The notes beneath the pieces were generated by a model. It saw nothing but the letters and a program-made list of their open reading frames with translations. It was not told the DNA's origin and searched no databases. Positions 1 through 64,000 of a stretch of 64,000 nucleotides of DNA are shown here, piece after piece. Within the stretch, counting starts at the first letter, position 1. Every line of letters starts with the position of its first letter. The stretch is from a virus. The stretch spans positions 1-64,000 of IMG/VR virus record IMGVR_UViG_3300034072_002211; one strand, given 5' to 3'. The position numbers and the translations under genes were made by a program.

Positions 1-2475
1 AGGTCGGATGGTAACGGCAACAGCTCGCCCAACACTGGCTTCTTCCTCTACTTCAAGCAGGGCACACTACAGAAGACCGACTATGCGATCTCTGAGCCAC
101 AGGAAAACCGCACCATCTATCTGGATACCCAGAACGTCAACGAAACTGACGTGTGGGTTCAGACGGTTGATGACTTTGGTTCGCTTCTGCCAAACGGTGA
201 TTGGACTCGTGTGGGTCACGTCCCCAGCGACGATCTCGTCAAGGTTCTGCTGACTACTGAGAACATCACCTACAACTCCATTGATCCAGAGGTTCAGACG
301 ATCTACCAGGTCGTTACTCAAGAACAGGACCGCGTTGCTCTGAGGTTTGGTGACGGTCGCTTCGGCAAGTCTCCAGTTGGCAACCTGCGCGTTTGGTATC
401 GTGTTTCTGCGAATCAGAACCTCAACATTCGTCCTGAAGACATGCAGGGCATTAGCATCCAGGTTCCTTTCTACGCACGCAACAATACCCAGAAGCGCGT
501 GACTTTCACCTTTGCGCTTCAGGAAGCTGTCAACAACAGCGTGGCAAGCGAGACCAACGCTGATATCCGTCGTCGCGCTGCTCGTGCGTATGGCACCCAG
601 GGTCGAATGGTGTCTGGCTCGGACTACAATGAGCTGCCAGTCCAGACCAATCTGGCCGTCAAGCTCAAGGCCGTGAACCGCGTTTATTCTGGCCAGAGCC
701 GTTTCATCGATCTCAACGACCCAACTGGTAACTATCAGAACACTCAGGTCTTTGCTGACGATGGTGCGTTCTACCTGCTGGAGAAGAACGATTCCGTGGA
801 AGTTGCCCACACTGTGGCTTCCGTGGAAGAGATGATGACCAACTATATCGCGACTGTGGCATCTAGTGTTCCTCTGCGCGACTTCTACAGCAACTGGCTC
901 TACAGAAATCTACCAGCAGACCAAATCTACTTGCCAACCTATAATCACTTCTCCAACGACTATACGGCGCGTTCCGATACCCGCCGCGAAGTTCGTGAGA
1001 ACCTAGAACTCAACCGCACCTTTGCTCTGGGCTTCAACAACGACCCAGCTGAAGGTTGGTATGTGCTGAGCTCTAGCGAGATCAACCCTGATCTCACCGC
1101 TGGTTATGAGTTTGGAACTACGGCAAACCCTGGTCCGAACAGCTGGCTCATCCATGTGGAATACACCAGTGGCTTCTGGCGTATTACCAACCGCGGCCTC
1201 AACTATGTCTTTGAGTCGGAGCAGGACTGCAAGTTCTTCTTTGTTAGCGACTACAAGAGCATTGACCCCAACACGGGTAAGGCCGGTTCGGACACCATCA
1301 CGTTGCTCAGGGCACCTAACAACTTCAACGGTGTTGTGCTCAAGCGTCCTGATCCCAACAACTCGGCGGTACTCCAGGATGTCAGGCTCTTTGAGGATCT
1401 GGTCCTCAAGCTTGAGGCACCATTTGTCTACGATGACGGCTTCCATGAGCCTTCGCGTGTCAAGGTGCGCTTCAACGATCGTCTGAGCGATGGTATTCCA
1501 GACTTTCCATACACCTACAAGGCACTCAAGAACCTCGATCCCAGCAAGAATGCGATTGTTCACTTGAACACCTATGATACTGACGGCTATCCAGTGCAGA
1601 AGCTAGTCAAGCGTCTGAGCACGGGTGAGAACGGTGTGATCACTGGTCAGCTGATGCCAGGTGTGTTTGGCTTTGTGGAGCGCGTTGAAGGTGGAAATCG
1701 TCTGGTGAGCATCTACAAGGGTAATCCCGCCTACTTGACGCCAAAGGCCGCTGATATGGTTCTTTTCCCTGGTAGTGATTCGCTTCCTGTCACTGACCGT
1801 GCCGCTGATTTCGTTTCGGTTTCGGGTGACAAGTTCACGGTTCAGGAAGGTATCAACGGTCTGATCTACAAGTGGCAGCATTTTGCTCCATCGAACCATC
1901 GCATCGACCCAGCAATCTCGAACATCATCGATATCTTTGTTCTCACTCGTGAGTATAATGATTCGATGATCAGCTGGCGCAACGCTGGTGCTGTCTTGGC
2001 TGATATGCCCAAGGCCCCCAGCGAACTCAACCTGAGGACCACGTTCAATCCTCTCGAGGAGTTCAAGATGTTCAGCGATGAAATCATCTGGCGTCCGGTG
2101 AAGTTCAAGCTGCTCTTTGGACAGAGTGCTGCTCCTCAGTATCAGAGCAAGTTCAAGATTGTTAAGCTGGCGGGCACCGCAATGTCCGATGGTGAAATCA
2201 AGAGCCAGGTCATCGAAGCCATCCGAGATTTCTTCGATGTAAATAACTGGGAATTTGGTGAGACGTTCTTCTTCTCTGAGTTGGGTGCCTACATTCACAG
2301 GCGCCTCAGCACTTCGATTTCGAGCGTTGAAATTGTTCCAGTTCTCAATGATAGTTACTTTGGTAACTTGCGTGAAATTAGGTGCGCTCCCGACGAGCTG
2401 TTCTTCGCAACGGCACAGGTCAGTGACATTGACATCATCAGCGCAAACACGCCAACGAACCTCAGGATTAGGTAA
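1..2475 (+). CDS. Baseplate wedge protein, T4 gp6-like (5' partial)
   Basis: The frame is open from base 1, so the N-terminus lies outside the window; 824 residues are visible, ending at TAA (2473-2475). The C-terminal part holds a stretch (around nt 2190-2350) with a helix ending in 'RDFFDVNNWEFGETFFFSEL' followed by 'VEIVP'. This matches the pattern of gp6/gpJ-type baseplate wedge proteins, where a C-terminal domain packs between wedges. T4 gp6 is 660 residues, so this is a longer version of the kind seen in marine T4-like phages. Family knowledge would place it in the wedge arms of the baseplate ring. The next gene starts inside its stop codon (TAATG), so the two are translationally coupled. 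The family call rests on the C-terminal pattern and gene order; the middle of the protein is not recognisable by eye. Confidence 0.65.
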   Translation, partial: RSDGNGNSSPNTGFFLYFKQGTLQKTDYAISEPQENRTIYLDTQNVNETDVWVQTVDDFGSLLPNGDWTRVGHVPSDDLVKVLLTTENITYNSIDPEVQTIYQVVTQEQDRVALRFGDGRFGKSPVGNLRVWYRVSANQNLNIRPEDMQGISIQVPFYARNNTQKRVTFTFALQEAVNNSVASETNADIRRRAARAYGTQGRMVSGSDYNELPVQTNLAVKLKAVNRVYSGQSRFIDLNDPTGNYQNTQVFADDGAFYLLEKNDSVEVAHTVASVEEMMTNYIATVASSVPLRDFYSNWLYRNLPADQIYLPTYNHFSNDYTARSDTRREVRENLELNRTFALGFNNDPAEGWYVLSSSEINPDLTAGYEFGTTANPGPNSWLIHVEYTSGFWRITNRGLNYVFESEQDCKFFFVSDYKSIDPNTGKAGSDTITLLRAPNNFNGVVLKRPDPNNSAVLQDVRLFEDLVLKLEAPFVYDDGFHEPSRVKVRFNDRLSDGIPDFPYTYKALKNLDPSKNAIVHLNTYDTDGYPVQKLVKRLSTGENGVITGQLMPGVFGFVERVEGGNRLVSIYKGNPAYLTPKAADMVLFPGSDSLPVTDRAADFVSVSGDKFTVQEGINGLIYKWQHFAPSNHRIDPAISNIIDIFVLTREYNDSMISWRNAGAVLADMPKAPSELNLRTTFNPLEEFKMFSDEIIWRPVKFKLLFGQSAAPQYQSKFKIVKLAGTAMSDGEIKSQVIEAIRDFFDVNNWEFGETFFFSELGAYIHRRLSTSISSVEIVPVLNDSYFGNLREIRCAPDELFFATAQVSDIDIISANTPTNLRIR

Positions 2476-5400
2476 TGGCCAAGAAGACTAATCGTAACCC
2501 ATTCGCGTTCACTCCGATTGTCCTGGATCAGGACAACCATGAGAAGCGCCGCGTCATCAAGCAGCTTCCTGCTGTCCATCAGACTGAAACGCTTCAGAAG
2601 TTCTTTGGCGCTTCCTTGGATCATCTCTTTGATCCAGGTAAGGGTAAGCCAATCAATGGTTACGTGGGTCAGAAGCCTCTTTGGTATGATCCTGATCAGG
2701 ACTATTACCTCGAAGAGGGAACGGACGACCGCACCTTCTACCAGCTGGAAGCCAGCATGGTCAGCAAGAACGTCGAGGGTCAGCTCACTGACCTTCTGCC
2801 TTATCCTGATCTGGTTAACCAGCTGCGCTTCCAGGGCGCTCTGACGAACAACCACAACAGGTTGTTCTCGCAGGATTTCTACACCTGGTGCCCACCCATC
2901 GATCTGGACAAGATTGTCAACTTCCGCCAGTATGTCTGGCTTCCAATTGACGACGTCGCACCAACGAGCACCTTTGAAGACGGTCAGACCGACGGTTGGA
3001 TCCTAGCCGATGGTACCCCAGCCCCTGTGAGTGGTCCATACTCAGGAATCAACAAGTTCGTTGGTCGATTCGCTGGCACTCCAGCTGGCGATCAGGTTGT
3101 CAGCAAGACCTTCACGCTGAATAGCGCAATCACGACTGCTAATGCTCAGTTCGACTTCCTTAAGTTGGACTCGTGGGACTACGCTGGCGGCTCTGCTGGT
3201 GTTCGTGAGCGTTTGGTCGTTTACATCAACGATCAGGTTGCTTTTGAATTCACCCCAGTTGGTATCTCAGGTGAAGGCGGTCTAAGCCTCGGTAGTGGCA
3301 CGATTTCGCTCGGCGATATTACCGGCACCTACAACGTGACCTCACCAGGTGTTGACACTCACCTGGGCGCTTCGGCGACTTGGACTGATCGCGTTTATCG
3401 TGTTACGGTCAATCTCACTGGCACTGGTAAGACCTTCAAGCTTGGCTTTGGTTCCACTACCAACCAGGCCATCGATGACGAATCGCTTGGTATCGACAAC
3501 GTTCGCGTTTGGCAGTCCAGCAAGACTGGTATTGAACTCAACGGTCCGACTCACAAGAGCATCAGTCCTGGAACCACCAAGGACTACTTCCTGCCAGGAT
3601 ATGGTCCAACCGGCGATCCTGAGCTTAAGAAGTTCTACGATCTCAGCATCCTGACTGACAAGCTGATCCATGCTGAAGTCGATGGCGTCTCGAGGTCGTT
3701 CACTTACGTTCCGGGTCAGGACAAGATCACCTTTGACCAGCGCCCAGCTGCTGACGCGGAAGTCTCGATCTCTGTTTATAGCGATCTTGAGAATAACGCC
3801 ATTGGCCTGCCAAACGCACGTCCCGAAGCTTTCGGTGGTGTTCAGCTGAGCTCTGGTATGAGGGTGATCATTACCCTCGATCGCAACTCGGATTTCAAGA
3901 AGAGCAACGTCTATATTGTTGAAGGCGTTGGTAGCAGCATCTTCCTCATCAAGGAAGAAGATTGGGGCGCGGGCGCAGCACCTGACTATATGGTCATGGC
4001 CCGTGGCGCAGCAAACCGAAATGAGTGGTCCACCCGTAACCGTTGGTTCCATGTCAGCACTCTGCCTGACAACATGGATCCAGACTATGTGTTGAAGCAG
4101 AGGGCAACTCGTCCAATCATTGAGTTCAACAGGGATCTGGAACTCTACAACTATGGTCTGCGTCGTCGACTCGACGTTGATCTGGTCGTGGAGAACATTG
4201 AAGACCTCAATGGTTACATGAACCAGTTTCCACAGGATGTGACGCTCGGTGGTGTTCGCATCACCACTCGCGGAACCACTCTGATCAATGTTGCGGCAGT
4301 TAACCCACGCACTGGCACCACCTACGGTGACGTGTCGAGCATCCGCGTGATGGTCCGCAACACCGTGAACCCACTGCTGAACAACAATGTCCTGGTTCTG
4401 GTAAACCAGGGTGGTGCTCTCAAGTTGATCCTTGAAACTGATGGTGAGAATCCATCGGGTGAGCCAGTTTACGGTGAAGTGTTCAACGTTCTGCTGGGCA
4501 GCTACTCGGGCAAGAACCTACACTGGGATGGTACCAACTGGGTTGAAAGCCAGCACAAGGTTAAGGCTAATCAGGCTCCTCTGTTTGAGCTCTATGATCT
4601 CAACGGCAACAGCCTGCGCGATGAGGGTCTCTATCCCAACAGCACTTTCAAGGGTTCGCGACTGTTTGGCTACAGGATTGACACTACTGGTTCGCGCATT
4701 GCGGATCAGGCACTTGGCTTGCCACTGATTCACGACAACAAGGGTCAGATCCAGTTTGAGAACTATCTCTCGACTGAGACCTACCAGTATGTGGTGGGCG
4801 GCAAGTTCCTCGATATCGTGGGCTTCTACTTCCACAAGGTCGGCAATATCGACGCTGAGCTAGAGACTCTGAGTAACGACTGGTATAAGGCTCCAACTCA
4901 GACTCGCCAGTTCATGGTTGACCGTTATGTGAGCGATGGCCGCACCAAGCTCTTCAACATCAGCCAGAACGCACAGGACATCACAGTGACCCGAGGTCGC
5001 GTGAATGAGAGCAAGTCCTTCGAGCGCACCACGCTGGTTGAAGACAAGGACTTTATCCGCGTTGGTCGTCAGATCATGATCATCAACATCCAGCTGGGTG
5101 ATGTGATTGAGATCCGCACCTACAGCTCTGAGAATCCACCGGCTGATGCCAAGGGTCACTATGAGGTTCCTCTGAACCTGCAGGCTAACCCAGACAACGC
5201 TGAGGTCGATTTCATGACCAAGGGCGACTTCTACGATCACTTCAGTGAGATCATGAAGAAGCAGGCTGGTTTCAAGGGTGCTGAATACAGCGACAACAAT
5301 TTCCGTGACACCCCCAAGGCGCCAAACCTCGGCACGCATATCATTCAGCACTCTGCTGGTCTGCTGAAGACCATGTTGCTGGCTGGTAACTCGCAGCTGG

Positions 5401-8400
5401 ATATTACCGCAGCTATCCGTTATGCTGATGCTGAGTATGCTCGCTTCAAGGACAAGTTCCAGAAGAAGATCCTCAGCTACACCTTCACTGGTCGTCTCGC
5501 AAATGCCGAGAACTATGACGTGTGGATCAACACGGCACTGGATGAGCTGAACAAGGGCAAGACCAAGCACTTTGCGTTCTACCTTTCGGGTATGGCGCAG
5601 AACGAGTCCAACCGTCTGCCAACGTTCATCCCACCAACTCCAAGTTTCCTCGGCGTCTACCCTCTGTATGCCCCTGAGCTGATCTCTCAGGAGGTCGAGG
5701 GCGCGGACGATGTCTGGTTCGTTCGAGGCCATGATGGTTCTCTGACCCTGGGTGAGAACGAAACTTGCGCCCGTGTGCTCCATGCTCTCGAGCTCAGGAT
5801 CTTCGACAGCGTTACGGCAACTGTTCGCTTGCGTGACCGTCCTGCTTGTGACTTCCAGGAAGCCTATAGTGATCAGTATCGAACCAACGAGTATTCCTAT
5901 GAGGAATACCTACAGGTTCTGCGCCCATCCTTTGAGCGTTGGAGCGTTGCTTACCGTCAGGATTACAAGGTCAACGACCTATCGGATACCACTATTGAGT
6001 CCAAGATCAACCGTAAGGCGAATCCTTGGATGTGGAACTGGTCGTCGGTCCCAATGGCCAATGGTCAGAGTGTCCCAGGTCACTGGCGTGGTATCTATGA
6101 GAAGTTCTATGGCACTCAGCGTCCTGATCTGACGCCTTGGGAAAGCCTAGGCTTTGCGATCAAGCCAGAATGGTGGGATGACCGTTATGGTCCAGCGCCT
6201 TACACCAGCGAGAACCTTGTTCTCTGGGATGATTTGGAGCAGGGTTATATCCATGAGGGTGAACGTCGCGGTATCAATGCCAAGTGGGCTCGCCCAGGTC
6301 TTCAGCAGTTCATGCCTGTTGACGCAAGGGGTCGCCTGCGCCACCCTGGTCCTCGCGATTTGATTGCTTACAATAATGTGACTGCTGACACTGATCTCAG
6401 CTACATTCCAGACCCAACCTACTTCACTGAAGAAAACGGCGGTGGCTGGTTCTGGAAGGTTGAGAACGACACCTACTTGGGTGATGAAGTCCGTGGTCGC
6501 TTTGAGACCAAGGCCGAAGCACTGGCTGACTACGTTCGCTCCTGGGAAGACCGTCACGATGACGGGGTGCTGGGTTGTGGCATCTGTCCTCAGGTTCCTC
6601 TTTACAGCGATCGCGCTGCTGACTGGAACTTTGGTGATATTGGTCCAGTGGAGCAGACTTGGAGGCGTTCGAGCGCATTCGCATTCGCTGCCGCAACTGC
6701 CGGCTATCTCATGAAGCCAGCAAAGTTCGTTGAGCTGGGCTGGAACACCCAGGACATTGGTCTGTTCTTCAAGAACACTCCAAACGAGCAGTGGCTGAAT
6801 CAGGATACCAAGGGCCGCCCACAGCATCGTGAGCTGCAGGTTCATGGCGAAGTCTTGGAAGATCTCAGCCTCGTGACTAAGGTTGGTATTCAGCAGTGGG
6901 TCAGTGACCTGCTCGCCAGCAAGAACACCGCAATCAACGAGAACTTCGCAACTCGCGTGCGCGGTCTGGGTTCACAGCTCAGCTATAAGGTGGCCGGTTT
7001 CACTGATAGCCAGACTCTGGTTGCAGTTACTGACGCATTTGGCCGCGTGCCAAGTGAAGATATCACTATCTCGCTCTACAGGTCACCAAGCATTCGTGAG
7101 GAAACCTACAGTGGTGTGGCAATTGAATACACCGGTCGTGGATATGAGATCTACGGTTATGACGCACTGAATCCTTACTTCAGTGTGATGGCTCCTGCCA
7201 TCCACGCTGGTAGGATCAGTGTTGGTGACGGCGCCAAGAGCGCAGCGGTTCCAAACTGGAACCCAGGCACCTATTACAGCGTTGATATCACGGTCAAGTA
7301 TCAGGACAACTTCTATCGTTCCAACAAGACCCACACCAGCTCTAGCTTCTTTGAGCCTGAGTTCTGGACGCAGGTTGCTCGCCCTCAGTATGCTGATGGT
7401 TCCACTCTGCTTTGGTATCTCGAGGGTGAACTAGACCCTGTTGCTGAGAAGATTGCCTATGGCACCGTGCTCAAGACGCCACAGGATGTCGCTGACTTCC
7501 TCAATGGCTACCAGCGTTACCTGGAATCTCGTGGCTGGATCTTTGAAAATCTGGGCGAGGATGAACAGGAAGTTCGCGATTGGAAGCAGGCACTGAAGAG
7601 CTTCATCACTTGGAGCCGCGCAGATGTTCGTCAGCCAGGCGATTACATCACTTTGAGCCCAAGCAGCAAGCTGGTTCGTTTCGCTACGGATCAGGGCACT
7701 ATTCAGCCCATCGAGCAGATCATCAATGGTCTCTATGCGATTGTGGATCAGAATGGCCAGCCCATTGACAGCCAGGCAACTCGCGTGGTTCGCAACGATG
7801 GCAACATCACAGTGACCTGTGACGCGTCTACGAGCGGCATCTTTGGTCTGAGGCTCTACGTAAGTGAACTGGAGCATGTTCTGGTCTTCAACAACAAGAC
7901 CATCTTCGGCGATACCATTTACTCGCCGCTGCTGAACATCAAGCAGCCACGTATTCGCCTTCAGGGCTTCAAGACTGTTGGCTGGAAGGGTCGCATTGAC
8001 GCCCCTGGTTTCATCGTTACTGGTGACCGTCTGACGCCAAACTTTGAACGTGCGGCTGACGACTTCCGTCGCTTCTTCGACATTGAATCCATGGAGAACA
8101 AGAAGCTTCAGGACCGTGCGCGTGCGAACTTTGGTTATGAGGAAAAGGAATACCTCAACAACCTGCTGCTCACCCCAACGAACCAGTTTGAGTTCTATCA
8201 GGGCATGATTCAGCAGAAGGGTTCTTCGACCTCGATGCGCCGTCTCCTGCGCTCCAACTTCATCCGCCACAACAAGGGCCTGAAGCTGTTCGAGGAGTGG
8301 GCATTCCGCGTTGGTGATTACGGCGGCCAGGAGGTTACGCCGCAGCTGGATATCCAGATTCGCCAAAGCGAGTTCAAGCACAACCCACAGCTGATTCAGT

Positions 8401-11400
8401 TCAGCAATGCTGTGACGCCAAACACCTATGGTATCATCGACGTGGTGGACCTCAATGTGGGTCAGGACAACCGCGCACTTGATGATCGTTGGCACTGGCG
8501 CCCAGACATGAAGGCAATTGAATGGCCACTCCGTGACTTCGGTCAGGGCGATGCTCCTCTGCCAACTGCTGGCTATGTGAACCTCGATGAAGTCCGCTTC
8601 ACAGTTGCCACCAAGGCTGAGTTTGAGGACTTCTTCGGTCAGCAAGAAGCTACCGATGAGCCCCTGGAAGCAGGCGACCGCGTTTGGGTTTACGGCATCG
8701 GTTCTGGCAAGCCAGAGGATTCGTGGATGACCTACAAGTTCCACGACACTGGTTACAACATCCTGAACACCTTTATGCCAACCTTTGAGGGTCAGGGCAC
8801 TGTGGTTCAGTTGGACCAGAACATCAAGGGTTATCAGAACGCTGACACAAACCCATGGAACACCACGTTCTATGTGGCTCAGCCTCTGCTGGCAGGTGAA
8901 AACGACGAGAATGGTAACGCAATCTCGGGCGAAATGCTGGTTCTCAAGAACCTCCAGGATGCTGACGTTAACCCACGCACTACCTACAAGCCAAGGGTGC
9001 TGGGCAAGGCAAAGCTGGCTCTCACTGGAACCAGTGGCACCACCGGCTTTGTGATGGGCTTCACTCCTGAGGCTCAGCAGATGATCCACAGGATCAAGGT
9101 TATTGTCGATGAACCATTCGCTGAGGGTTCCACGTTTGAGCTGGGATACCAGAACGACTTGGATGCTTTCGTGGCTATCCGTGAGGAAGATCAGAGGGAC
9201 ATTTATCCAACCAACTACGACAACGAAGCGGTGTTGGTTCAGACCCCTGCGACGTCCTACATGCCACCAAACGTCTCGACTGCTGACGTTGAATTGATCC
9301 GTGTGGGTCGAGTCTCGAACTTCTGTGCTCAGACGGTGGTTGAATGGTATTGGACCCGCAGCGACGGTTCTACGGCAAATGGCTCGGTGACGTTCCTGCG
9401 TCCTAGCGACGTTGTTGGTGACACTGACACGGATGATGCCTACCTGCAGACCATCCAGCTGCCAGTTACCCCTTCTGCTATGTCGGGCACATTGAGGGTT
9501 GTGACCAACGGTGTTCAGACTGACGTTCAGGTTCTGACTTTCCTCCGCACAAACCAGGCCGGCATCAACTCGGTTGATCTGACCCGTGCTGCTACCTATG
9601 AGTTCAGCCGCGCTGTCGGTATGTCCATGTATCCATGGAACACCAACACGGCTGGTGCTGATCGCGAGATGATCGCAACTCTGAACAGCCTTGGCACGCA
9701 GGGTTCTTTGCGCGTTGAGGTCGACTACTTCTACGTCAAGGGTTTTGAGCTTACCGAAGTGCTTAACGGCGCTGTGGTTCCAGCAACTTCCAACGTTGAT
9801 GGCGGCACCGCTGATGTGTTCACTTGGATTAAGACTCGCTACCCAAGCCTGAACGGCATCTCGGGTGCCCTACAGGACGGCGATCTTATTGAGGTTGACT
9901 CGGCACATGACACCCCAGGTCGTTGGGCTGTCTACAAGAAGGTCGTCAGTGAGTGGACCATCGTGCGTCGTCAGAATCGCAAGATCAACAGCGATCTCCT
10001 GACTAGCGCAGGTATCTTCAACAGCCAGGAGAACAAGCTCAAGCTGATTCTTCAGGTCTATGATCCCTACAAGGGCTTCATCCCAGGTGTCGCTGATCGC
10101 GAACTGGAATTCAAGACCTTTAACGATCCTGCGGTTTACAATGACGGTCGTATGATCTGGGGTAAGGAACAGGTTGGTAAGCTGTGGTGGGACCTCAGCG
10201 CTGTTCGCTATCTCGATTATGAAATCTATGACTCTTGGAAGTCGAATGACCACAGTGGTGTAAACTACCGCTGGAAGAACTGGGGCCGTGTTGCTCCAAA
10301 CTCCAGCGTGGATATCTACCAGTGGGTCAGGAGTCCAGTTGCTCCAAATGGCTGGTCTGACTACGTTGAGAGCAAGGCTGATCTGAAGATTGACAACAAG
10401 CCAACTGGCACTGTCGAGGAAGACGCCAAGTATGTCACCGCCACTGAGTGGAATGATGATATCCAAGCTGACGAGACAATCTATTACTTTTGGGTTAAGA
10501 ACCCAACGGTTGTTCCAACTCTGCCTTCGCGCAAGCTGTCGGCAAAGCAGGTCAGCAACATCCTCACGGATCCAGCAGCCAACGACATTCCGTTCTTTGC
10601 GGTCATTGACACCAACAAGGTGATCGTAGGTGGTATCAAGCAGTTCCTCAACGAAACTGATACGGTGCTCAAGATCAAGTGGCTCAAGGATGCTGAGATC
10701 ACCAACAACCACCACAAGCAGTGGATGATTCTGCGTGAGGAAGACGAGCGCAACACCATCAACGACACGCTATGGAACAAGATGCGTGACTCGCTGGTTG
10801 GTTGGGACTCGACTCAGAAGTATGTGCCTGATGAGAAGCTACCAGGGGCTCAGCAGATTGGTGCTATGGTTCGTCCTCGCCAGAGCTGGTTCCCAGCTGA
10901 TGCTTCGCCAAATGGCGGGCAGCGTCCAAGTCGTAGCGCCCGCGCGGCATTCGTGGATTGTCTGAATGACATCCTGAGTGAGCAGCCGTTCATCGACCAG
11001 TGGTATAACTGGAGCGAAGTGTTTGACAAGGGTGAGAACCTGCCAGCACCAGACCGCTACATCACCACTGCGCTGGATCTTGTTGATCTTCGCAACTTGC
11101 TGCCAGCGGCACGCAATATGGTTCAGCCCGGCGAATGCGTGCTCATTCAGAACACTGCAGAAGCTGCTGGTTTCTGGACCCTGTGGAAGCTGGTTGAAAT
11201 TGCTGGCCAGCGCCAGTTTATCCTCGAGGACTTCCAGAAGTGGAGGATGCAGGAGGGCGAACTGTGGAGTCTTGCTGATTGGTATGCTGATGGTTGGTCG
11301 GCTAAGAACTTCCCCAACTATCGTTTCCCAACCACTGCGGCACGCGATGCGGCAGGTAACTTGGACGTGACTCTGCTGAAGGGCACGTTGGTTCAGATTG

Positions 11401-13574
11401 ACCACAGCGATGGCGATGGCCGTTGGACTTGGGACGTCTACACCTCAACCTCGAAGTATCAGGTTGCTAAGGCGCGTTCCACGATGAAGCTCAGCGAAGC
11501 ATTCTATGATGATTCGCGCGTGGAGTTTGGTCCTCGCCAGGTGGCAGCAATCCTAGGCGCAAGTGAAGCAACCCGTATCACACCAGAGAGGATTCAGGAA
11601 CTCGCAGACATCATCAACTATCGCGATGGTTCAAGCGAGATTGAGTTCATGCTGAACACCATGAAGACTATCCTTCTGAACACCCTTCAGAAGAACAGGC
11701 TCTTCTTTGGCATGGTCAAGAGCGCGTTTAAGCAGAGCCAGGTCGTTGACTGGGCATTCAAGACGTCGTTCCTCTACCTGGGCGGCTATTCGGAGACCCT
11801 GCGTCAGAGCCCAGTTGCCTTCAAGGATCAGATTGACAACGTCATTGCCTACTTGGAAGAGGTCAAGCCATACCACGTCAAGATTCGTGAGTATGTGCGC
11901 CGACTGAGCTATGGTCCTGACCTTGCTGATCTGGCAATCACTGACTTTGACAAGCCTGTCTATCCAGACGGTCAGCGCAATCGCGTTCTCGACGTTAAGA
12001 ACGAGAACGACCGCAACATCATGGGTATCAACCGTCCTTGGAAGGATTGGTTCGAGAACTATGAGAAGGCACCAACGCCACTGACCAAGTGGGATCTGGA
12101 GTGGAACGGCGTTCGCAAGATGAACGTGACCATGAAGTTCGACCGCATTTCTTGCGGCACGGTTCGTGGTTGGGATACGGCTCCTTGGGATCCACCACTT
12201 CTCGTCTACAGCCAGATTGGCAGCAATACGCAGAGCCTCAGTCAGCTGAATGCTCTCTACAGGAATGTGAACACCCAGGGTGAGCTCAACTACTTCCGCG
12301 ATCAGACTGTGGAAACCATTGAGGAACGCAACTTCCTGGTGCGTAAGGGCATCATTACACCAGACCGTCCAGGTTCGATTGTAACTGTCCTTCAGGAAGG
12401 CTCCCACTATATGTGGACCGGCAACGAGTGGATCAAGTTCGAGGCCATTGGCTGGGATCAGGATCCCGACATGGGCACCGCAACCCGCATCGAAGATGCT
12501 TACCGTCCTCTGCCTGGTATGACCCGTAAGGATGATCCAGGTGTGATTGCTGGTTGTGAATTTGACGGCACGGTGATGACTGACACGTTCCAATATGACG
12601 CTTGGGACATCTTCGAGTGGGATTCCACTGGCTACAGCCAGGGTATCCGTGAACGTGCTGGCTTCGATCAGGAAACTGTTGATGGCAACACTACTCCTGC
12701 TGATGAGAACGATCCTGCTTACGTGGGCATCACTGGCAATGAGTTCAGCCAGCCAGCAGTGAACGGCGCACGTCCTCATGAGCTGGTTCAGATCCGTGGC
12801 GTTGAAAGCGTTGTGATCAACGTCCGCAAGGCTTCTGGCCCTTACATGAAGAACTTCATGAACGCACAGGGCAAGTGGCAGGACACTCTGGTCAGTCAGA
12901 GCGAAATGACGTTTGTTTCCTGGGATCAGAGCGCCCACTCAGTGACCCTGACGGTGCCTAGCTGGACTGAGGATGCTCAGGGCTACACGCCGCTACATGA
13001 CCCTCAGAACCCTTCTACGGGCTTCATCAAGAATGTCATGTTGAGCAAGGGTTACAGGTCTTCAAGCAATGTGGACATGAGTGCCGCAGGAACCAAGACC
13101 TTCAAGCTTCGCGATCTCAGTGATATTGATGGTATTCCAGCTGGTCTGAGGGGCGACAATGTGAACGTTGCGGTTGTGAACACCAAGGATCCAACCAAGC
13201 GCGCAATTGGTGTTCTGTCAAACAGCAAGGGTAGCGAAAAGAACTGGGACGGTCAGGTCACTATCACGTTCTCAACGGGCTTCGTGAACCTTGGTTCGGG
13301 TAAGAGCTGGAACATCATCCCAGTTGATATGTTCAACGAACCAGGCATCGTGTGGGTAGGTGACGCACGCTTCACCTACAACAGCATGACCCGCAATGGT
13401 TCGACTGTGGTCCTCGAAAATGCCTACCTGTCAGCAAGCACCTTGGCACCACTGAACATCACTGAAGATGGTGTTTCGCTGGTCAAGACTTCGCCGGTGC
13501 TGGACGGCTCTATCCAGCGCAGGATGGCAAGCAACCATTCTGACGCAGTGCCTCACGGCCCTAACAGGCCGTGA
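2475..13574 (+). CDS. Giant baseplate/tail structural protein (3,699 aa)
   Basis: This single frame of 11.1 kb takes up 17% of the window. It sits directly after the gp6-like gene, where T4 has gp7 (about 1,030 residues). The N-terminal 160 residues contain 'LPAVHQTETLQKFFGASLDH', a type of opening I associate with large virion proteins of T4-like phages. Residues about 165-347 look like an inserted beta jelly-roll (FDFLKLDSWD, RERLVVYIND, DESLGIDNVRV). Near residue 3,130 is 'VIAYLEEVKPYHVKIREYV', a conserved signature of T4-like baseplate-region proteins. No membrane segment, signal peptide or enzyme motif was seen. It likely forms an outer baseplate wedge arm or adhesin. The structural role is well supported by position and length; the exact gp7 equivalence is inference. 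Confidence 0.7.
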   Translation: MAKKTNRNPFAFTPIVLDQDNHEKRRVIKQLPAVHQTETLQKFFGASLDHLFDPGKGKPINGYVGQKPLWYDPDQDYYLEEGTDDRTFYQLEASMVSKNVEGQLTDLLPYPDLVNQLRFQGALTNNHNRLFSQDFYTWCPPIDLDKIVNFRQYVWLPIDDVAPTSTFEDGQTDGWILADGTPAPVSGPYSGINKFVGRFAGTPAGDQVVSKTFTLNSAITTANAQFDFLKLDSWDYAGGSAGVRERLVVYINDQVAFEFTPVGISGEGGLSLGSGTISLGDITGTYNVTSPGVDTHLGASATWTDRVYRVTVNLTGTGKTFKLGFGSTTNQAIDDESLGIDNVRVWQSSKTGIELNGPTHKSISPGTTKDYFLPGYGPTGDPELKKFYDLSILTDKLIHAEVDGVSRSFTYVPGQDKITFDQRPAADAEVSISVYSDLENNAIGLPNARPEAFGGVQLSSGMRVIITLDRNSDFKKSNVYIVEGVGSSIFLIKEEDWGAGAAPDYMVMARGAANRNEWSTRNRWFHVSTLPDNMDPDYVLKQRATRPIIEFNRDLELYNYGLRRRLDVDLVVENIEDLNGYMNQFPQDVTLGGVRITTRGTTLINVAAVNPRTGTTYGDVSSIRVMVRNTVNPLLNNNVLVLVNQGGALKLILETDGENPSGEPVYGEVFNVLLGSYSGKNLHWDGTNWVESQHKVKANQAPLFELYDLNGNSLRDEGLYPNSTFKGSRLFGYRIDTTGSRIADQALGLPLIHDNKGQIQFENYLSTETYQYVVGGKFLDIVGFYFHKVGNIDAELETLSNDWYKAPTQTRQFMVDRYVSDGRTKLFNISQNAQDITVTRGRVNESKSFERTTLVEDKDFIRVGRQIMIINIQLGDVIEIRTYSSENPPADAKGHYEVPLNLQANPDNAEVDFMTKGDFYDHFSEIMKKQAGFKGAEYSDNNFRDTPKAPNLGTHIIQHSAGLLKTMLLAGNSQLDITAAIRYADAEYARFKDKFQKKILSYTFTGRLANAENYDVWINTALDELNKGKTKHFAFYLSGMAQNESNRLPTFIPPTPSFLGVYPLYAPELISQEVEGADDVWFVRGHDGSLTLGENETCARVLHALELRIFDSVTATVRLRDRPACDFQEAYSDQYRTNEYSYEEYLQVLRPSFERWSVAYRQDYKVNDLSDTTIESKINRKANPWMWNWSSVPMANGQSVPGHWRGIYEKFYGTQRPDLTPWESLGFAIKPEWWDDRYGPAPYTSENLVLWDDLEQGYIHEGERRGINAKWARPGLQQFMPVDARGRLRHPGPRDLIAYNNVTADTDLSYIPDPTYFTEENGGGWFWKVENDTYLGDEVRGRFETKAEALADYVRSWEDRHDDGVLGCGICPQVPLYSDRAADWNFGDIGPVEQTWRRSSAFAFAAATAGYLMKPAKFVELGWNTQDIGLFFKNTPNEQWLNQDTKGRPQHRELQVHGEVLEDLSLVTKVGIQQWVSDLLASKNTAINENFATRVRGLGSQLSYKVAGFTDSQTLVAVTDAFGRVPSEDITISLYRSPSIREETYSGVAIEYTGRGYEIYGYDALNPYFSVMAPAIHAGRISVGDGAKSAAVPNWNPGTYYSVDITVKYQDNFYRSNKTHTSSSFFEPEFWTQVARPQYADGSTLLWYLEGELDPVAEKIAYGTVLKTPQDVADFLNGYQRYLESRGWIFENLGEDEQEVRDWKQALKSFITWSRADVRQPGDYITLSPSSKLVRFATDQGTIQPIEQIINGLYAIVDQNGQPIDSQATRVVRNDGNITVTCDASTSGIFGLRLYVSELEHVLVFNNKTIFGDTIYSPLLNIKQPRIRLQGFKTVGWKGRIDAPGFIVTGDRLTPNFERAADDFRRFFDIESMENKKLQDRARANFGYEEKEYLNNLLLTPTNQFEFYQGMIQQKGSSTSMRRLLRSNFIRHNKGLKLFEEWAFRVGDYGGQEVTPQLDIQIRQSEFKHNPQLIQFSNAVTPNTYGIIDVVDLNVGQDNRALDDRWHWRPDMKAIEWPLRDFGQGDAPLPTAGYVNLDEVRFTVATKAEFEDFFGQQEATDEPLEAGDRVWVYGIGSGKPEDSWMTYKFHDTGYNILNTFMPTFEGQGTVVQLDQNIKGYQNADTNPWNTTFYVAQPLLAGENDENGNAISGEMLVLKNLQDADVNPRTTYKPRVLGKAKLALTGTSGTTGFVMGFTPEAQQMIHRIKVIVDEPFAEGSTFELGYQNDLDAFVAIREEDQRDIYPTNYDNEAVLVQTPATSYMPPNVSTADVELIRVGRVSNFCAQTVVEWYWTRSDGSTANGSVTFLRPSDVVGDTDTDDAYLQTIQLPVTPSAMSGTLRVVTNGVQTDVQVLTFLRTNQAGINSVDLTRAATYEFSRAVGMSMYPWNTNTAGADREMIATLNSLGTQGSLRVEVDYFYVKGFELTEVLNGAVVPATSNVDGGTADVFTWIKTRYPSLNGISGALQDGDLIEVDSAHDTPGRWAVYKKVVSEWTIVRRQNRKINSDLLTSAGIFNSQENKLKLILQVYDPYKGFIPGVADRELEFKTFNDPAVYNDGRMIWGKEQVGKLWWDLSAVRYLDYEIYDSWKSNDHSGVNYRWKNWGRVAPNSSVDIYQWVRSPVAPNGWSDYVESKADLKIDNKPTGTVEEDAKYVTATEWNDDIQADETIYYFWVKNPTVVPTLPSRKLSAKQVSNILTDPAANDIPFFAVIDTNKVIVGGIKQFLNETDTVLKIKWLKDAEITNNHHKQWMILREEDERNTINDTLWNKMRDSLVGWDSTQKYVPDEKLPGAQQIGAMVRPRQSWFPADASPNGGQRPSRSARAAFVDCLNDILSEQPFIDQWYNWSEVFDKGENLPAPDRYITTALDLVDLRNLLPAARNMVQPGECVLIQNTAEAAGFWTLWKLVEIAGQRQFILEDFQKWRMQEGELWSLADWYADGWSAKNFPNYRFPTTAARDAAGNLDVTLLKGTLVQIDHSDGDGRWTWDVYTSTSKYQVAKARSTMKLSEAFYDDSRVEFGPRQVAAILGASEATRITPERIQELADIINYRDGSSEIEFMLNTMKTILLNTLQKNRLFFGMVKSAFKQSQVVDWAFKTSFLYLGGYSETLRQSPVAFKDQIDNVIAYLEEVKPYHVKIREYVRRLSYGPDLADLAITDFDKPVYPDGQRNRVLDVKNENDRNIMGINRPWKDWFENYEKAPTPLTKWDLEWNGVRKMNVTMKFDRISCGTVRGWDTAPWDPPLLVYSQIGSNTQSLSQLNALYRNVNTQGELNYFRDQTVETIEERNFLVRKGIITPDRPGSIVTVLQEGSHYMWTGNEWIKFEAIGWDQDPDMGTATRIEDAYRPLPGMTRKDDPGVIAGCEFDGTVMTDTFQYDAWDIFEWDSTGYSQGIRERAGFDQETVDGNTTPADENDPAYVGITGNEFSQPAVNGARPHELVQIRGVESVVINVRKASGPYMKNFMNAQGKWQDTLVSQSEMTFVSWDQSAHSVTLTVPSWTEDAQGYTPLHDPQNPSTGFIKNVMLSKGYRSSSNVDMSAAGTKTFKLRDLSDIDGIPAGLRGDNVNVAVVNTKDPTKRAIGVLSNSKGSEKNWDGQVTITFSTGFVNLGSGKSWNIIPVDMFNEPGIVWVGDARFTYNSMTRNGSTVVLENAYLSASTLAPLNITEDGVSLVKTSPVLDGSIQRRMASNHSDAVPHGPNRP
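2967..3515 (+). other. Jelly-roll domain inserted in the giant protein
   Basis: Codons about 165-347 of the giant protein form a compositionally distinct block. It opens with a 'TFEDGQTDGW' strand, contains a 'FDFLKLDSWD' core and 'RERLVVYIND', and closes with 'DESLGIDNVRVW'. This order resembles the beta-sandwich modules of bacterial secreted calcium-binding and adhesion proteins. The flanking sequence returns to the phage-like pattern. Carbohydrate or surface binding is inferred, not shown. Confidence 0.45.
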
Positions 13575-13581
13575 GTAGCTG

Positions 13582-13589
13582 AATAAATA
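13582..13589 (+). promoter_or_regulatory. T4-type late promoter
   Basis: AATAAATA fits the NATAAATA form of late promoters in T4-like phages. It lies 8 bases after the giant gene's stop and 26 bases before the ATG of the next structural gene, leaving room for a short leader with an AGGAG ribosome site. Late promoters use a phage sigma factor (gp55 type) that would be encoded elsewhere. Confidence 0.6.
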
Positions 13590-13614
13590 CACACATAATA
13601 GGAGTGGAGAAACC

Positions 13615-14178
13615 ATGAGCGAAGATTTCAAGGACGACGTTCTTCCCAAGATTACGGGTCACGTTCTGATTCGCGACCCAGAAACTGGTCATGTCCTGCT
13701 GGACAAGAAGAACGCGGTTCACTATGAAAACATGAGCCTTGCGATTGGCTATGCCCTCGCAAACAAGGGTGAAGGTGTTATCTACGCCATGGCGTTTGGT
13801 AATGGTGGTAGTGCGGTGTCTGGCACTGGCGCAATCACCTATTTCCCAACCAACACCCAGGATCCTAAGGCTGACCTCTACGATCCCACGTATCAGAAGC
13901 TGATCAACGGCACCTCGACCAACTTTATTGAGGTCAAGCATCTGTTGGGCACGCCTTACACTGACATCGTGGTCACCTGCACGCTGGATTACAATGAGCC
14001 AAGCGGACAGGAAGCCTTCGACGACGCAACCAATGCCGACGGTATGTTCGTGTTCGACGAACTTGGACTCAAGACTAGCGAAGGCATGTTGCTCACTCAC
14101 GTGATCTTCAATCCAATTCAGAAGTCCCTGAACCGACTGATTGAGGTTGTCTACACGCTCAGGATCCAGATGTCCTAA
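13615..14178 (+). CDS. Virion structural protein, 187 aa
   Basis: The gene starts at ATG 13615 after AGGAG and a late promoter, and ends in TAA. It encodes a soluble 187-residue protein without signal or membrane segments. It begins 'MSEDFKDDVLPKITGHVLIR' and ends 'LIEVVYTLRIQMS', a beta-rich ending typical of baseplate or fibre-attachment proteins. It lies between the giant baseplate protein and the fibre cassette, so a role in joining fibres to the baseplate is likely. The family is one I associate with T4-like marine phages but cannot name. Confidence 0.55.
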   Translation: MSEDFKDDVLPKITGHVLIRDPETGHVLLDKKNAVHYENMSLAIGYALANKGEGVIYAMAFGNGGSAVSGTGAITYFPTNTQDPKADLYDPTYQKLINGTSTNFIEVKHLLGTPYTDIVVTCTLDYNEPSGQEAFDDATNADGMFVFDELGLKTSEGMLLTHVIFNPIQKSLNRLIEVVYTLRIQMS

Positions 14179-14200
14179 TAAGTGCGTGGTTTATAGGACA

Positions 14201-14207
14201 CTAAATA
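14201..14207 (+). promoter_or_regulatory. Probable late promoter (CTAAATA variant)
   Basis: CTAAATA differs from NATAAATA at one position. It stands 19 bases before the ATG of the first fibre gene and upstream of its GGAGG ribosome site. Its position between two late genes supports the reading; the mismatch lowers confidence. Confidence 0.4.
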
Positions 14208-14225
14208 TCAGAAATTGGAGGGCTT

Positions 14226-15335
14226 ATGAGCTATCGACTCACAAAGGCAGACGGTAAGAGCGTCATTGTCCAGGACATGGCCAAGGAAATCGTTGGCGGT
14301 CTGACTATGCTGGGTTATGGCTTCACCAACTATGGTGATGAAGTGGCTCAGAACTTTATCAAGGATCTAGAAAACAACGCTGGTCTTGCTGAACCAGCTA
14401 ACCCAGTGCTTGGTCAGTTCTGGTTCCAGTTGCCATTGGATCAAGCCACTCAGAACAAGAATCTTCGCGTCTGCGTTTCTACTTCTGCTCCTACGCTAGA
14501 GGGACGCTGGAAGATTCTATTCGGCATTAGCCCAGCCGGACAGGTTCTGCTTGATGCTTGGACTCTGCGTGGCGCAGGCCCTGATGCTAATCCCGGTGTT
14601 CCTGGCTCTGTTGTGACCCGTGGTTCCAACGGCAAGATCCTCTCCTCCAACATTGATTTCCCAGCTCAGGCCAGTACGGTTGATGCTGCGAACCGTCTAA
14701 CCAATACTCGTATTTTTGGTTCGCGTAACGGCGGTCTTCCGTTCAACGGAACTCAAGACGTCGGTCTCACGACTGCCCATATCGCAGAAGCTGACCAGCT
14801 CTATTATAGAACTGATCGTGCCCGTCAGGCATTCTCCGGTGGTCGTTATATCACTGTTGATCAGAATACTGGTCAGATCAGTTTCAATGGTCCAGATCCA
14901 ACAAGTGGTGCAACTGGTCCACAGGGACCGGCCGGTCCAACTGGTCCACAGGGCCCACAGGGCCCTCAAGGTCCACAGGGCCCACAGGGACCCCAGGGCG
15001 CAACCGGCACCTTTGATGGGTCTGCTGGTTTTGAAGGTTCAAAGGATTTGAATGGTTGGCAGAAACTGCCAAGTGGTCTGATTATCCAGTGGGGTCAGTT
15101 CTACTGGCCTGACACTGACGGCCCAATGTATATCAGCTATCCGGTCTCTTACCCAAGTCAGGCTTTTAACGTCTGGCTATCTATTCTTGGAAACCCAAAT
15201 AGAGGTGGTGACCGAAACGAAGAAGACGACGAGCAGATCTGGGCCAACACTTATACTAATTCTCAGTTCGTTGTCCGAGACACTGGTGACGACAACGCCG
15301 GCTACAATGTGGCTTGGCTTTCGATAGGATATTAA
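14226..15335 (+). CDS. Collagen-like tail fibre A
   Basis: A 369-residue fibre protein. Residues 1-60 ('IVGGLTMLGYGFTNYGDEVA') resemble the N-terminal baseplate-attachment part of other phage fibres. A central region of about 35 residues is made of Gly-Pro-Gln triplets (nt about 14905-15010), a collagen-like triple-helix stalk. The C-terminal 90 residues begin 'GWQKLPSGLIIQWG' and end 'VAWLSIGY', the pattern of trimeric tail-fibre tip domains that bind host receptors. It is paralogous to fibre B (15736) with a small chaperone-like gene between them. GGAGG precedes the ATG. Confidence 0.8.
   Translation: MSYRLTKADGKSVIVQDMAKEIVGGLTMLGYGFTNYGDEVAQNFIKDLENNAGLAEPANPVLGQFWFQLPLDQATQNKNLRVCVSTSAPTLEGRWKILFGISPAGQVLLDAWTLRGAGPDANPGVPGSVVTRGSNGKILSSNIDFPAQASTVDAANRLTNTRIFGSRNGGLPFNGTQDVGLTTAHIAEADQLYYRTDRARQAFSGGRYITVDQNTGQISFNGPDPTSGATGPQGPAGPTGPQGPQGPQGPQGPQGPQGATGTFDGSAGFEGSKDLNGWQKLPSGLIIQWGQFYWPDTDGPMYISYPVSYPSQAFNVWLSILGNPNRGGDRNEEDDEQIWANTYTNSQFVVRDTGDDNAGYNVAWLSIGY
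14760..15003 (+). repeat. Fibre-cassette repeat, copy 1 (collagen stalk)
   Basis: The stretch coding for 'TAHIAEADQLYY' through the Gly-Pro-Gln stalk is nearly identical at DNA level to bases 16377-16620 in fibre B. The longest shared runs are in the stalk. DNA identity well above that of the flanking parts suggests recent gene conversion or duplication. Confidence 0.75.
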
Positions 15336-15336
15336 C

Positions 15337-15723
15337 ATGGCAACCCATTTCTACAGCCCCAAGACGTCAGGGTTCTATAACAAGAACATTCACACCTCGA
15401 TGCCAGAGGATGCTTTCCCTGTTTCTGACGCCAAGTATGACGAACTCATGGAAGGTCAGTCCGCTGGTAAGAAGATTGTCTACAAGGCCAGGAAGCTTCA
15501 GCTTGAAGATTATGAAGTTGCGACCGTCACTTGGGAAAAGATTCGTGATCGTCGTGACACACTCCTGACAAAATGCGACTGGACTCAGATTCCAGACGCT
15601 CCTATGGACGAGGAAACCCGCACCGACTGGCGTGAATATCGTCAGAAGCTGCGCGATATTACTGAATCGTTCCCTTCGCCAGAGCAGGTTGTTTGGCCAA
15701 TGGCTCCTGACGCTACTTCGTAA
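15337..15723 (+). CDS. Tail-fibre assembly-like protein
   Basis: A 128-residue protein whose C-terminal half ('IRDRRDTLLTKCDWTQIPDA' and 'YRQKLRDI') matches the conserved core of phage tail-fibre assembly proteins. In those families it is the 'W-x-x-L-R-x-x-R-D-x-L-L-x-x-t-D-W-t-Q' pattern. Family members act as chaperones or adaptors for trimeric fibres. It starts one base after the stop of fibre A and precedes fibre B, so it probably serves one or both fibres. Confidence 0.75.
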   Translation: MATHFYSPKTSGFYNKNIHTSMPEDAFPVSDAKYDELMEGQSAGKKIVYKARKLQLEDYEVATVTWEKIRDRRDTLLTKCDWTQIPDAPMDEETRTDWREYRQKLRDITESFPSPEQVVWPMAPDATS

Positions 15724-15735
15724 ACTGGAGACAAA

Positions 15736-16950
15736 ATGAGCTACACAGTCAACAATAGCAACGGCGACATTGTTTCGATCGTCAACGACTTCAGGAAGGA
15801 GATCGCTGGCGGTCTGAACCTCCTAGGTTATGGCTATGTGAACTTTGGTGAAGACATTGCTGAAAACTTTGTCAAGATTGCTGAAAACTTCACCAAGATC
15901 AGTCCACCCTACAAGTATAGGATTGGTCAGATCTGGATGGACAGCCTGATTGATCCAACGGCAGATCTCAAGGACGACAGTGGTGCGCTGATTGTTAAGA
16001 GGAACAACTATTACACCCTGAGGGTGGCAGTTGCGAACTCTACCTATGAGGCCCTGGACGAAACCACGGTCAAGCATGTCCCATATGTGGACAACCACTG
16101 GGTTCCTCTATTTGCCATCGACGGTGCCGGCAAACGTGCGGCTCTTGTCTACAATGGTGTTGCGGCTTTTCCAGATGTGAACGCAACCCCTGGCTCACTG
16201 GTCATTCGTGGTTCCGATGGTAAGATCCCATCGAGCAGCTTGCCTTCGATTGATAACGTGCCTAGTGCTGCCAACTCCAACCACTCAAACTCGTCTACAA
16301 AGCTGGACAATGTTCGTGTCTTTGGTTCGCGTAATGGTGGTATCGGTTTTGATGGTACGCAGAACGTTCCCCTAACTACAGCCCATATCGCAGAAGCTGA
16401 CCAGCTCTATTATAGCGACGGTCGAGCTCGTAACGCGATTTCAGGTGGACGCTATATCACAGTTGACCACAACACTGGTCAGATCAGTTTCAATGGTCCA
16501 GATCCAACAAGCGGTGCCACTGGTCCACAGGGACCGGCCGGTCCAACTGGTCCACAGGGCCCACAGGGCCCTCAAGGTCCACAGGGTCCACAGGGCCCTC
16601 AAGGTCCACAGGGCCCCGCAGGCTCCTCCGCAGACGTTATCGTGGCTTCTTCCTACGGCACCAACGGCTATGTAGTTTATAATGGTGGCTTCTGTATCCA
16701 GTGGGGTAGGTATCGAGGCTATATGTCAGGAGAACGTTCGCTTTTGGTAACTCTTCCAATTGCTTTCGCTAGTTCGCCGTACGTCGTAAATACGGTCGCT
16801 TACCTGAATGCATACAGAAATAAGGCGGACCTTTGGGTTCAGCGTGTAGGGGAAGGTACTAGCACTTACTTTTCAGTTGCGCTACAGAGTGATGACGGTG
16901 ATGACGCGAACGTTGATGGTTTCGACTGGGTAGCATACGGTAGGGTCTAA
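15736..16950 (+). CDS. Collagen-like tail fibre B
   Basis: A 404-residue paralogue of fibre A with the same layout: an N-terminal attachment part ('EIAGGLNLLGYGYVNFGEDI'), a Gly-Pro-Gln stalk (nt about 16520-16620) and a different C-terminal tip ending 'GFDWVAYGRV'. It also has an extra 35 residues before the stalk. The tips of A and B differ strongly while their stalks are nearly identical, which points to two receptor specificities. TGGAG precedes the ATG at 15736. Confidence 0.8.
   Translation: MSYTVNNSNGDIVSIVNDFRKEIAGGLNLLGYGYVNFGEDIAENFVKIAENFTKISPPYKYRIGQIWMDSLIDPTADLKDDSGALIVKRNNYYTLRVAVANSTYEALDETTVKHVPYVDNHWVPLFAIDGAGKRAALVYNGVAAFPDVNATPGSLVIRGSDGKIPSSSLPSIDNVPSAANSNHSNSSTKLDNVRVFGSRNGGIGFDGTQNVPLTTAHIAEADQLYYSDGRARNAISGGRYITVDHNTGQISFNGPDPTSGATGPQGPAGPTGPQGPQGPQGPQGPQGPQGPQGPAGSSADVIVASSYGTNGYVVYNGGFCIQWGRYRGYMSGERSLLVTLPIAFASSPYVVNTVAYLNAYRNKADLWVQRVGEGTSTYFSVALQSDDGDDANVDGFDWVAYGRV
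16377..16620 (+). repeat. Fibre-cassette repeat, copy 2 (collagen stalk)
   Basis: Second copy of the fibre-cassette repeat. It shares long identical runs with bases 14760-15003 but carries an additional Gly-Pro-Gln block, so the two stalks differ in length. Such repeats allow recombination between the two fibre genes. Confidence 0.75.
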
Positions 16951-16954
16951 GACA

Positions 16955-16985
16955 GTTGAACCCCGGACTAGGTCCGGGGTTCAAC
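16955..16985. terminator. Perfect hairpin between convergent operons
   Basis: A perfect 14-bp inverted repeat (16955-16968 with 16972-16985) and a 3-base loop lie five bases after the stop of fibre B and just beyond the stop of thyX. There is no T-run on either strand. The location between converging genes makes a bidirectional transcription end likely. Confidence 0.65.
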
Positions 16986-17000
16986 CATGAGTAGAAGACC

Positions 17001-17939
17001 TTAGAGCTTGAAAGCAGCCTTGAACTCGTTGAGCTCACGCTTGCTCATACGGAAGTGATCCAGCATTTCGGCTTCAGTTTCGAACTGCGCCTGAATGTGG
17101 TCATAAGCTTCCGAGAAGCTGAGATCGAACTCGTTGGAACGAGTGATCAGTGCCTGAAGGAATTCCACTTCCATACCCGAGAGGGTCTTGGCGTCGCGGA
17201 TGTAGTCCTCATAGGCTTCGCAAGCTGCTGGGAACAGAGGCTGAATCAGCTTGTAGATGGCGCGTGCGAACTCCTGGATCTCCCACTGAGCGTGTGAGTC
17301 TTCGCGCAGCTTCAGCATGTGGAAGAGGTTGTGCAGGTTCTGCTTCCAGTAGAGCTCAGTGTAACCGGCGACTGGCATCACAGTGCGAGCCAACTCACGA
17401 GTCATGCCAGGGAACTCTTCGGTAAAACCAAAGTTGTCCATGGTCATCTCGCTGCCCTCGCCGAGCAGGGTCTGATAGACCTGGTGGCTATGCTTGGTTG
17501 CCTGAGCAATCAGCTTCTGAGCTGCCTCAGCATCGCGTGGGTCCATTTCACCGCCGCGGCCCTGCTTGTTCAGGGTGCTCTGTGGCTGAATGTTCTCGAG
17601 CTTGGGGATATACATCTCGTCAGTGAGAACCGAGTAGCGGGCGCTATACTCGTTGAGGCTGCTGGTGCGGTGACGGACCAGCTGGCGCATGACGAAGATG
17701 GGAAGCTTGAGGTGAAGCTTTACTTCACACATCTCAAGCGGGCTGGTGTGCTTATGGCGCACTAGGTAGCGGATGAGTCCACGGTCCTCACGAACACTCT
17801 TGGTGCCGTTACCGTAAGAAACTCGAGCCGCGCTGACGATGTCTGCGTCGCTGCCCATGTGATCAACCAGGCCAACGAAGCCATGGTCGAGAACTGGGAC
17901 ATACTTGGCATCGCCAAGAACGTCGGTCTGAAGGGTCAT
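17001..17939 (-). CDS. thyX: Flavin-dependent thymidylate synthase ThyX
   Basis: ThyX methylates dUMP to dTMP using FAD, NADPH and methylene-THF. The diagnostic motif R-H-R-x-x-S-x-N-E-x-S-x-R-Y is present ('RHRTSSLNEYSARYS', residues 89-103). The start is set at ATG 17939, eight bases after AGGAG, giving 312 residues; an upstream in-frame ATG at 17981 lacks a ribosome site. It is somewhat longer than typical bacterial ThyX (about 230-260 residues). ThyX is common in large phages and supplies dTTP for phage DNA synthesis. It is the last gene of the first - strand operon. Confidence 0.95.
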   Translation of the reverse strand: MTLQTDVLGDAKYVPVLDHGFVGLVDHMGSDADIVSAARVSYGNGTKSVREDRGLIRYLVRHKHTSPLEMCEVKLHLKLPIFVMRQLVRHRTSSLNEYSARYSVLTDEMYIPKLENIQPQSTLNKQGRGGEMDPRDAEAAQKLIAQATKHSHQVYQTLLGEGSEMTMDNFGFTEEFPGMTRELARTVMPVAGYTELYWKQNLHNLFHMLKLREDSHAQWEIQEFARAIYKLIQPLFPAACEAYEDYIRDAKTLSGMEVEFLQALITRSNEFDLSFSEAYDHIQAQFETEAEMLDHFRMSKRELNEFKAAFKL

Positions 17940-17956
17940 TCTACACTCCTGGTATT

Positions 17957-17988
17957 TTCTGGTTTGAGTGTGTCTTCTCAAACCAGAA
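17957..17988 (-). terminator. 12-bp hairpin upstream of thyX
   Basis: A perfect 12-bp inverted repeat (17957-17968 with 17977-17988, 8-base loop) lies between the stop of the 17995 gene and the thyX ribosome site. No T-run follows on the - strand. It could end the upstream transcript, protect the thyX message or mark an RNA-processing site. Confidence 0.5.
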
Positions 17989-17994
17989 TATACG

Positions 17995-18270
17995 TTAGAG
18001 CGCGATATCCTTCAATATAATTTCGGCGAAGTGGCGGATTGTGTCCTTGACTTCGGAGAGATTGAGGATGAGACCAATTTCAGCGATGCCTTGCTCTTCG
18101 AGGCTCTCGTCGTCCAACATGATCTCCTCGAGCTCTTCGCGCGAGATGATGTAGACTTCGTCATCGAGGTCTGTAACGCACGCCGCTGAGACAAACTCAG
18201 CTGGAACATGGTCAGGTTCGATTTCGCTTAGGATCTTATCGAGAAGGTCCTCAAACTCCTGTGTCGCCAT
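17995..18270 (-). CDS. Small acidic protein, unknown
   Basis: A 91-residue, strongly acidic protein ('EELEEIMLDDESLEEQGIAE'), predicted to be helical. ATG 18270 is preferred because AAGGAG lies eight bases upstream; a GTG at 18279 is also in frame. The start overlaps the end of the 18251 gene by 20 bases. No family recognised. Confidence 0.6.
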   Translation of the reverse strand: MATQEFEDLLDKILSEIEPDHVPAEFVSAACVTDLDDEVYIISREELEEIMLDDESLEEQGIAEIGLILNLSEVKDTIRHFAEIILKDIAL

Positions 18271-18826
18271 TGTCGTCACTCCTTACGAGCTTGACCGCTA
18301 CTTGGTAGCGTTCATACACTTTGCGAACCACTTCGTTCTCTCGAACAATCCGTTGTTCGCTAATGTATTTAATCAAATTCTCGCGGGAGATGCTCTCTAC
18401 GGAACCGTCTTCCATTTCGACCTCGACCTTCTTCTCACTCTTGCTCACTCGAGGTGCAGCTTTGAAGTAGGTGTCATAGTCACCATATCCATAGGAATAG
18501 GGCTTGTAGCTTGGACCCAGCAACTTCATCATGTCCTGAAGGTCCTTGATCGTCAGGGAGGAGGTTGGAATGGTGCTCTTGGTAGTCACCACGGTATTAT
18601 TGGCAGGCTTCGTGGTGATCTGAGGCGAAATGCTGGTATGTGGCAACGTGATCTCTGTGCAGGGATTACTCAGATACTTCTTGTAGAGATCGTCCATTAC
18701 CTGCTTCTGATAGTCGTAGAGGTATGGATCCTTCTTGGGTTCGATGTATTGGATCTCATCAAACGTCTTGAAGGTATCATCCTTCTTGCCCAGGTTGCCA
18801 AAGCTGTAGGTTTTCTTGTCGCTCAT
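18251..18826 (-). CDS. Hypothetical protein, 191 aa
   Basis: The N-terminal half is polar and rich in Lys, Asp and Tyr. Residues 65-95 are Thr/Ser/Pro-rich linker, and the C-terminal third is charged and helical ('SISRENLIKYISEQRIVREN'). No signal or membrane segment. It overlaps the upstream 18823 gene by four bases (ATGA), so they are co-translated. Function unknown. Confidence 0.6.
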   Translation of the reverse strand: MSDKKTYSFGNLGKKDDTFKTFDEIQYIEPKKDPYLYDYQKQVMDDLYKKYLSNPCTEITLPHTSISPQITTKPANNTVVTTKSTIPTSSLTIKDLQDMMKLLGPSYKPYSYGYGDYDTYFKAAPRVSKSEKKVEVEMEDGSVESISRENLIKYISEQRIVRENEVVRKVYERYQVAVKLVRSDDNGDTGV

Positions 18827-19227
18827 TGTTCAATCAACTTGAAAGTCATGACCAGCTTGTCCCAGCATCCTTTGAGGACCGCGTGGTCGTTGATACCCTT
18901 GAGCATGATCTCGAAGTCACGCCCCATTTTGACTAGTCTTGCGAGCTCTTCCTGAAAGGCATCCATGTCCGCAGGCACGGACAACTTGGGTTCATTGGTG
19001 AACGAAAAGATGCCGTCATCGTTAAGGACCTTGAGATCCTGGTCGTGCGCGACTAGGTAGTGCTGCTGAACCATCTTGACCATAGTCTGCCACTCAGTGC
19101 GAAGCAATGCTACTTCTTCGGACTCTTTCTTGAGCTTTTTGATCTGCTCGTGGTAGTCCAGTTTGCCTTGCTCTAGACCCTTTTTGTAGGCCTCGGTTTT
19201 GATCCGTTCGATTTCATCGGGTTCCAT
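18823..19227 (-). CDS. Coiled-coil protein with conserved tail, copy 1
   Basis: A 134-residue protein with an N-terminal coiled coil (residues 5-60, rich in K/E/L). Its C-terminal motif 'LKGCWDKLVMTFKLIEQ' is related to the ends of the next two upstream genes (19214 and 19470). The three are consecutive and overlap at start and stop. No known family; the shared tail suggests a common partner. Confidence 0.6.
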   Translation of the reverse strand: MEPDEIERIKTEAYKKGLEQGKLDYHEQIKKLKKESEEVALLRTEWQTMVKMVQQHYLVAHDQDLKVLNDDGIFSFTNEPKLSVPADMDAFQEELARLVKMGRDFEIMLKGINDHAVLKGCWDKLVMTFKLIEQ

Positions 19228-19489
19228 CGTAACCTGCCAATCTCAGAGCCATCATGAATTTGTCCCAAGAGGCTTTGACCAGTTCGTTATCCTTGACGGC
19301 TCCCATAAGAATGTCGAAGTGGTCTGCTTTGGCCTTTGCTTCTGCCAACTCCTTGGTTCTGACGTCTAGAGTCAGCTTGAGTTGGTGATTCTGACCTTTG
19401 AGCCAAGTGTTCTCGTTGACAGCCTTAGAGAGCTGTTCCTCGATAGGTTCTGTTGCTCGAATGTGCTTATCAGACACCTTCGCTACCAC
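19214..19489 (-). CDS. Coiled-coil protein with conserved tail, copy 2
   Basis: A 91-residue protein with a heptad-like middle ('LTLDVRTKELAEAKAKADHF') and a C-terminal motif 'KDNELVKASWDKFMMALRL'. It shares this tail with its neighbours on both sides and overlaps each of them. Unknown function. Confidence 0.6.
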   Translation of the reverse strand: MVAKVSDKHIRATEPIEEQLSKAVNENTWLKGQNHQLKLTLDVRTKELAEAKAKADHFDILMGAVKDNELVKASWDKFMMALRLAGYDGTR

Positions 19490-19904
19490 CCAGCTTACGC
19501 ATCAGCTGGATGTCGTTGAACATCTTTTTCAGCTGTTCATTGTCTTTCAGGTCTTCCATGAGATAGTGCCACTTGAGTGCGTTGTGGCACATCTTGCGAT
19601 AGGCGCGCTCAAACTTCTTGATCTCTCGAAGATGGCGCTCTTCCATTTCACGGACGTTCTCGAGCGGCAGTTCAGCCTGATACCAGACTTCCTCCATAGG
19701 GAGGTCTTCCTGTTCGTAATGATCAGACGATGCTTCGCAGACTTCCTCTGCGTCATCATAGTCATAGACGCCGAAGATATCACAGGCCATCTGAGGACCA
19801 AAAGGATTGGAGTCCTTGGGATACGAAGACCTAGGACTGATTCTGTTATAGACAGACTTCGACAGAATGGATGCGCCACGAAGTGGCCGAGGGTTGCGAG
19901 CCAT
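19470..19904 (-). CDS. Coiled-coil protein with conserved tail, copy 3
   Basis: A 144-residue protein. The N-terminal 35 residues are basic, the middle is acidic, and a helix (residues 85-110) precedes the tail 'LKDNEQLKKMFNDIQLMRKL'. ATG 19904 is chosen because AGGA lies seven bases upstream; ATG 19949 lies in the hairpin region. The AGGA is part of a terminator-like hairpin (19907-19941), so initiation may be controlled by RNA folding. Confidence 0.6.
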   Translation of the reverse strand: MARNPRPLRGASILSKSVYNRISPRSSYPKDSNPFGPQMACDIFGVYDYDDAEEVCEASSDHYEQEDLPMEEVWYQAELPLENVREMEERHLREIKKFERAYRKMCHNALKWHYLMEDLKDNEQLKKMFNDIQLMRKLGGSEGV

Positions 19905-19906
19905 AG

Positions 19907-19941
19907 AAAAATCCTGGGAAGTGGTTAAACTCCCCAGGATT
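19907..19941 (-). terminator. Hairpin plus T-run that also holds a ribosome site
   Basis: On the - strand, a 9-bp stem (AATCCTGGG pairing with CCCAGGATT) is followed by TTTCT, as in a factor-independent terminator for the 19967 gene. The right arm contains the AGGA used by the 19904 gene. Transcripts that pass would have their ribosome site in a stem. Confidence 0.6.
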
Positions 19942-19966
19942 CTACACACCAGAGTCTAGAAGCGCA

Positions 19967-20227
19967 TTATTGAAGTTCGCCGCGGCCCTTCATGACTTCA
20001 ACATTCTCTAGTGCGGCAATAATGACAGCCGCAGCCTTAACCAAGTTGTCCTCGAACTCCTCAGTTTCAGGCACAATGCCATTGCGGCGCACCTCGGCAC
20101 TCACGTAGTGGCTGATCATAGCCACCCAGTCGCCTGGGGTGTTCTTGGCATCCCATTCAGAGCCAGGGAGGTCAGCTTGACGCTGACGCTCCGCACGGAT
20201 CTTTTCAAGAAGCGAATCTAGCTTCAC
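19967..20227 (-). CDS. Conserved small phage protein, 86 aa
   Basis: The protein has the layout 'I-R-x-E-R-x-R-Q ... D-W-x-x-M-I ... L-V-K-A-A-A-V-I-I-A-A-L-E', common in small phage proteins near MazG-like enzymes. The acidic MazG active-site residues are not evident, so no activity is claimed. The start is a GTG that overlaps the TGA of the 20224 gene. A terminator follows at 19907-19941. Confidence 0.55.
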   Translation of the reverse strand: MKLDSLLEKIRAERQRQADLPGSEWDAKNTPGDWVAMISHYVSAEVRRNGIVPETEEFEDNLVKAAAVIIAALENVEVMKGRGELQ

Positions 20228-21225
20228 TTCTTGGCCTTAGGCGGACGACCGCGCTTCTTAGGCGCAGGAGCAGGTTCAGCCTTGCTACCAGCAGGAGTGC
20301 CATCCTTGCGGGGGCGACCAACTGGATTCTTGGGCTGCATTGCTTCCCACTTTTCCTTGTCAGCCTTGTCTTCACGCAGCGCAGCACGATCCAGGAACTC
20401 CTGGATAGCAGCATCGCTGGTGTCAACCTGATTGCCTTCAACCTCATCAGCGTCCGCGACCTCAGTAGCCACAAAAGCTTCTGGGTTGAACTCTGCCTGA
20501 GCAGCCGCAAGAGCAGCGGCAACCTCAGGTGGGAGCGAAGGGTCAACGGCAGGAGTAATCACTTCGGGTACTAGGACTGCTTCTGACAGCTCTTCAACCT
20601 CAGTGACGCTCGCAGGGGCTTCTAGGGGTGCCTCAGGCGCAAGAGCAGGAGCCGATGCCTCGGTTACTTCTGGACTAGCCGTCACCTGTGGGCGAAGCTG
20701 CGGAACCATGCGGTATGCCTGCTCACGCTTGCGAGCAGCTTCAGCTTCGAGGTCTTCGGCCTGACGCAGGATGTTTTGCGCGATGTCGACCTGCGACTGC
20801 GCGACGTCTGCCTTCTGATTTTCAAGAACGCGGTTCTCGAGTTCAGTCTTGACCTCCACTGGAGCATCTTCGCCGTTCATGTAGTCGACGATGGTGCGGA
20901 GAGGGCAAGGCGCATTTGGCGCAGGATACATCACGATGTTGTCAATGTTCACAGGACGGAGGAAACCGTAAGTGTGGAGGGCATTCATCATGTCCAGTCC
21001 AGTGTTTGGCATGGGACGACGAGCCAGTAGGGTGTGGAGGTGTGGCACCTGCTGACCTTCGACGGAATCAATGATTTCCATCAGAGGATCATGGAAACGG
21101 TCTGGCAGCGCATCAGTGTCTACGATAAGAGCATTCTCCTCGTTGCCTGGGATCTGCATGTAAACCACGACGCAGCGGCGGTCAGTGTTCCTGATGCGAC
21201 CAACGTGCTTCTTGAAATTGCTCAT
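20224..21225 (-). CDS. AT-hook DNA-binding protein, 333 aa
   Basis: Residues 1-120 form a globular domain of unknown family. Residues 120-165 are a charged coiled coil, and residues 170-270 an Ala/Pro/Glu-rich linker. The C-terminus carries two AT-hook-like cores, 'GRPRK' and 'RGRPPK', flanked by Lys and Arg. AT-hooks bind the minor groove of AT-rich DNA. The protein may organise phage DNA or modify host transcription. AAGGAG precedes the ATG at 21225. The upstream gene ends in a terminator hairpin. Confidence 0.65.
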   Translation of the reverse strand: MSNFKKHVGRIRNTDRRCVVVYMQIPGNEENALIVDTDALPDRFHDPLMEIIDSVEGQQVPHLHTLLARRPMPNTGLDMMNALHTYGFLRPVNIDNIVMYPAPNAPCPLRTIVDYMNGEDAPVEVKTELENRVLENQKADVAQSQVDIAQNILRQAEDLEAEAARKREQAYRMVPQLRPQVTASPEVTEASAPALAPEAPLEAPASVTEVEELSEAVLVPEVITPAVDPSLPPEVAAALAAAQAEFNPEAFVATEVADADEVEGNQVDTSDAAIQEFLDRAALREDKADKEKWEAMQPKNPVGRPRKDGTPAGSKAEPAPAPKKRGRPPKAKK

Positions 21226-21273
21226 TATTGAGTCTCCTTATTGGGTGATTGCCAGTCACCAGACAGGCAGAAA

Positions 21274-21295
21274 GGATCAGGCTTCTGCCTGATCC
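21274..21295 (-). terminator. Terminator overlapping the end of the 21277 gene
   Basis: A perfect 9-bp stem (21274-21282 with 21287-21295) and a 4-base loop are followed on the - strand by TTTCT. The hairpin includes the last codons and the stop codon of the 21277 gene. Confidence 0.65.
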
Positions 21296-21486
21296 TCTGC
21301 TGGTTCTTCTTCCTTGGGCATGGTTGCCTCGAGGAAAGCGGCAAGCTTATCGCGAACCGAGCCAACGCTCGAGAGTTCGCCGCCCTTGAAAGCACCACGC
21401 TCGGCCGCAACATCAATGATGCGGAGCGTGTTCTGCAGATCGACCAACGTGATCTGTGGGGCTTCCGTCTGGGTCTCTTCAGCCAT
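21277..21486 (-). CDS. Conserved small T4-like phage protein, 69 aa
   Basis: A 69-residue acidic protein with the core 'LQNTLRIIDVAAERGAFKGG' followed by 'ELSSVGSVRDKLAAFLEA'. I recognise this pattern as a small uncharacterised protein repeated across marine T4-like phages. It is helical, with Pro/Glu-rich ends. AAGGAG lies nine bases before the ATG. Function unknown. Confidence 0.65.
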   Translation of the reverse strand: MAEETQTEAPQITLVDLQNTLRIIDVAAERGAFKGGELSSVGSVRDKLAAFLEATMPKEEEPAEDQAEA

Positions 21487-21523
21487 AGGTGTTCTCCTTG
21501 ATTTCGGCTTATCCGATCTCTGG

Positions 21524-21553
21524 AGAATACTAGAATTGGTGAGGAAAACTCAA
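21524..21553 (-). promoter_or_regulatory. Possible sigma-70 promoter for the 21277 gene
   Basis: TTGAGT, an 18-base spacer and TATTCT lie upstream of the 21277 gene. The match is moderate and the -35 box overlaps the region just after the HNH terminator. Confidence 0.35.
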
Positions 21554-21555
21554 TA

Positions 21556-21597
21556 TTCTAGCGGCACCCAACCATATTTAGTTAAGTGCCGCTAGAA
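21556..21597 (-). terminator. 12-bp hairpin after the HNH gene
   Basis: A perfect 12-bp inverted repeat (21556-21567 with 21586-21597) with an 18-base loop starts eight bases after the HNH stop codon. The loop contains CTAAATAT on the - strand, which resembles a late promoter element. The T-run is weak (GAGTTTTCC). Confidence 0.55.
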
Positions 21598-21604
21598 CTC
21601 CCTT

Positions 21605-22183
21605 TTAGAGGATGGAAGTGCGCCTGCGCCTCTTGGCCTTCACGGTGACGAGGTCCTCGTTCCAGCCAGTGAACTGCGCCCACGACTCGTGAGGCACCTC
21701 GATGGGCATCTGCTGCGCCTTGGCCACCAACTGGTAGTAGTCAGGACGCTTGGGAGTGCCGCACTTGGGCTTCATGTTCATGAAGTGCGCCTTCTCGAGG
21801 TTGCAGGGACCACAAGCGGCCACCACGTTCTCCCAGCGAGTCTTACCGCCGTGGAAGCGGGGAACAACGTGGTCGAGCGTCAGCAGCGACTTGTCGTGCT
21901 TGCAGTCCTTGCCGCAGTATTGGCACTGGTAGTCGTCGCGCAACAGAACGTTAGCCCTGCTGAACTTGACCCCGCGGTTCACCTTGACATAGTCGCGGAG
22001 CAAGAGCACCGCGGGCACCTGGATGGTGGTCGAAGGCGAATGCACGTCCCAGTCCTCATAGTGGGCGAGGACCTCGGCGTTCTCGAGGAATTGCAGCTTG
22101 ATGGCAGCTTGCCAGTTGAGGGTGCTCAGGGGCACCACGCTCAAGGGCAAACCGTCCGCGTTCAGGATCAACGTGTCAGACAT
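21605..22183 (-). CDS. HNH endonuclease
   Basis: A 192-residue HNH nuclease. Two zinc-binding pairs (C87/C90 in 'CQYC' and C124/C127 in 'CGPC') flank the catalytic 'LTLDHVVPRFHGG' (D104, H105) and 'W-E-N-V' (N119). This arrangement is that of free-standing HNH endonucleases (McrA-like), common in phages for homing, packaging or host-DNA degradation. It has its own promoter (22231-22258) and terminator, so it is expressed as a single gene. Confidence 0.9.
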   Translation of the reverse strand: MSDTLILNADGLPLSVVPLSTLNWQAAIKLQFLENAEVLAHYEDWDVHSPSTTIQVPAVLLLRDYVKVNRGVKFSRANVLLRDDYQCQYCGKDCKHDKSLLTLDHVVPRFHGGKTRWENVVAACGPCNLEKAHFMNMKPKCGTPKRPDYYQLVAKAQQMPIEVPHESWAQFTGWNEDLVTVKAKRRRRTSIL

Positions 22184-22230
22184 GGGGCACCTAATCGTTC
22201 TATGCGTTTGTGTACCCCTACACTCTTTTA

Positions 22231-22258
22231 CTTATACAGACAGATAGGATAGAATCAA
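22231..22258 (-). promoter_or_regulatory. Sigma-70-like promoter of the HNH gene
   Basis: TTGATT, a 16-base spacer and TATAAG, located 48-75 bases upstream of the HNH start. Confidence 0.55.
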
Positions 22259-22293
22259 TCTAAAAGTGCAGGGACACCAGAAAAAACGCTAAG

Positions 22294-23565
22294 TTAATGA
22301 TACTTAAAGTTTTGAACCACGAGTTCGTCGCCTTGGAAGAACACATCTGCGGAGGTTAGGCGACCACCCTTGCCGCTTCCTGTGTCCATGAAATATGCTA
22401 CACCTCCCTGGCTACCACGGACCAAAAGCGGCTTCACAGTGCTCCTAATGTCATGGCCGACCATGACCTGCTTGCCCTGTGGAATCCTATTCACCCACTC
22501 GTAAATGCGCGTGGGATAGCCGTCTGCCCTCTGGGGAGCCGTGTTGTCGACTTCACCAAAGAGCGCCATGGTCTCGAACTTGCCGGTCAAGCGAGCACTC
22601 GTGATGTCAAACATCTCAGGCTCAGCCGCGCCATGCGTGAAGAGAGTGTTGCCAATGATCCAATGGTGCCTAGAGAACCCTAGCAGGGCCCTGTAGCGCG
22701 TTTCGAACTTACGACGGGCGTCGGATGCTAGAGCTTCAATGGCCCTTGTAGTGACCTTGTTACCGTCACTGAGACGCACTCTTACGTCGTTGTGCTTGAC
22801 TTGTTCTAGCCAACGCTCAATCTTGCGCTCATGATTGCCAATGAGGCTGATGCCACGACCGCGCGTCACAATGCTGTAGACGTGATCCACACACTCAAGT
22901 GAATTGATACCATAATCCAGAATATCGCCCAGGAACACGCAGAAAAGCTTTCTCTGAGTTGCCCACTCGGTAGCATTCTTAAGCGGTTCAATCATACCAT
23001 GGACGTCGCCGACTACCATGATTCCGCGATAGCCACGGTTCTCAATGACCTTCTTGAGATCGATGTTGGTCAGTTTGCTGACAACCTCAAAATCCTCATT
23101 ACGAAAGTCAATGACGTTCGCAATACCATCACCCCTGAGAATATCACGCTCATTGGTGCGGAAAACATGCTCGTGCTTGGAGATTGTACCAGTAGCCGAA
23201 AGCCGCCAACTACGCTTGGCATCTGAGAGCTTGGTCTCCAGATTCCTATTACATACGATATAGAAAATGGGAACGCCAGTTCTCGAGCCAATATCGGCGA
23301 GACTCATACGATCCTTTTTGCGGAGATTGGTAGCATCGACGACCACGCGCTCGCCAAGCTCTAGCTTGAGCTGGGTGCGGCGATGAATCTCCTTGAACAC
23401 CACATCATTGATATCAAGACGCTGATAGTCTCCCGAGAGCTCATAGCGGATTTCTTCGCTGCTCATGATCTCATAGGGATCGAACTTCAAGCTAGTCAGG
23501 TGGGTCTTTCCGCCGCCCGCGGGGCCAACCATGATAACCAAACTATGGAGCGGAATTCTTTTCAT
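22294..23565 (-). CDS. Pnkp-like kinase-metallophosphatase (RNA end healing)
   Basis: A 423-residue two-domain enzyme. Residues 1-165 are a P-loop kinase with Walker A 'GPAGGGKT' (14-21) and 'VVVDATNLRKKDR', as in polynucleotide kinases. Residues 180-423 are a calcineurin-type phosphatase with GDVHG (186-190), GDILDYG (213-219), GNHE (243-246) and a later 'THG'. This order matches the kinase and phosphatase domains of bacterial Pnkp, which heals 5'-OH and 2',3'-phosphate RNA ends, but the ligase domain is absent. T4 Pnkp instead uses a HAD phosphatase. An Rnl1-type ligase is encoded at 33489. The start lies six bases after a -10-like box. Confidence 0.8.
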   Translation of the reverse strand: MKRIPLHSLVIMVGPAGGGKTHLTSLKFDPYEIMSSEEIRYELSGDYQRLDINDVVFKEIHRRTQLKLELGERVVVDATNLRKKDRMSLADIGSRTGVPIFYIVCNRNLETKLSDAKRSWRLSATGTISKHEHVFRTNERDILRGDGIANVIDFRNEDFEVVSKLTNIDLKKVIENRGYRGIMVVGDVHGMIEPLKNATEWATQRKLFCVFLGDILDYGINSLECVDHVYSIVTRGRGISLIGNHERKIERWLEQVKHNDVRVRLSDGNKVTTRAIEALASDARRKFETRYRALLGFSRHHWIIGNTLFTHGAAEPEMFDITSARLTGKFETMALFGEVDNTAPQRADGYPTRIYEWVNRIPQGKQVMVGHDIRSTVKPLLVRGSQGGVAYFMDTGSGKGGRLTSADVFFQGDELVVQNFKYH

Positions 23566-23571
23566 ATCACC

Positions 23572-23601
23572 AGCTTACTTGCTAATTGACTTTGGTGTCA
23601 A
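23572..23601 (-). promoter_or_regulatory. Promoter-like element of the Pnkp-like gene
   Basis: TTGACA, an 18-base spacer and TAAGCT, then exactly six bases (GGTGAT) to the ATG. The -10 match is weak, but the geometry repeats that of four other genes in the window. Confidence 0.4.
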
Positions 23602-23615
23602 TTTAACCTCATAAT
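23586..23615 (+). promoter_or_regulatory. Sigma-70-like promoter of the 23640 gene
   Basis: TTGACT, an 18-base spacer and CATAAT. It overlaps the divergent promoter on the other strand, so the two may compete. Confidence 0.5.
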
Positions 23616-23639
23616 AACACATACTGGTGAGGATACCAT

Positions 23640-24092
23640 ATGCGCCGTGCTTTTCTTCTTGCCGGCATTGCTGCTGGCGCTGTTGCTCTATTTACAACTG
23701 TCTCTGTGACCGTTTCTGCTCGTCAGGCTTCGCAGATCCAGACCTTCAAGACCAAACTCGCTGATCTGACGTTCTGCCGGACTGGCTACGACATTGCGAG
23801 TTCGCGTCCCCACTACATTGCGAGGTTCACAGAGGACGCCCAAGAAAAGGCTGACCTCATTGAACTCAGTGATGTCCTTCTCGAACGCAAAGAGCAGCTG
23901 GATCAGCTGATCTCTGACCATCTCAAGGAAGCTAAGGACCTTCCCTTGGATGCCTATGAGCGTTCGTTGCTGGTCGAAAAGACCACGTGGGAGGCAGAAC
24001 TTGATGCCGTTCATACGGCAGGATGGGTCCAGGAACCCGAAGCATTCCTGGACCACCTGTTGGAGCGTTGCGAGCCCTATATCAACGAATAA
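23640..24092 (+). CDS. Exported small protein, 150 aa
   Basis: The gene is isolated on the + strand among - strand genes. It starts with a signal peptide or N-terminal membrane anchor ('RRAFLLAGIAAGAVALFTTV', then 'SVTVSARQ'). The mature part is charged and helical, with two Cys (one in 'TFCRTGY', one near the end in 'ERCEPY') that could form a disulfide. AGGA precedes the ATG. A role in the periplasm or cell envelope, for example superinfection exclusion, is possible. The 3' end overlaps the convergent 24082 gene by 11 bases. Confidence 0.65.
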   Translation: MRRAFLLAGIAAGAVALFTTVSVTVSARQASQIQTFKTKLADLTFCRTGYDIASSRPHYIARFTEDAQEKADLIELSDVLLERKEQLDQLISDHLKEAKDLPLDAYERSLLVEKTTWEAELDAVHTAGWVQEPEAFLDHLLERCEPYINE

Positions 24093-24609
24093 CCGCATTG
24101 CCCTCGGCATCAATGCTGAGGGTGCCGCGCTTGACTCGAAGTGAGCCCTTAGTGCTGGGATGCTCCGGGGTCTCACGGGTCGTGAAGCCGGCCAGACAAT
24201 CCATGTGGTTGACGTAGAAGGTCTTGCCCCGGGCCTTCACAACCCACATGGGGATGAAGTCGAACTCGATGGACTTCTTGTTGAAGTGGAAGTCGATGTT
24301 CTTGCTTTCGACCTCCAGGGGAAACTCCTTCTTCTGCTCCTCGACACCCTTTTTCATGTCCTTGATCTGCTGCCAGCGGATCTTGGCCGTTTCGAGTGCG
24401 GTCATGAGCTTGCGAGCGATTGCGCGCTTGTGACCATGCTCCTTGATCAGGGCGCCGACCGGCTGACCTGCGCGCTGTCGAGCCTTGATCTCGAACTTGC
24501 TCGCCCGGACCTCCGAAGAGGCGTGAGCATAAAGCTCACGCCAATCGGAACGCCACTCGCTGTAGCCCTGGTAGTCGGTGAACTTGGGCTGCATACCGTG
24601 AACGCTCAT
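24082..24609 (-). CDS. DWR-motif protein, 175 aa
   Basis: The N-terminal 40 residues ('YSEWRSDWRELY' then 'EVRASK') share a motif with the neighbouring 24623 gene ('YLAYRTDWRAKY' then 'EIRANK'). The middle is a basic helix, and the C-terminal 90 residues contain 'ARGKTFYVNHMDCLAGFTTR', a beta-rich part. No enzyme motif recognised. It is the last gene of an operon that includes the PTH2 gene. Confidence 0.6.
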   Translation of the reverse strand: MSVHGMQPKFTDYQGYSEWRSDWRELYAHASSEVRASKFEIKARQRAGQPVGALIKEHGHKRAIARKLMTALETAKIRWQQIKDMKKGVEEQKKEFPLEVESKNIDFHFNKKSIEFDFIPMWVVKARGKTFYVNHMDCLAGFTTRETPEHPSTKGSLRVKRGTLSIDAEGNAVIR

Positions 24610-24622
24610 CAGTCCTACTCCC

Positions 24623-24880
24623 TTACGCTGCCTGAGCGACCGAAGCCGCCAGCTGGTTGTTCTTGAACTCCGTGGCTGCCGTGCGCTCCAACATCATCTT
24701 GTTGGCGCGAACGCGCAGGTAGTGGAGTGCGGACTGCAGGTCGGCGTTGTCGCCCTTGTTGGCACGCTGAGCGGCCTTGTTGGCGCGGATCTCGAGGGTG
24801 AGAGCCTTATACTTGGCACGCCAGTCGGTGCGGTAAGCCAGGTATTCGTCGCGGGTGGTGAAAGTGAAATTGTAAGTCAT
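24623..24880 (-). CDS. DWR-motif protein, 85 aa
   Basis: A short helical protein with the same 'Y-x-x-x-R-x-D-W-R-x-x-Y ... E-I-R-A-N-K' motif as the 24082 protein. The rest is rich in Ala, Asn and Arg. Its start overlaps the stop of the 24880 gene (TAATG). Patterns of this type occur in small proteins of other T4-like phages; function unknown. Confidence 0.6.
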   Translation of the reverse strand: MTYNFTFTTRDEYLAYRTDWRAKYKALTLEIRANKAAQRANKGDNADLQSALHYLRVRANKMMLERTAATEFKNNQLAASVAQAA

Positions 24881-25200
24881 TACTGTGCTCCTCCGAAAGT
24901 AAGTTTGAAAAGGACCGCCAGGTCCTGCTTCTCGAAATACCAGCGATTACCGCCGCTGGTGTGCCAGTAGCTACCGGCGCGTTCCTCGCACCACTGCTTC
25001 ATTTCGGCCATCAGGGTGCTGTTGGGCTCCCTCAGGTCGACAGTGGTCATCTCCGGCCAGGCTTCCCGAAGGTGCCGTGACCAGTGCTTGTCTCGAGTGT
25101 TTGCGCCAATGGGTGGACAGAACTTGAGGCCCTGTTCCCGCCAGACCTTAAGGTAGGCCTGGGTAGCGAGGCTTTGTGCGGTTTTGAAATCCGTCGCCAT
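24880..25200 (-). CDS. FKL-family small protein, 106 aa
   Basis: The protein ends 'RWYFEKQDLAVLFKLTFGG', one example of a C-terminal motif shared by many small genes in this window (F-x-[D/E/K]-x-x-x-A-x-x-F-K-L). A preceding 'MKQWCEERAGSYW' fits the 'W-L/C-x-E-N' element of the same family. It overlaps PTH2 by ATGA. Function unknown. Confidence 0.6.
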   Translation of the reverse strand: MATDFKTAQSLATQAYLKVWREQGLKFCPPIGANTRDKHWSRHLREAWPEMTTVDLREPNSTLMAEMKQWCEERAGSYWHTSGGNRWYFEKQDLAVLFKLTFGGAQ

Positions 25201-25658
25201 CAGTTGATCGCCGAGAATCGCTTGGTGATCGCATGGGCCTGCTCCTTGGTGCAGGGACCAATGCCGAGGGCGGTCACGATGGGGCTACCATCGAACGCGG
25301 TTCCTGGGATCACGTGGTTCTTGTCGATAATCAGCGAGGTGATCAGACCAGCAGCCTGGGCTTCTTCGTAAGCGCGCTGGAGAGCGGCTTCGTTCTTAGC
25401 CTTGAGGATGATCTGGGTGCCGATGAAGTCGGGGCCCTGATAGACCCGGAGCAACTCGGGATCGCGACGGCTCGCGAGGAGCACACAATTCTTGGCCGCG
25501 TGACAAGCCTGGCTTGCCATCTTACCCGGAGCCATGTCCAGGTCGCCGCGAATGATGCTGTAGATGCGAAGCTTTTCCGAGGCAGCTTCGAACGCCTCAT
25601 AGTCGTTGTCGTTGTCGTAACGAGCAGCGGCTTCCTACAGGAACGAATTGGTAAGCAT
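25200..25658 (-). CDS. Peptidyl-tRNA hydrolase (PTH2) with in-frame UAG at codon 8
   Basis: The frame codes for a PTH2 enzyme, which frees tRNA from peptidyl-tRNA. The N-terminal strand and helix read 'RIYSIIRGDLDMAPGK' then 'MASQACHAA', and the C-terminal part 'TALGIGPCTKEQAHAI' also fits the family. A strong site (AAGGAG, seven bases) precedes ATG 25656-25658. Codon 8 is TAG (25635-25637), then the same frame runs without a stop to the end, 152 codons in all. No ATG, GTG or TTG lies between the TAG and ATG 25535, and starting at 25535 would delete the first strand of the fold. A tRNA with anticodon CUA is encoded at 28717. Alternatives are a nonsense mutation or a sequence error. Confidence 0.75.
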
Positions 25659-25700
25659 TAAACTTCTCCTTCTCTTTTTGTCCAACATCGGACAACGCTC

Positions 25701-25728
25701 AACATAGGCACTCTTTTTCCTACGTCAA
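25701..25728 (-). promoter_or_regulatory. Sigma-70-like promoter of the PTH2 operon
   Basis: TTGACG, a 16-base spacer and TATGTT, 43-70 bases upstream of ATG 25658. A 6-bp stem (TTGTCC/GGACAA, about 25678-25695) lies in the leader. Confidence 0.5.
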
Positions 25729-25737
25729 CCGTTTTTC

Positions 25738-26106
25738 TTACCTCCAACGCAATTTGAACATCATTGCGTCTTTGCCATTCTCGAAAACCACACCCACGCT
25801 GGACGAGCAACCGCTGCTCCAGCCGACCTTTTTGAAGTCGCCGAACTTGACGTTCTCTTCCAACCAGGGAAGCATCTCAGAGAATGTTGAAGCAATAAAG
25901 CCTGTGATACGAACCAAATACCAACCGGGGTATTTGGCATTCACAGAATCAGCAAATTCGAGGTCAGGGAACTCATCCTCCTCGAACATACTGTTGAGCT
26001 TGGCCTCACCCAAGACACCATCGGTCTCAGGCTCTGCGAGGTCGTCGAACCACTCGTCGACATGCTCGTTATTGGGATTGTAATAGTAGGGGGTAAACGT
26101 CGTCAT
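25738..26106 (-). CDS. FKL-family small protein, 122 aa
   Basis: The N-terminal half is acidic. The C-terminal half has 'MLPWLEENVKFGDF' followed by 'VGVVFENGKDAMMFKLRW', the canonical form of the C-terminal FKL motif. GAGATGAG precedes the ATG. A short leader ORF with an amber codon ends three bases upstream (26110-26196). Function unknown. Confidence 0.65.
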   Translation of the reverse strand: MTTFTPYYYNPNNEHVDEWFDDLAEPETDGVLGEAKLNSMFEEDEFPDLEFADSVNAKYPGWYLVRITGFIASTFSEMLPWLEENVKFGDFKKVGWSSGCSSSVGVVFENGKDAMMFKLRWR

Positions 26107-26109
26107 CTC

Positions 26110-26196
26110 TCATCTCACTCTTAAACCAAAATCACAGGGGACCTTGGGAGTGAGTGGAGGGGCTCGAGGGGCCTAGACGTGGATGTTGGTCTTCAT
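26110..26196 (-). other. Possible leader ORF with amber codon at position 8
   Basis: ATG 26196 lies seven bases after a TATAAG -10 box. The frame reads M-K-T-N-I-H-V, then TAG, and continues 20 codons to a TGA at 26110-26112, three bases before the ATG of the 25738 gene. The first codons resemble the start of the PTH2 frame (M-L-T-N-S-F-L, then TAG). It has no clear ribosome site. If UAG is suppressed, ribosomes would end next to the start of the downstream gene. Speculative. Confidence 0.25.
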
Positions 26197-26203
26197 GCTT
26201 CTA

Positions 26204-26232
26204 CTTATACGCAGAAAGCGTGTGGAAGTCAA
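26204..26232 (-). promoter_or_regulatory. Sigma-70-like promoter of the 25738 gene
   Basis: TTGACT, a 17-base spacer and TATAAG. The leader to the 25738 start is about 95 bases and contains the short ORF with an amber codon. Confidence 0.55.
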
Positions 26233-26234
26233 AA

Positions 26235-26675
26235 TTAGATCAATCCACGCTCATGGCACTCTTCGAGCACGCCACGATAGACGCGCATGTTGGGCTGATA
26301 CGGACCCCGGCCAAAATACTTGGCATCGTCCCCGTTGAGGGCCTTGTCGAGGGCCGCGCCAATGGCTGCGCTGCGGCACCGCCCCATGAGGCAGTGGATG
26401 TAGATGACGCTCACATCCTTGCTTTTCATGTCCTCCACGAAGTCGAGGACAGCTTCAGCATGGGTGGGATTGAACAGAATGCGAGCTTCCTCTTCGGGCT
26501 CACCATTCTTGTATTCGTCAATGTCATGGAACTTGAGGTTGAGCCTTCCAGTCAGGTGCTCGTTCTCATAGACCTCCGGAAAGTCACCTTTCTCGCAGAT
26601 GCTGATGAGCGCCCAAGGCTTGTCGGGCGGAGTTGCGGTCATCATGACCGCACGGCTGTAGACTACGAACTTCAT
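26235..26675 (-). CDS. Dual-specificity/tyrosine phosphatase-like protein
   Basis: A 146-residue protein with the Cys-based phosphatase loop H-C-x5-R-S ('HCLMGRCRS', C95 and R101) at the end of a beta strand ('VSVIYI'). An upstream Asp-containing loop (about D51-D53) could supply the general acid. Such enzymes act on phosphoproteins, RNA 5' ends or phosphoinositides; the substrate here is unknown. The ATG lies six bases after the -10 box of a good promoter. Confidence 0.8.
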   Translation of the reverse strand: MKFVVYSRAVMMTATPPDKPWALISICEKGDFPEVYENEHLTGRLNLKFHDIDEYKNGEPEEEARILFNPTHAEAVLDFVEDMKSKDVSVIYIHCLMGRCRSAAIGAALDKALNGDDAKYFGRGPYQPNMRVYRGVLEECHERGLI

Positions 26676-26681
26676 GTCACC

Positions 26682-26709
26682 AGTCTACAGCCTAGCACCA
26701 GTTTGTCAA
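26682..26709 (-). promoter_or_regulatory. Sigma-70-like promoter of the phosphatase gene
   Basis: TTGACA, a 16-base spacer and TAGACT, followed by GGTGAC and the ATG. It overlaps the stop codon of the 26706 gene. CTGGTG occurs twice, before and after the -10 box. Confidence 0.6.
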
Positions 26710-26981
26710 CCCTCGATGCTGGAGATCTCGATCTCCAGATAATAGTCTTCAGCCATCATCTGGAGAACTCCGCCTTCGATCCATGCTTCTTGGCGAGGAT
26801 CGAACTCAGCCCAATCCAGAGAAGCCGGCGACACTGTGACGGCCTTTCCTTTGTGGTGTTGGACGAAGAGATCCATGGGAGCGAAAGCCGGTGGATTCTC
26901 GGCATCACGAGCTCGATACTTGCGGGCGCTGTAGGTCTGGCCATTGACCAGCTTGTCAGCTAGATCTGAACCCTTGCTCAT
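26706..26981 (-). CDS. Hypothetical protein, 91 aa
   Basis: A 91-residue protein with a basic N-terminal third and an acidic, beta-rich C-terminus ('MMAEDYYLEIEISSIEG'). It overlaps the GlyRS-like gene by four bases (ATGA) and is co-translated with it. No family recognised. Confidence 0.55.
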   Translation of the reverse strand: MSKGSDLADKLVNGQTYSARKYRARDAENPPAFAPMDLFVQHHKGKAVTVSPASLDWAEFDPRQEAWIEGGVLQMMAEDYYLEIEISSIEG

Positions 26982-27796
26982 TCACTCGGCTCCCTGTTGA
27001 TGTCGTCACGCTGGGCCTGTTGCCAGTTGTAGACGCAACGGTCGAGGCCGATGGCAATCTCGAGCACGAGCGCATCCTTTTCGACCAGACCTTTCTTGCT
27101 CTGGAAAGCCAGCTTCTGAGGGAAATCAGTCCGCTTGCTGATGCTGCAGACTTCCATCCACTTGTCGCCGTTCCAGACCTCGACGTCCATGGTGCGGAGC
27201 GAATAAGCGGGCAGACGATCACTCTCCACAAGCCGCGTCGGCAAGTGAATCTGAGAAGCGATCATCTTGCGGACCTTCTCCAGCATCTCTTCCTGATAGT
27301 CGAGAGCTGTGTCGGCGCTGTAGACGCACTGAAACTCCTGCTGGTAGAATTCCTTGAGCCGCATGTGCTTGGTTGGCTGGACGATCTCGCGCCGGAAACT
27401 CTTACCGGCCTGCCAGACGCAGAAGGGCGGGAAGATGCTCAGTTGATTGTTGAGCAGGTATTGCGCGTAGGCGTAGCTGCCGGGCGTCGTTTCGGGCCGC
27501 AGAGCCAGTTCACGGTAGCCTTGCCGCGCCTGCGTCAGAGCCTCGAACTCTTCTTCAGTTTTGGCAGGAGCATCCACGTCTTCCTGAACCCAGATATCCT
27601 GTTCGGTATAGTTGACGTTGAGGAGGTCGCGCGGAGTCAGCAGCGGTGCTTCCACGAAGAAGAACTTCCACTGTGGGTTGAGGGCAACAAGGTCCCGCTG
27701 AACTGTCTGGGCGAAGAAGTCCCGGAAGTGTTCGCGGAGCCGGATCTCTTCCTCACTCCAGAAGATCAGGCCGTTGATGTCAAAGGTATTCTGCAT
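26978..27796 (-). CDS. Minimal glycyl-tRNA synthetase-like class II enzyme
   Basis: The 272 residues cover a class II synthetase catalytic core. 'LRPETTPGSY' (99-108) matches GlyRS 'LRPETAQG', and motif 2 'GKSFRREI' (131-138, R135) is followed by 'MRLKEFYQQEF'. 'WMEVCSISKRTDF' (213-225) fits the GlyRS glycine-site region, and motif 3 is 'IAIGLDR' (247-253). The C-terminus ends about 20 residues later, so the anticodon-binding domain is missing. It may charge a minihelix, modify something other than tRNA, or use a partner. It follows the 27798 gene at one-base spacing. Confidence 0.75.
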   Translation of the reverse strand: MQNTFDINGLIFWSEEEIRLREHFRDFFAQTVQRDLVALNPQWKFFFVEAPLLTPRDLLNVNYTEQDIWVQEDVDAPAKTEEEFEALTQARQGYRELALRPETTPGSYAYAQYLLNNQLSIFPPFCVWQAGKSFRREIVQPTKHMRLKEFYQQEFQCVYSADTALDYQEEMLEKVRKMIASQIHLPTRLVESDRLPAYSLRTMDVEVWNGDKWMEVCSISKRTDFPQKLAFQSKKGLVEKDALVLEIAIGLDRCVYNWQQAQRDDINREPSE

Positions 27797-27797
27797 G

Positions 27798-28178
27798 TCA
27801 GACCAACTTCATTGGCGTGGGCAGGGCAACGTAGGCGCCTGTCTTGGGATAACGGATGTGGGTTGCGGTGGTCGTCCCGTCCTCTTGGATCTCCACGCGG
27901 AAGTAGATCTCCAGCCCCGAATAGCGGAAGTTGTCGCTACAGCTTTCCGGGAGGTTGAGCTGGATGGCGTCATGATCCCGCGAGTCCTTGGTGGACCCTA
28001 CCTGATAGTCGTCCCAGATGATGGGAAACTTGGGCTTCTTGGCCTCTTCCTCACGGCGAGCCAGCTCAGCCTGCATCCGCTGGATCTGCCCCTGTAGGTC
28101 CTCGTCGCTCTTCCCGGCGAAAGGATCGCGCTTGGGCGCGGTATCGTCAATACCACCGGGAAGAGGAGAAATGCTCAT
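27798..28178 (-). CDS. Hypothetical protein, 126 aa
   Basis: ATG 28178 is chosen because it overlaps the stop of the 28175 gene (ATGA) and longer versions would run into that gene. The N-terminus has a charged helix ('DEDLQGQIQRMQAELARREE'). The C-terminal 70 residues are beta-rich ('YSGLEIYFRVEIQEDG'). No family recognised. Confidence 0.55.
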   Translation of the reverse strand: MSISPLPGGIDDTAPKRDPFAGKSDEDLQGQIQRMQAELARREEEAKKPKFPIIWDDYQVGSTKDSRDHDAIQLNLPESCSDNFRYSGLEIYFRVEIQEDGTTTATHIRYPKTGAYVALPTPMKLV

Positions 28179-28696
28179 TTGAATGCTCCAAGGGCAACGA
28201 GAATCAGACCTAGGATCACAGCCATAGTGCCAATAATCAGCGTGGGAAAGCTGATTCCTTTCTTCACGACCTGTGGTGCAGGTGGAGTTGGCTTGACCGG
28301 CTCGGGCTTGGGAACGCGAATGCCCAACGAACCACCCCAATCGAGATTGTCCCAGGGGATGCCACCCCGATTGTTGTTGCCCATACTGTGGCCGGTGCGG
28401 ATAAACAGGTTCTCCGAAGCGGCCCAAGCATCCAACTCACGCCACACCGCATTGTAGGGGCTCTGAGGGTTGCTATGGGAGTTCTTGTAGCCAGCATCCA
28501 GAGGAGCGGCAAAGAGATGCCGGATCTCTTTGGGAGCCAGGACGGGAGCATAGTCATTCCCGCCCTTGTCGATTTGTGTTGTCAGCGCGTTGAGGAGGTC
28601 CTCTTTGACAAACTTACGGAGCATGTCCGACCTGCGCGTCACTCGTTCCTGGCGGCGCAGTTCTTCAGTTTGCTTCAGTTGTTCACCAATCGACAC
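28175..28696 (-). CDS. C-terminally membrane-anchored protein, 173 aa
   Basis: The start is set at GTG 28696, eight bases after GAGG, because the earlier in-frame ATG lies inside the tRNA gene. The N-terminus is a charged helix and the middle a polar globular part. A Pro-rich linker ('PKPEPVKPTPPAPQ') leads to one membrane segment at the very C-terminus ('FPTLIIGTMAVILGLILVAL'). A tail-anchored topology with the bulk in the cytoplasm is expected. Unknown function. Confidence 0.55.
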   Translation of the reverse strand: MSIGEQLKQTEELRRQERVTRRSDMLRKFVKEDLLNALTTQIDKGGNDYAPVLAPKEIRHLFAAPLDAGYKNSHSNPQSPYNAVWRELDAWAASENLFIRTGHSMGNNNRGGIPWDNLDWGGSLGIRVPKPEPVKPTPPAPQVVKKGISFPTLIIGTMAVILGLILVALGAFK

Positions 28697-28716
28697 TACA
28701 CTGACCTCACAAGTTT

Positions 28717-28792
28717 TGGCGCTCCCGGTGGGGCTCGAACCCACGACCCGCAGATTTAGAGTCCGCTGCTCTGCCAGCTGAGCTACGGGAGC
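28717..28792 (-). tRNA. Suppressor tRNA, anticodon CUA (reads UAG)
   Basis: A complete 76-base cloverleaf on the - strand. The 7-bp acceptor (GCTCCCG/CGGGAGC) is perfect, the D-arm is GCTC/GAGC, and the anticodon stem is GCGGA/TCTGC with one G-T pair. The anticodon loop is CTCTAAA, the variable loop has five bases, and the T-arm is GTGGG/CCCAC with loop TTCGAGC. The discriminator is G73 and CCA is encoded (28717-28719). Anticodon bases 28759-28757 read CUA, so it decodes the amber codon. G73 and U35 fit charging by a glutaminyl-type enzyme, but the amino acid cannot be settled by eye. Confidence 0.93.
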
Positions 28793-28803
28793 ATGTAACC
28801 TGT

Positions 28804-29262
28804 TTAGGACTTTTTCTCCAAAGCGTCAAGCCGTGCGGCAATTTCCTGGACCAGTCGCAGCGTCTCCTCAGAGTTCTGCTTGATCTGCTCCTGCTCATCA
28901 TGAGTCCAGGCGTTGCTGTCTACGATCATGTGGGCGGCCAGCTTGGCCGTGATGATCGGTGCCACGAGGAAGGAGCAGATGTGCATGAAGATTGCGCCGA
29001 AGAATCGGCTGCTCGTGTGGGTTGGCGAATAGTCGCCATAGCCGACGGTGGTCGCCGTGACGCTGGCCCACCAGTAGCCCTCTGCGAGCTTCTTGCCCTC
29101 GATGAAGCTGAACATGACCGCTGCGAGGGTCATGATCAGTAGGTATGCGATCAACAGGCTGAATAACCGGTTGAACATCTTTTGCATCAGCGTGAGCTCT
29201 TGTCCCGCATGGACTGCGGTGCTCAGGATGTCGCTACCGGCTTGTTCGATCTGTCTACGCAT
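28804..29262 (-). CDS. Potassium channel, two membrane segments
   Basis: A 152-residue protein with the canonical K+ selectivity filter 'TVGYGD' (72-77) after a pore helix ('YWWASVTAT'). It lies between two membrane segments, about residues 33-54 and 86-112. The C-terminal 35 residues form a coiled coil ('EETLRLVQEIAARLDALEKK') that could tetramerise it. The layout is that of KcsA/Kcv-type channels. It has its own promoter and a strong GGAGG site, and lies 11 bases upstream of the suppressor tRNA. It would act in the host inner membrane, perhaps to change membrane potential. Confidence 0.92.
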   Translation of the reverse strand: MRRQIEQAGSDILSTAVHAGQELTLMQKMFNRLFSLLIAYLLIMTLAAVMFSFIEGKKLAEGYWWASVTATTVGYGDYSPTHTSSRFFGAIFMHICSFLVAPIITAKLAAHMIVDSNAWTHDEQEQIKQNSEETLRLVQEIAARLDALEKKS

Positions 29263-29280
29263 TTGTGCCTCCTTTCCTGA

Positions 29281-29308
29281 ACCGTAACACAGGAGAGCAG
29301 CCTGTCAA
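29281..29308 (-). promoter_or_regulatory. Sigma-70-like promoter of the K+ channel and tRNA
   Basis: TTGACA, a 16-base spacer and TACGGT, 19 bases upstream of the channel ATG. The tRNA is probably cut from the same transcript. Confidence 0.5.
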
Positions 29309-29311
29309 CAG

Positions 29312-29339
29312 AAAAGGGCGCCAGTTTCCTGACGCCCTT
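29312..29339 (-). terminator. Terminator after the 29361 gene
   Basis: A 7-bp stem (AAGGGCG/CGCCCTT, 29314-29320 with 29333-29339) whose right arm runs into TTTT on the - strand. It lies directly before the channel promoter. Confidence 0.6.
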
Positions 29340-29360
29340 ATAACCGTAGTGAGCTGTCGG

Positions 29361-29951
29361 TTAATTCAGCTCGCTATACTTGCTCGCCATGCCGTCCGAC
29401 ATGCGCTGGAGCATTCCAGCCAGCGTCTTGTAGATCGTGTTGAACACACGGACCAGGAAGTCGCCGAGGAAAGTCTCGAGCAGCGAGAAAGGCCAGAACA
29501 CCATCCAGGTCGTGATACGACCCTTGTTGTGACGAACCATGCGGTTGTAGTTGACGTCCAGACGTGCCACGTCGTGCTGGTCGTTGAACTCCTTGCGGAC
29601 TGCCGGATCAGCAGGCATCTCGTCGAGACCCTTGCGCTTCAGGAAGTTGTAGCGAAGCTCTTCATACTTCTCGAACAGTGCCGGAAGGAAGAACGCGCGC
29701 CACTTGATGGTCGCCCAGAGAGCTGCCACGCCCAGATAGCCCAGGAAACCATAGAGATAGTAGATCGGCGGAATGCCAGCGAGCAGCTTGACCGTGTTGG
29801 TCAGTGCGACGACCGCCGCAACTGCGGCGAGGAGGGTAAAGGCGGCCCAGCCGACCTTCTCCTCATGAACCTGGGTCGTGATGACCAGGGCAACAATGCC
29901 GACGATGCTCCAGAACAGGAGACCGCCGAACGTAACGATATCCCAAAGCAT
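29361..29951 (-). CDS. Membrane protein, 196 aa
   Basis: The N-terminal half has three hydrophobic segments (about residues 5-25, 33-55 and 62-85), with short loops. The C-terminal half is charged and helical, ending in an amphipathic segment ('FLGDFLVRVFNTIYKTLAGM'). It directly follows cysS (stop and start adjacent), so it shares its promoter. No family recognised; a role at the host inner membrane is likely. Confidence 0.65.
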   Translation of the reverse strand: MLWDIVTFGGLLFWSIVGIVALVITTQVHEEKVGWAAFTLLAAVAAVVALTNTVKLLAGIPPIYYLYGFLGYLGVAALWATIKWRAFFLPALFEKYEELRYNFLKRKGLDEMPADPAVRKEFNDQHDVARLDVNYNRMVRHNKGRITTWMVFWPFSLLETFLGDFLVRVFNTIYKTLAGMLQRMSDGMASKYSELN

Positions 29952-31304
29952 TTAGGACTTCCTCCATTCGGTGCCGTGAACGCCATCGGCCAGCGTGATC
30001 CCCATATCAGTGAGCTGCTGACGGATCCTATCAGCCTCCCCGTAGTTTTTGGCCCTACGTGCCTCTTGACGAGCCGCAATTAGAGCCTCGACAGCCTCCT
30101 TGTCAACACCAAGTGTCCGCCATTGGTGCGGAGTATGGTTAAAGAGACCGAGAAACTGACCAGCCTTGATCAGTCGAGCCTTTGCGGGCGCCTTGTCCTT
30201 GGCATGGTCGAGGTCATCTGCGAGTCTATGGAGGACAGACAGAGCTGTGGTGGTATTGAGGTCCTGCGATAGCGCAGAGATGATCTCTGCTGGCACATCA
30301 ACGTCCTCGGCGTAGTTGAGCTCGTCGTGCCGATAGAGGACCTCATAGAGCCCGTCGAGGGCACGATGCGCCATGTCCAGCTTGTCCATAGTAAAGTCCA
30401 TGGGCGAGCGGTAATGTGACTGCATGAAGAGGTAACGAACGCTCTCCGCGGGATACTGATCGAAAAGCTCGTTCAAGAGGATCACGTTGCCGCGGCTCTT
30501 GCTCATCTTTTCGCCATTCACTGTCAGGAGACCGTTGTGTATCCAGTAGTTGGCAAGCGGAGCACCGTTGTGGTGGCACTGGCTCTGAGCGCACTCGGCT
30601 TCATGATGCGGAAAGCGCAGATCCTGACCACCACCGTGAATGTCGATTGTTGGACGTGCGAACGTGTGGTTGATCATGGCCGAGCATTCAATATGCCAAC
30701 CCGGCCGCCCCTGGCCCCAAGGCGAGAACCAGCTTGGCTCGCCCAGCTTTGCGGGTTTCCAGAGCACGAAATCTCTGGGGTCCTTTTTCTTGGGATCGAC
30801 CTCAACCCGTGAACCCGCTTCCGTGTGGGTGTGATTTGCGAGACCGGGATGGGGATTGCTGGGAACGTGGAAGAAAACCTCCCCGTCCACCGCATAGGCA
30901 TAGCCGTGATCGATCAGTGCGATGATCATGGCAATCATACCAGGAATGTGCTGGGTGGCCCTTGGTTCCACAGTGGGCGGCAAGCAAGCCAGAGCCTCGA
31001 GATCCATATGGTAGGCCGCGAGTGCCGTGTCAGTGATCTGGCTGATCGGAACACCGCGCTCGATTGATGCTGCGATGATCTTGTCATCCACGTCCGTGAT
31101 GTTGCGGACATAGCGGACTTCGCGCTCTCCGTAGACGTGGCGCAGAAGCCGGAAGACCTGGTCGAACACGATGGCTGGGCGCGCGTTACCGATATGCGCT
31201 GGCCCATAGACCGTTGGACCACAGACATACATAGCCACCTGCTGCGAAAACGCAGGCTTGAACTCTTCCACTTGGCGGCTCTGACTGTTGTAGAATGTGA
31301 TCAT
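29952..31304 (-). CDS. cysS: Cysteinyl-tRNA synthetase
   Basis: A full-length 450-residue class I synthetase that charges tRNA-Cys. It has the HIGH-type motif 'HIGN' (37-40), KMSKS (266-270) and the zinc ligands C28, C207 ('GWHIEC') and 'HHEAEC' (233-238). 'DIHGGGQDLRFPHHE' is diagnostic for CysRS. The C-terminal helical domain ('YGEADRIRQQLTDMGI') is also present. All expected motifs are intact, so it is probably active. The ATG lies six bases after the -10 box of a TTGACA promoter. Confidence 0.96.
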   Translation of the reverse strand: MITFYNSQSRQVEEFKPAFSQQVAMYVCGPTVYGPAHIGNARPAIVFDQVFRLLRHVYGEREVRYVRNITDVDDKIIAASIERGVPISQITDTALAAYHMDLEALACLPPTVEPRATQHIPGMIAMIIALIDHGYAYAVDGEVFFHVPSNPHPGLANHTHTEAGSRVEVDPKKKDPRDFVLWKPAKLGEPSWFSPWGQGRPGWHIECSAMINHTFARPTIDIHGGGQDLRFPHHEAECAQSQCHHNGAPLANYWIHNGLLTVNGEKMSKSRGNVILLNELFDQYPAESVRYLFMQSHYRSPMDFTMDKLDMAHRALDGLYEVLYRHDELNYAEDVDVPAEIISALSQDLNTTTALSVLHRLADDLDHAKDKAPAKARLIKAGQFLGLFNHTPHQWRTLGVDKEAVEALIAARQEARRAKNYGEADRIRQQLTDMGITLADGVHGTEWRKS

Positions 31305-31310
31305 CTGTCC

Positions 31311-31338
31311 TATCTACGACAGATAGGCTTGATGTCAA
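31311..31338 (-). promoter_or_regulatory. Sigma-70-like promoter of cysS
   Basis: TTGACA, a 16-base spacer and TAGATA, then GGACAG and the ATG. The block TAGATAGGACAGATG is identical to that before coaE (40553-40567). A 7-bp inverted repeat (CCTATCT/AGATAGG) spans the -10 box. Confidence 0.65.
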
Positions 31339-31342
31339 CCAA

Positions 31343-31666
31343 TCATCGACCGCCCAATGTGAGCTTACACATCAAGGCGGTATTGAGATCCGTGAAGCCA
31401 ATCTCGACCAAGGGCGCTTGGTAGTTCAAGAGACTTCTATAGCCTCCTACACCACCTGGATATTCCTTTCCATGGGCGGTATATCGCATCAGGCCCTTGC
31501 CATGTGCTTTGAACCACTTCTGGAGATCAACTCCATTGTTGCTCACAACGGTCCAGTCCTGACCCTTGATGCGAGGACAAAGCCAGGTCTTGAGTTCAGC
31601 ATCATGGAGGACCACCCGGTAGCTGTAAAGGGTTGTCCAGTGCCACCAGCGGCGCCACCGTCCCAT
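31343..31666 (-). CDS. FKL-family small protein, 107 aa
   Basis: The C-terminus 'VEIGFTDLNTALMCKLTLGG' is a divergent FKL motif. ATG 31666 is chosen because it lies just after the stop of the upstream ATP-grasp gene; the frame continues upstream with ATGs that would overlap that gene by about 115 bases. The ribosome site is weak (AAGGG too close), so the start is uncertain. The protein is rich in Trp and Tyr. Unknown function. Confidence 0.5.
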   Translation of the reverse strand: MGRWRRWWHWTTLYSYRVVLHDAELKTWLCPRIKGQDWTVVSNNGVDLQKWFKAHGKGLMRYTAHGKEYPGGVGGYRSLLNYQAPLVEIGFTDLNTALMCKLTLGGR

Positions 31667-31694
31667 GACCCTTACGAAATCACTGGATAGTGGC

Positions 31695-32534
31695 TTATTC
31701 CAGATCCAGACCGGACCACTCTCTAAGAGCCGCTCGGCTAACGCCTTCAACGACTTTTGCCAAGTCGCAAGCATAGAGTCCCGCGCAGCTGAATCCGTTG
31801 AGTTCGACAATGCGAGGTCCTTCCGCAGTTAGCGCAACGTCACAGGTATAGGCAATGTCAACTTGCCACTCATGATCAGCTACCATTTGCGCCAAGTCCC
31901 AGCATTCCTGGGGCCAATCACGCCTGATGTCAAGCTTGCCATCCCAGCGATATTCGGATGCTGCGATAACTTGCTTGTCGGCAATCACAAAACGGAATTC
32001 ACCCTGGATATCAATACCAGGATTCACAAAGCACATGGTTTCATCCATGACACCAGAGAGCTTGTCTAGCGTCTCGATATCATGGTCGATTGTGCCATAC
32101 ATCATGCGCTGACCCGCAAAGGTCTTGAACCCACTATCGGGGCGCAGAAACAGCATGTTGGTATCGTGCTGATAGAATAGATCCCGGCGACGTTGCTTGA
32201 ACATCGCCCAGGTCATGAACACGCCGTCACGGTTGAGAAACCAGTAGATCGGCAAATTGCTCATGTAGGCGGAGGCACGAGTCCGCTCGTTTACACCCAG
32301 ATGCCCTGGCTGAAATCTTCCGTCGGGATTGACGGCTTTGACGAAGCTGTGTGATCCAAAAAGAATCGTGCATTCATCAGGTCGAGGAGCCACACTGGCG
32401 TAGGACCCGTCAGCGTTGCGTTCAACTCCGACAACTTCATAGCCTGCGGCTCGAATGGTATCGGGGAGGCCTCGCCTATCATGCGTGAGCCTTTCTAGGA
32501 TCTGATTGTCAAGAATCCAGGTAATGGGTGCCAT
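31695..32534 (-). CDS. ATP-grasp domain protein
   Basis: A 279-residue protein. The C-terminal half has ATP-grasp features: 'GIDIQGEFRFVIADKQVIAA', then 'VDIAYTCDVALT' and the metal-binding 'PRIVELNGFSCAGLY'. These enzymes join a carboxylate to an amine or thiol at the cost of ATP. The substrate is unknown; related phage proteins are known mainly by sequence. The ATG lies six bases after a -10 box. Confidence 0.75.
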   Translation of the reverse strand: MAPITWILDNQILERLTHDRRGLPDTIRAAGYEVVGVERNADGSYASVAPRPDECTILFGSHSFVKAVNPDGRFQPGHLGVNERTRASAYMSNLPIYWFLNRDGVFMTWAMFKQRRRDLFYQHDTNMLFLRPDSGFKTFAGQRMMYGTIDHDIETLDKLSGVMDETMCFVNPGIDIQGEFRFVIADKQVIAASEYRWDGKLDIRRDWPQECWDLAQMVADHEWQVDIAYTCDVALTAEGPRIVELNGFSCAGLYACDLAKVVEGVSRAALREWSGLDLE

Positions 32535-32540
32535 CCAATC

Positions 32541-32569
32541 ATATTAAGACTGGATAGCACCCAAGTCAA
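32541..32569 (-). promoter_or_regulatory. Sigma-70-like promoter of the ATP-grasp gene
   Basis: TTGACT, a 17-base spacer and TAATAT, then GATTGG and the ATG of the ATP-grasp gene. This is the same spacing as at cysS and coaE. Confidence 0.55.
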
Positions 32570-32574
32570 CCTGT

Positions 32575-32922
32575 TTAGGCTGCGCGACGAACGTCCTCGT
32601 CGTAAGCCTTCTCGAACGGCAATTCTGTCGAGATCTCAACATCGTCGCCGATCGCCTCCACGCTCATATTGGCCTGAGCCATAAGCGTGATCATCATTTT
32701 GCGGATCTGCTCCGACATCTTGATGACTTTGACGTCTGCGTCCATGGCCTGATCGCGTCGGATGCGATGTAGTTCATCCTTGGCGGCCCTGCGAGCCTCA
32801 TTGATGAACATACGAGTCACGACGTCCTCAACCACGTCTGTTCCGACGGGGGTTGGACCCATGAGCATTTCCGGCGCAATCTGGGTGAGATCCAGATTGA
32901 ACGAAACCTTGAACTTAGACAC
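32575..32922 (-). CDS. Hypothetical protein, 115 aa
   Basis: The start is set at GTG 32922, seven bases after GGGAG, which gives a natural N-terminus 'SKFKVSFNLDLTQIAPEM'. Residues 30-90 are helical and charged, with many Met. No family recognised. The bases from 32923 to 33094 hold no gene that I can support. Confidence 0.5.
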   Translation of the reverse strand: MSKFKVSFNLDLTQIAPEMLMGPTPVGTDVVEDVVTRMFINEARRAAKDELHRIRRDQAMDADVKVIKMSEQIRKMMITLMAQANMSVEAIGDDVEISTELPFEKAYDEDVRRAA

Positions 32923-33094
32923 TATCGATCTCCCTACTGGGACCTCCAATACGGAAAAGGGAGGTTGTTTAGGCATTTGGAGCGAACTCCATTAGGCCCT
33001 AGAGCCCTTTTCCGATCTGCGCCTAAGCAACGCAAATCGTTTAGCAGAATTGCGCCTACGCGCCAAGCGAAAATTGTCAAGAAATAACACACCC

Positions 33095-33439
33095 TTAAAT
33101 AAGGGCTGGACCACTTAGGGAAACGGTGTTGCTATGAAAGCACACAAAGAGTGGCATCTCGGGTTTGCTGTAGAGAGAATGTGGGCCCATTTTGAAATAC
33201 AGGGCCTCACGCACGTCTTTGAAAACAATGCGAATATAAGTGTGAACCTTGTGGTCGGCTGTTTGGGCTACCTCTTCCAACTGTGTTAGGTCCCAAGGGC
33301 TTTTACAGTTCTTGAAAAGCCATGCTTCGATGAAGCTGTAGAGGAGATCAACAGTCATTTTCTTGAGATGCGAAACCTCAAGGGTGACCGTAAACCCATC
33401 GGCCAGAGTCTTTTCGTGCGACTCTCTTAGCAAGTTCAT
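33095..33439 (-). CDS. FKL-related small protein, 114 aa
   Basis: The motif is internal here: 'TYIRIVFKDVREALYFKMG' at residues about 68-86, followed by 28 further residues. An earlier 'SFIEAWLFKNC' fits the 'W-L' element of the family. The ATG lies directly after a late-promoter-like ATAAATAA, so the mRNA may be leaderless. Unknown function. Confidence 0.55.
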   Translation of the reverse strand: MNLLRESHEKTLADGFTVTLEVSHLKKMTVDLLYSFIEAWLFKNCKSPWDLTQLEEVAQTADHKVHTYIRIVFKDVREALYFKMGPHSLYSKPEMPLFVCFHSNTVSLSGPALI

Positions 33440-33442
33440 CCC

Positions 33443-33450
33443 TTATTTAT
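33443..33450 (-). promoter_or_regulatory. Late-promoter-like box at the 33439 start
   Basis: ATAAATAA on the - strand ends three bases before the ATG. With the usual start 6-8 bases downstream, transcription would begin at or near the A of the start codon. Confidence 0.45.
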
Positions 33451-33488
33451 GAGCCGTGCTAGGGGTATAGCACGGCTCACAGGGTGGA

Positions 33489-34691
33489 TCACTCGCTTAG
33501 ACTGTTGTCCCGGTAATCAGACCAGCTCGCCCCTCCCCAGAGGTGCCGCATGGCATTGACCTTGCTCTGACTACCAAGCTGCGAGCCCACAAACTTGATG
33601 ATGTTGGCGTAAACGCCTTCTTCGCCCTCGTCCAAACGATCCCAGGCAGTGAACTTGAAGCCCTGGAGACCATCATTGACCTTGGTCACCTTCTCCGCGA
33701 ACTTCTTCTTGCTGCCGTTGAGGTTGTCGAACTCAGCCTGGACTTCCCAGAAGATGTCACTGGCCAGCTTCTTCAACCCGGTGAAGATGGTCTTGGCGAA
33801 GTCGTCGCTAGCCTTGACTAGATCCTCGGGCAGGAAGGGCTTTGCATCATCCAGCTTCTCGTCCACAATGAGACGGATCACATCCTTCTCATGGGTCAAG
33901 TGCTCAAGCGTCTTGTGGAGTAGCGAATACCACTCGCCCTTCAACTTGAGCATGGTGCCATCGGGCCAACGCAGAACGTCGCCTTCTTCACCCTCGATTG
34001 CTCGGATCTCTTCAATCATCTCCTCGTCCAGGCCATCCTGGAGAGAAGAGAACGAGCAGCAAGGAATGCCATAAGCGGCTGCTTCTTCCTTGAGCTCAGG
34101 TGCATCCATGTATTCACCGGTGGTGTTGTCACGGATTGCGGTGAGAACCAGCTGAGTCACAGGATAGTCGATGACGATCCGCTGAATACGAGAGCACCAC
34201 TCAAAGATTGGAGTCTTGCCTTGGCTCATCCAATACTTGCAGAACTCGTGATACTCAACACGGTCCTTGGCCCACTCGTCAACGGGCGCAGCCACGCCAG
34301 TGAGGCCCATCTTAGTGCAGAAGCGCACCTGACCCTTGATCAACAGAGGCGTGATCATAGATCCGTCTAGCTTCTTGAAGCGACGGTAGGGCTTGGACCA
34401 GTCCACATTCTCAGGAAGCGTTTCGTTGCGCTCACCGAGGTTGAAGAACTTGTGATACTTGCGAGCAAGGACCTTGCCAGTGGCCGTGTCAAACGTGATG
34501 CCGCGGCATTCACGCAGGAGCGCCGTCCGGCGATCGGTCACAGGTGGGAAGGTGTCCTCGAAGTTGACCAGATAGTTGACGACCGTGTAGCCGTGCTCTT
34601 CGTCAACCTTGACCACGAACTCTTCACGGCCCTCAATGGCCTCAAGGATTTCACTCAAGTGAGTGATCGTGGGAAACTGATAGTGAGTCAT
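33489..34691 (-). CDS. RNA ligase, T4 Rnl1 type
   Basis: A 400-residue ligase. Motif I is 'KLDGS' with lysine K107 as the expected AMP-accepting residue; the T4 enzyme uses K99. 'ARKYHKFFNLGE' just before it is typical of Rnl1, and 'TPIFEWCSRIQRIVIDY' and 'LKLKGEWYSLLH' fit the later nucleotidyl-transferase motifs. Rnl1 seals broken anticodon loops made by host tRNA-cutting defence enzymes. With the Pnkp-like gene (22294) it would complete an RNA-repair pathway. Confidence 0.93.
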   Translation of the reverse strand: MTHYQFPTITHLSEILEAIEGREEFVVKVDEEHGYTVVNYLVNFEDTFPPVTDRRTALLRECRGITFDTATGKVLARKYHKFFNLGERNETLPENVDWSKPYRRFKKLDGSMITPLLIKGQVRFCTKMGLTGVAAPVDEWAKDRVEYHEFCKYWMSQGKTPIFEWCSRIQRIVIDYPVTQLVLTAIRDNTTGEYMDAPELKEEAAAYGIPCCSFSSLQDGLDEEMIEEIRAIEGEEGDVLRWPDGTMLKLKGEWYSLLHKTLEHLTHEKDVIRLIVDEKLDDAKPFLPEDLVKASDDFAKTIFTGLKKLASDIFWEVQAEFDNLNGSKKKFAEKVTKVNDGLQGFKFTAWDRLDEGEEGVYANIIKFVGSQLGSQSKVNAMRHLWGGASWSDYRDNSLSE

Positions 34692-34736
34692 AGGTGGCCC
34701 CTGGGCAGAAATCGATCTGCGGCAGATTAGGACTAA

Positions 34737-34760
34737 GCAGGGAGCGCGATGGCTCCCTGC
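34737..34760 (-). terminator. 9-bp hairpin after the 34781 gene
   Basis: A perfect 9-bp stem (GCAGGGAGC/GCTCCCTGC) lies 21 bases after the 34781 stop. No T-run. It may end or protect the clpP transcript. Confidence 0.5.
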
Positions 34761-34780
34761 GTCTCAGGCCACGGTTAGGA

Positions 34781-35398
34781 TTACTTGATTGTCACTCGGA
34801 AACGGCGGATGTAATCTTCCACGTTCCCAAGGGCTGTCGCATTGTTGCTCAGGACGCGGAGATAGAGATCATCCCCATCCTTCAGCAACCCACCGGGGCC
34901 GTCTATTGCGGTGCCGGGACCCACATAAGCGACAAATACCTCATCAGCCGGAATGGCATCGCCCACATAAACAGCAATGCCGCCAATAGCAACGCCTTTC
35001 TTTTCCCAGCGACCCACGGTCTCCTGAGGGACCGACTGGAAGCCATTAGAGCCGATAGCCGTATAGGCATCCTCTAGCTTTTGGTAGACATCGCGACCCA
35101 TGAGAATCACATTGCCAGAGCCACGGCGCGAGCAAGAAGCAATAGTGTTGCCGTAGCGCATTGCCTGGATCAGGATACCAGCAAAGACCTCCGGGACCTG
35201 TTTACCATCAGTATCAACCTCATGGTCGATAACAGAACCAACCGCTAGGAGAACGTCTTCGGCTTCCTCCACGCTGGCCACCAGTTGGCAGTCAGCGGGA
35301 GTTACCTTCTCCATCTTGATAGCAATCCCACTTGCGGTCGCGCTCACGCGGACCTCGTAGGAAACATTGCCATGAATGGTGGGGAACAGCGGGCTCAC
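34781..35398 (-). CDS. Hypothetical protein, possible capsid-like fold
   Basis: A 205-residue soluble protein. The stretch '[20 protein letters not shown]' recalls the 'RRG-x-G-N' region of T4-type major capsid proteins. The C-terminus is beta-rich ('[10 protein letters not shown]', '[10 protein letters not shown]'). It is far shorter than gp23 (about 520 residues). It follows clpP with an ATGA overlap. The capsid similarity is weak and could be chance. Confidence 0.5.
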
Positions 35399-36015
35399 GG
35401 ACGGTGCTCGATGACCTTGTCGCCGAGACCCATCGCGACTGCTTCTTCAGCCGAGAGGAAAGTGTCGAACTTCATGCTCTCGAACATCTCCTCGTAGGTC
35501 TTGCCGGCGGTGTTGTGGCGCACGTAGAGCTCAGTGAGGCGCTGGTTGATGCGCTCCGACTCTTCGAACGAACGCTTGGCATCCTCGAACTGCAGGGCCT
35601 GGACGTGGACCGAACCGCTGGTGCCACGAGTGCCCGACGACACGCGATGAATCATGGTGCGCGACTCGGGAAGCAGGTAACGCTTGCCAGCAGCACCCGC
35701 CTGGGCCAGGAACGAACCCATCGAGCAAGCCTGACCCATGACCAACGTGGCCACGTCCGGCTTGATGAAGCGCATGGTGTCATAGATTGCCAGACCGGCA
35801 GTCACCGCGCCACCCGGCGAGTTGATGTAGAGCCAGATGTCCTTGGTGGGATCCTCGGACTCGAGGAACAGAAGCTGGGCGCAAACAATCTGCGCCATGT
35901 GGTCTTCAACCTCGCCATTGAGGAACACGATGCGCTCCTTGAGCAGGCGCGAGTAGATGTCGTAAGCGCGCTCGCCGCGACCCGTCGTCTCAATGACCGT
36001 TGGAACCAGTGCCAT
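35395..36015 (-). CDS. clpP: ClpP-like serine protease
   Basis: A 206-residue ClpP with the complete triad: S98 in '[10 protein letters not shown]', H123 in '[10 protein letters not shown]' and D184 in '[11 protein letters not shown]'. '[19 protein letters not shown]' forms the conserved oxyanion region. Length and motifs match bacterial ClpP, so it should form a 14-mer with host Clp ATPases. A phage ClpP could process virion proteins or redirect host proteolysis. AAGGAG precedes the ATG. Confidence 0.95.
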
Positions 36016-36082
36016 AAACCGAAAACTCCTTGCGTTACTTCACCGTGTTACAACCAGTAGAACACCAGCTGCAATATTCTTG

Positions 36083-36394
36083 TCACATATTTTCGTAGGC
36101 CTGATGACCGCCGCGAAGCTTGAACATCAGCGCATCATTCTTGTCCTCAAACCGCACGACCATGACGTGGTCGTTGGTCTTACCTCGGGGGCTCTGATAG
36201 TTGTAGGTAGCCCAGCGGCCGGGGCAGTTCTCGTTGAGCCACTGCTCGACCTTCCTAGGGGCATCGTATGCGTCCGGAACAACAAATTGCGTCCGAACCC
36301 AGTCGAGGTTCATTGGGCCCAAGTGCGACTTGCGGAACAATGCTTCAGTGGGGATCTCGAAATCAGTGAACTTGAGACTTGCTGGCTTTTCCAT
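36083..36394 (-). CDS. FKL-family small protein, 103 aa
   Basis: ATG 36394 is preferred to the upstream GTG 36421 because GGA lies six bases before it. The protein contains 'RKVEQWLNENCPGRW' and 'VMVVRFEDKNDALMFKLRGG', both elements of the FKL family in nearly ideal form. It ends nine residues after the motif. A strong terminator lies upstream, so it has its own promoter or is read through. Unknown function. Confidence 0.65.
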   Translation of the reverse strand: MEKPASLKFTDFEIPTEALFRKSHLGPMNLDWVRTQFVVPDAYDAPRKVEQWLNENCPGRWATYNYQSPRGKTNDHVMVVRFEDKNDALMFKLRGGHQAYENM

Positions 36395-36440
36395 ACGTCC
36401 AGCATATGGCGAGTCGCTCACCAGAGTCTATATTGGTGAC

Positions 36441-36466
36441 AAAAAAGAGCCCCGCAGAGCGGGGCT
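36441..36466 (-). terminator. Strong factor-independent terminator
   Basis: An 8-bp GC-rich stem (AGCCCCGC/GCGGGGCT), a 3-base loop and then C plus six T on the - strand. It ends the transcript of the 36489, 36644 and 36972 genes. Confidence 0.9.
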
Positions 36467-36488
36467 AGTTGGCAGCAAACACAAGGAG

Positions 36489-36644
36489 TTAAAGCGTTAT
36501 CCCAGCCCCAGCGAGCAGCTTCTGAGGGTCAAGCGTAGGGTCCTGTTGCGCGGCTTTAGTCACAACATGCTGAACAACGTCGCCGTTCTCAGGCTTGTAA
36601 TCACGGAGGATGCGAAGAACTTTCAGGAGGGTTGGTTTATGCAT
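36489..36644 (-). CDS. Small helical protein, 51 aa
   Basis: A 51-codon gene read from the sequence. It starts 'MHKPTLLKVLRILRDYKPEN', passes 'DVVQHVVTKAAQQDP' and ends 'LLAGAGITL'. Its ATG overlaps the TAA of the 36644 gene (TAATG), and a strong terminator follows 22 bases later. The translational coupling and position argue for a real gene. Unknown function. Confidence 0.55.
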   Translation of the reverse strand: MHKPTLLKVLRILRDYKPENGDVVQHVVTKAAQQDPTLDPQKLLAGAGITL

Positions 36645-36925
36645 TAGAATGCCGTCAGCGTTTGCTCACAACGCTCTTCAGCAACTTCTCTCGCCAGGCG
36701 ACCTTTATTGGGGTAGGCGTGAAGCTTGGGATAAGAGCCCATTTCCTTAAAATAGGCAATTCCTCGCTCGGTACACGCCGCGACTGAATCTTCAGTTTCG
36801 TTCGGTTCTGGCTCTGCGGCTTTTGCCTGGCTCGTCACCGGAGATGTCTTTTGGCCAGCTTCGTGATTGCTGGCTACTATTGCGAGCAGAACTAGTCCGC
36901 CCACAATCCAAGCAGCTTTCTTCAT
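36644..36925 (-). CDS. Exported or membrane-anchored small protein, 93 aa
   Basis: ATG 36925 is chosen because GGAAG lies six bases upstream and it gives a clean signal or anchor ('MKKAAWIVGGLVLLAIVA'). The mature part has an acidic linker and a domain with two Cys ('ACTERGIAYFKEMGSYPKL', then 'ERCEQTL'). It is probably periplasmic or inner-membrane anchored. Unknown function. Confidence 0.6.
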   Translation of the reverse strand: MKKAAWIVGGLVLLAIVASNHEAGQKTSPVTSQAKAAEPEPNETEDSVAACTERGIAYFKEMGSYPKLHAYPNKGRLAREVAEERCEQTLTAF

Positions 36926-36971
36926 GCTACACTTCCGATCTATGGGGAGGGCCGGAGCCCTCCCCGAAGCC

Positions 36972-38258
36972 TTACGCCGCCTGGCGCTCGTCTTCCTTGA
37001 CATAGTAGGCCGTCATGCCGAACGGCGCCACAATGCTGGTGTTGCCGTGGACGATGAAGAGGGTATCGCAATAGTCCTCTTCGCCCCACGTGCCGCACGG
37101 ATAGCCGTCCGTGAACATCACGAACTTCTTGGGCTCGATGCTGTCACCGATGCCCTCGATGTCGCCGAAGCCATAGCCGGCCGGATCGCGCATGAACTCC
37201 CAGTTGCACTCGAACATGGTGCCACCGCCGCCCTTGGGCTCGTAGTCCATGATCTCGTCGATGTTGTTGTGCGTGAACACCTTGGGGTTATAGACCTGCG
37301 TGTCGAACGTCCAGAGCGTCAGCTTGAAGTCGTCGAACGTCTCCATGATGCCCTTGGTCTCCGAGAGGAAGTCCCGCAGCATCTGGTCGGTCATGGAGCC
37401 CGAGGTGTCGATGCAGACCGCAACGTCCACCGTGTCCTTGAAGTTCTGACCGGGCAGGATGACCGAGGCACCGCCGCCCACGCCCCACGAACGCTTGCTC
37501 GGGCGGTTGAACGTGTAGTCGTCCTTGATCGAGCTCTGGATGTGCATTTCCAGCAGCGTCCGCCAGTCCATGATCGGGTTGGTGAACGCGTCGATGAGCC
37601 GCTTGACACCCGCGGGAACCTTGCCGGCGCCGACCGCCTGGGCCGCGTTGATCACAGCCGCCTTGATCTCGTTGCGGATCTTCTGCTTGTCCTCTTCGGT
37701 CAGCTGGGGAGGTCCGTCGGGGCCGCCCTGGACCGTGACCGTGATGGTCTTGCCGCCGCCCTGGCCGTCACCGTCGTCGCCGTCCGAGCCGTCCATTTCC
37801 AGGTGCTCGTCGAGCGTCATCTGGATCTTGGCCTGGTTCTGCTCCAGCAGGCGGTAGACTTCCTCGGAGGTCATCTCGTCGGTGTACTTGTCGTCGTAGA
37901 GGCCGCCCTTGGGCATGTCGCCCAGCTTCTCCTTGACGAGGGTGTAGTTGACGATGTAGTCGTTCGCCATGTTCCAGAGCTTGTGCTCGCGCGAACCCTT
38001 ACGACCGAGGTGGTCGTAGACGCAGTGCATGACTTCGTGACCGATAAGGAAGAGCAGCTCTTCCTGGGTCAGCGACTTGATGAACTCGCGATTGTAATAG
38101 AGCTTGCGGCCGTCCGTGGCAGCAGTCTTACACCACTTGGTGGCGTCGACCAGTTCCATGCGGGTCGCGAGGTTGCCGAAGAACGGCTGGTTGAAGAGAA
38201 GCCCCACTCGGGCCTGGACGATGGCCTGAACCACCGGATCCGACATATTCGCTGCCAT
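36972..38258 (-). CDS. VWA-domain/HExxH metallopeptidase-like protein
   Basis: A 428-residue protein. The N-terminal half carries 'LIGHEVMHCVYDH', an HExxH zinc motif (H74, E75, H78). The C-terminal half is a von Willebrand A-like domain with the metal site 'CIDTSGSM' and a later 'FVMFTDGYPCGTW'. This is the layout of predicted metallopeptidase/VWA proteins that partner MoxR ATPases. ATG 38258 is chosen for its AAGGAAGGA site; an ATG at 38288 overlaps the -10 box. A Gly/Asp-rich linker separates the domains. Its partner is the next upstream gene. Confidence 0.85.
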   Translation of the reverse strand: MAANMSDPVVQAIVQARVGLLFNQPFFGNLATRMELVDATKWCKTAATDGRKLYYNREFIKSLTQEELLFLIGHEVMHCVYDHLGRKGSREHKLWNMANDYIVNYTLVKEKLGDMPKGGLYDDKYTDEMTSEEVYRLLEQNQAKIQMTLDEHLEMDGSDGDDGDGQGGGKTITVTVQGGPDGPPQLTEEDKQKIRNEIKAAVINAAQAVGAGKVPAGVKRLIDAFTNPIMDWRTLLEMHIQSSIKDDYTFNRPSKRSWGVGGGASVILPGQNFKDTVDVAVCIDTSGSMTDQMLRDFLSETKGIMETFDDFKLTLWTFDTQVYNPKVFTHNNIDEIMDYEPKGGGGTMFECNWEFMRDPAGYGFGDIEGIGDSIEPKKFVMFTDGYPCGTWGEEDYCDTLFIVHGNTSIVAPFGMTAYYVKEDERQAA

Positions 38259-38286
38259 GAGATCCTTCCTTGTTGTTCTGCCCGCC

Positions 38287-38314
38287 ATTATAGCGGACTG
38301 CCCCTGCGTGTCAA
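38287..38314 (-). promoter_or_regulatory. Consensus sigma-70 promoter of the VWA gene
   Basis: Perfect TTGACA and TATAAT boxes with a 16-base spacer, 29 bases upstream of ATG 38258. This is the best promoter in the window and implies recognition by unmodified host RNA polymerase. Confidence 0.8.
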
Positions 38315-38362
38315 CTATTTAGGTGACGCGGGTGGAGCGAAAACTACTCGCCGTTCGCCTGT

Positions 38363-38399
38363 AAAATGAAGGGGCGGCACGTTGCCGCACCGCCCCTTC
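38363..38399 (-). terminator. Terminator after the MoxR gene
   Basis: A perfect 10-bp GC-rich stem (38368-38377 with 38390-38399) is followed on the - strand by ATTTTAC. It separates moxR from the VWA promoter. Confidence 0.75.
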
Positions 38400-38427
38400 C
38401 CCGTTAGGCCACGGGAGCCGTAGCGCA

Positions 38428-39627
38428 TCAGGCCTGCAGGATGAGGTCCTGATACTTGTCCGAGAATTCGTCCCAGTTCTTCATGCCCGACGGGTCGAAC
38501 TGGATCCGGAAGATCGCCAGCGCCGTCCGCGAGCCCATGATGACCATTTCCGACTGGAAGTTCTTCATCATGAAGCCGAGGAAGTTGTCCACGTTGGCCG
38601 AGAACTTCTTCTTGTCCTCCGCCTTGGCGCCCTTCGCCGAGGAATTCTCGTAGCGGTCCTTCAGCTCGTAGCAGAGCGCCGTGGTCAGCGCATACATCAG
38701 GCTGATGTCCGCGCCCTTCTTCAGGTCCGTCACGCGACCCTCGAGGATGTCGCTGGCGTCCGGCAGGCTGGCCGCGTTCTTGCGATATTCCAGGAACTTG
38801 ACCGCGATGCCGTCACCGACCGAGCCGGCGATCAGGCCCATCTGGACCATTTCCGGAATGTTCGGGTCGCCGCGCAGAATGTCGGAGACCATTTCCCAGG
38901 AACGCGGGGTCGGGAAGCCGCGCGACGCGCTGGTCGCCTCGAACTGGAACAGCTCGTGCTTGAAAGCGGTCAGGTAGCCGACGACCGCCTGGTGGAAGCC
39001 GGTCTGGAGCGCGAAGGTCTGGAAGTCCTCGAAGTCCACGCGCATCTCGATGTGCGTGAAGCGATTCTGGAGCGGGGTCGGCATCTTGAAGGTCGCGCCC
39101 TTGTCCGTCTCGCGGTTACCGGCCGCCATCACGATCACGTTGTCGGGAACGTAATATTCGCCGAGCGCGCCGTCGAGAACGAGCTGGTAGGAGCCGGCCT
39201 GGACCGAAGGAGCAGCGTTGGGCAGCTCGTCCAGCAGGATGATCGCGCCGTCATATTCCTTGCCGAACTGGTCGGTCACGGTCGCGGTGCGCTTGCCTTC
39301 ATCGCGCTTCGGCAGCAGAGCCGGGATGGCCCACTCCACGAACGCCTTGCCGTCGTCCGACTTGAACGGAACCGGGATACCGCGAAGGTCGGTCGGCTCC
39401 ATCTGGGTGAGGCGAATATCGATGAGCTTGAAGTTCAGCTCGTCGGCGACCTGCTCGACGACCGACGACTTCGCAATGCCCGGCGCACCCCAGACGAAAA
39501 GACCACGGCGCTTCTTGCCGCGCTTTGCGTTCTCGAGGTTCACATTCACCATGTGCTTGATCGCGATCGCTGCTTCCGACGGCTTCAGCGTCAGCGAGTC
39601 GATACGCGAGGAACCCTTCTTGCTCAT
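38428..39627 (-). CDS. MoxR-type AAA+ ATPase
   Basis: A 399-residue ATPase with Walker A 'GAPGIAKSS', Walker B 'IILLDELPNA' and sensor-like 'VIVMAAGNRETD', all typical of MoxR proteins. These act as chaperones that remodel or insert cofactors into VWA-domain partners. The start is ATG 39627, seven bases after AAGGAG. MoxR and the VWA protein are transcribed separately but in series. Confidence 0.92.
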   Translation of the reverse strand: MSKKGSSRIDSLTLKPSEAAIAIKHMVNVNLENAKRGKKRRGLFVWGAPGIAKSSVVEQVADELNFKLIDIRLTQMEPTDLRGIPVPFKSDDGKAFVEWAIPALLPKRDEGKRTATVTDQFGKEYDGAIILLDELPNAAPSVQAGSYQLVLDGALGEYYVPDNVIVMAAGNRETDKGATFKMPTPLQNRFTHIEMRVDFEDFQTFALQTGFHQAVVGYLTAFKHELFQFEATSASRGFPTPRSWEMVSDILRGDPNIPEMVQMGLIAGSVGDGIAVKFLEYRKNAASLPDASDILEGRVTDLKKGADISLMYALTTALCYELKDRYENSSAKGAKAEDKKKFSANVDNFLGFMMKNFQSEMVIMGSRTALAIFRIQFDPSGMKNWDEFSDKYQDLILQA

Positions 39628-39733
39628 TTGAACTCCTTTGTTTGGCCTAACGGTCTGTAAAACCACAACCACCAATAGCACCGAGGAAAAAGGTGTCAAC
39701 CAACTTTTTCTGGGCCTTGGTGAGGAATTGCTT

Positions 39734-39763
39734 CCCCCGCCGCTGTCCTGTGGTTAGCGGGGG
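39734..39763 (-). terminator. GC hairpin after the 39813 gene
   Basis: A 7-bp stem (CCCCCGC/GCGGGGG) with a 16-base loop lies in the 185-base gap between the 39813 and MoxR genes. Otherwise the gap holds a weak TTGACA/TATTGG element (39672-39699) that could drive moxR. Confidence 0.45.
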
Positions 39764-39812
39764 CGAATCAAACTCGCAATATAGAAAATGCACCAAAGGT
39801 AAGATTTTTGGG

Positions 39813-40208
39813 TCAGCCCTCGAAAGCTGTGAGCAGAATGTCCAAGTCACCTACTAGCTTGGCTCGCATGGCCAGGTCGGCCTCAAAGAATGTAATCTCG
39901 ATAGGGAGAAAGTTGGTCGCATACCATGGCATGGTGCATTTGCGATCCAAGTACAATATATGACGGCTAGAAAAAGTCGTCTGATCAGGGAACGTCACCA
40001 CAAACTTCTTGAAGAAGCTGCTCATGATAGCCAGACCACCCTGACTCAGCTGAAGCCCATGCTTGTGCTCGTTGCCGTTTCGGAAATTCACAAACATCAT
40101 GCGGATGACTTCTTCATCCGTCATGCCAGGGATTTCACTCGCGTGCTTTACCGGCTTGGCGTCGTTGGCCTTCCGGATTGCGGCAACAATGGGATAGTGG
40201 ATGCTCAC
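39813..40208 (-). CDS. Conserved T4-like phage protein, 131 aa
   Basis: The pattern 'GLQLSQGGLAIMSSFFKKF' then 'SSRHILYLDRKCTMPWY', 'IEITFFEADLAMRAKL' and 'GDLDILL' is one I recognise as widespread but uncharacterised in T4-like phages. It carries a variant of the C-terminal F-x-x-x-x-A-x-x-x-K-L motif. It overlaps the 40205 gene by ATGA. Unknown function. Confidence 0.65.
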   Translation of the reverse strand: MSIHYPIVAAIRKANDAKPVKHASEIPGMTDEEVIRMMFVNFRNGNEHKHGLQLSQGGLAIMSSFFKKFVVTFPDQTTFSSRHILYLDRKCTMPWYATNFLPIEITFFEADLAMRAKLVGDLDILLTAFEG

Positions 40209-40492
40209 TCGGAGATAGGCTTGCCGCCTGTTAGCTCATAGACCTTGAACTTGTCGGTCTTGAAGAGCTTGTTGAGCTTTTCAGCCAGATTGAAAGCATG
40301 GCCAGGATTGCTGAAGCTGACCTTCTTATACTTGGGACCTGGATAGTTGACCAAGCTGTTGATCGATCTCAGGTTAATAGGCTTGCCCTCATAGAAGACA
40401 GCATAGATCGCCTCAGCCTCCAAGACCTGTTCAGCCTTGTAGGTCTTGGGATCTGTGTAGTCCAGGAGAATCTTAGGCTTTGGACGCGACAT
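40205..40492 (-). CDS. Small conserved phage protein, 95 aa
   Basis: ATG 40492 is chosen because GAGAGG and GGAA precede it, and it follows a late promoter by 27 bases. The C-terminal part 'KKVSFSNPGHAFNLAEKLNK' then 'FKVYELTGG' is a recognisable phage pattern (F-x-N-x-G-H-A-x-N-L-A-x-x-L-N). Basic N-terminus. Unknown function. Confidence 0.6.
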   Translation of the reverse strand: MSRPKPKILLDYTDPKTYKAEQVLEAEAIYAVFYEGKPINLRSINSLVNYPGPKYKKVSFSNPGHAFNLAEKLNKLFKTDKFKVYELTGGKPISE

Positions 40493-40518
40493 TTCCAACC
40501 TCTCTATTAAGCACATGG

Positions 40519-40527
40519 TTATTTATC
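40519..40527 (-). promoter_or_regulatory. T4-type late promoter, - strand
   Basis: GATAAATAA on the - strand, 27 bases upstream of ATG 40492. It is adjacent to the divergent early promoter of coaE, so this 40-base gap serves both directions. Confidence 0.55.
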
Positions 40528-40530
40528 CAA

Positions 40531-40558
40531 TTGACACTTTGGAGACCAGTGCTAGATA
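40531..40558 (+). promoter_or_regulatory. Sigma-70-like promoter of the coaE-coaD operon
   Basis: TTGACA, a 16-base spacer and TAGATA, then GGACAG and the ATG at 40565. The last 15 bases are the same as before cysS. Confidence 0.65.
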
Positions 40559-40564
40559 GGACAG

Positions 40565-41152
40565 ATGGAAGAGTTCACTCGCATCGTAGGACTGACCGGC
40601 GGCATGGGCGCAGGCAAGAGCACCCTCGTCGAAGTCATCAGGAAAGCTAGTATTCCAGTCTTTGATGTGGACGCAGAGGTCCATGCCCTCTATGAGAATC
40701 CAGAGATCGCAGACCATATTGGCTGGTTGATCGGCTTGCCAAAGCCAGTGACCCGGCAGCTGGTCAGCCAGGAGATCGTCAAGTGTCCTGATCTTTTGCC
40801 CATCGTGGAAGAAGCCATGATGCGGAATCTGGAGCAGGAACTCCGGCGGCGACTTCTCCAACCCTATGACCCATTCCTCGTCATCGACGCTCCCCTGCTC
40901 TTTGAAATGGGCTGGGACAAGCGTTGCGACATGATCATCGCCATTCAGTGCCCAAGAGAGATCCGGGAAGCACGGGTGATTCAGCGCCCCAACATGACGC
41001 AGGAGAAGATGAAGCTGCTCATGGACAAGCAGGTGGACGAAACATTCCGCCTCATGAACAGCCACTTCATCATCCACAACGACAAAAGCATCGAAGAGGC
41101 CAAGGCCAAGATGGCCGGTATCATCGAGCACCTCAAGGATTTCTACGCATGA
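40565..41152 (+). CDS. coaE: Dephospho-CoA kinase
   Basis: A 195-residue kinase that phosphorylates the 3'-OH of dephospho-CoA, the last step of CoA synthesis. It has the P-loop 'GLTGGMGAGKST' (9-20), the CoaE-specific 'VFDVDAEVHALY' and the lid region 'REARVIQRPNMTQEKM'. Length and motifs are normal. It is followed by coaD with an ATGA overlap. It stands on the + strand between - strand operons. Confidence 0.93.
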   Translation: MEEFTRIVGLTGGMGAGKSTLVEVIRKASIPVFDVDAEVHALYENPEIADHIGWLIGLPKPVTRQLVSQEIVKCPDLLPIVEEAMMRNLEQELRRRLLQPYDPFLVIDAPLLFEMGWDKRCDMIIAIQCPREIREARVIQRPNMTQEKMKLLMDKQVDETFRLMNSHFIIHNDKSIEEAKAKMAGIIEHLKDFYA

Positions 41153-41673
41153 GCACGATCGCACTCTACGCTGGATCCTTTGATCCCCTGACCCGTGGTC
41201 ACCTGGATATTGTGAGTAAGGCGGTTCAGACTTTTGAGACCACGCATGTGGCAGTGGGTCGCAATGCCACGAAGAAGGGCTTCTTTGCGGTGGAAAAGCG
41301 ATTGGAGCTCATCAAGAGCGCGATCGAGGAATGGGAGAATCCCATCCTGGCTCAGGCTCTGGCACATGGTCGTCTTCTGATCGGAGACTATGCGGGCATT
41401 TCCATTATCAAGTATGCCCATGAGATTGGCGCTACTCACATCGTGCGCGGCTTGCGTCAGGCAGGCGACTTCAATGATGAGTTCACACTCACGGGAGCGG
41501 CGGCCCATCTGGACCACACTGTGATCTTCACGCACTTCATCGGCAAGGAGAAATACCTCCATGTTTCGAGTGGTGTTGCGCGAGAGCTCGCCAGTCTTCA
41601 AGAGGACATCAGCTGGTTGGTAACACCCAGCGTGGAAAAGGCTCTGAAGGACGAATTCGCCTCCAGAGCCTAA
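41149..41673 (+). CDS. coaD: Phosphopantetheine adenylyltransferase
   Basis: A 174-residue enzyme that makes dephospho-CoA from phosphopantetheine and ATP. 'YAGSFDPLTRGHLDIV' contains the T-x-G-H nucleotidyl-transfer motif (15-18). 'VRGLRQAGDFNDEF' and 'VSSGVARELASL' are specific to CoaD (the latter is the S-S-[ST]-x-x-R-E motif region). It overlaps coaE by four bases and ends five bases before the convergent 41679 gene. Confidence 0.95.
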   Translation: MSTIALYAGSFDPLTRGHLDIVSKAVQTFETTHVAVGRNATKKGFFAVEKRLELIKSAIEEWENPILAQALAHGRLLIGDYAGISIIKYAHEIGATHIVRGLRQAGDFNDEFTLTGAAAHLDHTVIFTHFIGKEKYLHVSSGVARELASLQEDISWLVTPSVEKALKDEFASRA

Positions 41674-41678
41674 ACCAA

Positions 41679-41933
41679 TCAGTAGTCATCGCGGTCGTTG
41701 AGATCTGCGCGACGTTCCTGCCAAGTCTTCTCACCAAACCACTTGCGGGGATTACCGCAACAATAGCTTGAGCAAGGATGAGGGGTGACCGCGTTCTTGC
41801 GGATTGCCACCTCTCCCTCTGGATCACTCCAGCGGGTGAATGGATCAGTAAACCAGCCGTGGGACTTCATCCAACGACGAGTGTGGGCGATTGCGCGTTC
41901 TCGTTGCGCGCGGCGCCAGGACCTATCTCGCAT
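41679..41933 (-). CDS. Small Cys-rich conserved protein, 84 aa
   Basis: ATG 41933 is chosen for its GGAGG site five bases upstream. The C-terminal 'SSYCCGNPRKWFGEKTWQER' is a recurrent motif of small phage and bacterial proteins (C-x-x-x-C-x-N-P-R-x-x-x-G-x-x-T-x-Q-E-x-R), probably zinc binding. The N-terminus is very basic. Nucleic-acid binding is plausible. Confidence 0.65.
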   Translation of the reverse strand: MRDRSWRRAQRERAIAHTRRWMKSHGWFTDPFTRWSDPEGEVAIRKNAVTPHPCSSYCCGNPRKWFGEKTWQERRADLNDRDDY

Positions 41934-41945
41934 GTTAACCTCCAC

Positions 41946-41985
41946 ATGCCTAGGCCCCGGAGCCAATTCCCCGGGGTCAGGGCAT
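41946..41985 (-). terminator. Two-part hairpin before the 41933 gene
   Basis: Inner stem CCCCGG/CCGGGG (41955-41960 with 41971-41976) and outer stem ATGCC/GGCAT (41946-41950 with 41981-41985), with a small internal loop. It lies between the metallophosphatase stop and the ribosome site of the 41933 gene. No T-run. Confidence 0.5.
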
Positions 41986-42020
41986 GAACGGAGGATTGAA
42001 TCCCTGTGTGTTCATATCGC

Positions 42021-42896
42021 CTACTTAGTAGCAACCTCGATTTGAGTCAAGGTAAAGGGTGGATTTTCCCTCGGATAGCCCCGAGCGTTATTGGCATAAA
42101 TCACACCATCAATCTCGGTCATCTTCCGCGTGTGAGTGTGACCATAGATCCAGTAACGAATCTTGTTGTTCACATCCGCATCAAGAACTTGCGACAAGGC
42201 GGTGTTCACGTAGCTGGGAGTCAGCGCATTCCAGACCGTGTTGCCGGGCTTCCACTCCATGATGTCAGCACGTGGGCTCATATGGGTAGCAACCACAATA
42301 CTCTCAATGGCATCGTCCTCACTGGCCAGCTTTACCTGGGATGCTAAGTTGATTGCCTGCTCAGCAGCAAGGCTTTCGGGGCTCTTGAGGTCGAAGTTGG
42401 GATAGCGGGAGTCATTGGAATACTGAACCCACGCGCGCTTGGCCGTGAAGTCAGGAATACCAGCCGTCTCATAGGCCTTGAAATCATACCAGCCCACCGC
42501 TCCAAAGAATGCTACCCCATCCACGAGCAAGCCAGTGTCATGCTTGAGGTGGTAGACGTTTGGATACTTGGCGAGTAGCTGAGTGAAGAAGGCATTGCCC
42601 TGATCTACCGTCATATCATTCTGGTAGTGATCATGGTTGCCTTCCACGACGACCACATACTCATATTCTTCCGCTGCCGCAGCAACCACCTGCCAGCTGG
42701 TCATCATGGTGTTCGCAATATCACCTGCGATCACTAGAACACGGCTGTCTGGGTTCTTAAACTGGCGCCAGTCAATGTAATAGAACATGGACTTGAAAGG
42801 CTCACCGGCCCACATGCGACGCTCAGGGTCGTGAAGCTGAGTCTTGCCGAACCAAGCATCCACGTGGAGGTCAGAGCAGAAATCAATCTTCATCAT
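42021..42896 (-). CDS. Calcineurin-like metallophosphoesterase
   Basis: A 291-residue enzyme with the full metal-site series: 'SDLHVD', 'IAGDIAN', 'EGNHDH', 'ATHMSP' and 'YGHTHTRK'. The substrate may be a nucleotide, cyclic nucleotide or phosphoester. The stop codon is TAG, followed two codons later in frame by TGA. That is notable because the phage encodes a UAG-reading tRNA. Confidence 0.88.
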   Translation of the reverse strand: MMKIDFCSDLHVDAWFGKTQLHDPERRMWAGEPFKSMFYYIDWRQFKNPDSRVLVIAGDIANTMMTSWQVVAAAAEEYEYVVVVEGNHDHYQNDMTVDQGNAFFTQLLAKYPNVYHLKHDTGLLVDGVAFFGAVGWYDFKAYETAGIPDFTAKRAWVQYSNDSRYPNFDLKSPESLAAEQAINLASQVKLASEDDAIESIVVATHMSPRADIMEWKPGNTVWNALTPSYVNTALSQVLDADVNNKIRYWIYGHTHTRKMTEIDGVIYANNARGYPRENPPFTLTQIEVATK

Positions 42897-43114
42897 GACT
42901 TGAAAGATCCTCCACCGATCACAACTTCGGTGACCTGATTGGTATTTTGTAGCTTGCTGATTTCCTGGAGGAGTTCATTCTCCCTCAGGAGCAGCAGAGC
43001 GAGTTCGTTGGCGAGGTCCTGTGCCTCATCCATTGGCATATTGAGAACTGAGGTGCGGGACCGCGCCTGCTGGCGCACTCGGTCCACAAAGCGACGAATA
43101 ACAGGGTGGTTCAC
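42893..43114 (-). CDS. Small coiled-coil protein, 73 aa
   Basis: A short helical protein: a basic N-terminus ('RFVDRVRQQARSRTS') and a Leu-rich coiled coil ('LANELALLLLRENELLQEIS'). It overlaps the genes on both sides by four bases (ATGA). Unknown function. Confidence 0.6.
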   Translation of the reverse strand: MNHPVIRRFVDRVRQQARSRTSVLNMPMDEAQDLANELALLLLRENELLQEISKLQNTNQVTEVVIGGGSFKS

Positions 43115-43578
43115 TTGTCTTGTCCCACCGAGAGATTTGCCTGTGTGTTCAACATGCTAATGTGGTTACTCAGCTCAAGCTTATTGCGGAATGGACCAAC
43201 GCTTTCGTAGTCCACGGTGGTCTTCTGCTTGGGGCAGTAGGCAATGGTCCAGCCGTTGGGATACTTGAGACCCCAATAGCCGGCCGCAAAGACCTGGCGT
43301 CCACCAGTCGTGTAGAGAGGCGGCTTCTCGCTCTGAACCACAATATGCTCATGCTTGACGGGAAAGCCGGCGATGTGGCTGACTTCGTCCTCATCTTGGC
43401 GCTGTTCAAGAGACAGCTTGCCAAACTTCTTCACCACCGCATCATAATCCTCGAACTCAATGCGAGTCGTTGGGCTCATGAAGAGGTAGCCAGGATCGAC
43501 CTTGAATAGAAGGCCTGAAGTGCCTGAATTTGCGCGAATGAGCCAGCTGTTGCTGGTCAATTGGAGCATTTTGCTCAT
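43111..43578 (-). CDS. Conserved T4-like phage protein, 155 aa
   Basis: The features 'GFPVKHEHIVV', 'FAAGYWGLKYPNGWTIAYCP' and 'VGPFRNKLELSNHISML' form a pattern I recognise from many marine T4-like phages, where the function is unknown. It is soluble and beta-rich. GGAG lies nine bases before the ATG. No membrane segment. Confidence 0.65.
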   Translation of the reverse strand: MSKMLQLTSNSWLIRANSGTSGLLFKVDPGYLFMSPTTRIEFEDYDAVVKKFGKLSLEQRQDEDEVSHIAGFPVKHEHIVVQSEKPPLYTTGGRQVFAAGYWGLKYPNGWTIAYCPKQKTTVDYESVGPFRNKLELSNHISMLNTQANLSVGQDK

Positions 43579-43636
43579 AGAAATCTCCAGTTAGTAGCTC
43601 AGTTGTAACTGAACCACTAACCAGAATTCAATAAAC

Positions 43637-44197
43637 TCAGCGGTCTAGAATGGCTTTCAGATGGTCCTGAATCACAGTGGGATTGCCTGAACCATGGAGG
43701 CGTTTCATAACCTGCCCTACTAGATAAGACAACAGAGCAGGGTTGCCATTCTTATAGCCCGTAACGTGAGGAGTATTCTTGCCCAAGGTTTCAGCAATGG
43801 CTTGCCACATTTTGGCCTCAGCATCCTGCCCGGTCTGCATCATATTGTCAATGCGGCCAGCCAGCGGATGATCCAGCCCTACTTGTCGCTCAGCAGTTTC
43901 AGGGATTACCTGACCCGTCGCCGCGTAGGCTTTGTGAAAAATGGGTCGGGTGCGATCCCGCTCGGCAGAAAAGTCGAGCACACCACGGCAGCGCATCACG
44001 CCTTGAACGCAGCCAATCCAGCGGCTGATCTTGTCGATGGGCCATACAAACAGATGCTCCAAGCAGCGATTCATCATCCAGCGGAGATGAGGAAAAGAAG
44101 TGTCGTCAGTCTCTGGAAGTGTGTCCTCAGAGGGGATCATATCCAAGAGACCAACGATGGTCTCCCGGTGTGCTACCCTGAGTGGGAGGTCGCTCAC
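43637..44197 (-). CDS. Conserved phage protein with GatB/YqeY-like tail
   Basis: Residues 35-110 ('KISRWIGCVQGVMRCRGV' and 'ERDRTRPIFHKAY') are a recognisable T4-like phage domain. Residues 150-186 ('GNPALLSYLVGQVMKRLHGS', then 'NPTVIQDHL') match the tail of GatB/YqeY proteins, which in GatB contacts tRNA. The combination suggests a tRNA- or RNA-related role, but this is inference. It ends in TGA and overlaps the 44194 gene by ATGA. Confidence 0.6.
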   Translation of the reverse strand: MSDLPLRVAHRETIVGLLDMIPSEDTLPETDDTSFPHLRWMMNRCLEHLFVWPIDKISRWIGCVQGVMRCRGVLDFSAERDRTRPIFHKAYAATGQVIPETAERQVGLDHPLAGRIDNMMQTGQDAEAKMWQAIAETLGKNTPHVTGYKNGNPALLSYLVGQVMKRLHGSGNPTVIQDHLKAILDR

Positions 44198-44628
44198 AGG
44201 GCCTCCGCAGGGGCTTCTGAGGGGCGATAATAGTCCTTGGAAGCCTTGCTGTCTAGGCGGTGTTCGTCATTTTTGTCGTTGGCCCAAGCCGAAACGATGA
44301 AGCCCTCGCGAGCCAGAACGTATGAATAGTCATACTGCTCGTTGAGGTTGTGAACGCGGATCAGCATTTTCTGAATCTTGTTCAGCGACACACCGAACTC
44401 GTTGATCTGCTCGTAGATCTCCACCAGCGTGTTGCTGGGGTGGAAGATTTCCTCGCGGCTCGGCAGCGGGATGATGCCCCGGCGATCCTCGATCAACTGT
44501 TCAGCGGCATGGTAGGTAATGTCAACGTCGTTGATCTGGCCAATGAATTCAGCGCACATTGCGCCAAGGTTTTCAGGAAAGTAGATCTTGTTGTGGTAAC
44601 GACGCAGATTGGGACGTGGCTTTGCCAT
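44194..44628 (-). CDS. Conserved hypothetical protein, 144 aa
   Basis: A 144-residue soluble protein with 'DVDITYHAAEQLIEDRRGII' and 'REGFIVSAWANDKNDEHRL'. This pattern occurs in uncharacterised phage proteins ('vvTaWaNdknDxH'). Charged ends, no membrane segment. It lies three bases after the CYTH gene and shares its promoter. Confidence 0.6.
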   Translation of the reverse strand: MAKPRPNLRRYHNKIYFPENLGAMCAEFIGQINDVDITYHAAEQLIEDRRGIIPLPSREEIFHPSNTLVEIYEQINEFGVSLNKIQKMLIRVHNLNEQYDYSYVLAREGFIVSAWANDKNDEHRLDSKASKDYYRPSEAPAEAL

Positions 44629-44631
44629 GAT

Positions 44632-45192
44632 TTAGGCGATCTCCTTGAGCAACTTTTCTACGAGCTTGCGCTCGCAGAGCTTGCGGTTCTTGAACCGACT
44701 ATCATCTTCTGGGACTGCATAAACGAGGTAGTCCCTGACAAGCGGATGAAGTCGATCGGGAGGTCCTGCGTCAGCGGGAACCTCAAACTCCGCCATAGCC
44801 AAGTAGATGCCTTGTTCGTCTTTGAAGAGATCAATTTCCCACACGCCTGCGGTGTTATTGCAGGGTAGCAGGTATCGGGTCTTGGAAAGTTTGTGGTCGG
44901 CCTCACTCCATGCGAGGTCAAAGTCCTCCGTGCTCATTGGCATCTCGAGTTCGAGACAACCGGGTTGCTGCGTCAGATCATATTTGTAGGTGAAGATGCG
45001 TTCAACCTTGGGCTTGTCTGCTTCAGCATGAAAAGCCCATTCGCGCTTGCGGATACGACCTCCCTTGCCCAGGTAAGCCTGAGCGATATCGGCTCGACCG
45101 ATCAGCAAACCCGAAGTGGTGATGGGCTGAAGACGCGCATACAGTTCTTCGGGTGAGCGAAGGACATACTTGAATTCACGTTCGATAGGCAT
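44632..45192 (-). CDS. CYTH-domain phosphohydrolase-like protein
   Basis: A 186-residue CYTH protein (triphosphate tunnel fold). The N-terminal 'IEREFKYVL' is the E-x-E-x-K signature, followed by basic strands ('GGRIRKREW', 'TYKYDL') and acidic strands ('LELEMP', 'WEIDLF', 'MAEFEVP'). Members hydrolyse triphosphates such as thiamine or inorganic triphosphate, or make cAMP. The substrate is not evident. It has its own promoter. Confidence 0.85.
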   Translation of the reverse strand: MPIEREFKYVLRSPEELYARLQPITTSGLLIGRADIAQAYLGKGGRIRKREWAFHAEADKPKVERIFTYKYDLTQQPGCLELEMPMSTEDFDLAWSEADHKLSKTRYLLPCNNTAGVWEIDLFKDEQGIYLAMAEFEVPADAGPPDRLHPLVRDYLVYAVPEDDSRFKNRKLCERKLVEKLLKEIA

Positions 45193-45217
45193 GCAACTTT
45201 CCCCTACGCTCCAGCGT

Positions 45218-45246
45218 TATATGCTGCCAGTGGAAGTGCGGGTCAA
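45218..45246 (-). promoter_or_regulatory. Sigma-70-like promoter of the CYTH gene
   Basis: TTGACC, a 17-base spacer and CATATA (or ATATAA at 18 bases), with a leader of about 20 bases. Confidence 0.5.
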
Positions 45247-45276
45247 CACCAAACACTGGCATTGCCCGCACCGCTG

Positions 45277-46323
45277 TTAATCCTGACTGTACGCGGCCTG
45301 AAGCAGCGTCGCATAGTCGTTAGGGTTGCTGGCCAATCGGGGCAGATTCATTTCCTCGCAGAACTTGAGAAACCAAATACCCACGCCAGTCTTCTTCGGC
45401 TGCTGAACCGCTTCGAGGATCACAGAATCCATAAGAGCTTTGATCTCATCGGGTTGTGCCCGGAGGTCGATGAGCTCTTGGTTGCGCTTGTAGGCGTCCT
45501 GGACCTTGATCATGTTGCCTTCGTGATCTTCCCATTCATCCTGCATGAACAGAGTCCAGTCGTAACCGCGACCATGGCGGTCTTCGTAGGCTTCCTTGAT
45601 GCCGGGCTTCTTGGAAGAGCCGTTCTCACGGACACCAGGTTTGGCAGACATGATGTTGTCCGAGGAGTCACCGCGAATGATCTTCTTGAAGAGTTCATAC
45701 TCTGGATCAGGTGGGCTGATCTTTTCGGTGACCTTCTTCTTGACCTCGCGAATCTTGCCAGTCTTACCTTCAATCTTTTCGGTGACCGTGCGCTCCTTGG
45801 AAGCTGGCTTGCCGTTCTCATCCAGGATTTCATCCTTGGAAATTGTCCAGCCCTTGACGCCATCGTAGATCTTTACCTTGTCCGAGAGCAGCTGATAGAA
45901 ATCGCTGTCGCCGGAGAGGATCACATGGTTGTCATCGGGATGAAGGTCAATCCAGCGAGCAATGAAGTCATCTGCTTCACAGCCCACAGACTCGAGAATA
46001 GTCACGTTGGTGCGCTTCTTGAGGAACTCGATGAGATGCTTCATGGCATCAAAGTAGAGCTCATCTTCCTCACGCTCAGCCTTAGTCTTGAGAGCATCCT
46101 GAACGCGGCGGTGTGCCTTATAGTCTGGGTAGACTTCTTTACGCCAGGAACTCTTGTCTAGAGCAACCACAACGTGGCTGGCTCCAAACTTGCGCCACAT
46201 CATGCGAAGGCTGTTGAAGCAGATGTGGAGGGCCATACCGGCCTTGGTTGCTGCGTCGCCCATGGTGGCGTGCTTGCAGCGATGGAATAGGTTGCTTGCG
46301 TCTACGATCGCGTAGGTTGCCAT
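45277..46323 (-). CDS. RNase H / 5'-3' exonuclease, T4 Rnh type
   Basis: A 348-residue FEN-1-family nuclease. Metal-binding acidic motifs are 'AIVDASNLFHRC', 'GCEADDFIARW', 'ILSGDSDFYQLL' and 'IIRGDSSDNI'. T4 RNase H removes RNA primers and flaps from lagging-strand fragments; this one is about 45 residues longer and has an insert around residues 165-200. ATG 46323 has AGGAG seven bases upstream, inside an inverted repeat. Works with the clamp and polymerase at 59-63 kb. Confidence 0.88.
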   Translation of the reverse strand: MATYAIVDASNLFHRCKHATMGDAATKAGMALHICFNSLRMMWRKFGASHVVVALDKSSWRKEVYPDYKAHRRVQDALKTKAEREEDELYFDAMKHLIEFLKKRTNVTILESVGCEADDFIARWIDLHPDDNHVILSGDSDFYQLLSDKVKIYDGVKGWTISKDEILDENGKPASKERTVTEKIEGKTGKIREVKKKVTEKISPPDPEYELFKKIIRGDSSDNIMSAKPGVRENGSSKKPGIKEAYEDRHGRGYDWTLFMQDEWEDHEGNMIKVQDAYKRNQELIDLRAQPDEIKALMDSVILEAVQQPKKTGVGIWFLKFCEEMNLPRLASNPNDYATLLQAAYSQD

Positions 46324-46328
46324 AAGGA

Positions 46329-46365
46329 AACTCCTGAGTGTCACCTAATGTAACACTCAGGAGTT
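46329..46365 (-). promoter_or_regulatory. 13-bp inverted repeat holding the ribosome site of the exonuclease
   Basis: A perfect 13-bp repeat (46329-46341 with 46353-46365) and an 11-base loop. The AGGAG of the 46323 start is in the promoter-distal arm, so folding would hide it. No T-run; it may be a terminator for the 46382 gene, a translational switch or both. Confidence 0.55.
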
Positions 46366-46381
46366 CAGGGAATCATTATTC

Positions 46382-47236
46382 TTAGCGGTATTCCGTCAGA
46401 CCGTCATCGCGCTTGAAACGATGGCTTCCGGCTAGTGGCATGGGATCTGCTGATCCATCATCAATGCCGCCCATCTCTTCAATGTCGAGCATCTGTCGCA
46501 TGGCTGATTCAAACCACTTGTCAACAATCTCGTCTGGGCTTCGACCTTCCCAACCTTTGCTCTCAAGGAACTGAACAAAGTATTCGTTCCAGTCTAGCTC
46601 AACTGCCATCTGAACATTTTCGCCCTGGATCCTCTGATCAGCGCCAACGACGTTGAACCAAGGCTCGCGCAGCAAGGTAGCAACTTCCTTGTCGTGCTGG
46701 TTCTCAGTGATATTGCCCCACTTGAGCTCCAACCCTAGCCTCTTGACCTGGTAATCAATGGACGTCTTGTCATCGAACTGTAGATCCAAGAGCTCGTGAT
46801 CGGCTTCCTCTTCGGTCTTCTTGCCGAACCTGACGTCTAATTTTAGTTTTTCGCGCCGATAAGCCTCAGTGTCCTTGACTTCAAAAGAGAGTTCAAAGAG
46901 CTTGTATTCCATCTCTTCGGCGGTGATTCGCCCGTAACGATTCAGATATTTGGCAATTTCACGTTCGCGTTCAGACTCGGTGAGCTTGATGTCGTTTTCC
47001 AGTAGGCCCAAACCGTAGTCGAACTCGCCAATCTTGTGGTAGCGATAGTCCAAGCGCAGCTTGTCAGTGCGATACTCCTTGGAGTCCTTGTCCTCATGGT
47101 CGATATCCAGAAGACGATAGGCAAGGTCTTCACCTTCCCAATAGTATTCGGCTTCGGCTACTGCCCTGCGGGTGCCCGTCAATCCCCAGTTGGCTGGCCA
47201 CCAGCCGAATGGAATAATGCGTTTGATCTTCGCCAT
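46382..47236 (-). CDS. Internally repeated protein, 284 aa
   Basis: A soluble, charged protein with at least three copies of a 35-40 residue unit. The best copies are 'KEYRTDKLRLDYRYHKIGEF', 'EAYRREKLKLDVRFGKKTEE' and 'IDYQVKRLGLELKWGNITEN', each followed by an acidic helix. The units look like a helical repeat scaffold. The C-terminal 80 residues are different. No family recognised. Confidence 0.65.
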   Translation of the reverse strand: MAKIKRIIPFGWWPANWGLTGTRRAVAEAEYYWEGEDLAYRLLDIDHEDKDSKEYRTDKLRLDYRYHKIGEFDYGLGLLENDIKLTESEREREIAKYLNRYGRITAEEMEYKLFELSFEVKDTEAYRREKLKLDVRFGKKTEEEADHELLDLQFDDKTSIDYQVKRLGLELKWGNITENQHDKEVATLLREPWFNVVGADQRIQGENVQMAVELDWNEYFVQFLESKGWEGRSPDEIVDKWFESAMRQMLDIEEMGGIDDGSADPMPLAGSHRFKRDDGLTEYR

Positions 47237-47245
47237 ATTAACCTC

Positions 47246-47797
47246 TTACTTAACTGGAGTATTTACCCCAATCATGTTGAGGATCTGGGTTGTGCGATCA
47301 ACGTAAGGATCGTTGGTTACGCGGGTATATGCGACTTTGTGGCTGTCCAGCATATTCTGGATCAAGCAGTCGACCTCAACGGCTTCTTCTGCGGTCTGAT
47401 TGCGACCAGCGGCTTGATACGCAAAGTCCCGACCAATTAGGAAGTTGTGATTGTCGTAGCTGTTGAAGACTTCCATGGTGAAGTCATCGAACGTCTCAAA
47501 GTAGTCTGGGGTCTTGTAGATCAGACCAAGCAGGAGGGGAGAGTCGGTGATCACCCATTCAACCTGCCCCTTGAGGCGCTGAACCCTGCGATTCTGCTTG
47601 GCCAAAATGTAGAGCTGATCACTCAGCACATTGGTGCGCTTTTCCCACGTCATATCCTTGGCATACTCGGTGACGAGTTCTACCTCAATTTGACGCTTCT
47701 TCATTTCAAAGAAGAGACCAGCGGCAGTTGTGGACTTGCCCGCTCCTGGACCTCCGAAAACGTTCAGAACTTTTAGTTTTCCGTGTTCTTTGACCAT
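47246..47797 (-). CDS. P-loop AAA/kinase-like protein
   Basis: A 183-residue ATPase with Walker A 'FGGPGAGKSTTA' and 'VEWVITDSPLLLGL'. It resembles the small NadR-like/AAA kinases common in phages, which may phosphorylate nucleosides or nicotinamide riboside. The rest fits a single kinase domain. It overlaps the HNH gene by 25 bases. Confidence 0.75.
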   Translation of the reverse strand: MVKEHGKLKVLNVFGGPGAGKSTTAAGLFFEMKKRQIEVELVTEYAKDMTWEKRTNVLSDQLYILAKQNRRVQRLKGQVEWVITDSPLLLGLIYKTPDYFETFDDFTMEVFNSYDNHNFLIGRDFAYQAAGRNQTAEEAVEVDCLIQNMLDSHKVAYTRVTNDPYVDRTTQILNMIGVNTPVK

Positions 47798-48393
47798 CGT
47801 TTCCTCAATGTTTCCGAGGCTATCTCTGAACGCCTCTGTCTTTGCTGTTCATTGAGTAGTTTTCCTGGTGACCATTCCGGTCCTGGAGATTCTACCGATC
47901 TTTTGTTGATGGAACCATCATTCCAGAAGGTTCCTAGTTTAGTCCCAATCTTAGGTCCAGTGCCAGACACGTTGCGTCCTCGATACCAACCCTCTCCAGG
48001 ACAATTCGTTGACTTTGTATCCTTATCACCATTAGTCCACCATACTTTACCACGATGGGCTAGGCCCCCTTTTCTACTGTGGACTGCTTTTTCTTCTGGT
48101 GAGAAGGCATGAAAGCCTTTCTTATCCTTAAAGGCTTGCTTACCAGCTAGAGAATCCAGACGCTTCTGTTCCTCTGATGAGATCCTTATTCTTCTAGCCA
48201 CCGCGGCAGCGGCTTGGTGATCACCCTGCTTCAAATGGATTTCGAAGTGCTCACGAATGGAGACACACTTCAGATTCTCTAACCGATTATCTGAGTGGTC
48301 TCCATTGATGTGATGAATCTCGTAAGACCGTCCTTCCTCATCTTTAGGAATAGGACCATTGGCTTCTCGCCAAATCTTACGGTAACACTTCAT
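47773..48393 (-). CDS. HNH homing endonuclease
   Basis: The start ATG 48393 lies just after the queE stop (TAAGATG). Residues 1-55 hold the H-N-H core 'YEIHHINGDHSDNRLENL'. The remaining 150 residues are low-complexity, with Gly/Trp-rich DNA-contact modules and an end 'SETLRKRWSKN' like homing-enzyme DNA-binding repeats. It lies between queE and the kinase gene and overlaps the latter, as expected for a free-standing homing gene inserted in an operon. Confidence 0.85.
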   Translation of the reverse strand: MKCYRKIWREANGPIPKDEEGRSYEIHHINGDHSDNRLENLKCVSIREHFEIHLKQGDHQAAAAVARRIRISSEEQKRLDSLAGKQAFKDKKGFHAFSPEEKAVHSRKGGLAHRGKVWWTNGDKDTKSTNCPGEGWYRGRNVSGTGPKIGTKLGTFWNDGSINKRSVESPGPEWSPGKLLNEQQRQRRSEIASETLRKRWSKNTEN

Positions 48394-48394
48394 C

Positions 48395-49270
48395 TTACTT
48401 GCCGATGACGTTCCCAAAGACCCAAGTATGAACTCGGGCACTGACGGAATAGCCACGCTCAACTGCCTGCTCCGCGATGCGAGCCTGGTGACTCTCCTGC
48501 ATTTCACGGTCAGCACCAACTGGCATGATCCAAACGTCCCAGTCGATGCCTGCTTCACGGTAAGCCTCAGTCGCGCGAGCAACTTCGTCCCAAGCACGAT
48601 CGGTGCCGTTGCTGACGAACTTCAGCTGACCAGTCGGGCTGATTGCCTTGTAGTGAGCCAACACCTCAGGCTTGATTGCGTTTGCCCACATCTCACCAGA
48701 CAAGTAGAGCTTAGGAGAAACGGACCAGAACAGTTCACCATCATGGTTGGCAAACAGGTTCTCAAAAGCCGGACGTGGCTTCTGAGTGCCGTTGGTTTCA
48801 ATGGTCACGAACTTTGGCGTGTTGCCACGCGCTGCGAAGTTCTCCATAACATCCACGATGGCAGTCTGGCTCATCATTGGCTCACCGCCAGTGAATGCCA
48901 TGTGGTGCCACTGCTTGGACTGCGGATGAAGGAACTTACCATGAGGCAGAACAGCCTCAATCTTCTCGCAAATCTCGGCAGCGGTGCTCTGATGTGCGAG
49001 GTGCGAGAACTTCTTTGCCCAGCTGTAGCTGGAGTCACAACCACGATGGAAGACCGGCAAAGCTTCCATACTCTTGTATTCCGAAGGATCAATCTTCAGA
49101 TAGTCCAGATCGTAGGTCTCGGGCTTGTCTGGCTGCTCCTGGCCGAAACCAGCGCACTCAAAGTTACAACCCCAGACGCGCAACCATGCGGTTGGCCGAC
49201 CGGTGTACTGGCCTTCACCCTGAAAGGTCTGTCCGAAGATCTCGGAATAGCGGTATTTCTTCTCTGTCAT
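48395..49270 (-). CDS. queE: 7-carboxy-7-deazaguanine synthase (QueE)
   Basis: A 291-residue radical-SAM enzyme that makes 7-carboxy-7-deazaguanine. The N-terminal part has 'FGQTFQGEGQYTGRPTAWLR', then 'GCNFEC' and, after an insert, 'RGCDSSYSW'. This is the split cysteine arrangement of phage-type QueE. 'AFTGGEPMM' is the SAM-binding motif. ATG 49270 gives the natural start. With folE (52222) it implies a 7-deazaguanine pathway for tRNA or phage DNA. Confidence 0.9.
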   Translation of the reverse strand: MTEKKYRYSEIFGQTFQGEGQYTGRPTAWLRVWGCNFECAGFGQEQPDKPETYDLDYLKIDPSEYKSMEALPVFHRGCDSSYSWAKKFSHLAHQSTAAEICEKIEAVLPHGKFLHPQSKQWHHMAFTGGEPMMSQTAIVDVMENFAARGNTPKFVTIETNGTQKPRPAFENLFANHDGELFWSVSPKLYLSGEMWANAIKPEVLAHYKAISPTGQLKFVSNGTDRAWDEVARATEAYREAGIDWDVWIMPVGADREMQESHQARIAEQAVERGYSVSARVHTWVFGNVIGK

Positions 49271-49271
49271 T

Positions 49272-49766
49272 TTACAGTCCCTCAAACAGACCAGAACTTA
49301 CAAAGCTATAAGTTTGATCTTTCTTGGTGATCCATGTAGTCGCAACTGGAGCAGGCTTAGCGGCTTCACGTATCATCACTTCAATTGCTTTGGCCGGCGT
49401 GCAGTTAAACCATTCGCCGTGTCCCGTCTGCTTAGTGGTATCATGTCGCGAAACATACCCTTCTTTTCGAAGAGCAGAATGAACCCTGGCTTCTAGCTCT
49501 AAAGCTTCACGTTTGGCCGGCGAATCAGTCTTCGGCTGATATCCTTCACCAAGATCTTTTTCAAACCTGTGCGTGTATGAAAAGTCTAGTTTGCGAATAT
49601 TGCCCTGTTGAAGAGCCCTTCTGCGCTGATGGTATGGGTCTGCGTGGCAGCTTTCTGCCATTACACCAACCTTGCACCAGTTAGTAGCAGTCGGGAATCC
49701 TTCTTCCTCTACTTCATGTGCCACGTAAACATAAGCCACTCTTGGATCAGTTTGCGACTTAGCCAT
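49272..49766 (-). CDS. T5orf172/GIY-YIG-like protein
   Basis: A 164-residue protein. 'AYVYVAHE' and 'WCKVGV' resemble the two strands of the GIY-YIG fold, 'RRRALQQGN' supplies the conserved Arg, 'LEARVHSALRKEGY' the Glu helix, and 'GEWF' the closing strand. This is the MUG113/T5orf172 branch. Its ATG overlaps the stop of the phosphoribosyltransferase gene (TAATG). Nuclease activity is possible but not certain. Confidence 0.7.
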   Translation of the reverse strand: MAKSQTDPRVAYVYVAHEVEEEGFPTATNWCKVGVMAESCHADPYHQRRRALQQGNIRKLDFSYTHRFEKDLGEGYQPKTDSPAKREALELEARVHSALRKEGYVSRHDTTKQTGHGEWFNCTPAKAIEVMIREAAKPAPVATTWITKKDQTYSFVSSGLFEGL

Positions 49767-50269
49767 TATGCTTTCCACCACTCCTCGTAGGGAAAGATCA
49801 CCCAACGCTCGTCTTCCGCGCGGGAGATCTCTCGACCCACATAATCTGCTTCAAAAACGTCTTGGCTGATGTTGTTCCACAACACCGCAACCTTCAGACG
49901 GGCTTCCCAACCCTGGTATGGATCGTTCCAACCCTTGGGCATCTGAGAAGTAATCTCATCCACCACTTTACGCAGGGTCTCTCCAGAATCGCAAATATCA
50001 TCAACCAGAAGGATCGAATTTCCTTCCTTGATCTTGCGCGCAGCGTCACTGATCTCTGAGACATGACTGACCATGTTGTCCCGGAGGCTGTAGTTGATAG
50101 TCTGGAGTGGCTTGCCTAGGTAATGGCTCAGCATGGTCGCCGGAACCAGTCCACCGCGCGCGATGCCAACAACCACGTCGGGCTTGAAATCGTCCTTGCC
50201 CATCTGACGGATGATCTCCTGGAGATCGCCCCGCATCTGGTCGTTGGTGTAGATGATCTTCTCAGGCAT
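49766..50269 (-). CDS. Phosphoribosyltransferase
   Basis: A 167-residue type I PRTase with the PRPP loop 'ILLVDDICDSGETL' and 'VVVGIARGGLVPATML'. It resembles hypoxanthine/xanthine-type enzymes found in T4-like phages. It probably salvages a purine base with PRPP. It overlaps the upstream nuclease gene by eight bases. Confidence 0.88.
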   Translation of the reverse strand: MPEKIIYTNDQMRGDLQEIIRQMGKDDFKPDVVVGIARGGLVPATMLSHYLGKPLQTINYSLRDNMVSHVSEISDAARKIKEGNSILLVDDICDSGETLRKVVDEITSQMPKGWNDPYQGWEARLKVAVLWNNISQDVFEADYVGREISRAEDERWVIFPYEEWWKA

Positions 50270-50945
50270 TCTTGATCTCCGAGAGGGTTGGGGCAGCGAG
50301 GGTGATGTTGCTACCCAGCGGGATTACAGTGGCATTGCCAGTTGTTGCTGGACCAACAGTCACCGTGAGGCGGTCTAGCGTCTTCTGGAAAAGGTCTGCG
50401 CGGACCATTGCGTCAAAGTGCTTGGTGGACTTGTCAGCGAACATCTGACGCGAATAACCAGTCCAGTCCGACTGAAGAGCATTGTACTTGGAGTCAATGG
50501 TCCTCAGTTCCTTGACATAATCCTCCCAAAGCTTGCGAGATGCCATGACATCATCGGCGTGGAAGATCGCGGTCTGGTTATACTTCTCAGAAGTCAGGAT
50601 GTAGATGCAACCTGCCTTGGGTGGAACACCATTATACATGGGCTTGTCACCCTTGGTGCTCTTGGCCTCTAGATCCTGGTAAGTGCCATCGCTGAAACGA
50701 ACGAGAAAGTCTGGATTGCCATTGGAACCAGCAGGCTGGCACACGAAATGACCAGCTGGAAGAGCAGCACGGACATTCTTATAGCCCGTGATCATACCCT
50801 TGTTGAACTCCTTGAAACCATACTGGATCAGAAGCTTGCGGATGGATTCCTCATGCTGTGAACCAGAATAGCTTCCCTGGGAGTAGGAAAGGTTCTGGAA
50901 TGCATCAGTGAGGAAGGCAATGAAAGTAGCAACATTTGCGTTCAC
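50262..50945 (-). CDS. PD-(D/E)XK endonuclease-like protein (probable type II restriction enzyme)
   Basis: A 227-residue protein with the catalytic core 'NPDFLVRFSDGTYQDLEAKS', a clear P-D-x(n)-E-x-K pattern on adjacent strands. It lies directly downstream of an adenine methylase with an ATGA overlap, as in type II restriction-modification systems. The N-terminus is helical and the C-terminus low in complexity. The recognition site cannot be read. It may cut unmodified host DNA or competing phages. Confidence 0.65.
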   Translation of the reverse strand: MNANVATFIAFLTDAFQNLSYSQGSYSGSQHEESIRKLLIQYGFKEFNKGMITGYKNVRAALPAGHFVCQPAGSNGNPDFLVRFSDGTYQDLEAKSTKGDKPMYNGVPPKAGCIYILTSEKYNQTAIFHADDVMASRKLWEDYVKELRTIDSKYNALQSDWTGYSRQMFADKSTKHFDAMVRADLFQKTLDRLTVTVGPATTGNATVIPLGSNITLAAPTLSEIKNA

Positions 50946-51799
50946 TTGTTGTATTCCTGTATTACGTCGGCTTTCCCAAATCCTGGGATGCCACTGTTTT
51001 TCTTGGAGAGCTCAACAAAGTCCAACTTGTTGAGCTTCTCGAGGGCTGCTGGAGTCTTGGCTTTGAAGAAGATCCATTGCTTCTTCCGGTCACAGTCTTC
51101 CTTTTTGTAAACCTTCACCGAATAGTCGTAGAAGCCCTGACGAGGGACAGCGAAGTCCCAGTCGTAATCAAAGAACTTCTCCGCTTCCTTGGTGCGGTTG
51201 TACTGCCACATCTCAAACTCAGGGTGGCTCGTAGGTGGTGCTTTGGACAAGCGCAGATCCTTGGACTGAGGATGCTGAGTTGACCAAACCTGAAACGAGC
51301 ACCTGAGTGCGTATGGCTTTCCGTTGAAGCTGAATGCTTCTTCAGGGAGGTCCTTGTCCATGATCAGGCTTGCGCCCTTGATGATCTTGGACTGAGCAGA
51401 CCATTTGCGGAACTGAATGGGGAGCACGAAACCAACAGTGCCGCAGAGTTCTAGGCACTTGTTGATGAACTGGATTGCGAGCACGCCTTTCTTGCCGAAA
51501 GGTGGATTGCCCACAAAGACAGCATCCTCGATATCAATGTGATCGCGAATGTCGTCAGCCAGAAAGTCCAGCTGGATGATTCCGGTATCCTCGGGAAGGA
51601 TATCAAAGCCCGTGATCGTGCGACCCACGGCTTGTGCAGCGCGGATAAAGGATCCGCCGCCTGCGCTTGGCTCAATGAGCGAAGCTGTCTCGGACACCAG
51701 CGGGAGGAAGTCTCCCAGACAGGTGGAAGCGACTTCGTCCCTTGTATAGTATTTGTCTAGGTCCTTGGCGGTCTTCGCCGCCTTGGGGGACTTGGTCAT
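50942..51799 (-). CDS. N6-adenine DNA methyltransferase-like protein
   Basis: A 285-residue methylase with the SAM-binding motif 'LIEPSAGGGSFI' and the catalytic 'VGNPPFGKKG' (N-P-P-F). This is the order (motif I then IV) of gamma-type N6-adenine methylases. The C-terminal half is the presumed target-recognition domain. GGTGAG precedes the ATG, and a folded leader lies just upstream (51822-51865). It pairs with the nuclease gene. Confidence 0.85.
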   Translation of the reverse strand: MTKSPKAAKTAKDLDKYYTRDEVASTCLGDFLPLVSETASLIEPSAGGGSFIRAAQAVGRTITGFDILPEDTGIIQLDFLADDIRDHIDIEDAVFVGNPPFGKKGVLAIQFINKCLELCGTVGFVLPIQFRKWSAQSKIIKGASLIMDKDLPEEAFSFNGKPYALRCSFQVWSTQHPQSKDLRLSKAPPTSHPEFEMWQYNRTKEAEKFFDYDWDFAVPRQGFYDYSVKVYKKEDCDRKKQWIFFKAKTPAALEKLNKLDFVELSKKNSGIPGFGKADVIQEYNK

Positions 51800-51821
51800 T
51801 TCTCACCAGTTTGTTCTTATA

Positions 51822-51865
51822 GGGTGAAAGAGTCCCGCAGCCTTGAGGCTGTCTTGATTTCACCC
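51822..51865 (-). promoter_or_regulatory. Nested hairpin upstream of the methylase
   Basis: Outer 8-bp stem (GGGTGAAA/TTTCACCC, 51822-51829 with 51858-51865) enclosing an inner 5-bp stem (CAGCC/GGCTG, 51838-51842 with 51847-51851). It lies 22 bases before the methylase ATG. It could end the upstream transcript or regulate methylase expression. Confidence 0.5.
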
Positions 51866-51902
51866 AGTTATTGGAGCGTTTGCTCAGTACCCAGTTATAA
51901 CA

Positions 51903-52205
51903 CTAGGTTCGATGCCACCTCAATTTCATTTCGACCTCTCCCTTAGGATCGGTGAAATGAATGAGAGTGTAGCTGGTGTCCTCACATACAGTCACGCTTG
52001 GTTTCCAGCTACACTCTCGAGCCCACCTTTCAGCAGGTGGGAAGTCGTATAGAATGAACCATCCCTGGCCTAAATGTCCACAAGCAGAGTTGCTGTGGTT
52101 CCATTCAGCATGTTTGTTCCGAAACTCGTGAACGGCTTCGTGAAGCCCCTCAGGAACATCGGCCTTATCCAGGCTGATGATCATCTGAACGTAGGGATAG
52201 TCCAT
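51903..52205 (-). CDS. FKL-family small protein, 100 aa, UAG stop
   Basis: ATG 52205 is used; a TTG at 52220 is also possible. The C-terminus 'YTLIHFTDPKGEVEMKLRW' is a divergent form of the shared tail. The gene ends in TAG four codons after the motif, without a nearby second stop, so suppression would extend it into the intergenic region. It follows folE closely. Unknown function. Confidence 0.55.
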   Translation of the reverse strand: MDYPYVQMIISLDKADVPEGLHEAVHEFRNKHAEWNHSNSACGHLGQGWFILYDFPPAERWARECSWKPSVTVCEDTSYTLIHFTDPKGEVEMKLRWHRT

Positions 52206-52221
52206 ACTATCGGCGAGCAAC

Positions 52222-52956
52222 TTAGGAGTGGCCCTTCATGCTCAGCATGAGCTTGTAGAACTCTTCCTTGAGGTGCGGCTCATCGCGGAACTTGCCGCGC
52301 ATGATGGCCGTTGTCATGTCGGACTCATGTTCACGCACGCCACGATGGGTCATGCAGTGGTGCTCGGCCTTCAGGACAACTGCGACGTTCTCGGTCTCCG
52401 CGTAGCGGACCAGTTCGTCAGCAATCTGAGTGGTCATCTCTTCCTGAATCTGCGGACGCTCCGCAATCCAGTGGACCAGGCGGTTGAACTTCGAGAGGCC
52501 AATGACCTTGTCCTCTGGGAAGATGCCAACCCAGCAGCGACCAACGATGTTCTGGAAGTGGTGCGCGCAGGTCGAACGGATCGAGATCGGACCAGCGGTG
52601 TAAAGATCCTGGTATCCCACGTTGGGGAACGAGGTGATCTTTGGTGCGCCAACATAGCGGCCGCCGTAGGTCTCGTTTACATACATCTTGGCGACTCGAC
52701 GAGCGGTGCCATTGGTATTGTGGTCATGCTCGGTGTCAATGACTAGACTGCGGAGAACCGCTTCCATCTTCTCAGTGACTTCGTCGACTAGAGCGGCGCG
52801 CTCTTCCTCGGTGATGAACTTCGAGATGTTGTCATTGCAGTGAAACTTCTGGCCGGCTTCAATGAGGCGCGCGCGGATCTTCTCAGAAACGGGAACCTCT
52901 TGCCCATGGGCGCAATCGTTCGAACCGCAACCCGTGGTAAGTTTGGTATCGGACAT
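52222..52956 (-). CDS. folE: GTP cyclohydrolase I
   Basis: A 244-residue FolE, which converts GTP to dihydroneopterin triphosphate, the first step to folate and 7-deazaguanines. It has 'STCAHHFQNIVG' (zinc Cys and His), 'VIGLSKFNRLVHWIAERPQI' and 'KAEHHCMTHRGV'. Length is normal with a short extra N-terminus. AAGGAG precedes the ATG and a good promoter lies upstream. Together with queE it supports 7-deazaguanine synthesis. Confidence 0.95.
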   Translation of the reverse strand: MSDTKLTTGCGSNDCAHGQEVPVSEKIRARLIEAGQKFHCNDNISKFITEEERAALVDEVTEKMEAVLRSLVIDTEHDHNTNGTARRVAKMYVNETYGGRYVGAPKITSFPNVGYQDLYTAGPISIRSTCAHHFQNIVGRCWVGIFPEDKVIGLSKFNRLVHWIAERPQIQEEMTTQIADELVRYAETENVAVVLKAEHHCMTHRGVREHESDMTTAIMRGKFRDEPHLKEEFYKLMLSMKGHS

Positions 52957-52984
52957 TATCTGTCTCTCCTTATTGTTGTGCTAC

Positions 52985-53013
52985 ACTCTACTTAGAACTG
53001 GTGAGAGTGTCAA
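52985..53013 (-). promoter_or_regulatory. Sigma-70-like promoter of folE
   Basis: TTGACA, a 17-base spacer and TAGAGT, 29 bases upstream of folE. A 7-bp inverted repeat (ACACTCT/AGAGTGT) spans the two boxes. Confidence 0.65.
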
Positions 53014-53028
53014 TTATTGGGTGTTAAT

Positions 53029-53430
53029 TCAAATCGCACTCAATTTGAACATCACCGCGTGCTCCTTGACAAAGCGCGCATAGTCGGTATGGTCTTCAAA
53101 GAAGACGGTGATCTGGCCTCGTGCCGAATCACAATCTACCCGGAAGTCGTCACGATCCTTATAGGCTCGATGACCGTCCAGGAAGAACTGCTCATGCTTC
53201 TGAAAGGCGTAAAGACCCACATTATTGCCATCTAGGTCCCGACGGATATCTTTCATGAACTTGTCGAACATGATGCCCTTTTCCATGTCTACCATCTGCC
53301 TAGGAAAGGCGACGATAGCTTCAATGGTGACACGATTCCGCATCATTTCAACAAAGAGCTCACGGCAGTTCTGAACTGAGTCCCAGGTGATTTCCTTGCT
53401 CAGACTGACTTTGGTAATCTGAAGGTCCAT
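53029..53430 (-). CDS. Tandem small protein 1 of 3, FKL-like end, 133 aa
   Basis: The C-terminus 'ITVFFEDHTDYARFVKEHAV' then 'MFKLSAI' is a longer form of the tail motif. The middle has 'MMRNRVTIEAIVAFPRQM', matched in the two upstream neighbours ('FFRNRVELRFTIPRES', 'FTRNKFMITLDMAQV'). The three genes are consecutive paralogues. Unknown function. Confidence 0.6.
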   Translation of the reverse strand: MDLQITKVSLSKEITWDSVQNCRELFVEMMRNRVTIEAIVAFPRQMVDMEKGIMFDKFMKDIRRDLDGNNVGLYAFQKHEQFFLDGHRAYKDRDDFRVDCDSARGQITVFFEDHTDYARFVKEHAVMFKLSAI

Positions 53431-53825
53431 TAGTAGGTCAACCTCACAATGGTGCCATGGTCCTTAAGGAACAACTCCAGTTCGTCTTCCTTCTCGAACA
53501 TCAGATCAAGCTCAAGCGACCGTGTCATACCATCGATATTGCGATTGCTGATCTTCCAGGTCCAATGTCCGGTGAGCTTGCTATCGCAGAACTCCTTGAC
53601 TCGTTCCCTGATCTGTCGGAATTCATCCGACTTGGATTCACGAGGAATGGTGAACCTCAACTCCACGCGATTGCGGAAGAAGGCCATGCCTAGATCCTTC
53701 ATTTCCTTACGAAGGCTGATACTCCGCTCCCATTCGGGCATGTGGTCTTCGCGCTTGATGTCAAAGACGATATCGCGGTCGATGAAACGACTGCGACGAA
53801 CATGGGTACAGACTAGATCACTCAT
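53430..53825 (-). CDS. Tandem small protein 2 of 3, 131 aa
   Basis: Begins with a basic segment ('HVRRSRFIDRDIVFDI'), contains 'FFRNRVELRFTIPRES' and 'LTGHWTWKI', and ends 'LMFEKEDELELFLKDHG' then 'TIVRLTY'. The order of elements is the same as in the 53825 protein. Its start and stop codons share one base with the neighbouring genes. Unknown function. Confidence 0.6.
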   Translation of the reverse strand: MSDLVCTHVRRSRFIDRDIVFDIKREDHMPEWERSISLRKEMKDLGMAFFRNRVELRFTIPRESKSDEFRQIRERVKEFCDSKLTGHWTWKISNRNIDGMTRSLELDLMFEKEDELELFLKDHGTIVRLTY

Positions 53826-54229
53826 CAGTAGCTCAACTTCATTAGAATGGCACAGTCTTTGATGAAGCGCATGAGATCCTCCTCAAGCTCAAACATCAGG
53901 TGGACCTCAATGGACACTTCAGTGGCATTCTGATCCAGGTCTTCCTCATTGTCCCTGATGGACCAGAGGCCGGAACAATTGATATCACACCATTCTTCCA
54001 TACGGTCGAACATCTTGGTGTAGTCATCTGTGATCTCGTCAACGTCTCGGCCACCACTGGTGACTTGAGCCATATCCAACGTGATCATGAACTTGTTCCG
54101 AGTGAAGGCCTGGAAGAGGGAGGACCACTGGGCCCTCACCTCTGCCTTTGGATCTCTTCCAAGGAACAAATCCTCGTAGCGGACAAACCTGCTACGGCGC
54201 ATTGTTCCAATTGAGATCTTAGCCTGCAT
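53825..54229 (-). CDS. Tandem small protein 3 of 3, 134 aa
   Basis: ATG 54229 is used; it overlaps the stop of the glycosyltransferase gene and has GGTGAG upstream. It contains 'TMRRSRFVRYEDLFLG', 'FTRNKFMITLDMAQV', 'CSGLWSIRD' and the end 'LMFELEEDLMRFIKDCAI' then 'LMKLSY'. It is clearly paralogous to the 53430 protein. Unknown function. Confidence 0.6.
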   Translation of the reverse strand: MQAKISIGTMRRSRFVRYEDLFLGRDPKAEVRAQWSSLFQAFTRNKFMITLDMAQVTSGGRDVDEITDDYTKMFDRMEEWCDINCSGLWSIRDNEEDLDQNATEVSIEVHLMFELEEDLMRFIKDCAILMKLSY

Positions 54230-55361
54230 AGCGATACTGCTCACCATGTCCCATCAGAATGTCGATGGTGCGGTCAATGCTCTTGTGCTGGTCGTCAGCC
54301 GCATAGCTGACTTCTGAGTCATCGAGCGTGGTCAGCAGGTAGTTCATCTTGTTCACTGCGTCTTCAATCGACCATGGCACAAAGAGGTGCTTGGCCGAGT
54401 TGTTGAGCGCCTGTGGGAAGCTGCGGAAAGCAGGACAAAGCGACAGCGTGCCAAGTGCCGAAGCCTCGTTCAGGGTGTTGCTCTGCCAGTCCTGGCGAGC
54501 GCAGTTGAACTGAAGCTGCGAGTCTGCGAGGATCTCATAATACTCGCTCTTCTTCAGACCAGTCTTGATGACCAGCTTGCCCTCGGCAGCGAGACGCTCA
54601 GCGCGTTCCACATACTCAGGGTGAGTCGAGCGCAGCTTCTGCGAACCAGTGAGGATCCAGAACTCGTAGCCACGTTCCACGAAGTCACTCTGCTCAATGA
54701 GATCCATGAGGAACCATGGCTGCTTCTCATAGTCAAAGCGCGAGCTGTAGATAATGCGCTTCTTGCGCGCATGAAGCGGCTTGAGAGCCTGCCAACCACC
54801 AACTCGGCTGCGGACTTCCTCACGGTCGAACGGCAAGCCAGTGACGTAGAGTGGGGCTTCCAGGCACGCAATACGCATGTGGGGACCCATCTCAGTGTTG
54901 GCCATCAGAATGCCGTCACAGGTCTTGCTGACCAGCTGCTCAAAGTCACGCATCCAGTTGCGCCATGGGAACACAAAGTCATCGGGATCGATGCTCTGTG
55001 CCAGGTTGCGCGTGAAGACCTTGGGCTTCTTTTCAGCGGGCAGCTGGTTCATGATGTAGGGCAGCGATTCATAGCCGGGCTGGAACAGATCTTCGCTGAA
55101 GATCACGTCGTTGCCACCGACTTCACCGCTTTCCATGAGGCGGACCAGCTCTGCCATCTGGGTCATCGACCAATAGCAACGACCATGGGCATCGAGGACC
55201 TGTCCGGTCTTGATGTCCTTGTCTTCGCGCAGGGTGCGACCATGAACGGTCAGGAATGGAATGCCGCGCTCCTTGAACCTGCTCTCATTCCAGTCCTTGA
55301 GCTGTAGCGTGTAACGCTCCTCATAGGGTTCCAGAGGCAGGTAGACAATACGCTTGGTCAT
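54219..55361 (-). CDS. Glycosyltransferase, GT-B fold
   Basis: A 380-residue protein with a C-terminal nucleotide-sugar domain: 'RIIYSSRFDYEKQPWFLMDL', 'FWILTGSQKLRS', 'GLKKSEYYEILADSQLQFNC' and 'NTLNEASALGT' (the E of GT4-like enzymes). The N-terminal domain would bind the acceptor. In T4-like phages, such enzymes glucosylate modified DNA bases; others modify host surface sugars. Which applies here cannot be read. It lies four genes upstream of folE. Confidence 0.75.
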   Translation of the reverse strand: MTKRIVYLPLEPYEERYTLQLKDWNESRFKERGIPFLTVHGRTLREDKDIKTGQVLDAHGRCYWSMTQMAELVRLMESGEVGGNDVIFSEDLFQPGYESLPYIMNQLPAEKKPKVFTRNLAQSIDPDDFVFPWRNWMRDFEQLVSKTCDGILMANTEMGPHMRIACLEAPLYVTGLPFDREEVRSRVGGWQALKPLHARKKRIIYSSRFDYEKQPWFLMDLIEQSDFVERGYEFWILTGSQKLRSTHPEYVERAERLAAEGKLVIKTGLKKSEYYEILADSQLQFNCARQDWQSNTLNEASALGTLSLCPAFRSFPQALNNSAKHLFVPWSIEDAVNKMNYLLTTLDDSEVSYAADDQHKSIDRTIDILMGHGEQYRYAG

Positions 55362-55373
55362 TTGGTTCTCCTT

Positions 55374-55745
55374 TTACGCCTTGACGGCGTATTCTGCGAA
55401 CGAACCATTCTCACCATCTTCGCTAACTTCGATAGTGATGTGACGCCCAGGATACTTCGCAGTAATCTGAGCGTAGAGGTCGTCGCTGATCATTTCGCAG
55501 CTCTTGTAATCAAGCTGCAGGGTACCCTCGCTGTAGAGGCCTTCGAGCCAACGCTTGAACTGGATGAACTCCAGGTCGCGGTCGTCGTGGAAGACCTCAA
55601 TCCACACCTTGAACTTGAACATATGGCGGTGCGGATAACCCAGAAACTGAACGTCCTCTAGGTTAGGATCCGTAAGGGCTGCGGGATATTTGTGGATACC
55701 TTCCTTCTGAAAGGTCACCCAGATCATCTTGAAGTTTTCGGTCAT
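55374..55745 (-). CDS. Conserved T4-like phage protein, 123 aa
   Basis: The pattern 'FLGYPHRHMFKFKVWIEVFH', 'DLEFIQFKRWLEGLY', 'DYKSCEMISDDLY' and 'TIEVSEDGENGS' is one I associate with marine T4-like phages. The H-x-H followed by an E-rich end recalls 6-pyruvoyl-tetrahydropterin synthases (QueD), but the other zinc His and catalytic Cys are not in the expected places. Its closeness to folE and queE makes the idea worth testing. Function unproven. Confidence 0.65.
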   Translation of the reverse strand: MTENFKMIWVTFQKEGIHKYPAALTDPNLEDVQFLGYPHRHMFKFKVWIEVFHDDRDLEFIQFKRWLEGLYSEGTLQLDYKSCEMISDDLYAQITAKYPGRHITIEVSEDGENGSFAEYAVKA

Positions 55746-55751
55746 ATCCTG

Positions 55752-55780
55752 TTGTAACAGAACTGGTGACCGCTGGTCAA
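55752..55780 (-). promoter_or_regulatory. Possible promoter of the 55374 gene
   Basis: TTGACC, a 17-base spacer and TTACAA. It lies at the very end of the upstream 55782 gene. The spacer shares CACCAGT with the folE and clamp promoters. Confidence 0.35.
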
Positions 55781-55781
55781 T

Positions 55782-56006
55782 TTACATCCACGTCAACTTG
55801 AACAACATCGCCTTCTGAGGGTCCTGGAACCAGATGGCTTCTACCGCGGCACCATTTCCAACTAGGCTATGGCGAGCCTTATTTTGAGACAACCAGGAGA
55901 CTATCTCAGGCTTCAAGGCAATGCGCTTGTGCTTGAACTCGTAGGGATCGCCTTTAAAGGAGGCCCATTCCCAGTGGTCCTTATACCTGATAGGAACTAT
56001 GGGCAT
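55782..56006 (-). CDS. FKL-family tandem protein 1, 74 aa
   Basis: ATG 56006 has GAGGG five bases upstream and overlaps the end of the 55981 gene. The protein has 'DHWEWASFKGDPY', 'ALKPEIVSWLSQN' and 'VEAIWFQDPQKAMLFKLTW', the complete set of family elements in 74 residues. It is one of four paralogues in a row. Unknown function. Confidence 0.65.
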   Translation of the reverse strand: MPIVPIRYKDHWEWASFKGDPYEFKHKRIALKPEIVSWLSQNKARHSLVGNGAAVEAIWFQDPQKAMLFKLTWM

Positions 56007-56418
56007 ATGATCCCTCCGCACCAAGTCGCCTGCGAATCTCAGCATCACTGATTGCGGCAACATTCCACACTGAGGCAAAATATCGCGCATCTTTGGTGCT
56101 TGTAAAGAAGAGGATCACGTCAGTGCCTTGCTGAACACCTGGACGCTTTTTGATCCTGAGCGCGTATTTCTTATAGACCATATTGCGCTGCTTGAGCCAA
56201 CGAGTGATCTCAGGGTTAACTCGCATTGTCCAGTTGCCATTGCCTGGATATTCGGGATTGTTGGATTCCCAACGCCAATGCTCACGACGCTTTAGGACAA
56301 CACCTACATCCAGGAAAGCTTGAACAGGATTGCCTGCTTTCTGTCGTGAACGTGAAGCATAGCGTTGAGTCCGCCTGTTGGCGTTAACGTGTAGGCCACC
56401 CTGTTCAACACCAACCAC
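55981..56418 (-). CDS. FKL-family tandem protein 2, start unclear
   Basis: The domain part ('EHWRWESNNPEYPG', 'VNPEITRWLKQRN' and 'VILFFTSTKDARYFASVW') is paralogous to the genes beside it, with an extra C-terminal tail. The only in-frame start-like codon, GTG 56418, lies 115 bases inside the 56304 gene and has no good ribosome site. No ATG, GTG or TTG occurs near the expected start at about 56300. It may need a frameshift from the 56304 gene, a rare start codon, or be damaged. Confidence 0.45.
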   Translation of the reverse strand: MVGVEQGGLHVNANRRTQRYASRSRQKAGNPVQAFLDVGVVLKRREHWRWESNNPEYPGNGNWTMRVNPEITRWLKQRNMVYKKYALRIKKRPGVQQGTDVILFFTSTKDARYFASVWNVAAISDAEIRRRLGAEGSYAHSSYQV

Positions 56419-56528
56419 CGAAGGACTTCCTCTTTAAGAACCAACTGGCTACGACGATATGTCACATACTCAGATTCAAGATGCCGCTTGTCTAGTGCGA
56501 ACATCTGATCCAGAGCGGTTATATCCAT
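56304..56528 (-). CDS. FKL-family tandem protein 3, 74 aa, UAG stop
   Basis: A compact family member: 'SQLVLKEEVLRWLVLNRVAY' then 'MLHVHDRKQAILFKLSWM'. The stop is TAG directly after the motif, followed after three codons by an in-frame TAA. It overlaps the 56519 gene by ten bases. Unknown function. Confidence 0.6.
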   Translation of the reverse strand: MDITALDQMFALDKRHLESEYVTYRRSQLVLKEEVLRWLVLNRVAYTLTPTGGLNAMLHVHDRKQAILFKLSWM

Positions 56529-56803
56529 GTGAGCTTGAATAGAGCCGCGTGGTTGTCTTGTTCAAATATGATTTTGCTCTGCCCACCGCCCTTGAGATTG
56601 AGGCGGTAGGGAAAGCCCATAGTGTCAAGCCATTCTTGGATCTCAGGCTTGAGGCGCCGCTTGGGCATTTGCCTGGTGTTGGGCTGACGTGGTTCGTTCT
56701 CGGGGATAGTCCAGTGAACGTTGAAATAAAGCCTGAACGACCGACGCCTGCGCTCTTTGTAGATCGCAGGGTCAGTCCATTTCTCAGGCAGTCTTTCGGG
56801 CAT
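56519..56803 (-). CDS. FKL-family tandem protein 4, 94 aa
   Basis: The N-terminus is very basic ('YKERRRRSFRLYFNVHW'). The family core follows: 'RLKPEIQEWLDTMGFPYRLN' and 'SKIIFEQDNHAALFKLTWI'. It overlaps the glycosylase gene by 20 bases. The basic part could bind nucleic acid, but the function is unknown. Confidence 0.65.
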   Translation of the reverse strand: MPERLPEKWTDPAIYKERRRRSFRLYFNVHWTIPENEPRQPNTRQMPKRRLKPEIQEWLDTMGFPYRLNLKGGGQSKIIFEQDNHAALFKLTWI

Positions 56804-57359
56804 ACTTGTTCCAGATCATCATGTCGAAGTCTGCTACAGTCATCTTGGCCTGGTCCGCAAGCTTGATGAATTGCTCCTCAAGCTTCTTGTAGGTTGGACC
56901 AGCGGGTGGAGTGCCCTTCTGCGTAGTCAGACCCAAATCGCGCATGTGACGGATCATGTGGGTGTCGAGGGCAGCAACGCGAGCGCCCTTGCGGGTGTGG
57001 AGAACATAGAAACGCGAGGTCTTGGCACCAACGCCGGGGATGGTTTCCAGCTGGTCAGTGGTGACCGTCTTCATGTCGAACTGAAGCGAGTCCTTGAACA
57101 CGCGCTCCAAGCGTGTGAACTGACCCAAGCGGCTGTCCTTGATGCGCTGAAGGAGAACATTCGTGTCCACCATCCACTGGATCTTCTCAAAGGGCGTTGC
57201 GTCCTTGAGTTCATCGGGAATGTCAGTGGTCAAGAAACGCTCAAGCGCCTTGGCCTGAACCGTAGCAGTCTTACCGGCAACCACAACGCTGAACAACCAG
57301 TATTCCTGAAGTTCAGCGAGCGAGCGGTCGTAGTTCGTCACATCACTGGGATCAATCAC
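56784..57359 (-). CDS. HhH-GPD DNA glycosylase/endonuclease III-like protein
   Basis: A 191-residue protein with the helix-hairpin-helix 'LETIPGVGAKTSRFYVLHT' and the catalytic Asp in 'AALDTHMIRHM'. It has no Fe-S cluster cysteines and is shorter than endonuclease III, like the archaeal 8-oxoguanine glycosylase branch. Probably repairs damaged bases, although some phage members have other roles. Confidence 0.8.
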   Translation of the reverse strand: MIDPSDVTNYDRSLAELQEYWLFSVVVAGKTATVQAKALERFLTTDIPDELKDATPFEKIQWMVDTNVLLQRIKDSRLGQFTRLERVFKDSLQFDMKTVTTDQLETIPGVGAKTSRFYVLHTRKGARVAALDTHMIRHMRDLGLTTQKGTPPAGPTYKKLEEQFIKLADQAKMTVADFDMMIWNKYARKTA

Positions 57360-57361
57360 GC

Positions 57362-57760
57362 TTATTCTCCTAGTAGCTCAATCGCACGGCGCTTGAAACC
57401 ATCCCAATCAATGCCACCGATGATGGGGCGTTCGTTGGCACGAACCCATCGCTGGCACATCATGACCATTGCTTCCTCGAGGGCAGCATCTTCGTCACGG
57501 ATTGGAAGGTTGTGGGCAAGGTTCCAGAGAATGGGCGAGACATCGCCATAGAAGATTTCACCAACGAGGTGATGAAAGACTTCATGCTCCCTAGCATAGC
57601 GCCAAATGTCGTCCCCATAGCCAGTGCGATGGGAAATCACATGATAGTGATGCGTGTCATGGGCATGAGCACCATATTCAGTGCCATCCCAGAAATAGGA
57701 CATACAACCCCAGTCCACATACTCGACGCGGACATCTTCGTTGATCTGAATAGTAGTCAT
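57362..57760 (-). CDS. HExxH-containing hypothetical protein, 132 aa
   Basis: ATG 57760 is used. The frame continues upstream to GTG 57841 through a low-complexity basic stretch that looks like untranslated leader. The protein has 'YAREHEVFHHLVGEIFYGD', which contains H-E-x-x-H. A third ligand is not obvious, so peptidase activity is uncertain. Also present: 'HAHDTHHYHVISHRTGYGDD', unusually His-rich. Unknown function. Confidence 0.55.
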   Translation of the reverse strand: MTTIQINEDVRVEYVDWGCMSYFWDGTEYGAHAHDTHHYHVISHRTGYGDDIWRYAREHEVFHHLVGEIFYGDVSPILWNLAHNLPIRDEDAALEEAMVMMCQRWVRANERPIIGGIDWDGFKRRAIELLGE

Positions 57761-57944
57761 TCGATCTGGGGGAGGCGCCCCTCCCCGCCTTCTGCCTGCT
57801 CTCGGGACACGCGGTCCCTCGGTGCGTTGCTCCGGAATCACCTCCTCAGGTATAATGTATGGCAGGCTCCAGCAAAGCGTTGTGCTTCCTATGATGTCCT
57901 AAGACCCCACCTTTATACAGGTAGGGCCCAGGCCAGTCATTATT
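57761..57944. other. Intergenic region between valS and the HExxH gene
   Basis: 184 bases without a gene that I can support. It contains a GC-rich hairpin near 57769-57785 (GGGGAGG/CCTCCCC) and an imperfect hairpin near 57913-57932 after valS. A CATTATAC element near 57853-57860 may be part of a promoter for the - strand genes downstream. Confidence 0.4.
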
Positions 57945-59452
57945 TCACCAACGCTGACTGATCAGCATTCCAGGGAAGAATCGCCCCCAGATACTCTCCG
58001 TGATGAAGGGCATGATGGGATGGAACAGCTTGAGGAGGATTCGCAATCCGTCCATGAGCGCGGACAATGCCTCGGCATCATCAGCGTAGAGCCGTTCCTT
58101 GATGTCCTCGAGGTATGAGCCGCAGAAGTCATCGAAGAGAATCCTCCGGCACTCAATAGCTGCCTTGCTGAACTCGAGATCCTTATAGAGGGCTCGAATA
58201 TGCTCCTGTCGCTCCCTGAGATGCTCTAGCAGGGCCTCATCGCGCTCATGTGTGCTCGACATAGCCGTGATACCGATACGTCTCAGATGGTGCTCAGCGA
58301 AGCGAGCAGCATTCCACAACTTGGTCGCTGTGGCTTTACCAGCTTGGAACTTCTCGTCCCACATCTTCATGTCTTGTGCTGGCTGAGTTGCCTCCGCAAG
58401 AGCATACCGCATTGCGTCGCAACCATAGCGGTCGATAATGGTTAGCGGATCAATACCGTTGCCCAGACTTTTGCTCATCTTGCGACCCTGCTTGTCACGC
58501 ATGATCCCGTGGAGGTAGATTGTCTGGAATGGCATCTTGTCTGTGAGGAGCAGACCCATCATCAGCATACGGGCGCACCAGAAGAACAGAATGTCGTCCG
58601 CGGTTTCAATCATGTCCGCAGGATAGAACTTCCGCATGTCTGGAGTATCGTTGGGCCAGCCAAGAGTGGCAAAGGGCCACAGGGCTGAGCTGAACCAAGT
58701 GTCCAAGCATCCTTCCTCACGCTGGTAACCTTCGGGACCCTCTAGACCAATGAAGATCTTCTCGCCCTTGGTCCAGATGGGAAGTTTGTGACCCCAACGG
58801 ATCTGACGGCTGATATTCCAGGGCTCGATGTTGTCCAAGAAGTGGATCAATGTCTTGTTCTCATGCTCAGGAATGATCTTGAGCTCACCCCGTATCATAC
58901 GATTTCTCAATTCCTTTGCAGGAATACGCATGTCGATAAACCACTGATTATCAGTGGTATAAAGGAGGCCTTGTGCGTGGATGCGGGCCAAAGCTTCAAT
59001 CACAGCATCGGAATATGATTTGTCGAGAGTAAAGGTATAGCGCGACCAATCACAGGATGCGCCAGTGCGGCGGATCTGCTGGTTGATCTCACCAGACAAG
59101 TTGGCCTTGTAGGTCTCCGCGAACGCGTCGAAGGCGGGACCCTTGGGATCCAAACCTTGAGCCAACATGGCTTCGTCCAGCTTTTGCTGAGTTGCTAGAC
59201 CCGCGTGATCAGTGCCAGGAAGCCATAGAGCTGCCTTGCCCTCAAAGCGAGCGTTGCGGATAGAGATGTCTTGAAGGGTTGTGAAAAGCGCGTGCCCCAT
59301 ATGGAGTTTGCCCGTGATATTGGGCGGGGGCATCGGGATAAAGTAGGGCTCTTGGCCCTCGGGCTTGAATGCGCCGCTTGCTTCCCACTTGTGATAGATG
59401 GACGCTTCTTCAGTGTGATCGAAGCGTTTGGTCAGACTTCCAACGTGGTCAT
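57945..59452 (-). CDS. valS: Compact valyl-tRNA synthetase, apparent frameshift near the start
   Basis: A class I synthetase with 'PPPNITGKLHMGHAL', 'WNISRQIRWGHKLPIW', 'LDTWFSSALWPF' and KMSKS, all ValRS-specific. Counting from the methionine of 'MPPPN' (59333), HMGH is at 11-14 and KMSKS at 285-289; normal ValRS has about 480 residues between them. The missing part is the CP1 editing domain. Upstream in the same frame are 38 residues of proper N-terminus ('FDHTEEASIYHKWEASGAF'), but no start codon. The GGAGG-preceded ATG 59452 is out of frame by one base and hits TGA at codon 7. So a -1 shift, a CTG start or a sequence error is needed. Confidence 0.8.
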
Positions 59453-59477
59453 TTCGTTATCCTCCAGATAAGAGTAT

Positions 59478-59505
59478 AGGGAGAGTGGAACAATCCACTC
59501 TCCCT
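59478..59505 (-). terminator. 11-bp hairpin after the clamp gene
   Basis: A perfect 11-bp inverted repeat (59478-59488 with 59495-59505) and a 6-base loop. It lies between the clamp stop and the valS ribosome site. The following bases are AT-rich but not a T-run. Confidence 0.65.
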
Positions 59506-59514
59506 ACTTATAGC

Positions 59515-59531
59515 ATCGCGCTGGGCGCGAT
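59515..59531 (-). terminator. Short GC hairpin at the clamp 3' end
   Basis: A 7-bp stem (ATCGCGC/GCGCGAT) with a 3-base loop, four bases after the clamp stop codon. It forms a double hairpin with 59478-59505. Confidence 0.5.
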
Positions 59532-59535
59532 CCTA

Positions 59536-60291
59536 TTACTTCTTGCGCGCTGGCAGAATGTAGCGATACTCAGCAGTTGCGCTGGTCATGGTGATCTGGA
59601 GAGCACCACGCGAGCTGAACTGAAGCTTGAGGTTCTCTTCAGCACCCAGCTTGAGGATCGAGAGAACGCTCTGGATTGGCCAGTGCAGGTCGCCGCCCAG
59701 CGTGCCTTCAACGTCGTCGTTGATGGTCAGGAACGCGCGGTGCATGGACGAACCCTCTTCACCGATGTAGAAGCGCAGCTCGTTCTTGCCTTCGTCGCTC
59801 TTCACGGTCTTGACAGTGAAGTAGCTCTCGAACTGGCTGTAGAGGGTGGCCAGTGCCTGCAGTTCCTTCAGCTTGGAAGCCGAAGGGTCAACCTCAACGT
59901 CCCACTGAGTGCCAAGGAACTTGGCCTGCTCTGGAATGAGGTCAGTTGCCATCAGGCGGTAAGAAGCCGACGACTTGGTGGTTGCGTTGTGGAAGCTGAT
60001 CTCCTCGGGGACCTGCTTGCCATTGCGCTCACGACGCTTGACGTCAACGCTGACGCCGTCGCCTTTGTAGAGAGCCGAGCCAACGAGACCCTGGATCAGG
60101 CTCAGGTTGCTCATGCCGAATTCGCCCTTGAGATTGGTCTCAGGGGTCAGAAGCTTGCCCTTGACAATGACGGTACGCTCATTGTCCATGGCCTCAACCA
60201 GGGTCTCTTCTTCGCTTCCCGTGATCTTCACGGTTTCGATGAAGCCCAGACCGCCGGTGTGCTTTACGATATCCTGGATTGTTTCACGCAT
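59536..60291 (-). CDS. DNA polymerase sliding clamp, gp45-like
   Basis: A 251-residue clamp. 'IETVKITGSEEETLVEAMDN' with 'RTVIVKGKL' and the C-terminal 'SATAEYRYILPAR' match the gp45-type clamps of T4-like phages. A trimer would encircle DNA, hold the gp43 polymerase and in T4 also activate late transcription. AAGGA lies upstream of ATG 60291. It has its own promoter and a double hairpin at the end. Confidence 0.9.
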   Translation of the reverse strand: MRETIQDIVKHTGGLGFIETVKITGSEEETLVEAMDNERTVIVKGKLLTPETNLKGEFGMSNLSLIQGLVGSALYKGDGVSVDVKRRERNGKQVPEEISFHNATTKSSASYRLMATDLIPEQAKFLGTQWDVEVDPSASKLKELQALATLYSQFESYFTVKTVKSDEGKNELRFYIGEEGSSMHRAFLTINDDVEGTLGGDLHWPIQSVLSILKLGAEENLKLQFSSRGALQITMTSATAEYRYILPARKK

Positions 60292-60324
60292 GTGGGATTT
60301 TATCCTTCTGTGTTGCTTGCCACC

Positions 60325-60353
60325 AATCTACAAAGACTGGTGGCAAGAGTCAA
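60325..60353 (-). promoter_or_regulatory. Sigma-70-like promoter of the clamp gene
   Basis: TTGACT, a 17-base spacer and TAGATT. A perfect 10-bp inverted repeat (60316-60325 with 60338-60347) flanks the -10 box and could be an operator or a hairpin in the leader. Confidence 0.6.
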
Positions 60354-60362
60354 TAATTGGTG

Positions 60363-60656
60363 TTAGATGACGCGAACTTCGCACTGGCCGCCGTGGCGGG
60401 TGGTGCCGTTTGCGTAAACAGCGACTTCATAGCCGTCCGCTTCAACGGTCTTAGCGAAGGTGTGGAACGCGGCCACATCATCTTCGTCAATGATCCAGTT
60501 GGCAGACTTGCGGTTGAAGCCTTCTGCGATGATGTAACCGGCCCAGCGGAGGTTAGGGAATTGGGCGAACAGGAGTTCTCCCGTCCGACGCTCGCTGGTG
60601 ACCAGCTCTTCACGGCTTGGGGCCTTGGTCTTGTTGATCAGGATTACTCTGTTCAT
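60363..60656 (-). CDS. Hypothetical protein, 97 aa
   Basis: ATG 60656 follows GAGGA by five bases; an ATG at 60668 overlaps the polymerase stop and is also possible. The protein alternates strands and helices ('FPNLRWAGYIIAEGF', 'DGYEVAVYANGTTRHGGQCE'). It sits between the clamp and the polymerase. No family recognised. Confidence 0.55.
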   Translation of the reverse strand: MNRVILINKTKAPSREELVTSERRTGELLFAQFPNLRWAGYIIAEGFNRKSANWIIDEDDVAAFHTFAKTVEADGYEVAVYANGTTRHGGQCEVRVI

Positions 60657-60664
60657 TTCATTCC

Positions 60665-63655
60665 TCAAAAGCTAAACAGGTCGTTGAAGGTAGTGTCCTC
60701 ACGGGTTGCCGAGAGATCCCACTTCAGAACACCAATGAGGTTATTGACCTTTTTGTCAATAATTGTGTCCTCCATGGTCTCATGGTCGAAAGGCAATTCC
60801 TTATACCAATTCGGCAAATGGGGCTCGTCAAACGGGTATGCGACACTGTCCATCTTCAGTGGGTTAGGCTTCAGCTTACAGACGATGACCTTCTGACCGT
60901 CGGTGATCTCCATGGAGTAGTGATCACCATACATCTGGCGCAAGGTATTCCAGTTCATTGCCGCGCGAACGTGACCAGGAACCATGACCTTCTCCTTGGG
61001 GCCAGCCTTCAGAACGTCCTTGGCATTGTTGCCAGCATTCAGTCGGTCATTGTAACCGGTGATACCGTTGACCTTCTTGGGAGTGCCCTTGAGCCAACCA
61101 TCAAGGTTGCGGAAGTCGGTGCGGAAGTCCTTGATCATCTTGATGATGTCATCCTTCTCGCCGCCGTCCAGCAGCTTGGTGATGATCTGCTCCAAGAACT
61201 CCTGCATCATCTTGGGTGTGTCAGCGCGCTTGAGGTCCAGACCGACAGCCTTGACCTTACCTGGCTTGCCGTTCACATCCAAGCGCACGTTGTCCTTGTC
61301 ATACATCAGAAGCGCATAACGCTTCTTGGTGATGAACAGACCACGGCTGGCAATCAGTTCTCGACCTGCCTTGATGATCGCACCACGTTCCAGACCAGTA
61401 TTGAACGCCATGTCCATGAATGGTGGGAAGCTATCATTGACCGCCTCGCCGATGCCATTGTAGAGCTCGACCATTGCGTCCCTGTCGTCTAGCATCGACT
61501 TCATCTCCGGATCAGCTTCCAGCATGTTGACTGCCGTGAAGTAAACCGAGTCAGTGTCATTGTAGAGGATCGCGTCACCACGCACGTCGTAGACGCCAGT
61601 GATGATCTCGTTGGTCTTGCTGCTCATGTGCTTGGTGATCGAACGACCCGAGAGGGTAACCGACTGACCAATACGCGCGTCGTAGAACCTGCAGCCCTCG
61701 TTCAGCAAAGCGCCGTAGAGCGAGTTTAGAAGGATCTTACGTGCCTGCTGACGCTGGTTCCAGAACACCATGTGGCTCTTGGCTTCCTTCAAACGAGGTT
61801 CCTCGATGAAGACCTTGTTGTCAGCAATCCTGATATCACCGTTCTGGCAAAGGAACCTTAGCTTGGCAGCATCCTTGGACTTGATGTAATCTGGCAGATC
61901 AGCAAATAAAGCTTCCTCGGCAACCGTGCGGTCAGCAAAGACCTCCAATGCCAAGTCTTCCTTGATTTCAAAGCCCTTACCAGAAGCCATGGCCTCACTG
62001 AACACAGTCTCCTTGAACTGCATTGCCTTACGCTGCGAATACCACTTGCTCAGCAGACCAGGGATAACAGCTTCCACATCAGTGCGGAAGATGGTTCCAT
62101 TTGCTGTGATGCAATAGGGATTGCCCTGGAGGAAGATGTATTCGTAGAGCTGCTCGCCCGTGACTTCGATGGAAGAACCTTCCTCAAAATCAACGATCAT
62201 CTTCTCCTGCGACTTGGTGATCACCAAGTCATATTCGAGAGTTGCGAAGAGACCTTCCCAACATTCTGGACCAGGAATGCCCTGCGCCAAGCGGCTGTCG
62301 ATGAGCGCATTTGTGCGGTCAAGACGGATCTGACCAATGAGCGTCTCAGGACCCATGTTGAGGGCGCGCAGAGCCGACGGATACAGGGAGTTAATGTCGC
62401 AGCACGCGATTTCCCTGTGGATACCAATCTTTGGCTTCGCAACGTAAGCACCAACAACCGGTCGCTTTCCGTCCGACTTGAATGGACGTGGGCCGTCATC
62501 TTCTTCGTTCCAATCGTCATCTTCGTCCATGTCGACTTCCCAGTCTGGACGCTTGCGATTTGGAACGCACATTCCGCGCGAGTGCGCTTCGTTGATGATC
62601 GACTGCTCAATCAGTGCCACCGAGCCCATGGTCGTTGGCAGCAACACGGTATTCGTGTGAGCAATCTGGTTGGCCAGTTCGATGAAACGCTTCTTCTGGT
62701 CAATCTTGTAGAGCAGCGCGGTGTCCTGGCGGTTGTATTCCAGGAACAGCTTGAAGTCCCTCTTGTAGAGGTTGTCCAGAGTGCCACTATAGGCGACCTT
62801 GTTCTCACCAACTTCAATCTCACCAACATAGTCAAGTCGGTAGCTGTGAAGTTCCTGAGGGTTATGCTTCCTGTAGAGCTCTAGGTAGTCCAAGTGGATA
62901 CGACCAACTAGCTCGTAAGTTTCCTGTTCTTTCTTGAACTGGACAAACTTCTTCTTCTTGGGACGCTGGTTCCAGAGGCACATCCTCTTGGTGTAGTCCT
63001 TACCCATGATCCGCTCGATGCGGTTCACGATGTAGGGAATATCGAAGCCCTTTGAGTTCCAGCCCGAGAGAACGTCACAGTCCTCAATCAAGTCCAGGAA
63101 CATGGTGAGCAGCTGAGTCTCATCATTACACAGGAAGGTGTTGGGCAGCTCGTTACAGATCTTGTCTGCCATTTCCCACGTGAGATGGTCCTTGTCGACC
63201 ACTGGCAAGTTGGGCTTGAGGCAGAGGGTGATCAGTTCATTGTCGTGGCTGCGGTGAACAGAGACCGCCGTGATCGCGCTGAAGGGATCATCGGGTCGCG
63301 CAAAGCCGCGCTGAGGGTCAAAGTCCACCTCAATGTCGAAGAAGCCAATATTCAGAACTGGCGACTCAACATCTTTGTAATTCTCTTCGAGACAGCGGAA
63401 GATCGGATTCACATCCGATTCAAAAATCCTGCGCCCGCTCTGAAGCTTGAGCTCCTGCTGGAACTTCTTCTTGGACGTAAAGGTGCTCTTGGACACGGGG
63501 CGACCCCACATATCCTTGTAGCGACCACCGCGAGGATCATCATAGTAGAAGGAATAGGTAGCAGGGATCGTGTTGTAGACCCTCTGCCCATTGATGCGTT
63601 CTACGATGAGAATCTCGTCCGTCTCCTGGTTGTGCATGGCATCAACGTAGGACAT
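60665..63655 (-). CDS. DNA polymerase, family B, gp43-like
   Basis: A 996-residue replicative polymerase. The exonuclease motifs are 'GFFDIEVDF', 'VLSGWNSKGFDIPYI' and 'YNRQDTALL'. The polymerase motifs are 'DINSLYPSALR' (A), 'KILLNSLYGALLNEG' (B) and 'YNDTDSVYF' (C, the catalytic D-T-D). All catalytic residues are intact. The C-terminus ends in 'TFNDLFSF', a likely clamp-binding peptide. AAGGAG precedes ATG 63655. Confidence 0.97.
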   Translation of the reverse strand: MSYVDAMHNQETDEILIVERINGQRVYNTIPATYSFYYDDPRGGRYKDMWGRPVSKSTFTSKKKFQQELKLQSGRRIFESDVNPIFRCLEENYKDVESPVLNIGFFDIEVDFDPQRGFARPDDPFSAITAVSVHRSHDNELITLCLKPNLPVVDKDHLTWEMADKICNELPNTFLCNDETQLLTMFLDLIEDCDVLSGWNSKGFDIPYIVNRIERIMGKDYTKRMCLWNQRPKKKKFVQFKKEQETYELVGRIHLDYLELYRKHNPQELHSYRLDYVGEIEVGENKVAYSGTLDNLYKRDFKLFLEYNRQDTALLYKIDQKKRFIELANQIAHTNTVLLPTTMGSVALIEQSIINEAHSRGMCVPNRKRPDWEVDMDEDDDWNEEDDGPRPFKSDGKRPVVGAYVAKPKIGIHREIACCDINSLYPSALRALNMGPETLIGQIRLDRTNALIDSRLAQGIPGPECWEGLFATLEYDLVITKSQEKMIVDFEEGSSIEVTGEQLYEYIFLQGNPYCITANGTIFRTDVEAVIPGLLSKWYSQRKAMQFKETVFSEAMASGKGFEIKEDLALEVFADRTVAEEALFADLPDYIKSKDAAKLRFLCQNGDIRIADNKVFIEEPRLKEAKSHMVFWNQRQQARKILLNSLYGALLNEGCRFYDARIGQSVTLSGRSITKHMSSKTNEIITGVYDVRGDAILYNDTDSVYFTAVNMLEADPEMKSMLDDRDAMVELYNGIGEAVNDSFPPFMDMAFNTGLERGAIIKAGRELIASRGLFITKKRYALLMYDKDNVRLDVNGKPGKVKAVGLDLKRADTPKMMQEFLEQIITKLLDGGEKDDIIKMIKDFRTDFRNLDGWLKGTPKKVNGITGYNDRLNAGNNAKDVLKAGPKEKVMVPGHVRAAMNWNTLRQMYGDHYSMEITDGQKVIVCKLKPNPLKMDSVAYPFDEPHLPNWYKELPFDHETMEDTIIDKKVNNLIGVLKWDLSATREDTTFNDLFSF

Positions 63656-63690
63656 CAGATTCTCCTTATCTTATGTTCTTGGGTGCGTAT

Positions 63691-63978
63691 TTACCTTAGC
63701 ACCAGGACGGTTAACCCTACAATATTCAGGATGGTATTGAAGCCCATAAGGACAAACATCCAGGATGCTTTCCTCATATAGGCACCAATCATGATCATCG
63801 CTGATCCAACGAGCCAGATGGAGTAGCAGAGAATCATGGGCGGCACGTTGGCCCAGATGCTCAAGATGGTCGTTGAAGTCACACTCAGAAGGGTGCCTAG
63901 GAATTCAAACCAGAACATTGTCCGGTTGTTCTCCCAGTCGTGCTTCCAGTGATTCCAAACGTCACGTAGAATATTCAT
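63691..63978 (-). CDS. Small conserved membrane protein, 95 aa
   Basis: The N-terminus 'VWNHWKHDWENNRTMFWFEF' and the part 'GSAMIMIGAYMRKASWMF' are a pattern known from T4-like phages. Three hydrophobic segments (about residues 22-42, 46-66 and 70-94) suggest an inner-membrane protein. Confidence 0.7.
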   Translation of the reverse strand: MNILRDVWNHWKHDWENNRTMFWFEFLGTLLSVTSTTILSIWANVPPMILCYSIWLVGSAMIMIGAYMRKASWMFVLMGFNTILNIVGLTVLVLR

Positions 63979-64000
63979 GAAGCACTCACAGGTATGGGGA

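Follow-up and report, generated by a model that had tools for sequence, protein, structure and literature searches.

An early in-frame stop codon conserved in a giant-phage peptidyl-tRNA hydrolase gene, and its proposed reading by phage suppressor tRNAs

Known stop-codon systems and the interrupted PTH2 gene

In bacteria, prfB, the gene for RF2, is autoregulated through an early in-frame UGA that serves as a sensor and is passed by a +1 frameshift. The phage PTH2 gene described here resembles prfB in that a gene for a translation factor has a stop among its first codons, where expression would be set by competition at the stop, but its frame is unchanged, the stop needs to be read by a tRNA, and the enzyme is a peptidyl-tRNA hydrolase rather than a release factor. 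Stop recoding with phage tRNAs has also been described (PMC13037316). As in code 15 and TGA-recoding phages, a phage-encoded CUA or UCA tRNA would read a stop as sense; unlike in those phages, where many genes carry the codon, a single conserved gene is concerned here, and UAG and UGA still act as terminators. Pyrrolysine and selenocysteine decoding likewise confine a stop codon to few genes and rely on a special tRNA, and the phage locus also has a small class II synthetase close by. However, this synthetase is GlyRS-like and not PylRS, it is missing from Agrobacterium phage Atu_ph07, no covarying element was seen downstream of the stop, and the UCA tRNA of Atu_ph07 (75 nt) is too short for SelC. 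Orphan suppressor tRNAs are known from the jumbo phages Atu_ph07, XacN1 and AP-J-162, that of Atu_ph07 being the one treated here. It was described as an opal suppressor, and neither that paper (PMC6102473) nor the one on XacN1 (PMC5852040) assigned a suppressor tRNA a target. Our text searches of the literature returned no paper in which a suppressor tRNA is connected with a peptidyl-tRNA hydrolase of a phage.

We analysed a stretch of 64,000 nucleotides (the window), which is part of a 277,444-bp phage record. On its minus strand, a frame starts at ATG 25658-25656, meets an in-frame TAG at codon 8 (25637-25635) and then stays open until TGA 25202-25200. The leader codons (MLTNSFL, 25638..25658) are preceded, 7 nt upstream of the ATG, by the Shine-Dalgarno sequence AGGAG (25666..25670). 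The 144 residues encoded after the UAG, comprising a linker and the domain (25200..25634), matched Pfam PTH2 (PF01981, E=8e-21) as well as the PDB profiles 2zv3, 1q7s and 1rlk, so that the gene product is a predicted PTH2 peptidyl-tRNA hydrolase; its AlphaFold model was of poor quality (pLDDT 48). An earlier note on this DNA had described a PTH2 frame with a good ribosome site, a UAG at codon 8 and an in-frame continuation, all of which we found again. It had also claimed that no start lies between the UAG and the fold. The window bears this out: the 22 codons separating the UAG and the PTH2 domain contain no ATG, GTG or TTG and likewise none of the near-cognate starts CTG, ATT, ATC and ATA, and KLRIYSIIRGDL, which forms the fold's first strand, follows the TAG.

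Upstream of the gene we found a sigma70-like promoter on the minus strand (25701..25728), with TTGACG at 25728-25723, 16 nt, and TATGTT at 25706-25701; the same promoter type stands 5' of PTH2 in the other close relatives. Directly after the promoter, the 5'-UTR contains the hairpin TTGTCCGATGTTGGACAA (25678..25695, minus strand), whose outer pairs showed compensatory changes in RNAalifold. Among the promoters of sigma70-like type found in seven genomes, this hairpin occurred at PTH2 only. The search for an RNA stimulator 3' of the UAG gave no covarying structure, the RNAalifold pairs being almost only invariant; both folding results come from alignments without the Phosso row.

Conservation of the stop and ordinary use of stop codons

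We collected orthologues of this PTH2 gene from viral contigs and phage records, obtaining 13 including the window, from independent assemblies and two sequenced isolates. Repeat scans added no more, and a bacterial and archaeal genome collection yielded no relative. In 13/13 orthologues an SD-led ATG opens a run of three to seven sense codons, the ATG included, that is closed by a stop in frame with PTH2. The stop is UAG in 12 and UGA in one, and in the Sinorhizobium phage Phosso the UAG is codon 4; the homologue search for UAG or a sense codon at this place, which the earlier note had suggested, thus returned a stop throughout. SD energies ahead of the leaders ranged from -5.9 to -10.4 kcal/mol. 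In all 13 the zero frame continues past the stop, which differs from a +1 frameshift of the RF2 type. The leaders vary by branch (MLTNSFL, MTAFT, MSY, MTM, MKY and MIGEHF), as does linker length; the stop has thus been kept while its surroundings drifted. Among the eight closest sequences, pN/pS was 0.15 for leader codons 2-7, 0.27 for linker codons 9-28, 0.12 for codons 29-41, which hold the first strand, and 0.12 for the remainder. These low values before and after the stop indicate that both sides are selected as protein in one frame. A conserved stop with coding selection on either side in a single frame is the pattern of programmed readthrough, and the stop-interrupted PTH2 is, as judged by sequence comparison, a trait of a giant-phage family of soil bacteria.

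To define early-stop genes, we scanned seven large genomes for an SD and start, a stop within 2-20 codons and then at least 60 open codons with no early start. The scan returned 825 candidates, among which PTH2 was the sole cluster present in at least three of the seven genomes. Other early TAGs of the window (21558, 57899 and 19956) were not conserved and were dropped. The same phages carry one or two further PTH2 genes per genome, and all those checked start normally, at or before the domain; one of them is a second PTH2 gene at G000:220738-221034, outside the window. Five more distant phage PTH2 genes, that of XacN1 among them, also have normal starts.

Stop codons are used in the ordinary way in these genomes. 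TAG terminates 7-13% of genes of at least 150 aa in the UAG phages, TGA terminates 34% of such genes in Atu_ph07, and backup stops were not enriched after TAG-ended genes. Genome-wide stop reassignment was rejected, since TAG is still an ordinary terminator and only one conserved gene has the early stop. Because UAG ends other genes and backup stops are not in excess, a strong suppressor would be costly; suppression would therefore have to be weak, limited in time or dependent on context, unless other genes terminate efficiently. Searches for a phage release factor (PF00472) and for a bacterial-type PTH (PF01195) found none.

Suppressor tRNAs and a proposed stop gate

ARAGORN identified a tRNA(CUA) gene at 28717..28792 on the minus strand (loop CTCTAAA, G73), a candidate reader of the UAG. 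A tRNA(CUA) was present in every UAG-type phage with adequate sequence, in two or three copies in each large UAG genome examined; the two shortest records (G009 and G010, 25 and 38 kb) have no tRNA of any kind and were left out of the comparison of tRNAs with stops. A second tRNA(CUA) of another type (A73) lies at G000:253634-253712, outside the window. The discriminator and the anticodon loop and arm of the G73 tRNA resemble tRNA-Trp and the A73 tRNA is more Lys-like, both terms describing resemblance, as similarity does not settle the isotype.

The phage Atu_ph07, which has UGA in its PTH2, carries one tRNA(UCA) and no tRNA(CUA). In the tree it groups with two UAG phages (support 95/90), nested inside the clade, and its stop and anticodon are therefore most simply taken to have switched together. 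No tRNA(UCA) was found in the UAG clade genomes or, in a partial check, in the control loci examined. Among 16 jumbo or large phages outside the clade, at least 5 had a tRNA(CUA), XacN1 being one such jumbo phage (PMC5852040). Since tRNA(CUA) is this common elsewhere, the UAG/CUA pairing alone is weak evidence, and the joint switch of stop and anticodon is the sole strongly informative part of the pairing, and it is a single evolutionary event. The earlier note had proposed a circuit with the phage tRNA(CUA). Its decoding step is well supported by the comparison of UAG with CUA and UGA with UCA, but the presence of the tRNA(CUA), taken by itself, adds little.

We infer that the stop is a programmed, suppressor-tRNA-dependent gate on a single gene, at which RF1 would compete with the phage tRNA(CUA) at codon 8 and PTH2 would be made in proportion to readthrough; we regard this as the probable explanation. 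Ribosomes would begin at ATG 25658, make a leader of seven residues and arrive at the UAG, where either host RF1 would terminate or the phage tRNA(CUA) would decode the codon, elongation then continuing in frame to full PTH2 peptidyl-tRNA hydrolase. PTH2 output would report how much charged suppressor tRNA there is relative to RF1, and the enzyme would appear only after the phage's own tRNAs had been expressed and charged. One possible logic would be that suppressor activity, with the readthrough and the stalled or dropped peptidyl-tRNA that it may cause, also turns on the enzyme that clears them. When the stop is not read, the leader could act as a minigene, since peptidyl-tRNA drop-off early in elongation covers lengths of 3-7 codons.

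We propose PTH2 as the target of the Atu_ph07 suppressor tRNA, which would give one of the jumbo-phage suppressor tRNAs of unnamed target a concrete and conserved candidate. The gate suggests that a phage stop codon and the phage's own tRNA can form a one-gene switch and not a changed code, and it is open to direct test, as both Phosso and Atu_ph07 are in culture.

The stop could instead be read leakily by near-cognate tRNAs of the host, keeping PTH2 low while the phage suppressor tRNA is a coincidence. The frequency of tRNA(CUA) in unrelated jumbo phages and the otherwise ordinary use of UAG as a stop are consistent with such leakiness, to which we allow a small chance. However, it leaves unaccounted for that the UGA in PTH2 of Atu_ph07 coincides with a UCA tRNA and the absence of CUA, and that the UAG clade genomes and the control loci examined yielded no UCA tRNA.

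The neighbouring synthetase and the internal start

A small class II synthetase sits between tRNA(CUA) and PTH2 (26978..27796, minus strand). Pfam (PF00587), NCBIfam and PDB profiles together with a fold match identified it as a GlyRS-like core lacking the anticodon-binding domain; its AlphaFold model (pLDDT 86) and the profiles placed it nearest to GlyRS, ProRS and SerRS cores. The synthetase near tRNA(CUA) is therefore GlyRS-like by profile and fold, not a PylRS. We consider it a possible partner of tRNA(CUA), as it lies near the G73 tRNA(CUA) in Phosso as well as in the eight close relatives. One special case of the stop gate, compatible with it, would be an extension of the code for a single gene: the GlyRS-like mini-synthetase would charge the adjacent G73 tRNA(CUA), the residue entering at codon 8 being perhaps an unusual one, and this tRNA would serve mainly to turn PTH2 on, so that tRNA recycling would be tied to suppressor activity. 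This orthogonal pair is unlikely. Atu_ph07 lacks the synthetase, and the partial record G008 yielded no copy of it, so that the proposed gate would not depend on it there and it is not needed everywhere. In addition, most of its homologues in other phages do not adjoin a tRNA(CUA), and the G73 base and anticodon arm of the tRNA are Trp-like.

Free-standing GlyRS-like cores of this kind occur in 25 viral contigs (L043-L067), the Caulobacter phage copies being annotated as hypothetical. The window also holds an island of translation and tRNA-repair genes on the minus strand (22294-34691), with a Pnkp-like kinase-phosphatase (22294-23565), CysRS (29952-31304) and a T4 RnlA-type RNA ligase (33489-34691).

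An internal ATG (25533..25535, minus strand) offers an alternative start. It encodes the family Met of the motif DL-x-M-x-x-GK, and the SD before it in the window is weak (-3.5 kcal/mol). Alignment to solved PTH2 structures placed the first strand (RIYSIIRGDL) upstream of ATG 25535, so a protein begun there would be made without that strand, and we judge a start at this ATG unlikely. For both Phosso and Atu_ph07, the PTH2 gene as annotated publicly (L011 8070; L012 10064) starts at the internal ATG and is missing the first strand, which indicates that these gene calls begin too late.

Those annotations would agree with a leader that is a separate regulatory mini-ORF prone to drop-off, PTH2 being reinitiated downstream at ATG 25535 or at a non-AUG codon. 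Every leader has 3-7 codons, a length at which early-elongation peptidyl-tRNA drop-off is known (PMC10192219), and SD-like pairing precedes the internal ATG in a few relatives. Reinitiation is nevertheless very unlikely: an internal start would remove the conserved first strand, the low pN/pS of codons 29-41 (0.12) and of the linker (0.27) speaks for their translation, the window linker has no usable start, and the internal Met is explained as a family residue.

A sequencing error, mutation or pseudogene, a concern raised by the earlier note, is practically excluded, since the stop recurs in 13/13 orthologues, which come from independent assemblies and two sequenced isolates, and since the gene is under purifying selection.

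On the plus strand of the window, we also observed an open frame of 3,699 codons (2475-13574), which probably encodes a very large structural protein.

Follow-up and report, generated by a model that had tools for sequence, protein, structure and literature searches.

A putative amber-reading tRNA gene conserved upstream of a GlyRS-like synthetase core in Phosso-related jumbo phages

Introduction

The Xanthomonas jumbo phage XacN1 carries amber tRNAs for which in silico read-through gave no target gene (PMC5852040), and a tRNA-CUA without known target is reported in Ralstonia phage RsoM2USA (PMC8504454). Agrobacterium phage Atu_ph07 has a tRNA-UCA (PMC6102473). RsoM2USA and Atu_ph07 are related jumbo phages, each of which has one suppressor tRNA among many tRNAs. 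Partial recoding of UAG is known in other phages, and a CUA tRNA is present in about half of the phages predicted to use code 15 (PMC11210395).

The tRNA described here has the anticodon CUA and lies in a stretch of 64,000 nucleotides (the window), taken from the start of a virus record of 277,444 bases (G000) that may be incomplete. The record is that of a jumbo phage, whose DNA polymerase is nearest to that of Sinorhizobium phage Phosso (58%), followed by Agrobacterium phage Atu_ph07 (52%), so the tRNA is phage-borne, as predicted, and Phosso is the nearest isolate. The window also encodes a virion structural protein of 3,699 aa (2475-13574) and a valyl-tRNA-synthetase-like protein of 462 aa (57945-59333), which has about half the usual length and scores below the NCBIfam cut-off.

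Structure and conservation of the tRNA gene

The tRNA and its anticodon are located as follows.
28717..28792, minus strand: tRNA-CUA (predicted amber suppressor) with G73 and encoded CCA (ARAGORN; Rfam RF00005; covariation over nine orthologues)
28757..28759, minus strand: anticodon C34 U35 A36 in the loop CTCTAAA (orthologue alignment; ARAGORN anticodon position 34; pattern match)

ARAGORN makes a single tRNA call in the 64-kb window, at 28717-28792 on the minus strand with anticodon CTA. Scoring against a tRNA model, a check that the original prediction had proposed, gives 64.1 bits (E 1.3e-11) for Rfam RF00005, above the gathering score of 29. The sequence reads GCTCCCG TA GCTC AGCTGGCA GAGC A GCGGA CTCTAAA TCTGC GGGTC GTGGG TTCGAGC CCCAC CGGGAGC G CCA, in which the acceptor, D, anticodon and T stems are all complete. 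The acceptor stem has 7 bp and zero mismatches, the anticodon stem has 5 bp, C34-U35-A36 is followed by A37 and A38, and G73 precedes the encoded CCA. The amber-tRNA pattern matches the window once, at this gene, and none of 100 shuffles of the window. The complete cloverleaf with CUA and encoded CCA, which had been predicted from the sequence, is confirmed by ARAGORN and Rfam, which add the strand that the prediction did not give, and the anticodon agrees with the predicted reading of UAG.

Free folding of the tRNA by energy alone did not return the cloverleaf. Energy-only folding often fails to give the cloverleaf for tRNAs, and the covariation test is better evidence for the structure. ARAGORN labels the gene tRNA-Pyl because of the anticodon CTA, and the label reports nothing more. 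A pyrrolysine tRNA, which would have a 6-bp anticodon stem and short variable and D loops, is ruled out by the anticodon stem of 5 bp, the two-base spacer between acceptor and D stems and the variable loop of 5 nt.

An alignment was made of the window tRNA and its counterparts by synteny, of which seven come from IMG/VR records and one from Phosso. The gene occupies one conserved place within a collinear gene block throughout this set of nine. All 21 stem pairs are standard in every orthologue (100% of cells paired), and 15 of them show compensatory changes on both sides. The acceptor stem varies at each of its seven pairs. The observed pairing was reached by 0 of 500 shuffles, and pairing falls to 30-45% in slid versions. 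C34-U35-A36, the loop CTCTAAA and G73 are invariant in the nine orthologues, and the encoded CCA is absent from four (L023, L025, L026 and L027). The Phosso counterpart bears the GenBank label "tRNA-Undet", yet its anticodon reads CTA. Stems that are kept by compensatory change, together with the fixed CUA and G73, indicate that this is, by its anticodon, a UAG-reading tRNA maintained by selection.

Number and spread of amber tRNAs

G000 has 25 tRNAs by ARAGORN, two of them with anticodon CUA. The second lies outside the window at G000:253634-253712 (L019:9634-9712) and has A73; it is about 0.4 kb from a tRNA-Ile(UAU), and G006 likewise has an A73 amber tRNA near tRNA-Ile(UAU). ARAGORN also gives Phosso and G003 two CUA tRNAs each, and G002 has three; the totals for the four genomes are 25-62 tRNAs. 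The type linked to the GlyRS-like core described below has G73, while an ACCA terminus, and hence A73, marks the second copies (G000, Phosso and G006) and the extra copies (G002 and G003). G002 and Phosso each have 62 tRNA genes by ARAGORN, which cover nearly all amino acids.

Of 21 related records, the amber-tRNA pattern matches 12; reversed as a control, it matches none. It is strict and misses the extra CUA tRNAs of G002 and G003 found by ARAGORN, so absences that are based on it are provisional. Amber tRNAs are present in at least 120 IMG/VR stretches, some of which may come from recoded phages. Among the cellular genomes of 84,980 species a tight pattern matches only two MAG contigs, which points to a viral tRNA type.

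UAG as a stop codon

Crude gene calling in G000 gives 22 TAG, 168 TGA and 196 TAA stops (5.7% TAG), where the TAG ends include some spurious frames opposite the ORF at 151-2475. The share of gene ends with TAG across the clade is 5.6-8.1%, and in the window the gene at 42021-42896 is the sole convincing one that ends in TAG. No RF-1 family protein was found in the G000 record.

Frames that read through TAG, and those through TGA and TAA as controls, were compared among four genomes and kept if their own frame was the best coding frame on both sides of the site. This filter leaves 10 candidates for TAG, 4 for TGA and 29 for TAA. Under code 15, in-frame TAG would be expected inside conserved genes; no TAG lies within conserved coding sequence in the four genomes compared. 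The conserved TAG at G002:24716 and G003:314053 is rejected as read-through, because it is directly followed by the ATG of the next gene. The candidate G000:172801-173214, where an open frame continues into the next one, is also rejected, because its TAG lies just past a promoter-like motif common to G002 and G003. The motif, TTGAC...TGCTAAA followed by TAGGCAGCAAC, is found at gene boundaries in the regions of G000:172803, G002:96457 and G003:384992, and is absent from the 64-kb window. The genes 3' of it in G002 and G003 differ from those of G000, so the open frame after the TAG looks accidental, and a homology search in isolates with the 137-aa frame upstream of this candidate gave no match.

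The ends of orthologous genes point in the same direction. Orthologues were available for 87 of 148 TAG-ended genes, giving 160 pairs. The partner ends in TAA or TGA in 114 pairs, the alignment reaches the C-terminus of the query in 128, and only 4 partners continue for at least 10 aa past the TAG-ended query. The peptides downstream of TAG differ between orthologues. Because TAG-ended genes end where their TAA- or TGA-ended orthologues end, and post-TAG peptides are unconserved, UAG is a true stop in the phage genes examined, though a rarely used one.

That the code is not globally reassigned, as originally proposed, agrees with the failure to find any in-gene UAG. The accompanying statement that most amber codons stand at gene ends holds in that UAG is a stop, and is refined in that such ends are rare, at about 6% genome-wide and one convincing gene in the window. 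We infer, rather than observe, that the phage makes UAG ambiguous, since no UAG was found inside a gene.

Charging and proposed role

The explanation favoured here, with somewhat more confidence than doubt, is that of a functional UAG-decoding tRNA that is charged by the host, makes UAG leaky and is most likely used in trans. The tRNA would decode UAG in competition with host release factor 1, and the phage would have at least two such tRNAs, one with G73 and one with A73. The amino acid on the window tRNA is probably glutamine or lysine, attached by host synthetases. With UAG kept as a rare true stop, the tRNA would not recode phage genes, and UAG would be leaky during infection. The most likely use would be UAG read-through on host or competitor mRNAs, together with tolerance of chance amber codons.

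The isolates nearest to G000 infect Rhizobiales, which are not known to have GlnRS; the host of Phosso, S. meliloti, is believed to be without it. The core of the amber tRNA is closest to the phage's own tRNA-Lys(CUU), with 84.5%, and CUA is one step from both CUU (Lys) and CCA (Trp, G73), which are the candidate origins. By bacterial identity rules A73 and U35 favour lysine, and an E. coli amber tRNA-Lys changed to G73 becomes a suppressor that inserts glutamine in part (reviewed in PMC9976931). The suggestion that G73 and U35 would suit glutaminyl charging therefore stands in part by E. coli rules, and is weakened by the Rhizobiales hosts of the nearest isolates. Two phage enzymes are rejected as chargers: GluRS, because Phosso has the tRNA and no GluRS match, and CysRS, because cysteine tRNAs carry U73 (4 of 5 here) and the amber tRNA carries G73. 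The bacterial-type glutamyl-tRNA synthetase at G000:167799-169049 (416 aa, 443.7 bits, above the cut-off) is of a type present in several clade members and unmatched in Phosso.

A rival explanation, considered unlikely, is host takeover, in which the suppressor adds tails to host proteins whose genes end in UAG, to the detriment of the host and not of the phage. It presupposes that UAG ends are commoner in host genes than in phage genes. Of only 37 genes sampled over 49 kb of pSymB from S. meliloti, the host of the nearest isolate and perhaps not that of G000, about 17-24% end in TAG. The 5.6-8.1% of the clade also compares with 10-16% in three jumbo phages that resemble it in GC and have the GlyRS-like enzyme, and in which neither the pattern nor ARAGORN, run over 200 kb of each, finds a CUA tRNA. 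However, over all 14 phages TAG avoidance is not associated with the presence of a CUA tRNA (p = 0.44), the clade is one lineage, and TAG stops are few in XbC2 (1.9%) and Atu_ph07 (4.2%), in neither of which a CUA tRNA was found; the share is 1.0% in XacN1, 9.3% in G010 and 9.8% in G018, and it is with these five phages added that the association is lost. In the subset with GC of 44-54% the association has p = 0.019 (eight versus three genomes), which is suggestive of a link, in a subset picked after seeing the data that counts one clade as six genomes. TAG avoidance is therefore rejected as proof of suppression. Backup stops after TAG show no excess (28% versus 29%) and, as avoidance does not track the tRNA either, read-through may be weak or rare.

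The neighbouring genes and the GlyRS-like core

The genes and sites around the tRNA are the following.
29952..31304, minus strand: cysteinyl-tRNA synthetase, same block (TIGR00435 455.8 bits, cut-off 340)
29314..29339, minus strand: terminator-like hairpin (consensus scan only; 6 sites found in the region against 3.6 expected)
28804..29262, minus strand: K+-channel-like gene (Pfam PF07885 (Ion_trans_2) and PF00520; synteny)
28175..28696, minus strand: small gene downstream of the tRNA, with likely GTG start at 28696 (ORF and translation; present in only some relatives)
27798..28178, minus strand: 126-aa protein, between tRNA and synthetase (synteny)
26978..27796, minus strand: stand-alone class II aminoacyl-tRNA synthetase core, GlyRS-like (PF00587 E 4e-11)

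The K+-channel-like gene ends 11 nt upstream of the tRNA on the same strand, in line with the predicted link between the two. The gene is missing in three of the nine phages that keep the tRNA (L021, L025 and Phosso), so the link appears incidental. A longer ORF of the small gene, which extends to 28744, would overlap the tRNA. The channel gene, the tRNA and the synthetase core may form one transcription unit, from which the hairpin, a consensus match, would split the CysRS and p29361 genes. The R2K ATP-grasp protein at 31695-32534 adjoins the CysRS gene and is kept in the block.

The GlyRS-like enzyme mentioned in the original prediction is real. It has 272 aa and is encoded 0.9 kb downstream of the tRNA. 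GlyRS is its best sequence match (profile, E 6e-13), and the predicted fold (AF2 pLDDT 85.6) matches GlyRS in Foldseek (E 2e-13). Class II motifs 2 and 3 are kept; only the catalytic core matches, with no anticodon-binding domain. The score against the NCBIfam GlyRS equivalog is 61 bits, far below the cut-off of 312, so the protein is called GlyRS-like and is not assigned to GlyRS. The family is found in about 20 phage records (Caulobacter, Brevundimonas, Xanthomonas and Sinorhizobium) and 25 IMG/VR loci, and is annotated as seryl-tRNA synthetase or as hypothetical, varying by record.

This enzyme could charge the tRNA and form a phage-owned pair with it, which is judged improbable. Throughout the nine-phage clade the enzyme gene follows the tRNA at a distance of 0.05 to about 1.9 kb, the enzyme keeps its class II motifs 2 and 3 without an anticodon domain, and G73 is invariant. 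However, all nine phages share one gene order from RNA ligase to Pnkp, so this neighbourhood is expected and adjacency is weakened as proof of pairing. The enzyme and the tRNA are not always found together. The strict pattern, whose absences are provisional, finds no CUA tRNA in XbC2, CcrSC, Atu_ph07, G008, G012 and G019, all of which except Atu_ph07 are listed with the enzyme; beside the core, XbC2 has a tRNA-Ser(GCT) and CcrSC no tRNA. Among 80 viral amber-tRNA loci the enzyme is present in only two, both already in the set, and 78 are without it nearby. The acceptor stem varies at every pair, which would leave only G73 for the core enzyme to read. With a collinear block and an enzyme found elsewhere without the tRNA, the pairing claim rests on conserved position. 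That in Phosso-like phages such a pair inserts a defined residue at UAG, independently of host synthetases, is given still less credence.

About as little probability is given to a non-decoding role, such as that of an anticodon-nuclease decoy or of a substrate in aminoacyl-tRNA-dependent chemistry. The block holds an RNA ligase, a Pnkp kinase-phosphatase and the R2K ATP-grasp protein, enzymes of tRNA repair and peptide ligation, but CUA and the A36-A37-A38 of the loop are strictly conserved, as expected of UAG decoding. Least probable, and mostly refuted, is that UAG is sense or undergoes programmed read-through in some phage genes: despite its precedents and the open frame after a few TAGs in G000, conserved coding sequence holds no TAG, both strong candidates are explained, one by a TAG-ATG junction and the other by a promoter-like motif, C-ends coincide with those of TAA- or TGA-ended orthologues, and the filtered sites (10) compare with 29 and 4 in the TAA and TGA controls.

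Comparison with described systems

This clade of phages offers a clean case, in which nine orthologues are under demonstrable selection, G73 and A73 types occur, no phage gene is a visible target and a compact synthetase core lies beside the tRNA. The purpose of a suppressor tRNA in a phage that does not recode becomes testable in the isolate Phosso. If the core did charge the tRNA, the two would make up a miniature amber pair of natural origin, of use in work on the genetic code.

XacN1 and RsoM2USA already provide published examples of amber tRNAs that lack known targets, and the evidence of selection here is unusually good. The position of the tRNA upstream of a stand-alone GlyRS-like core in all nine phages is new. 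The phage resembles XacN1, which has two CUA tRNAs, a standard code and the loop CTCTAAA, and whose amber tRNA is about 83% identical to the window tRNA over 71 nt. Unlike the window tRNA, the XacN1 pair sits in terminal repeats beside small genes, and XacN1 is not among the 20 of 22 records listed in the tblastn search for the GlyRS-like core. The suppressor of Atu_ph07 differs in that it reads UGA, and no CUA tRNA is found there by pattern. Code-15 phages (crAss-like and Lak) likewise encode a UAG-reading tRNA, but in them UAG is sense inside many genes, whereas no in-gene UAG was found here. The E. coli amber tRNA-Lys with G73 shares with the window tRNA a Lys-like core, CUA and G73, although it is a laboratory mutant in a host with GlnRS, an enzyme that the host of this phage may lack.
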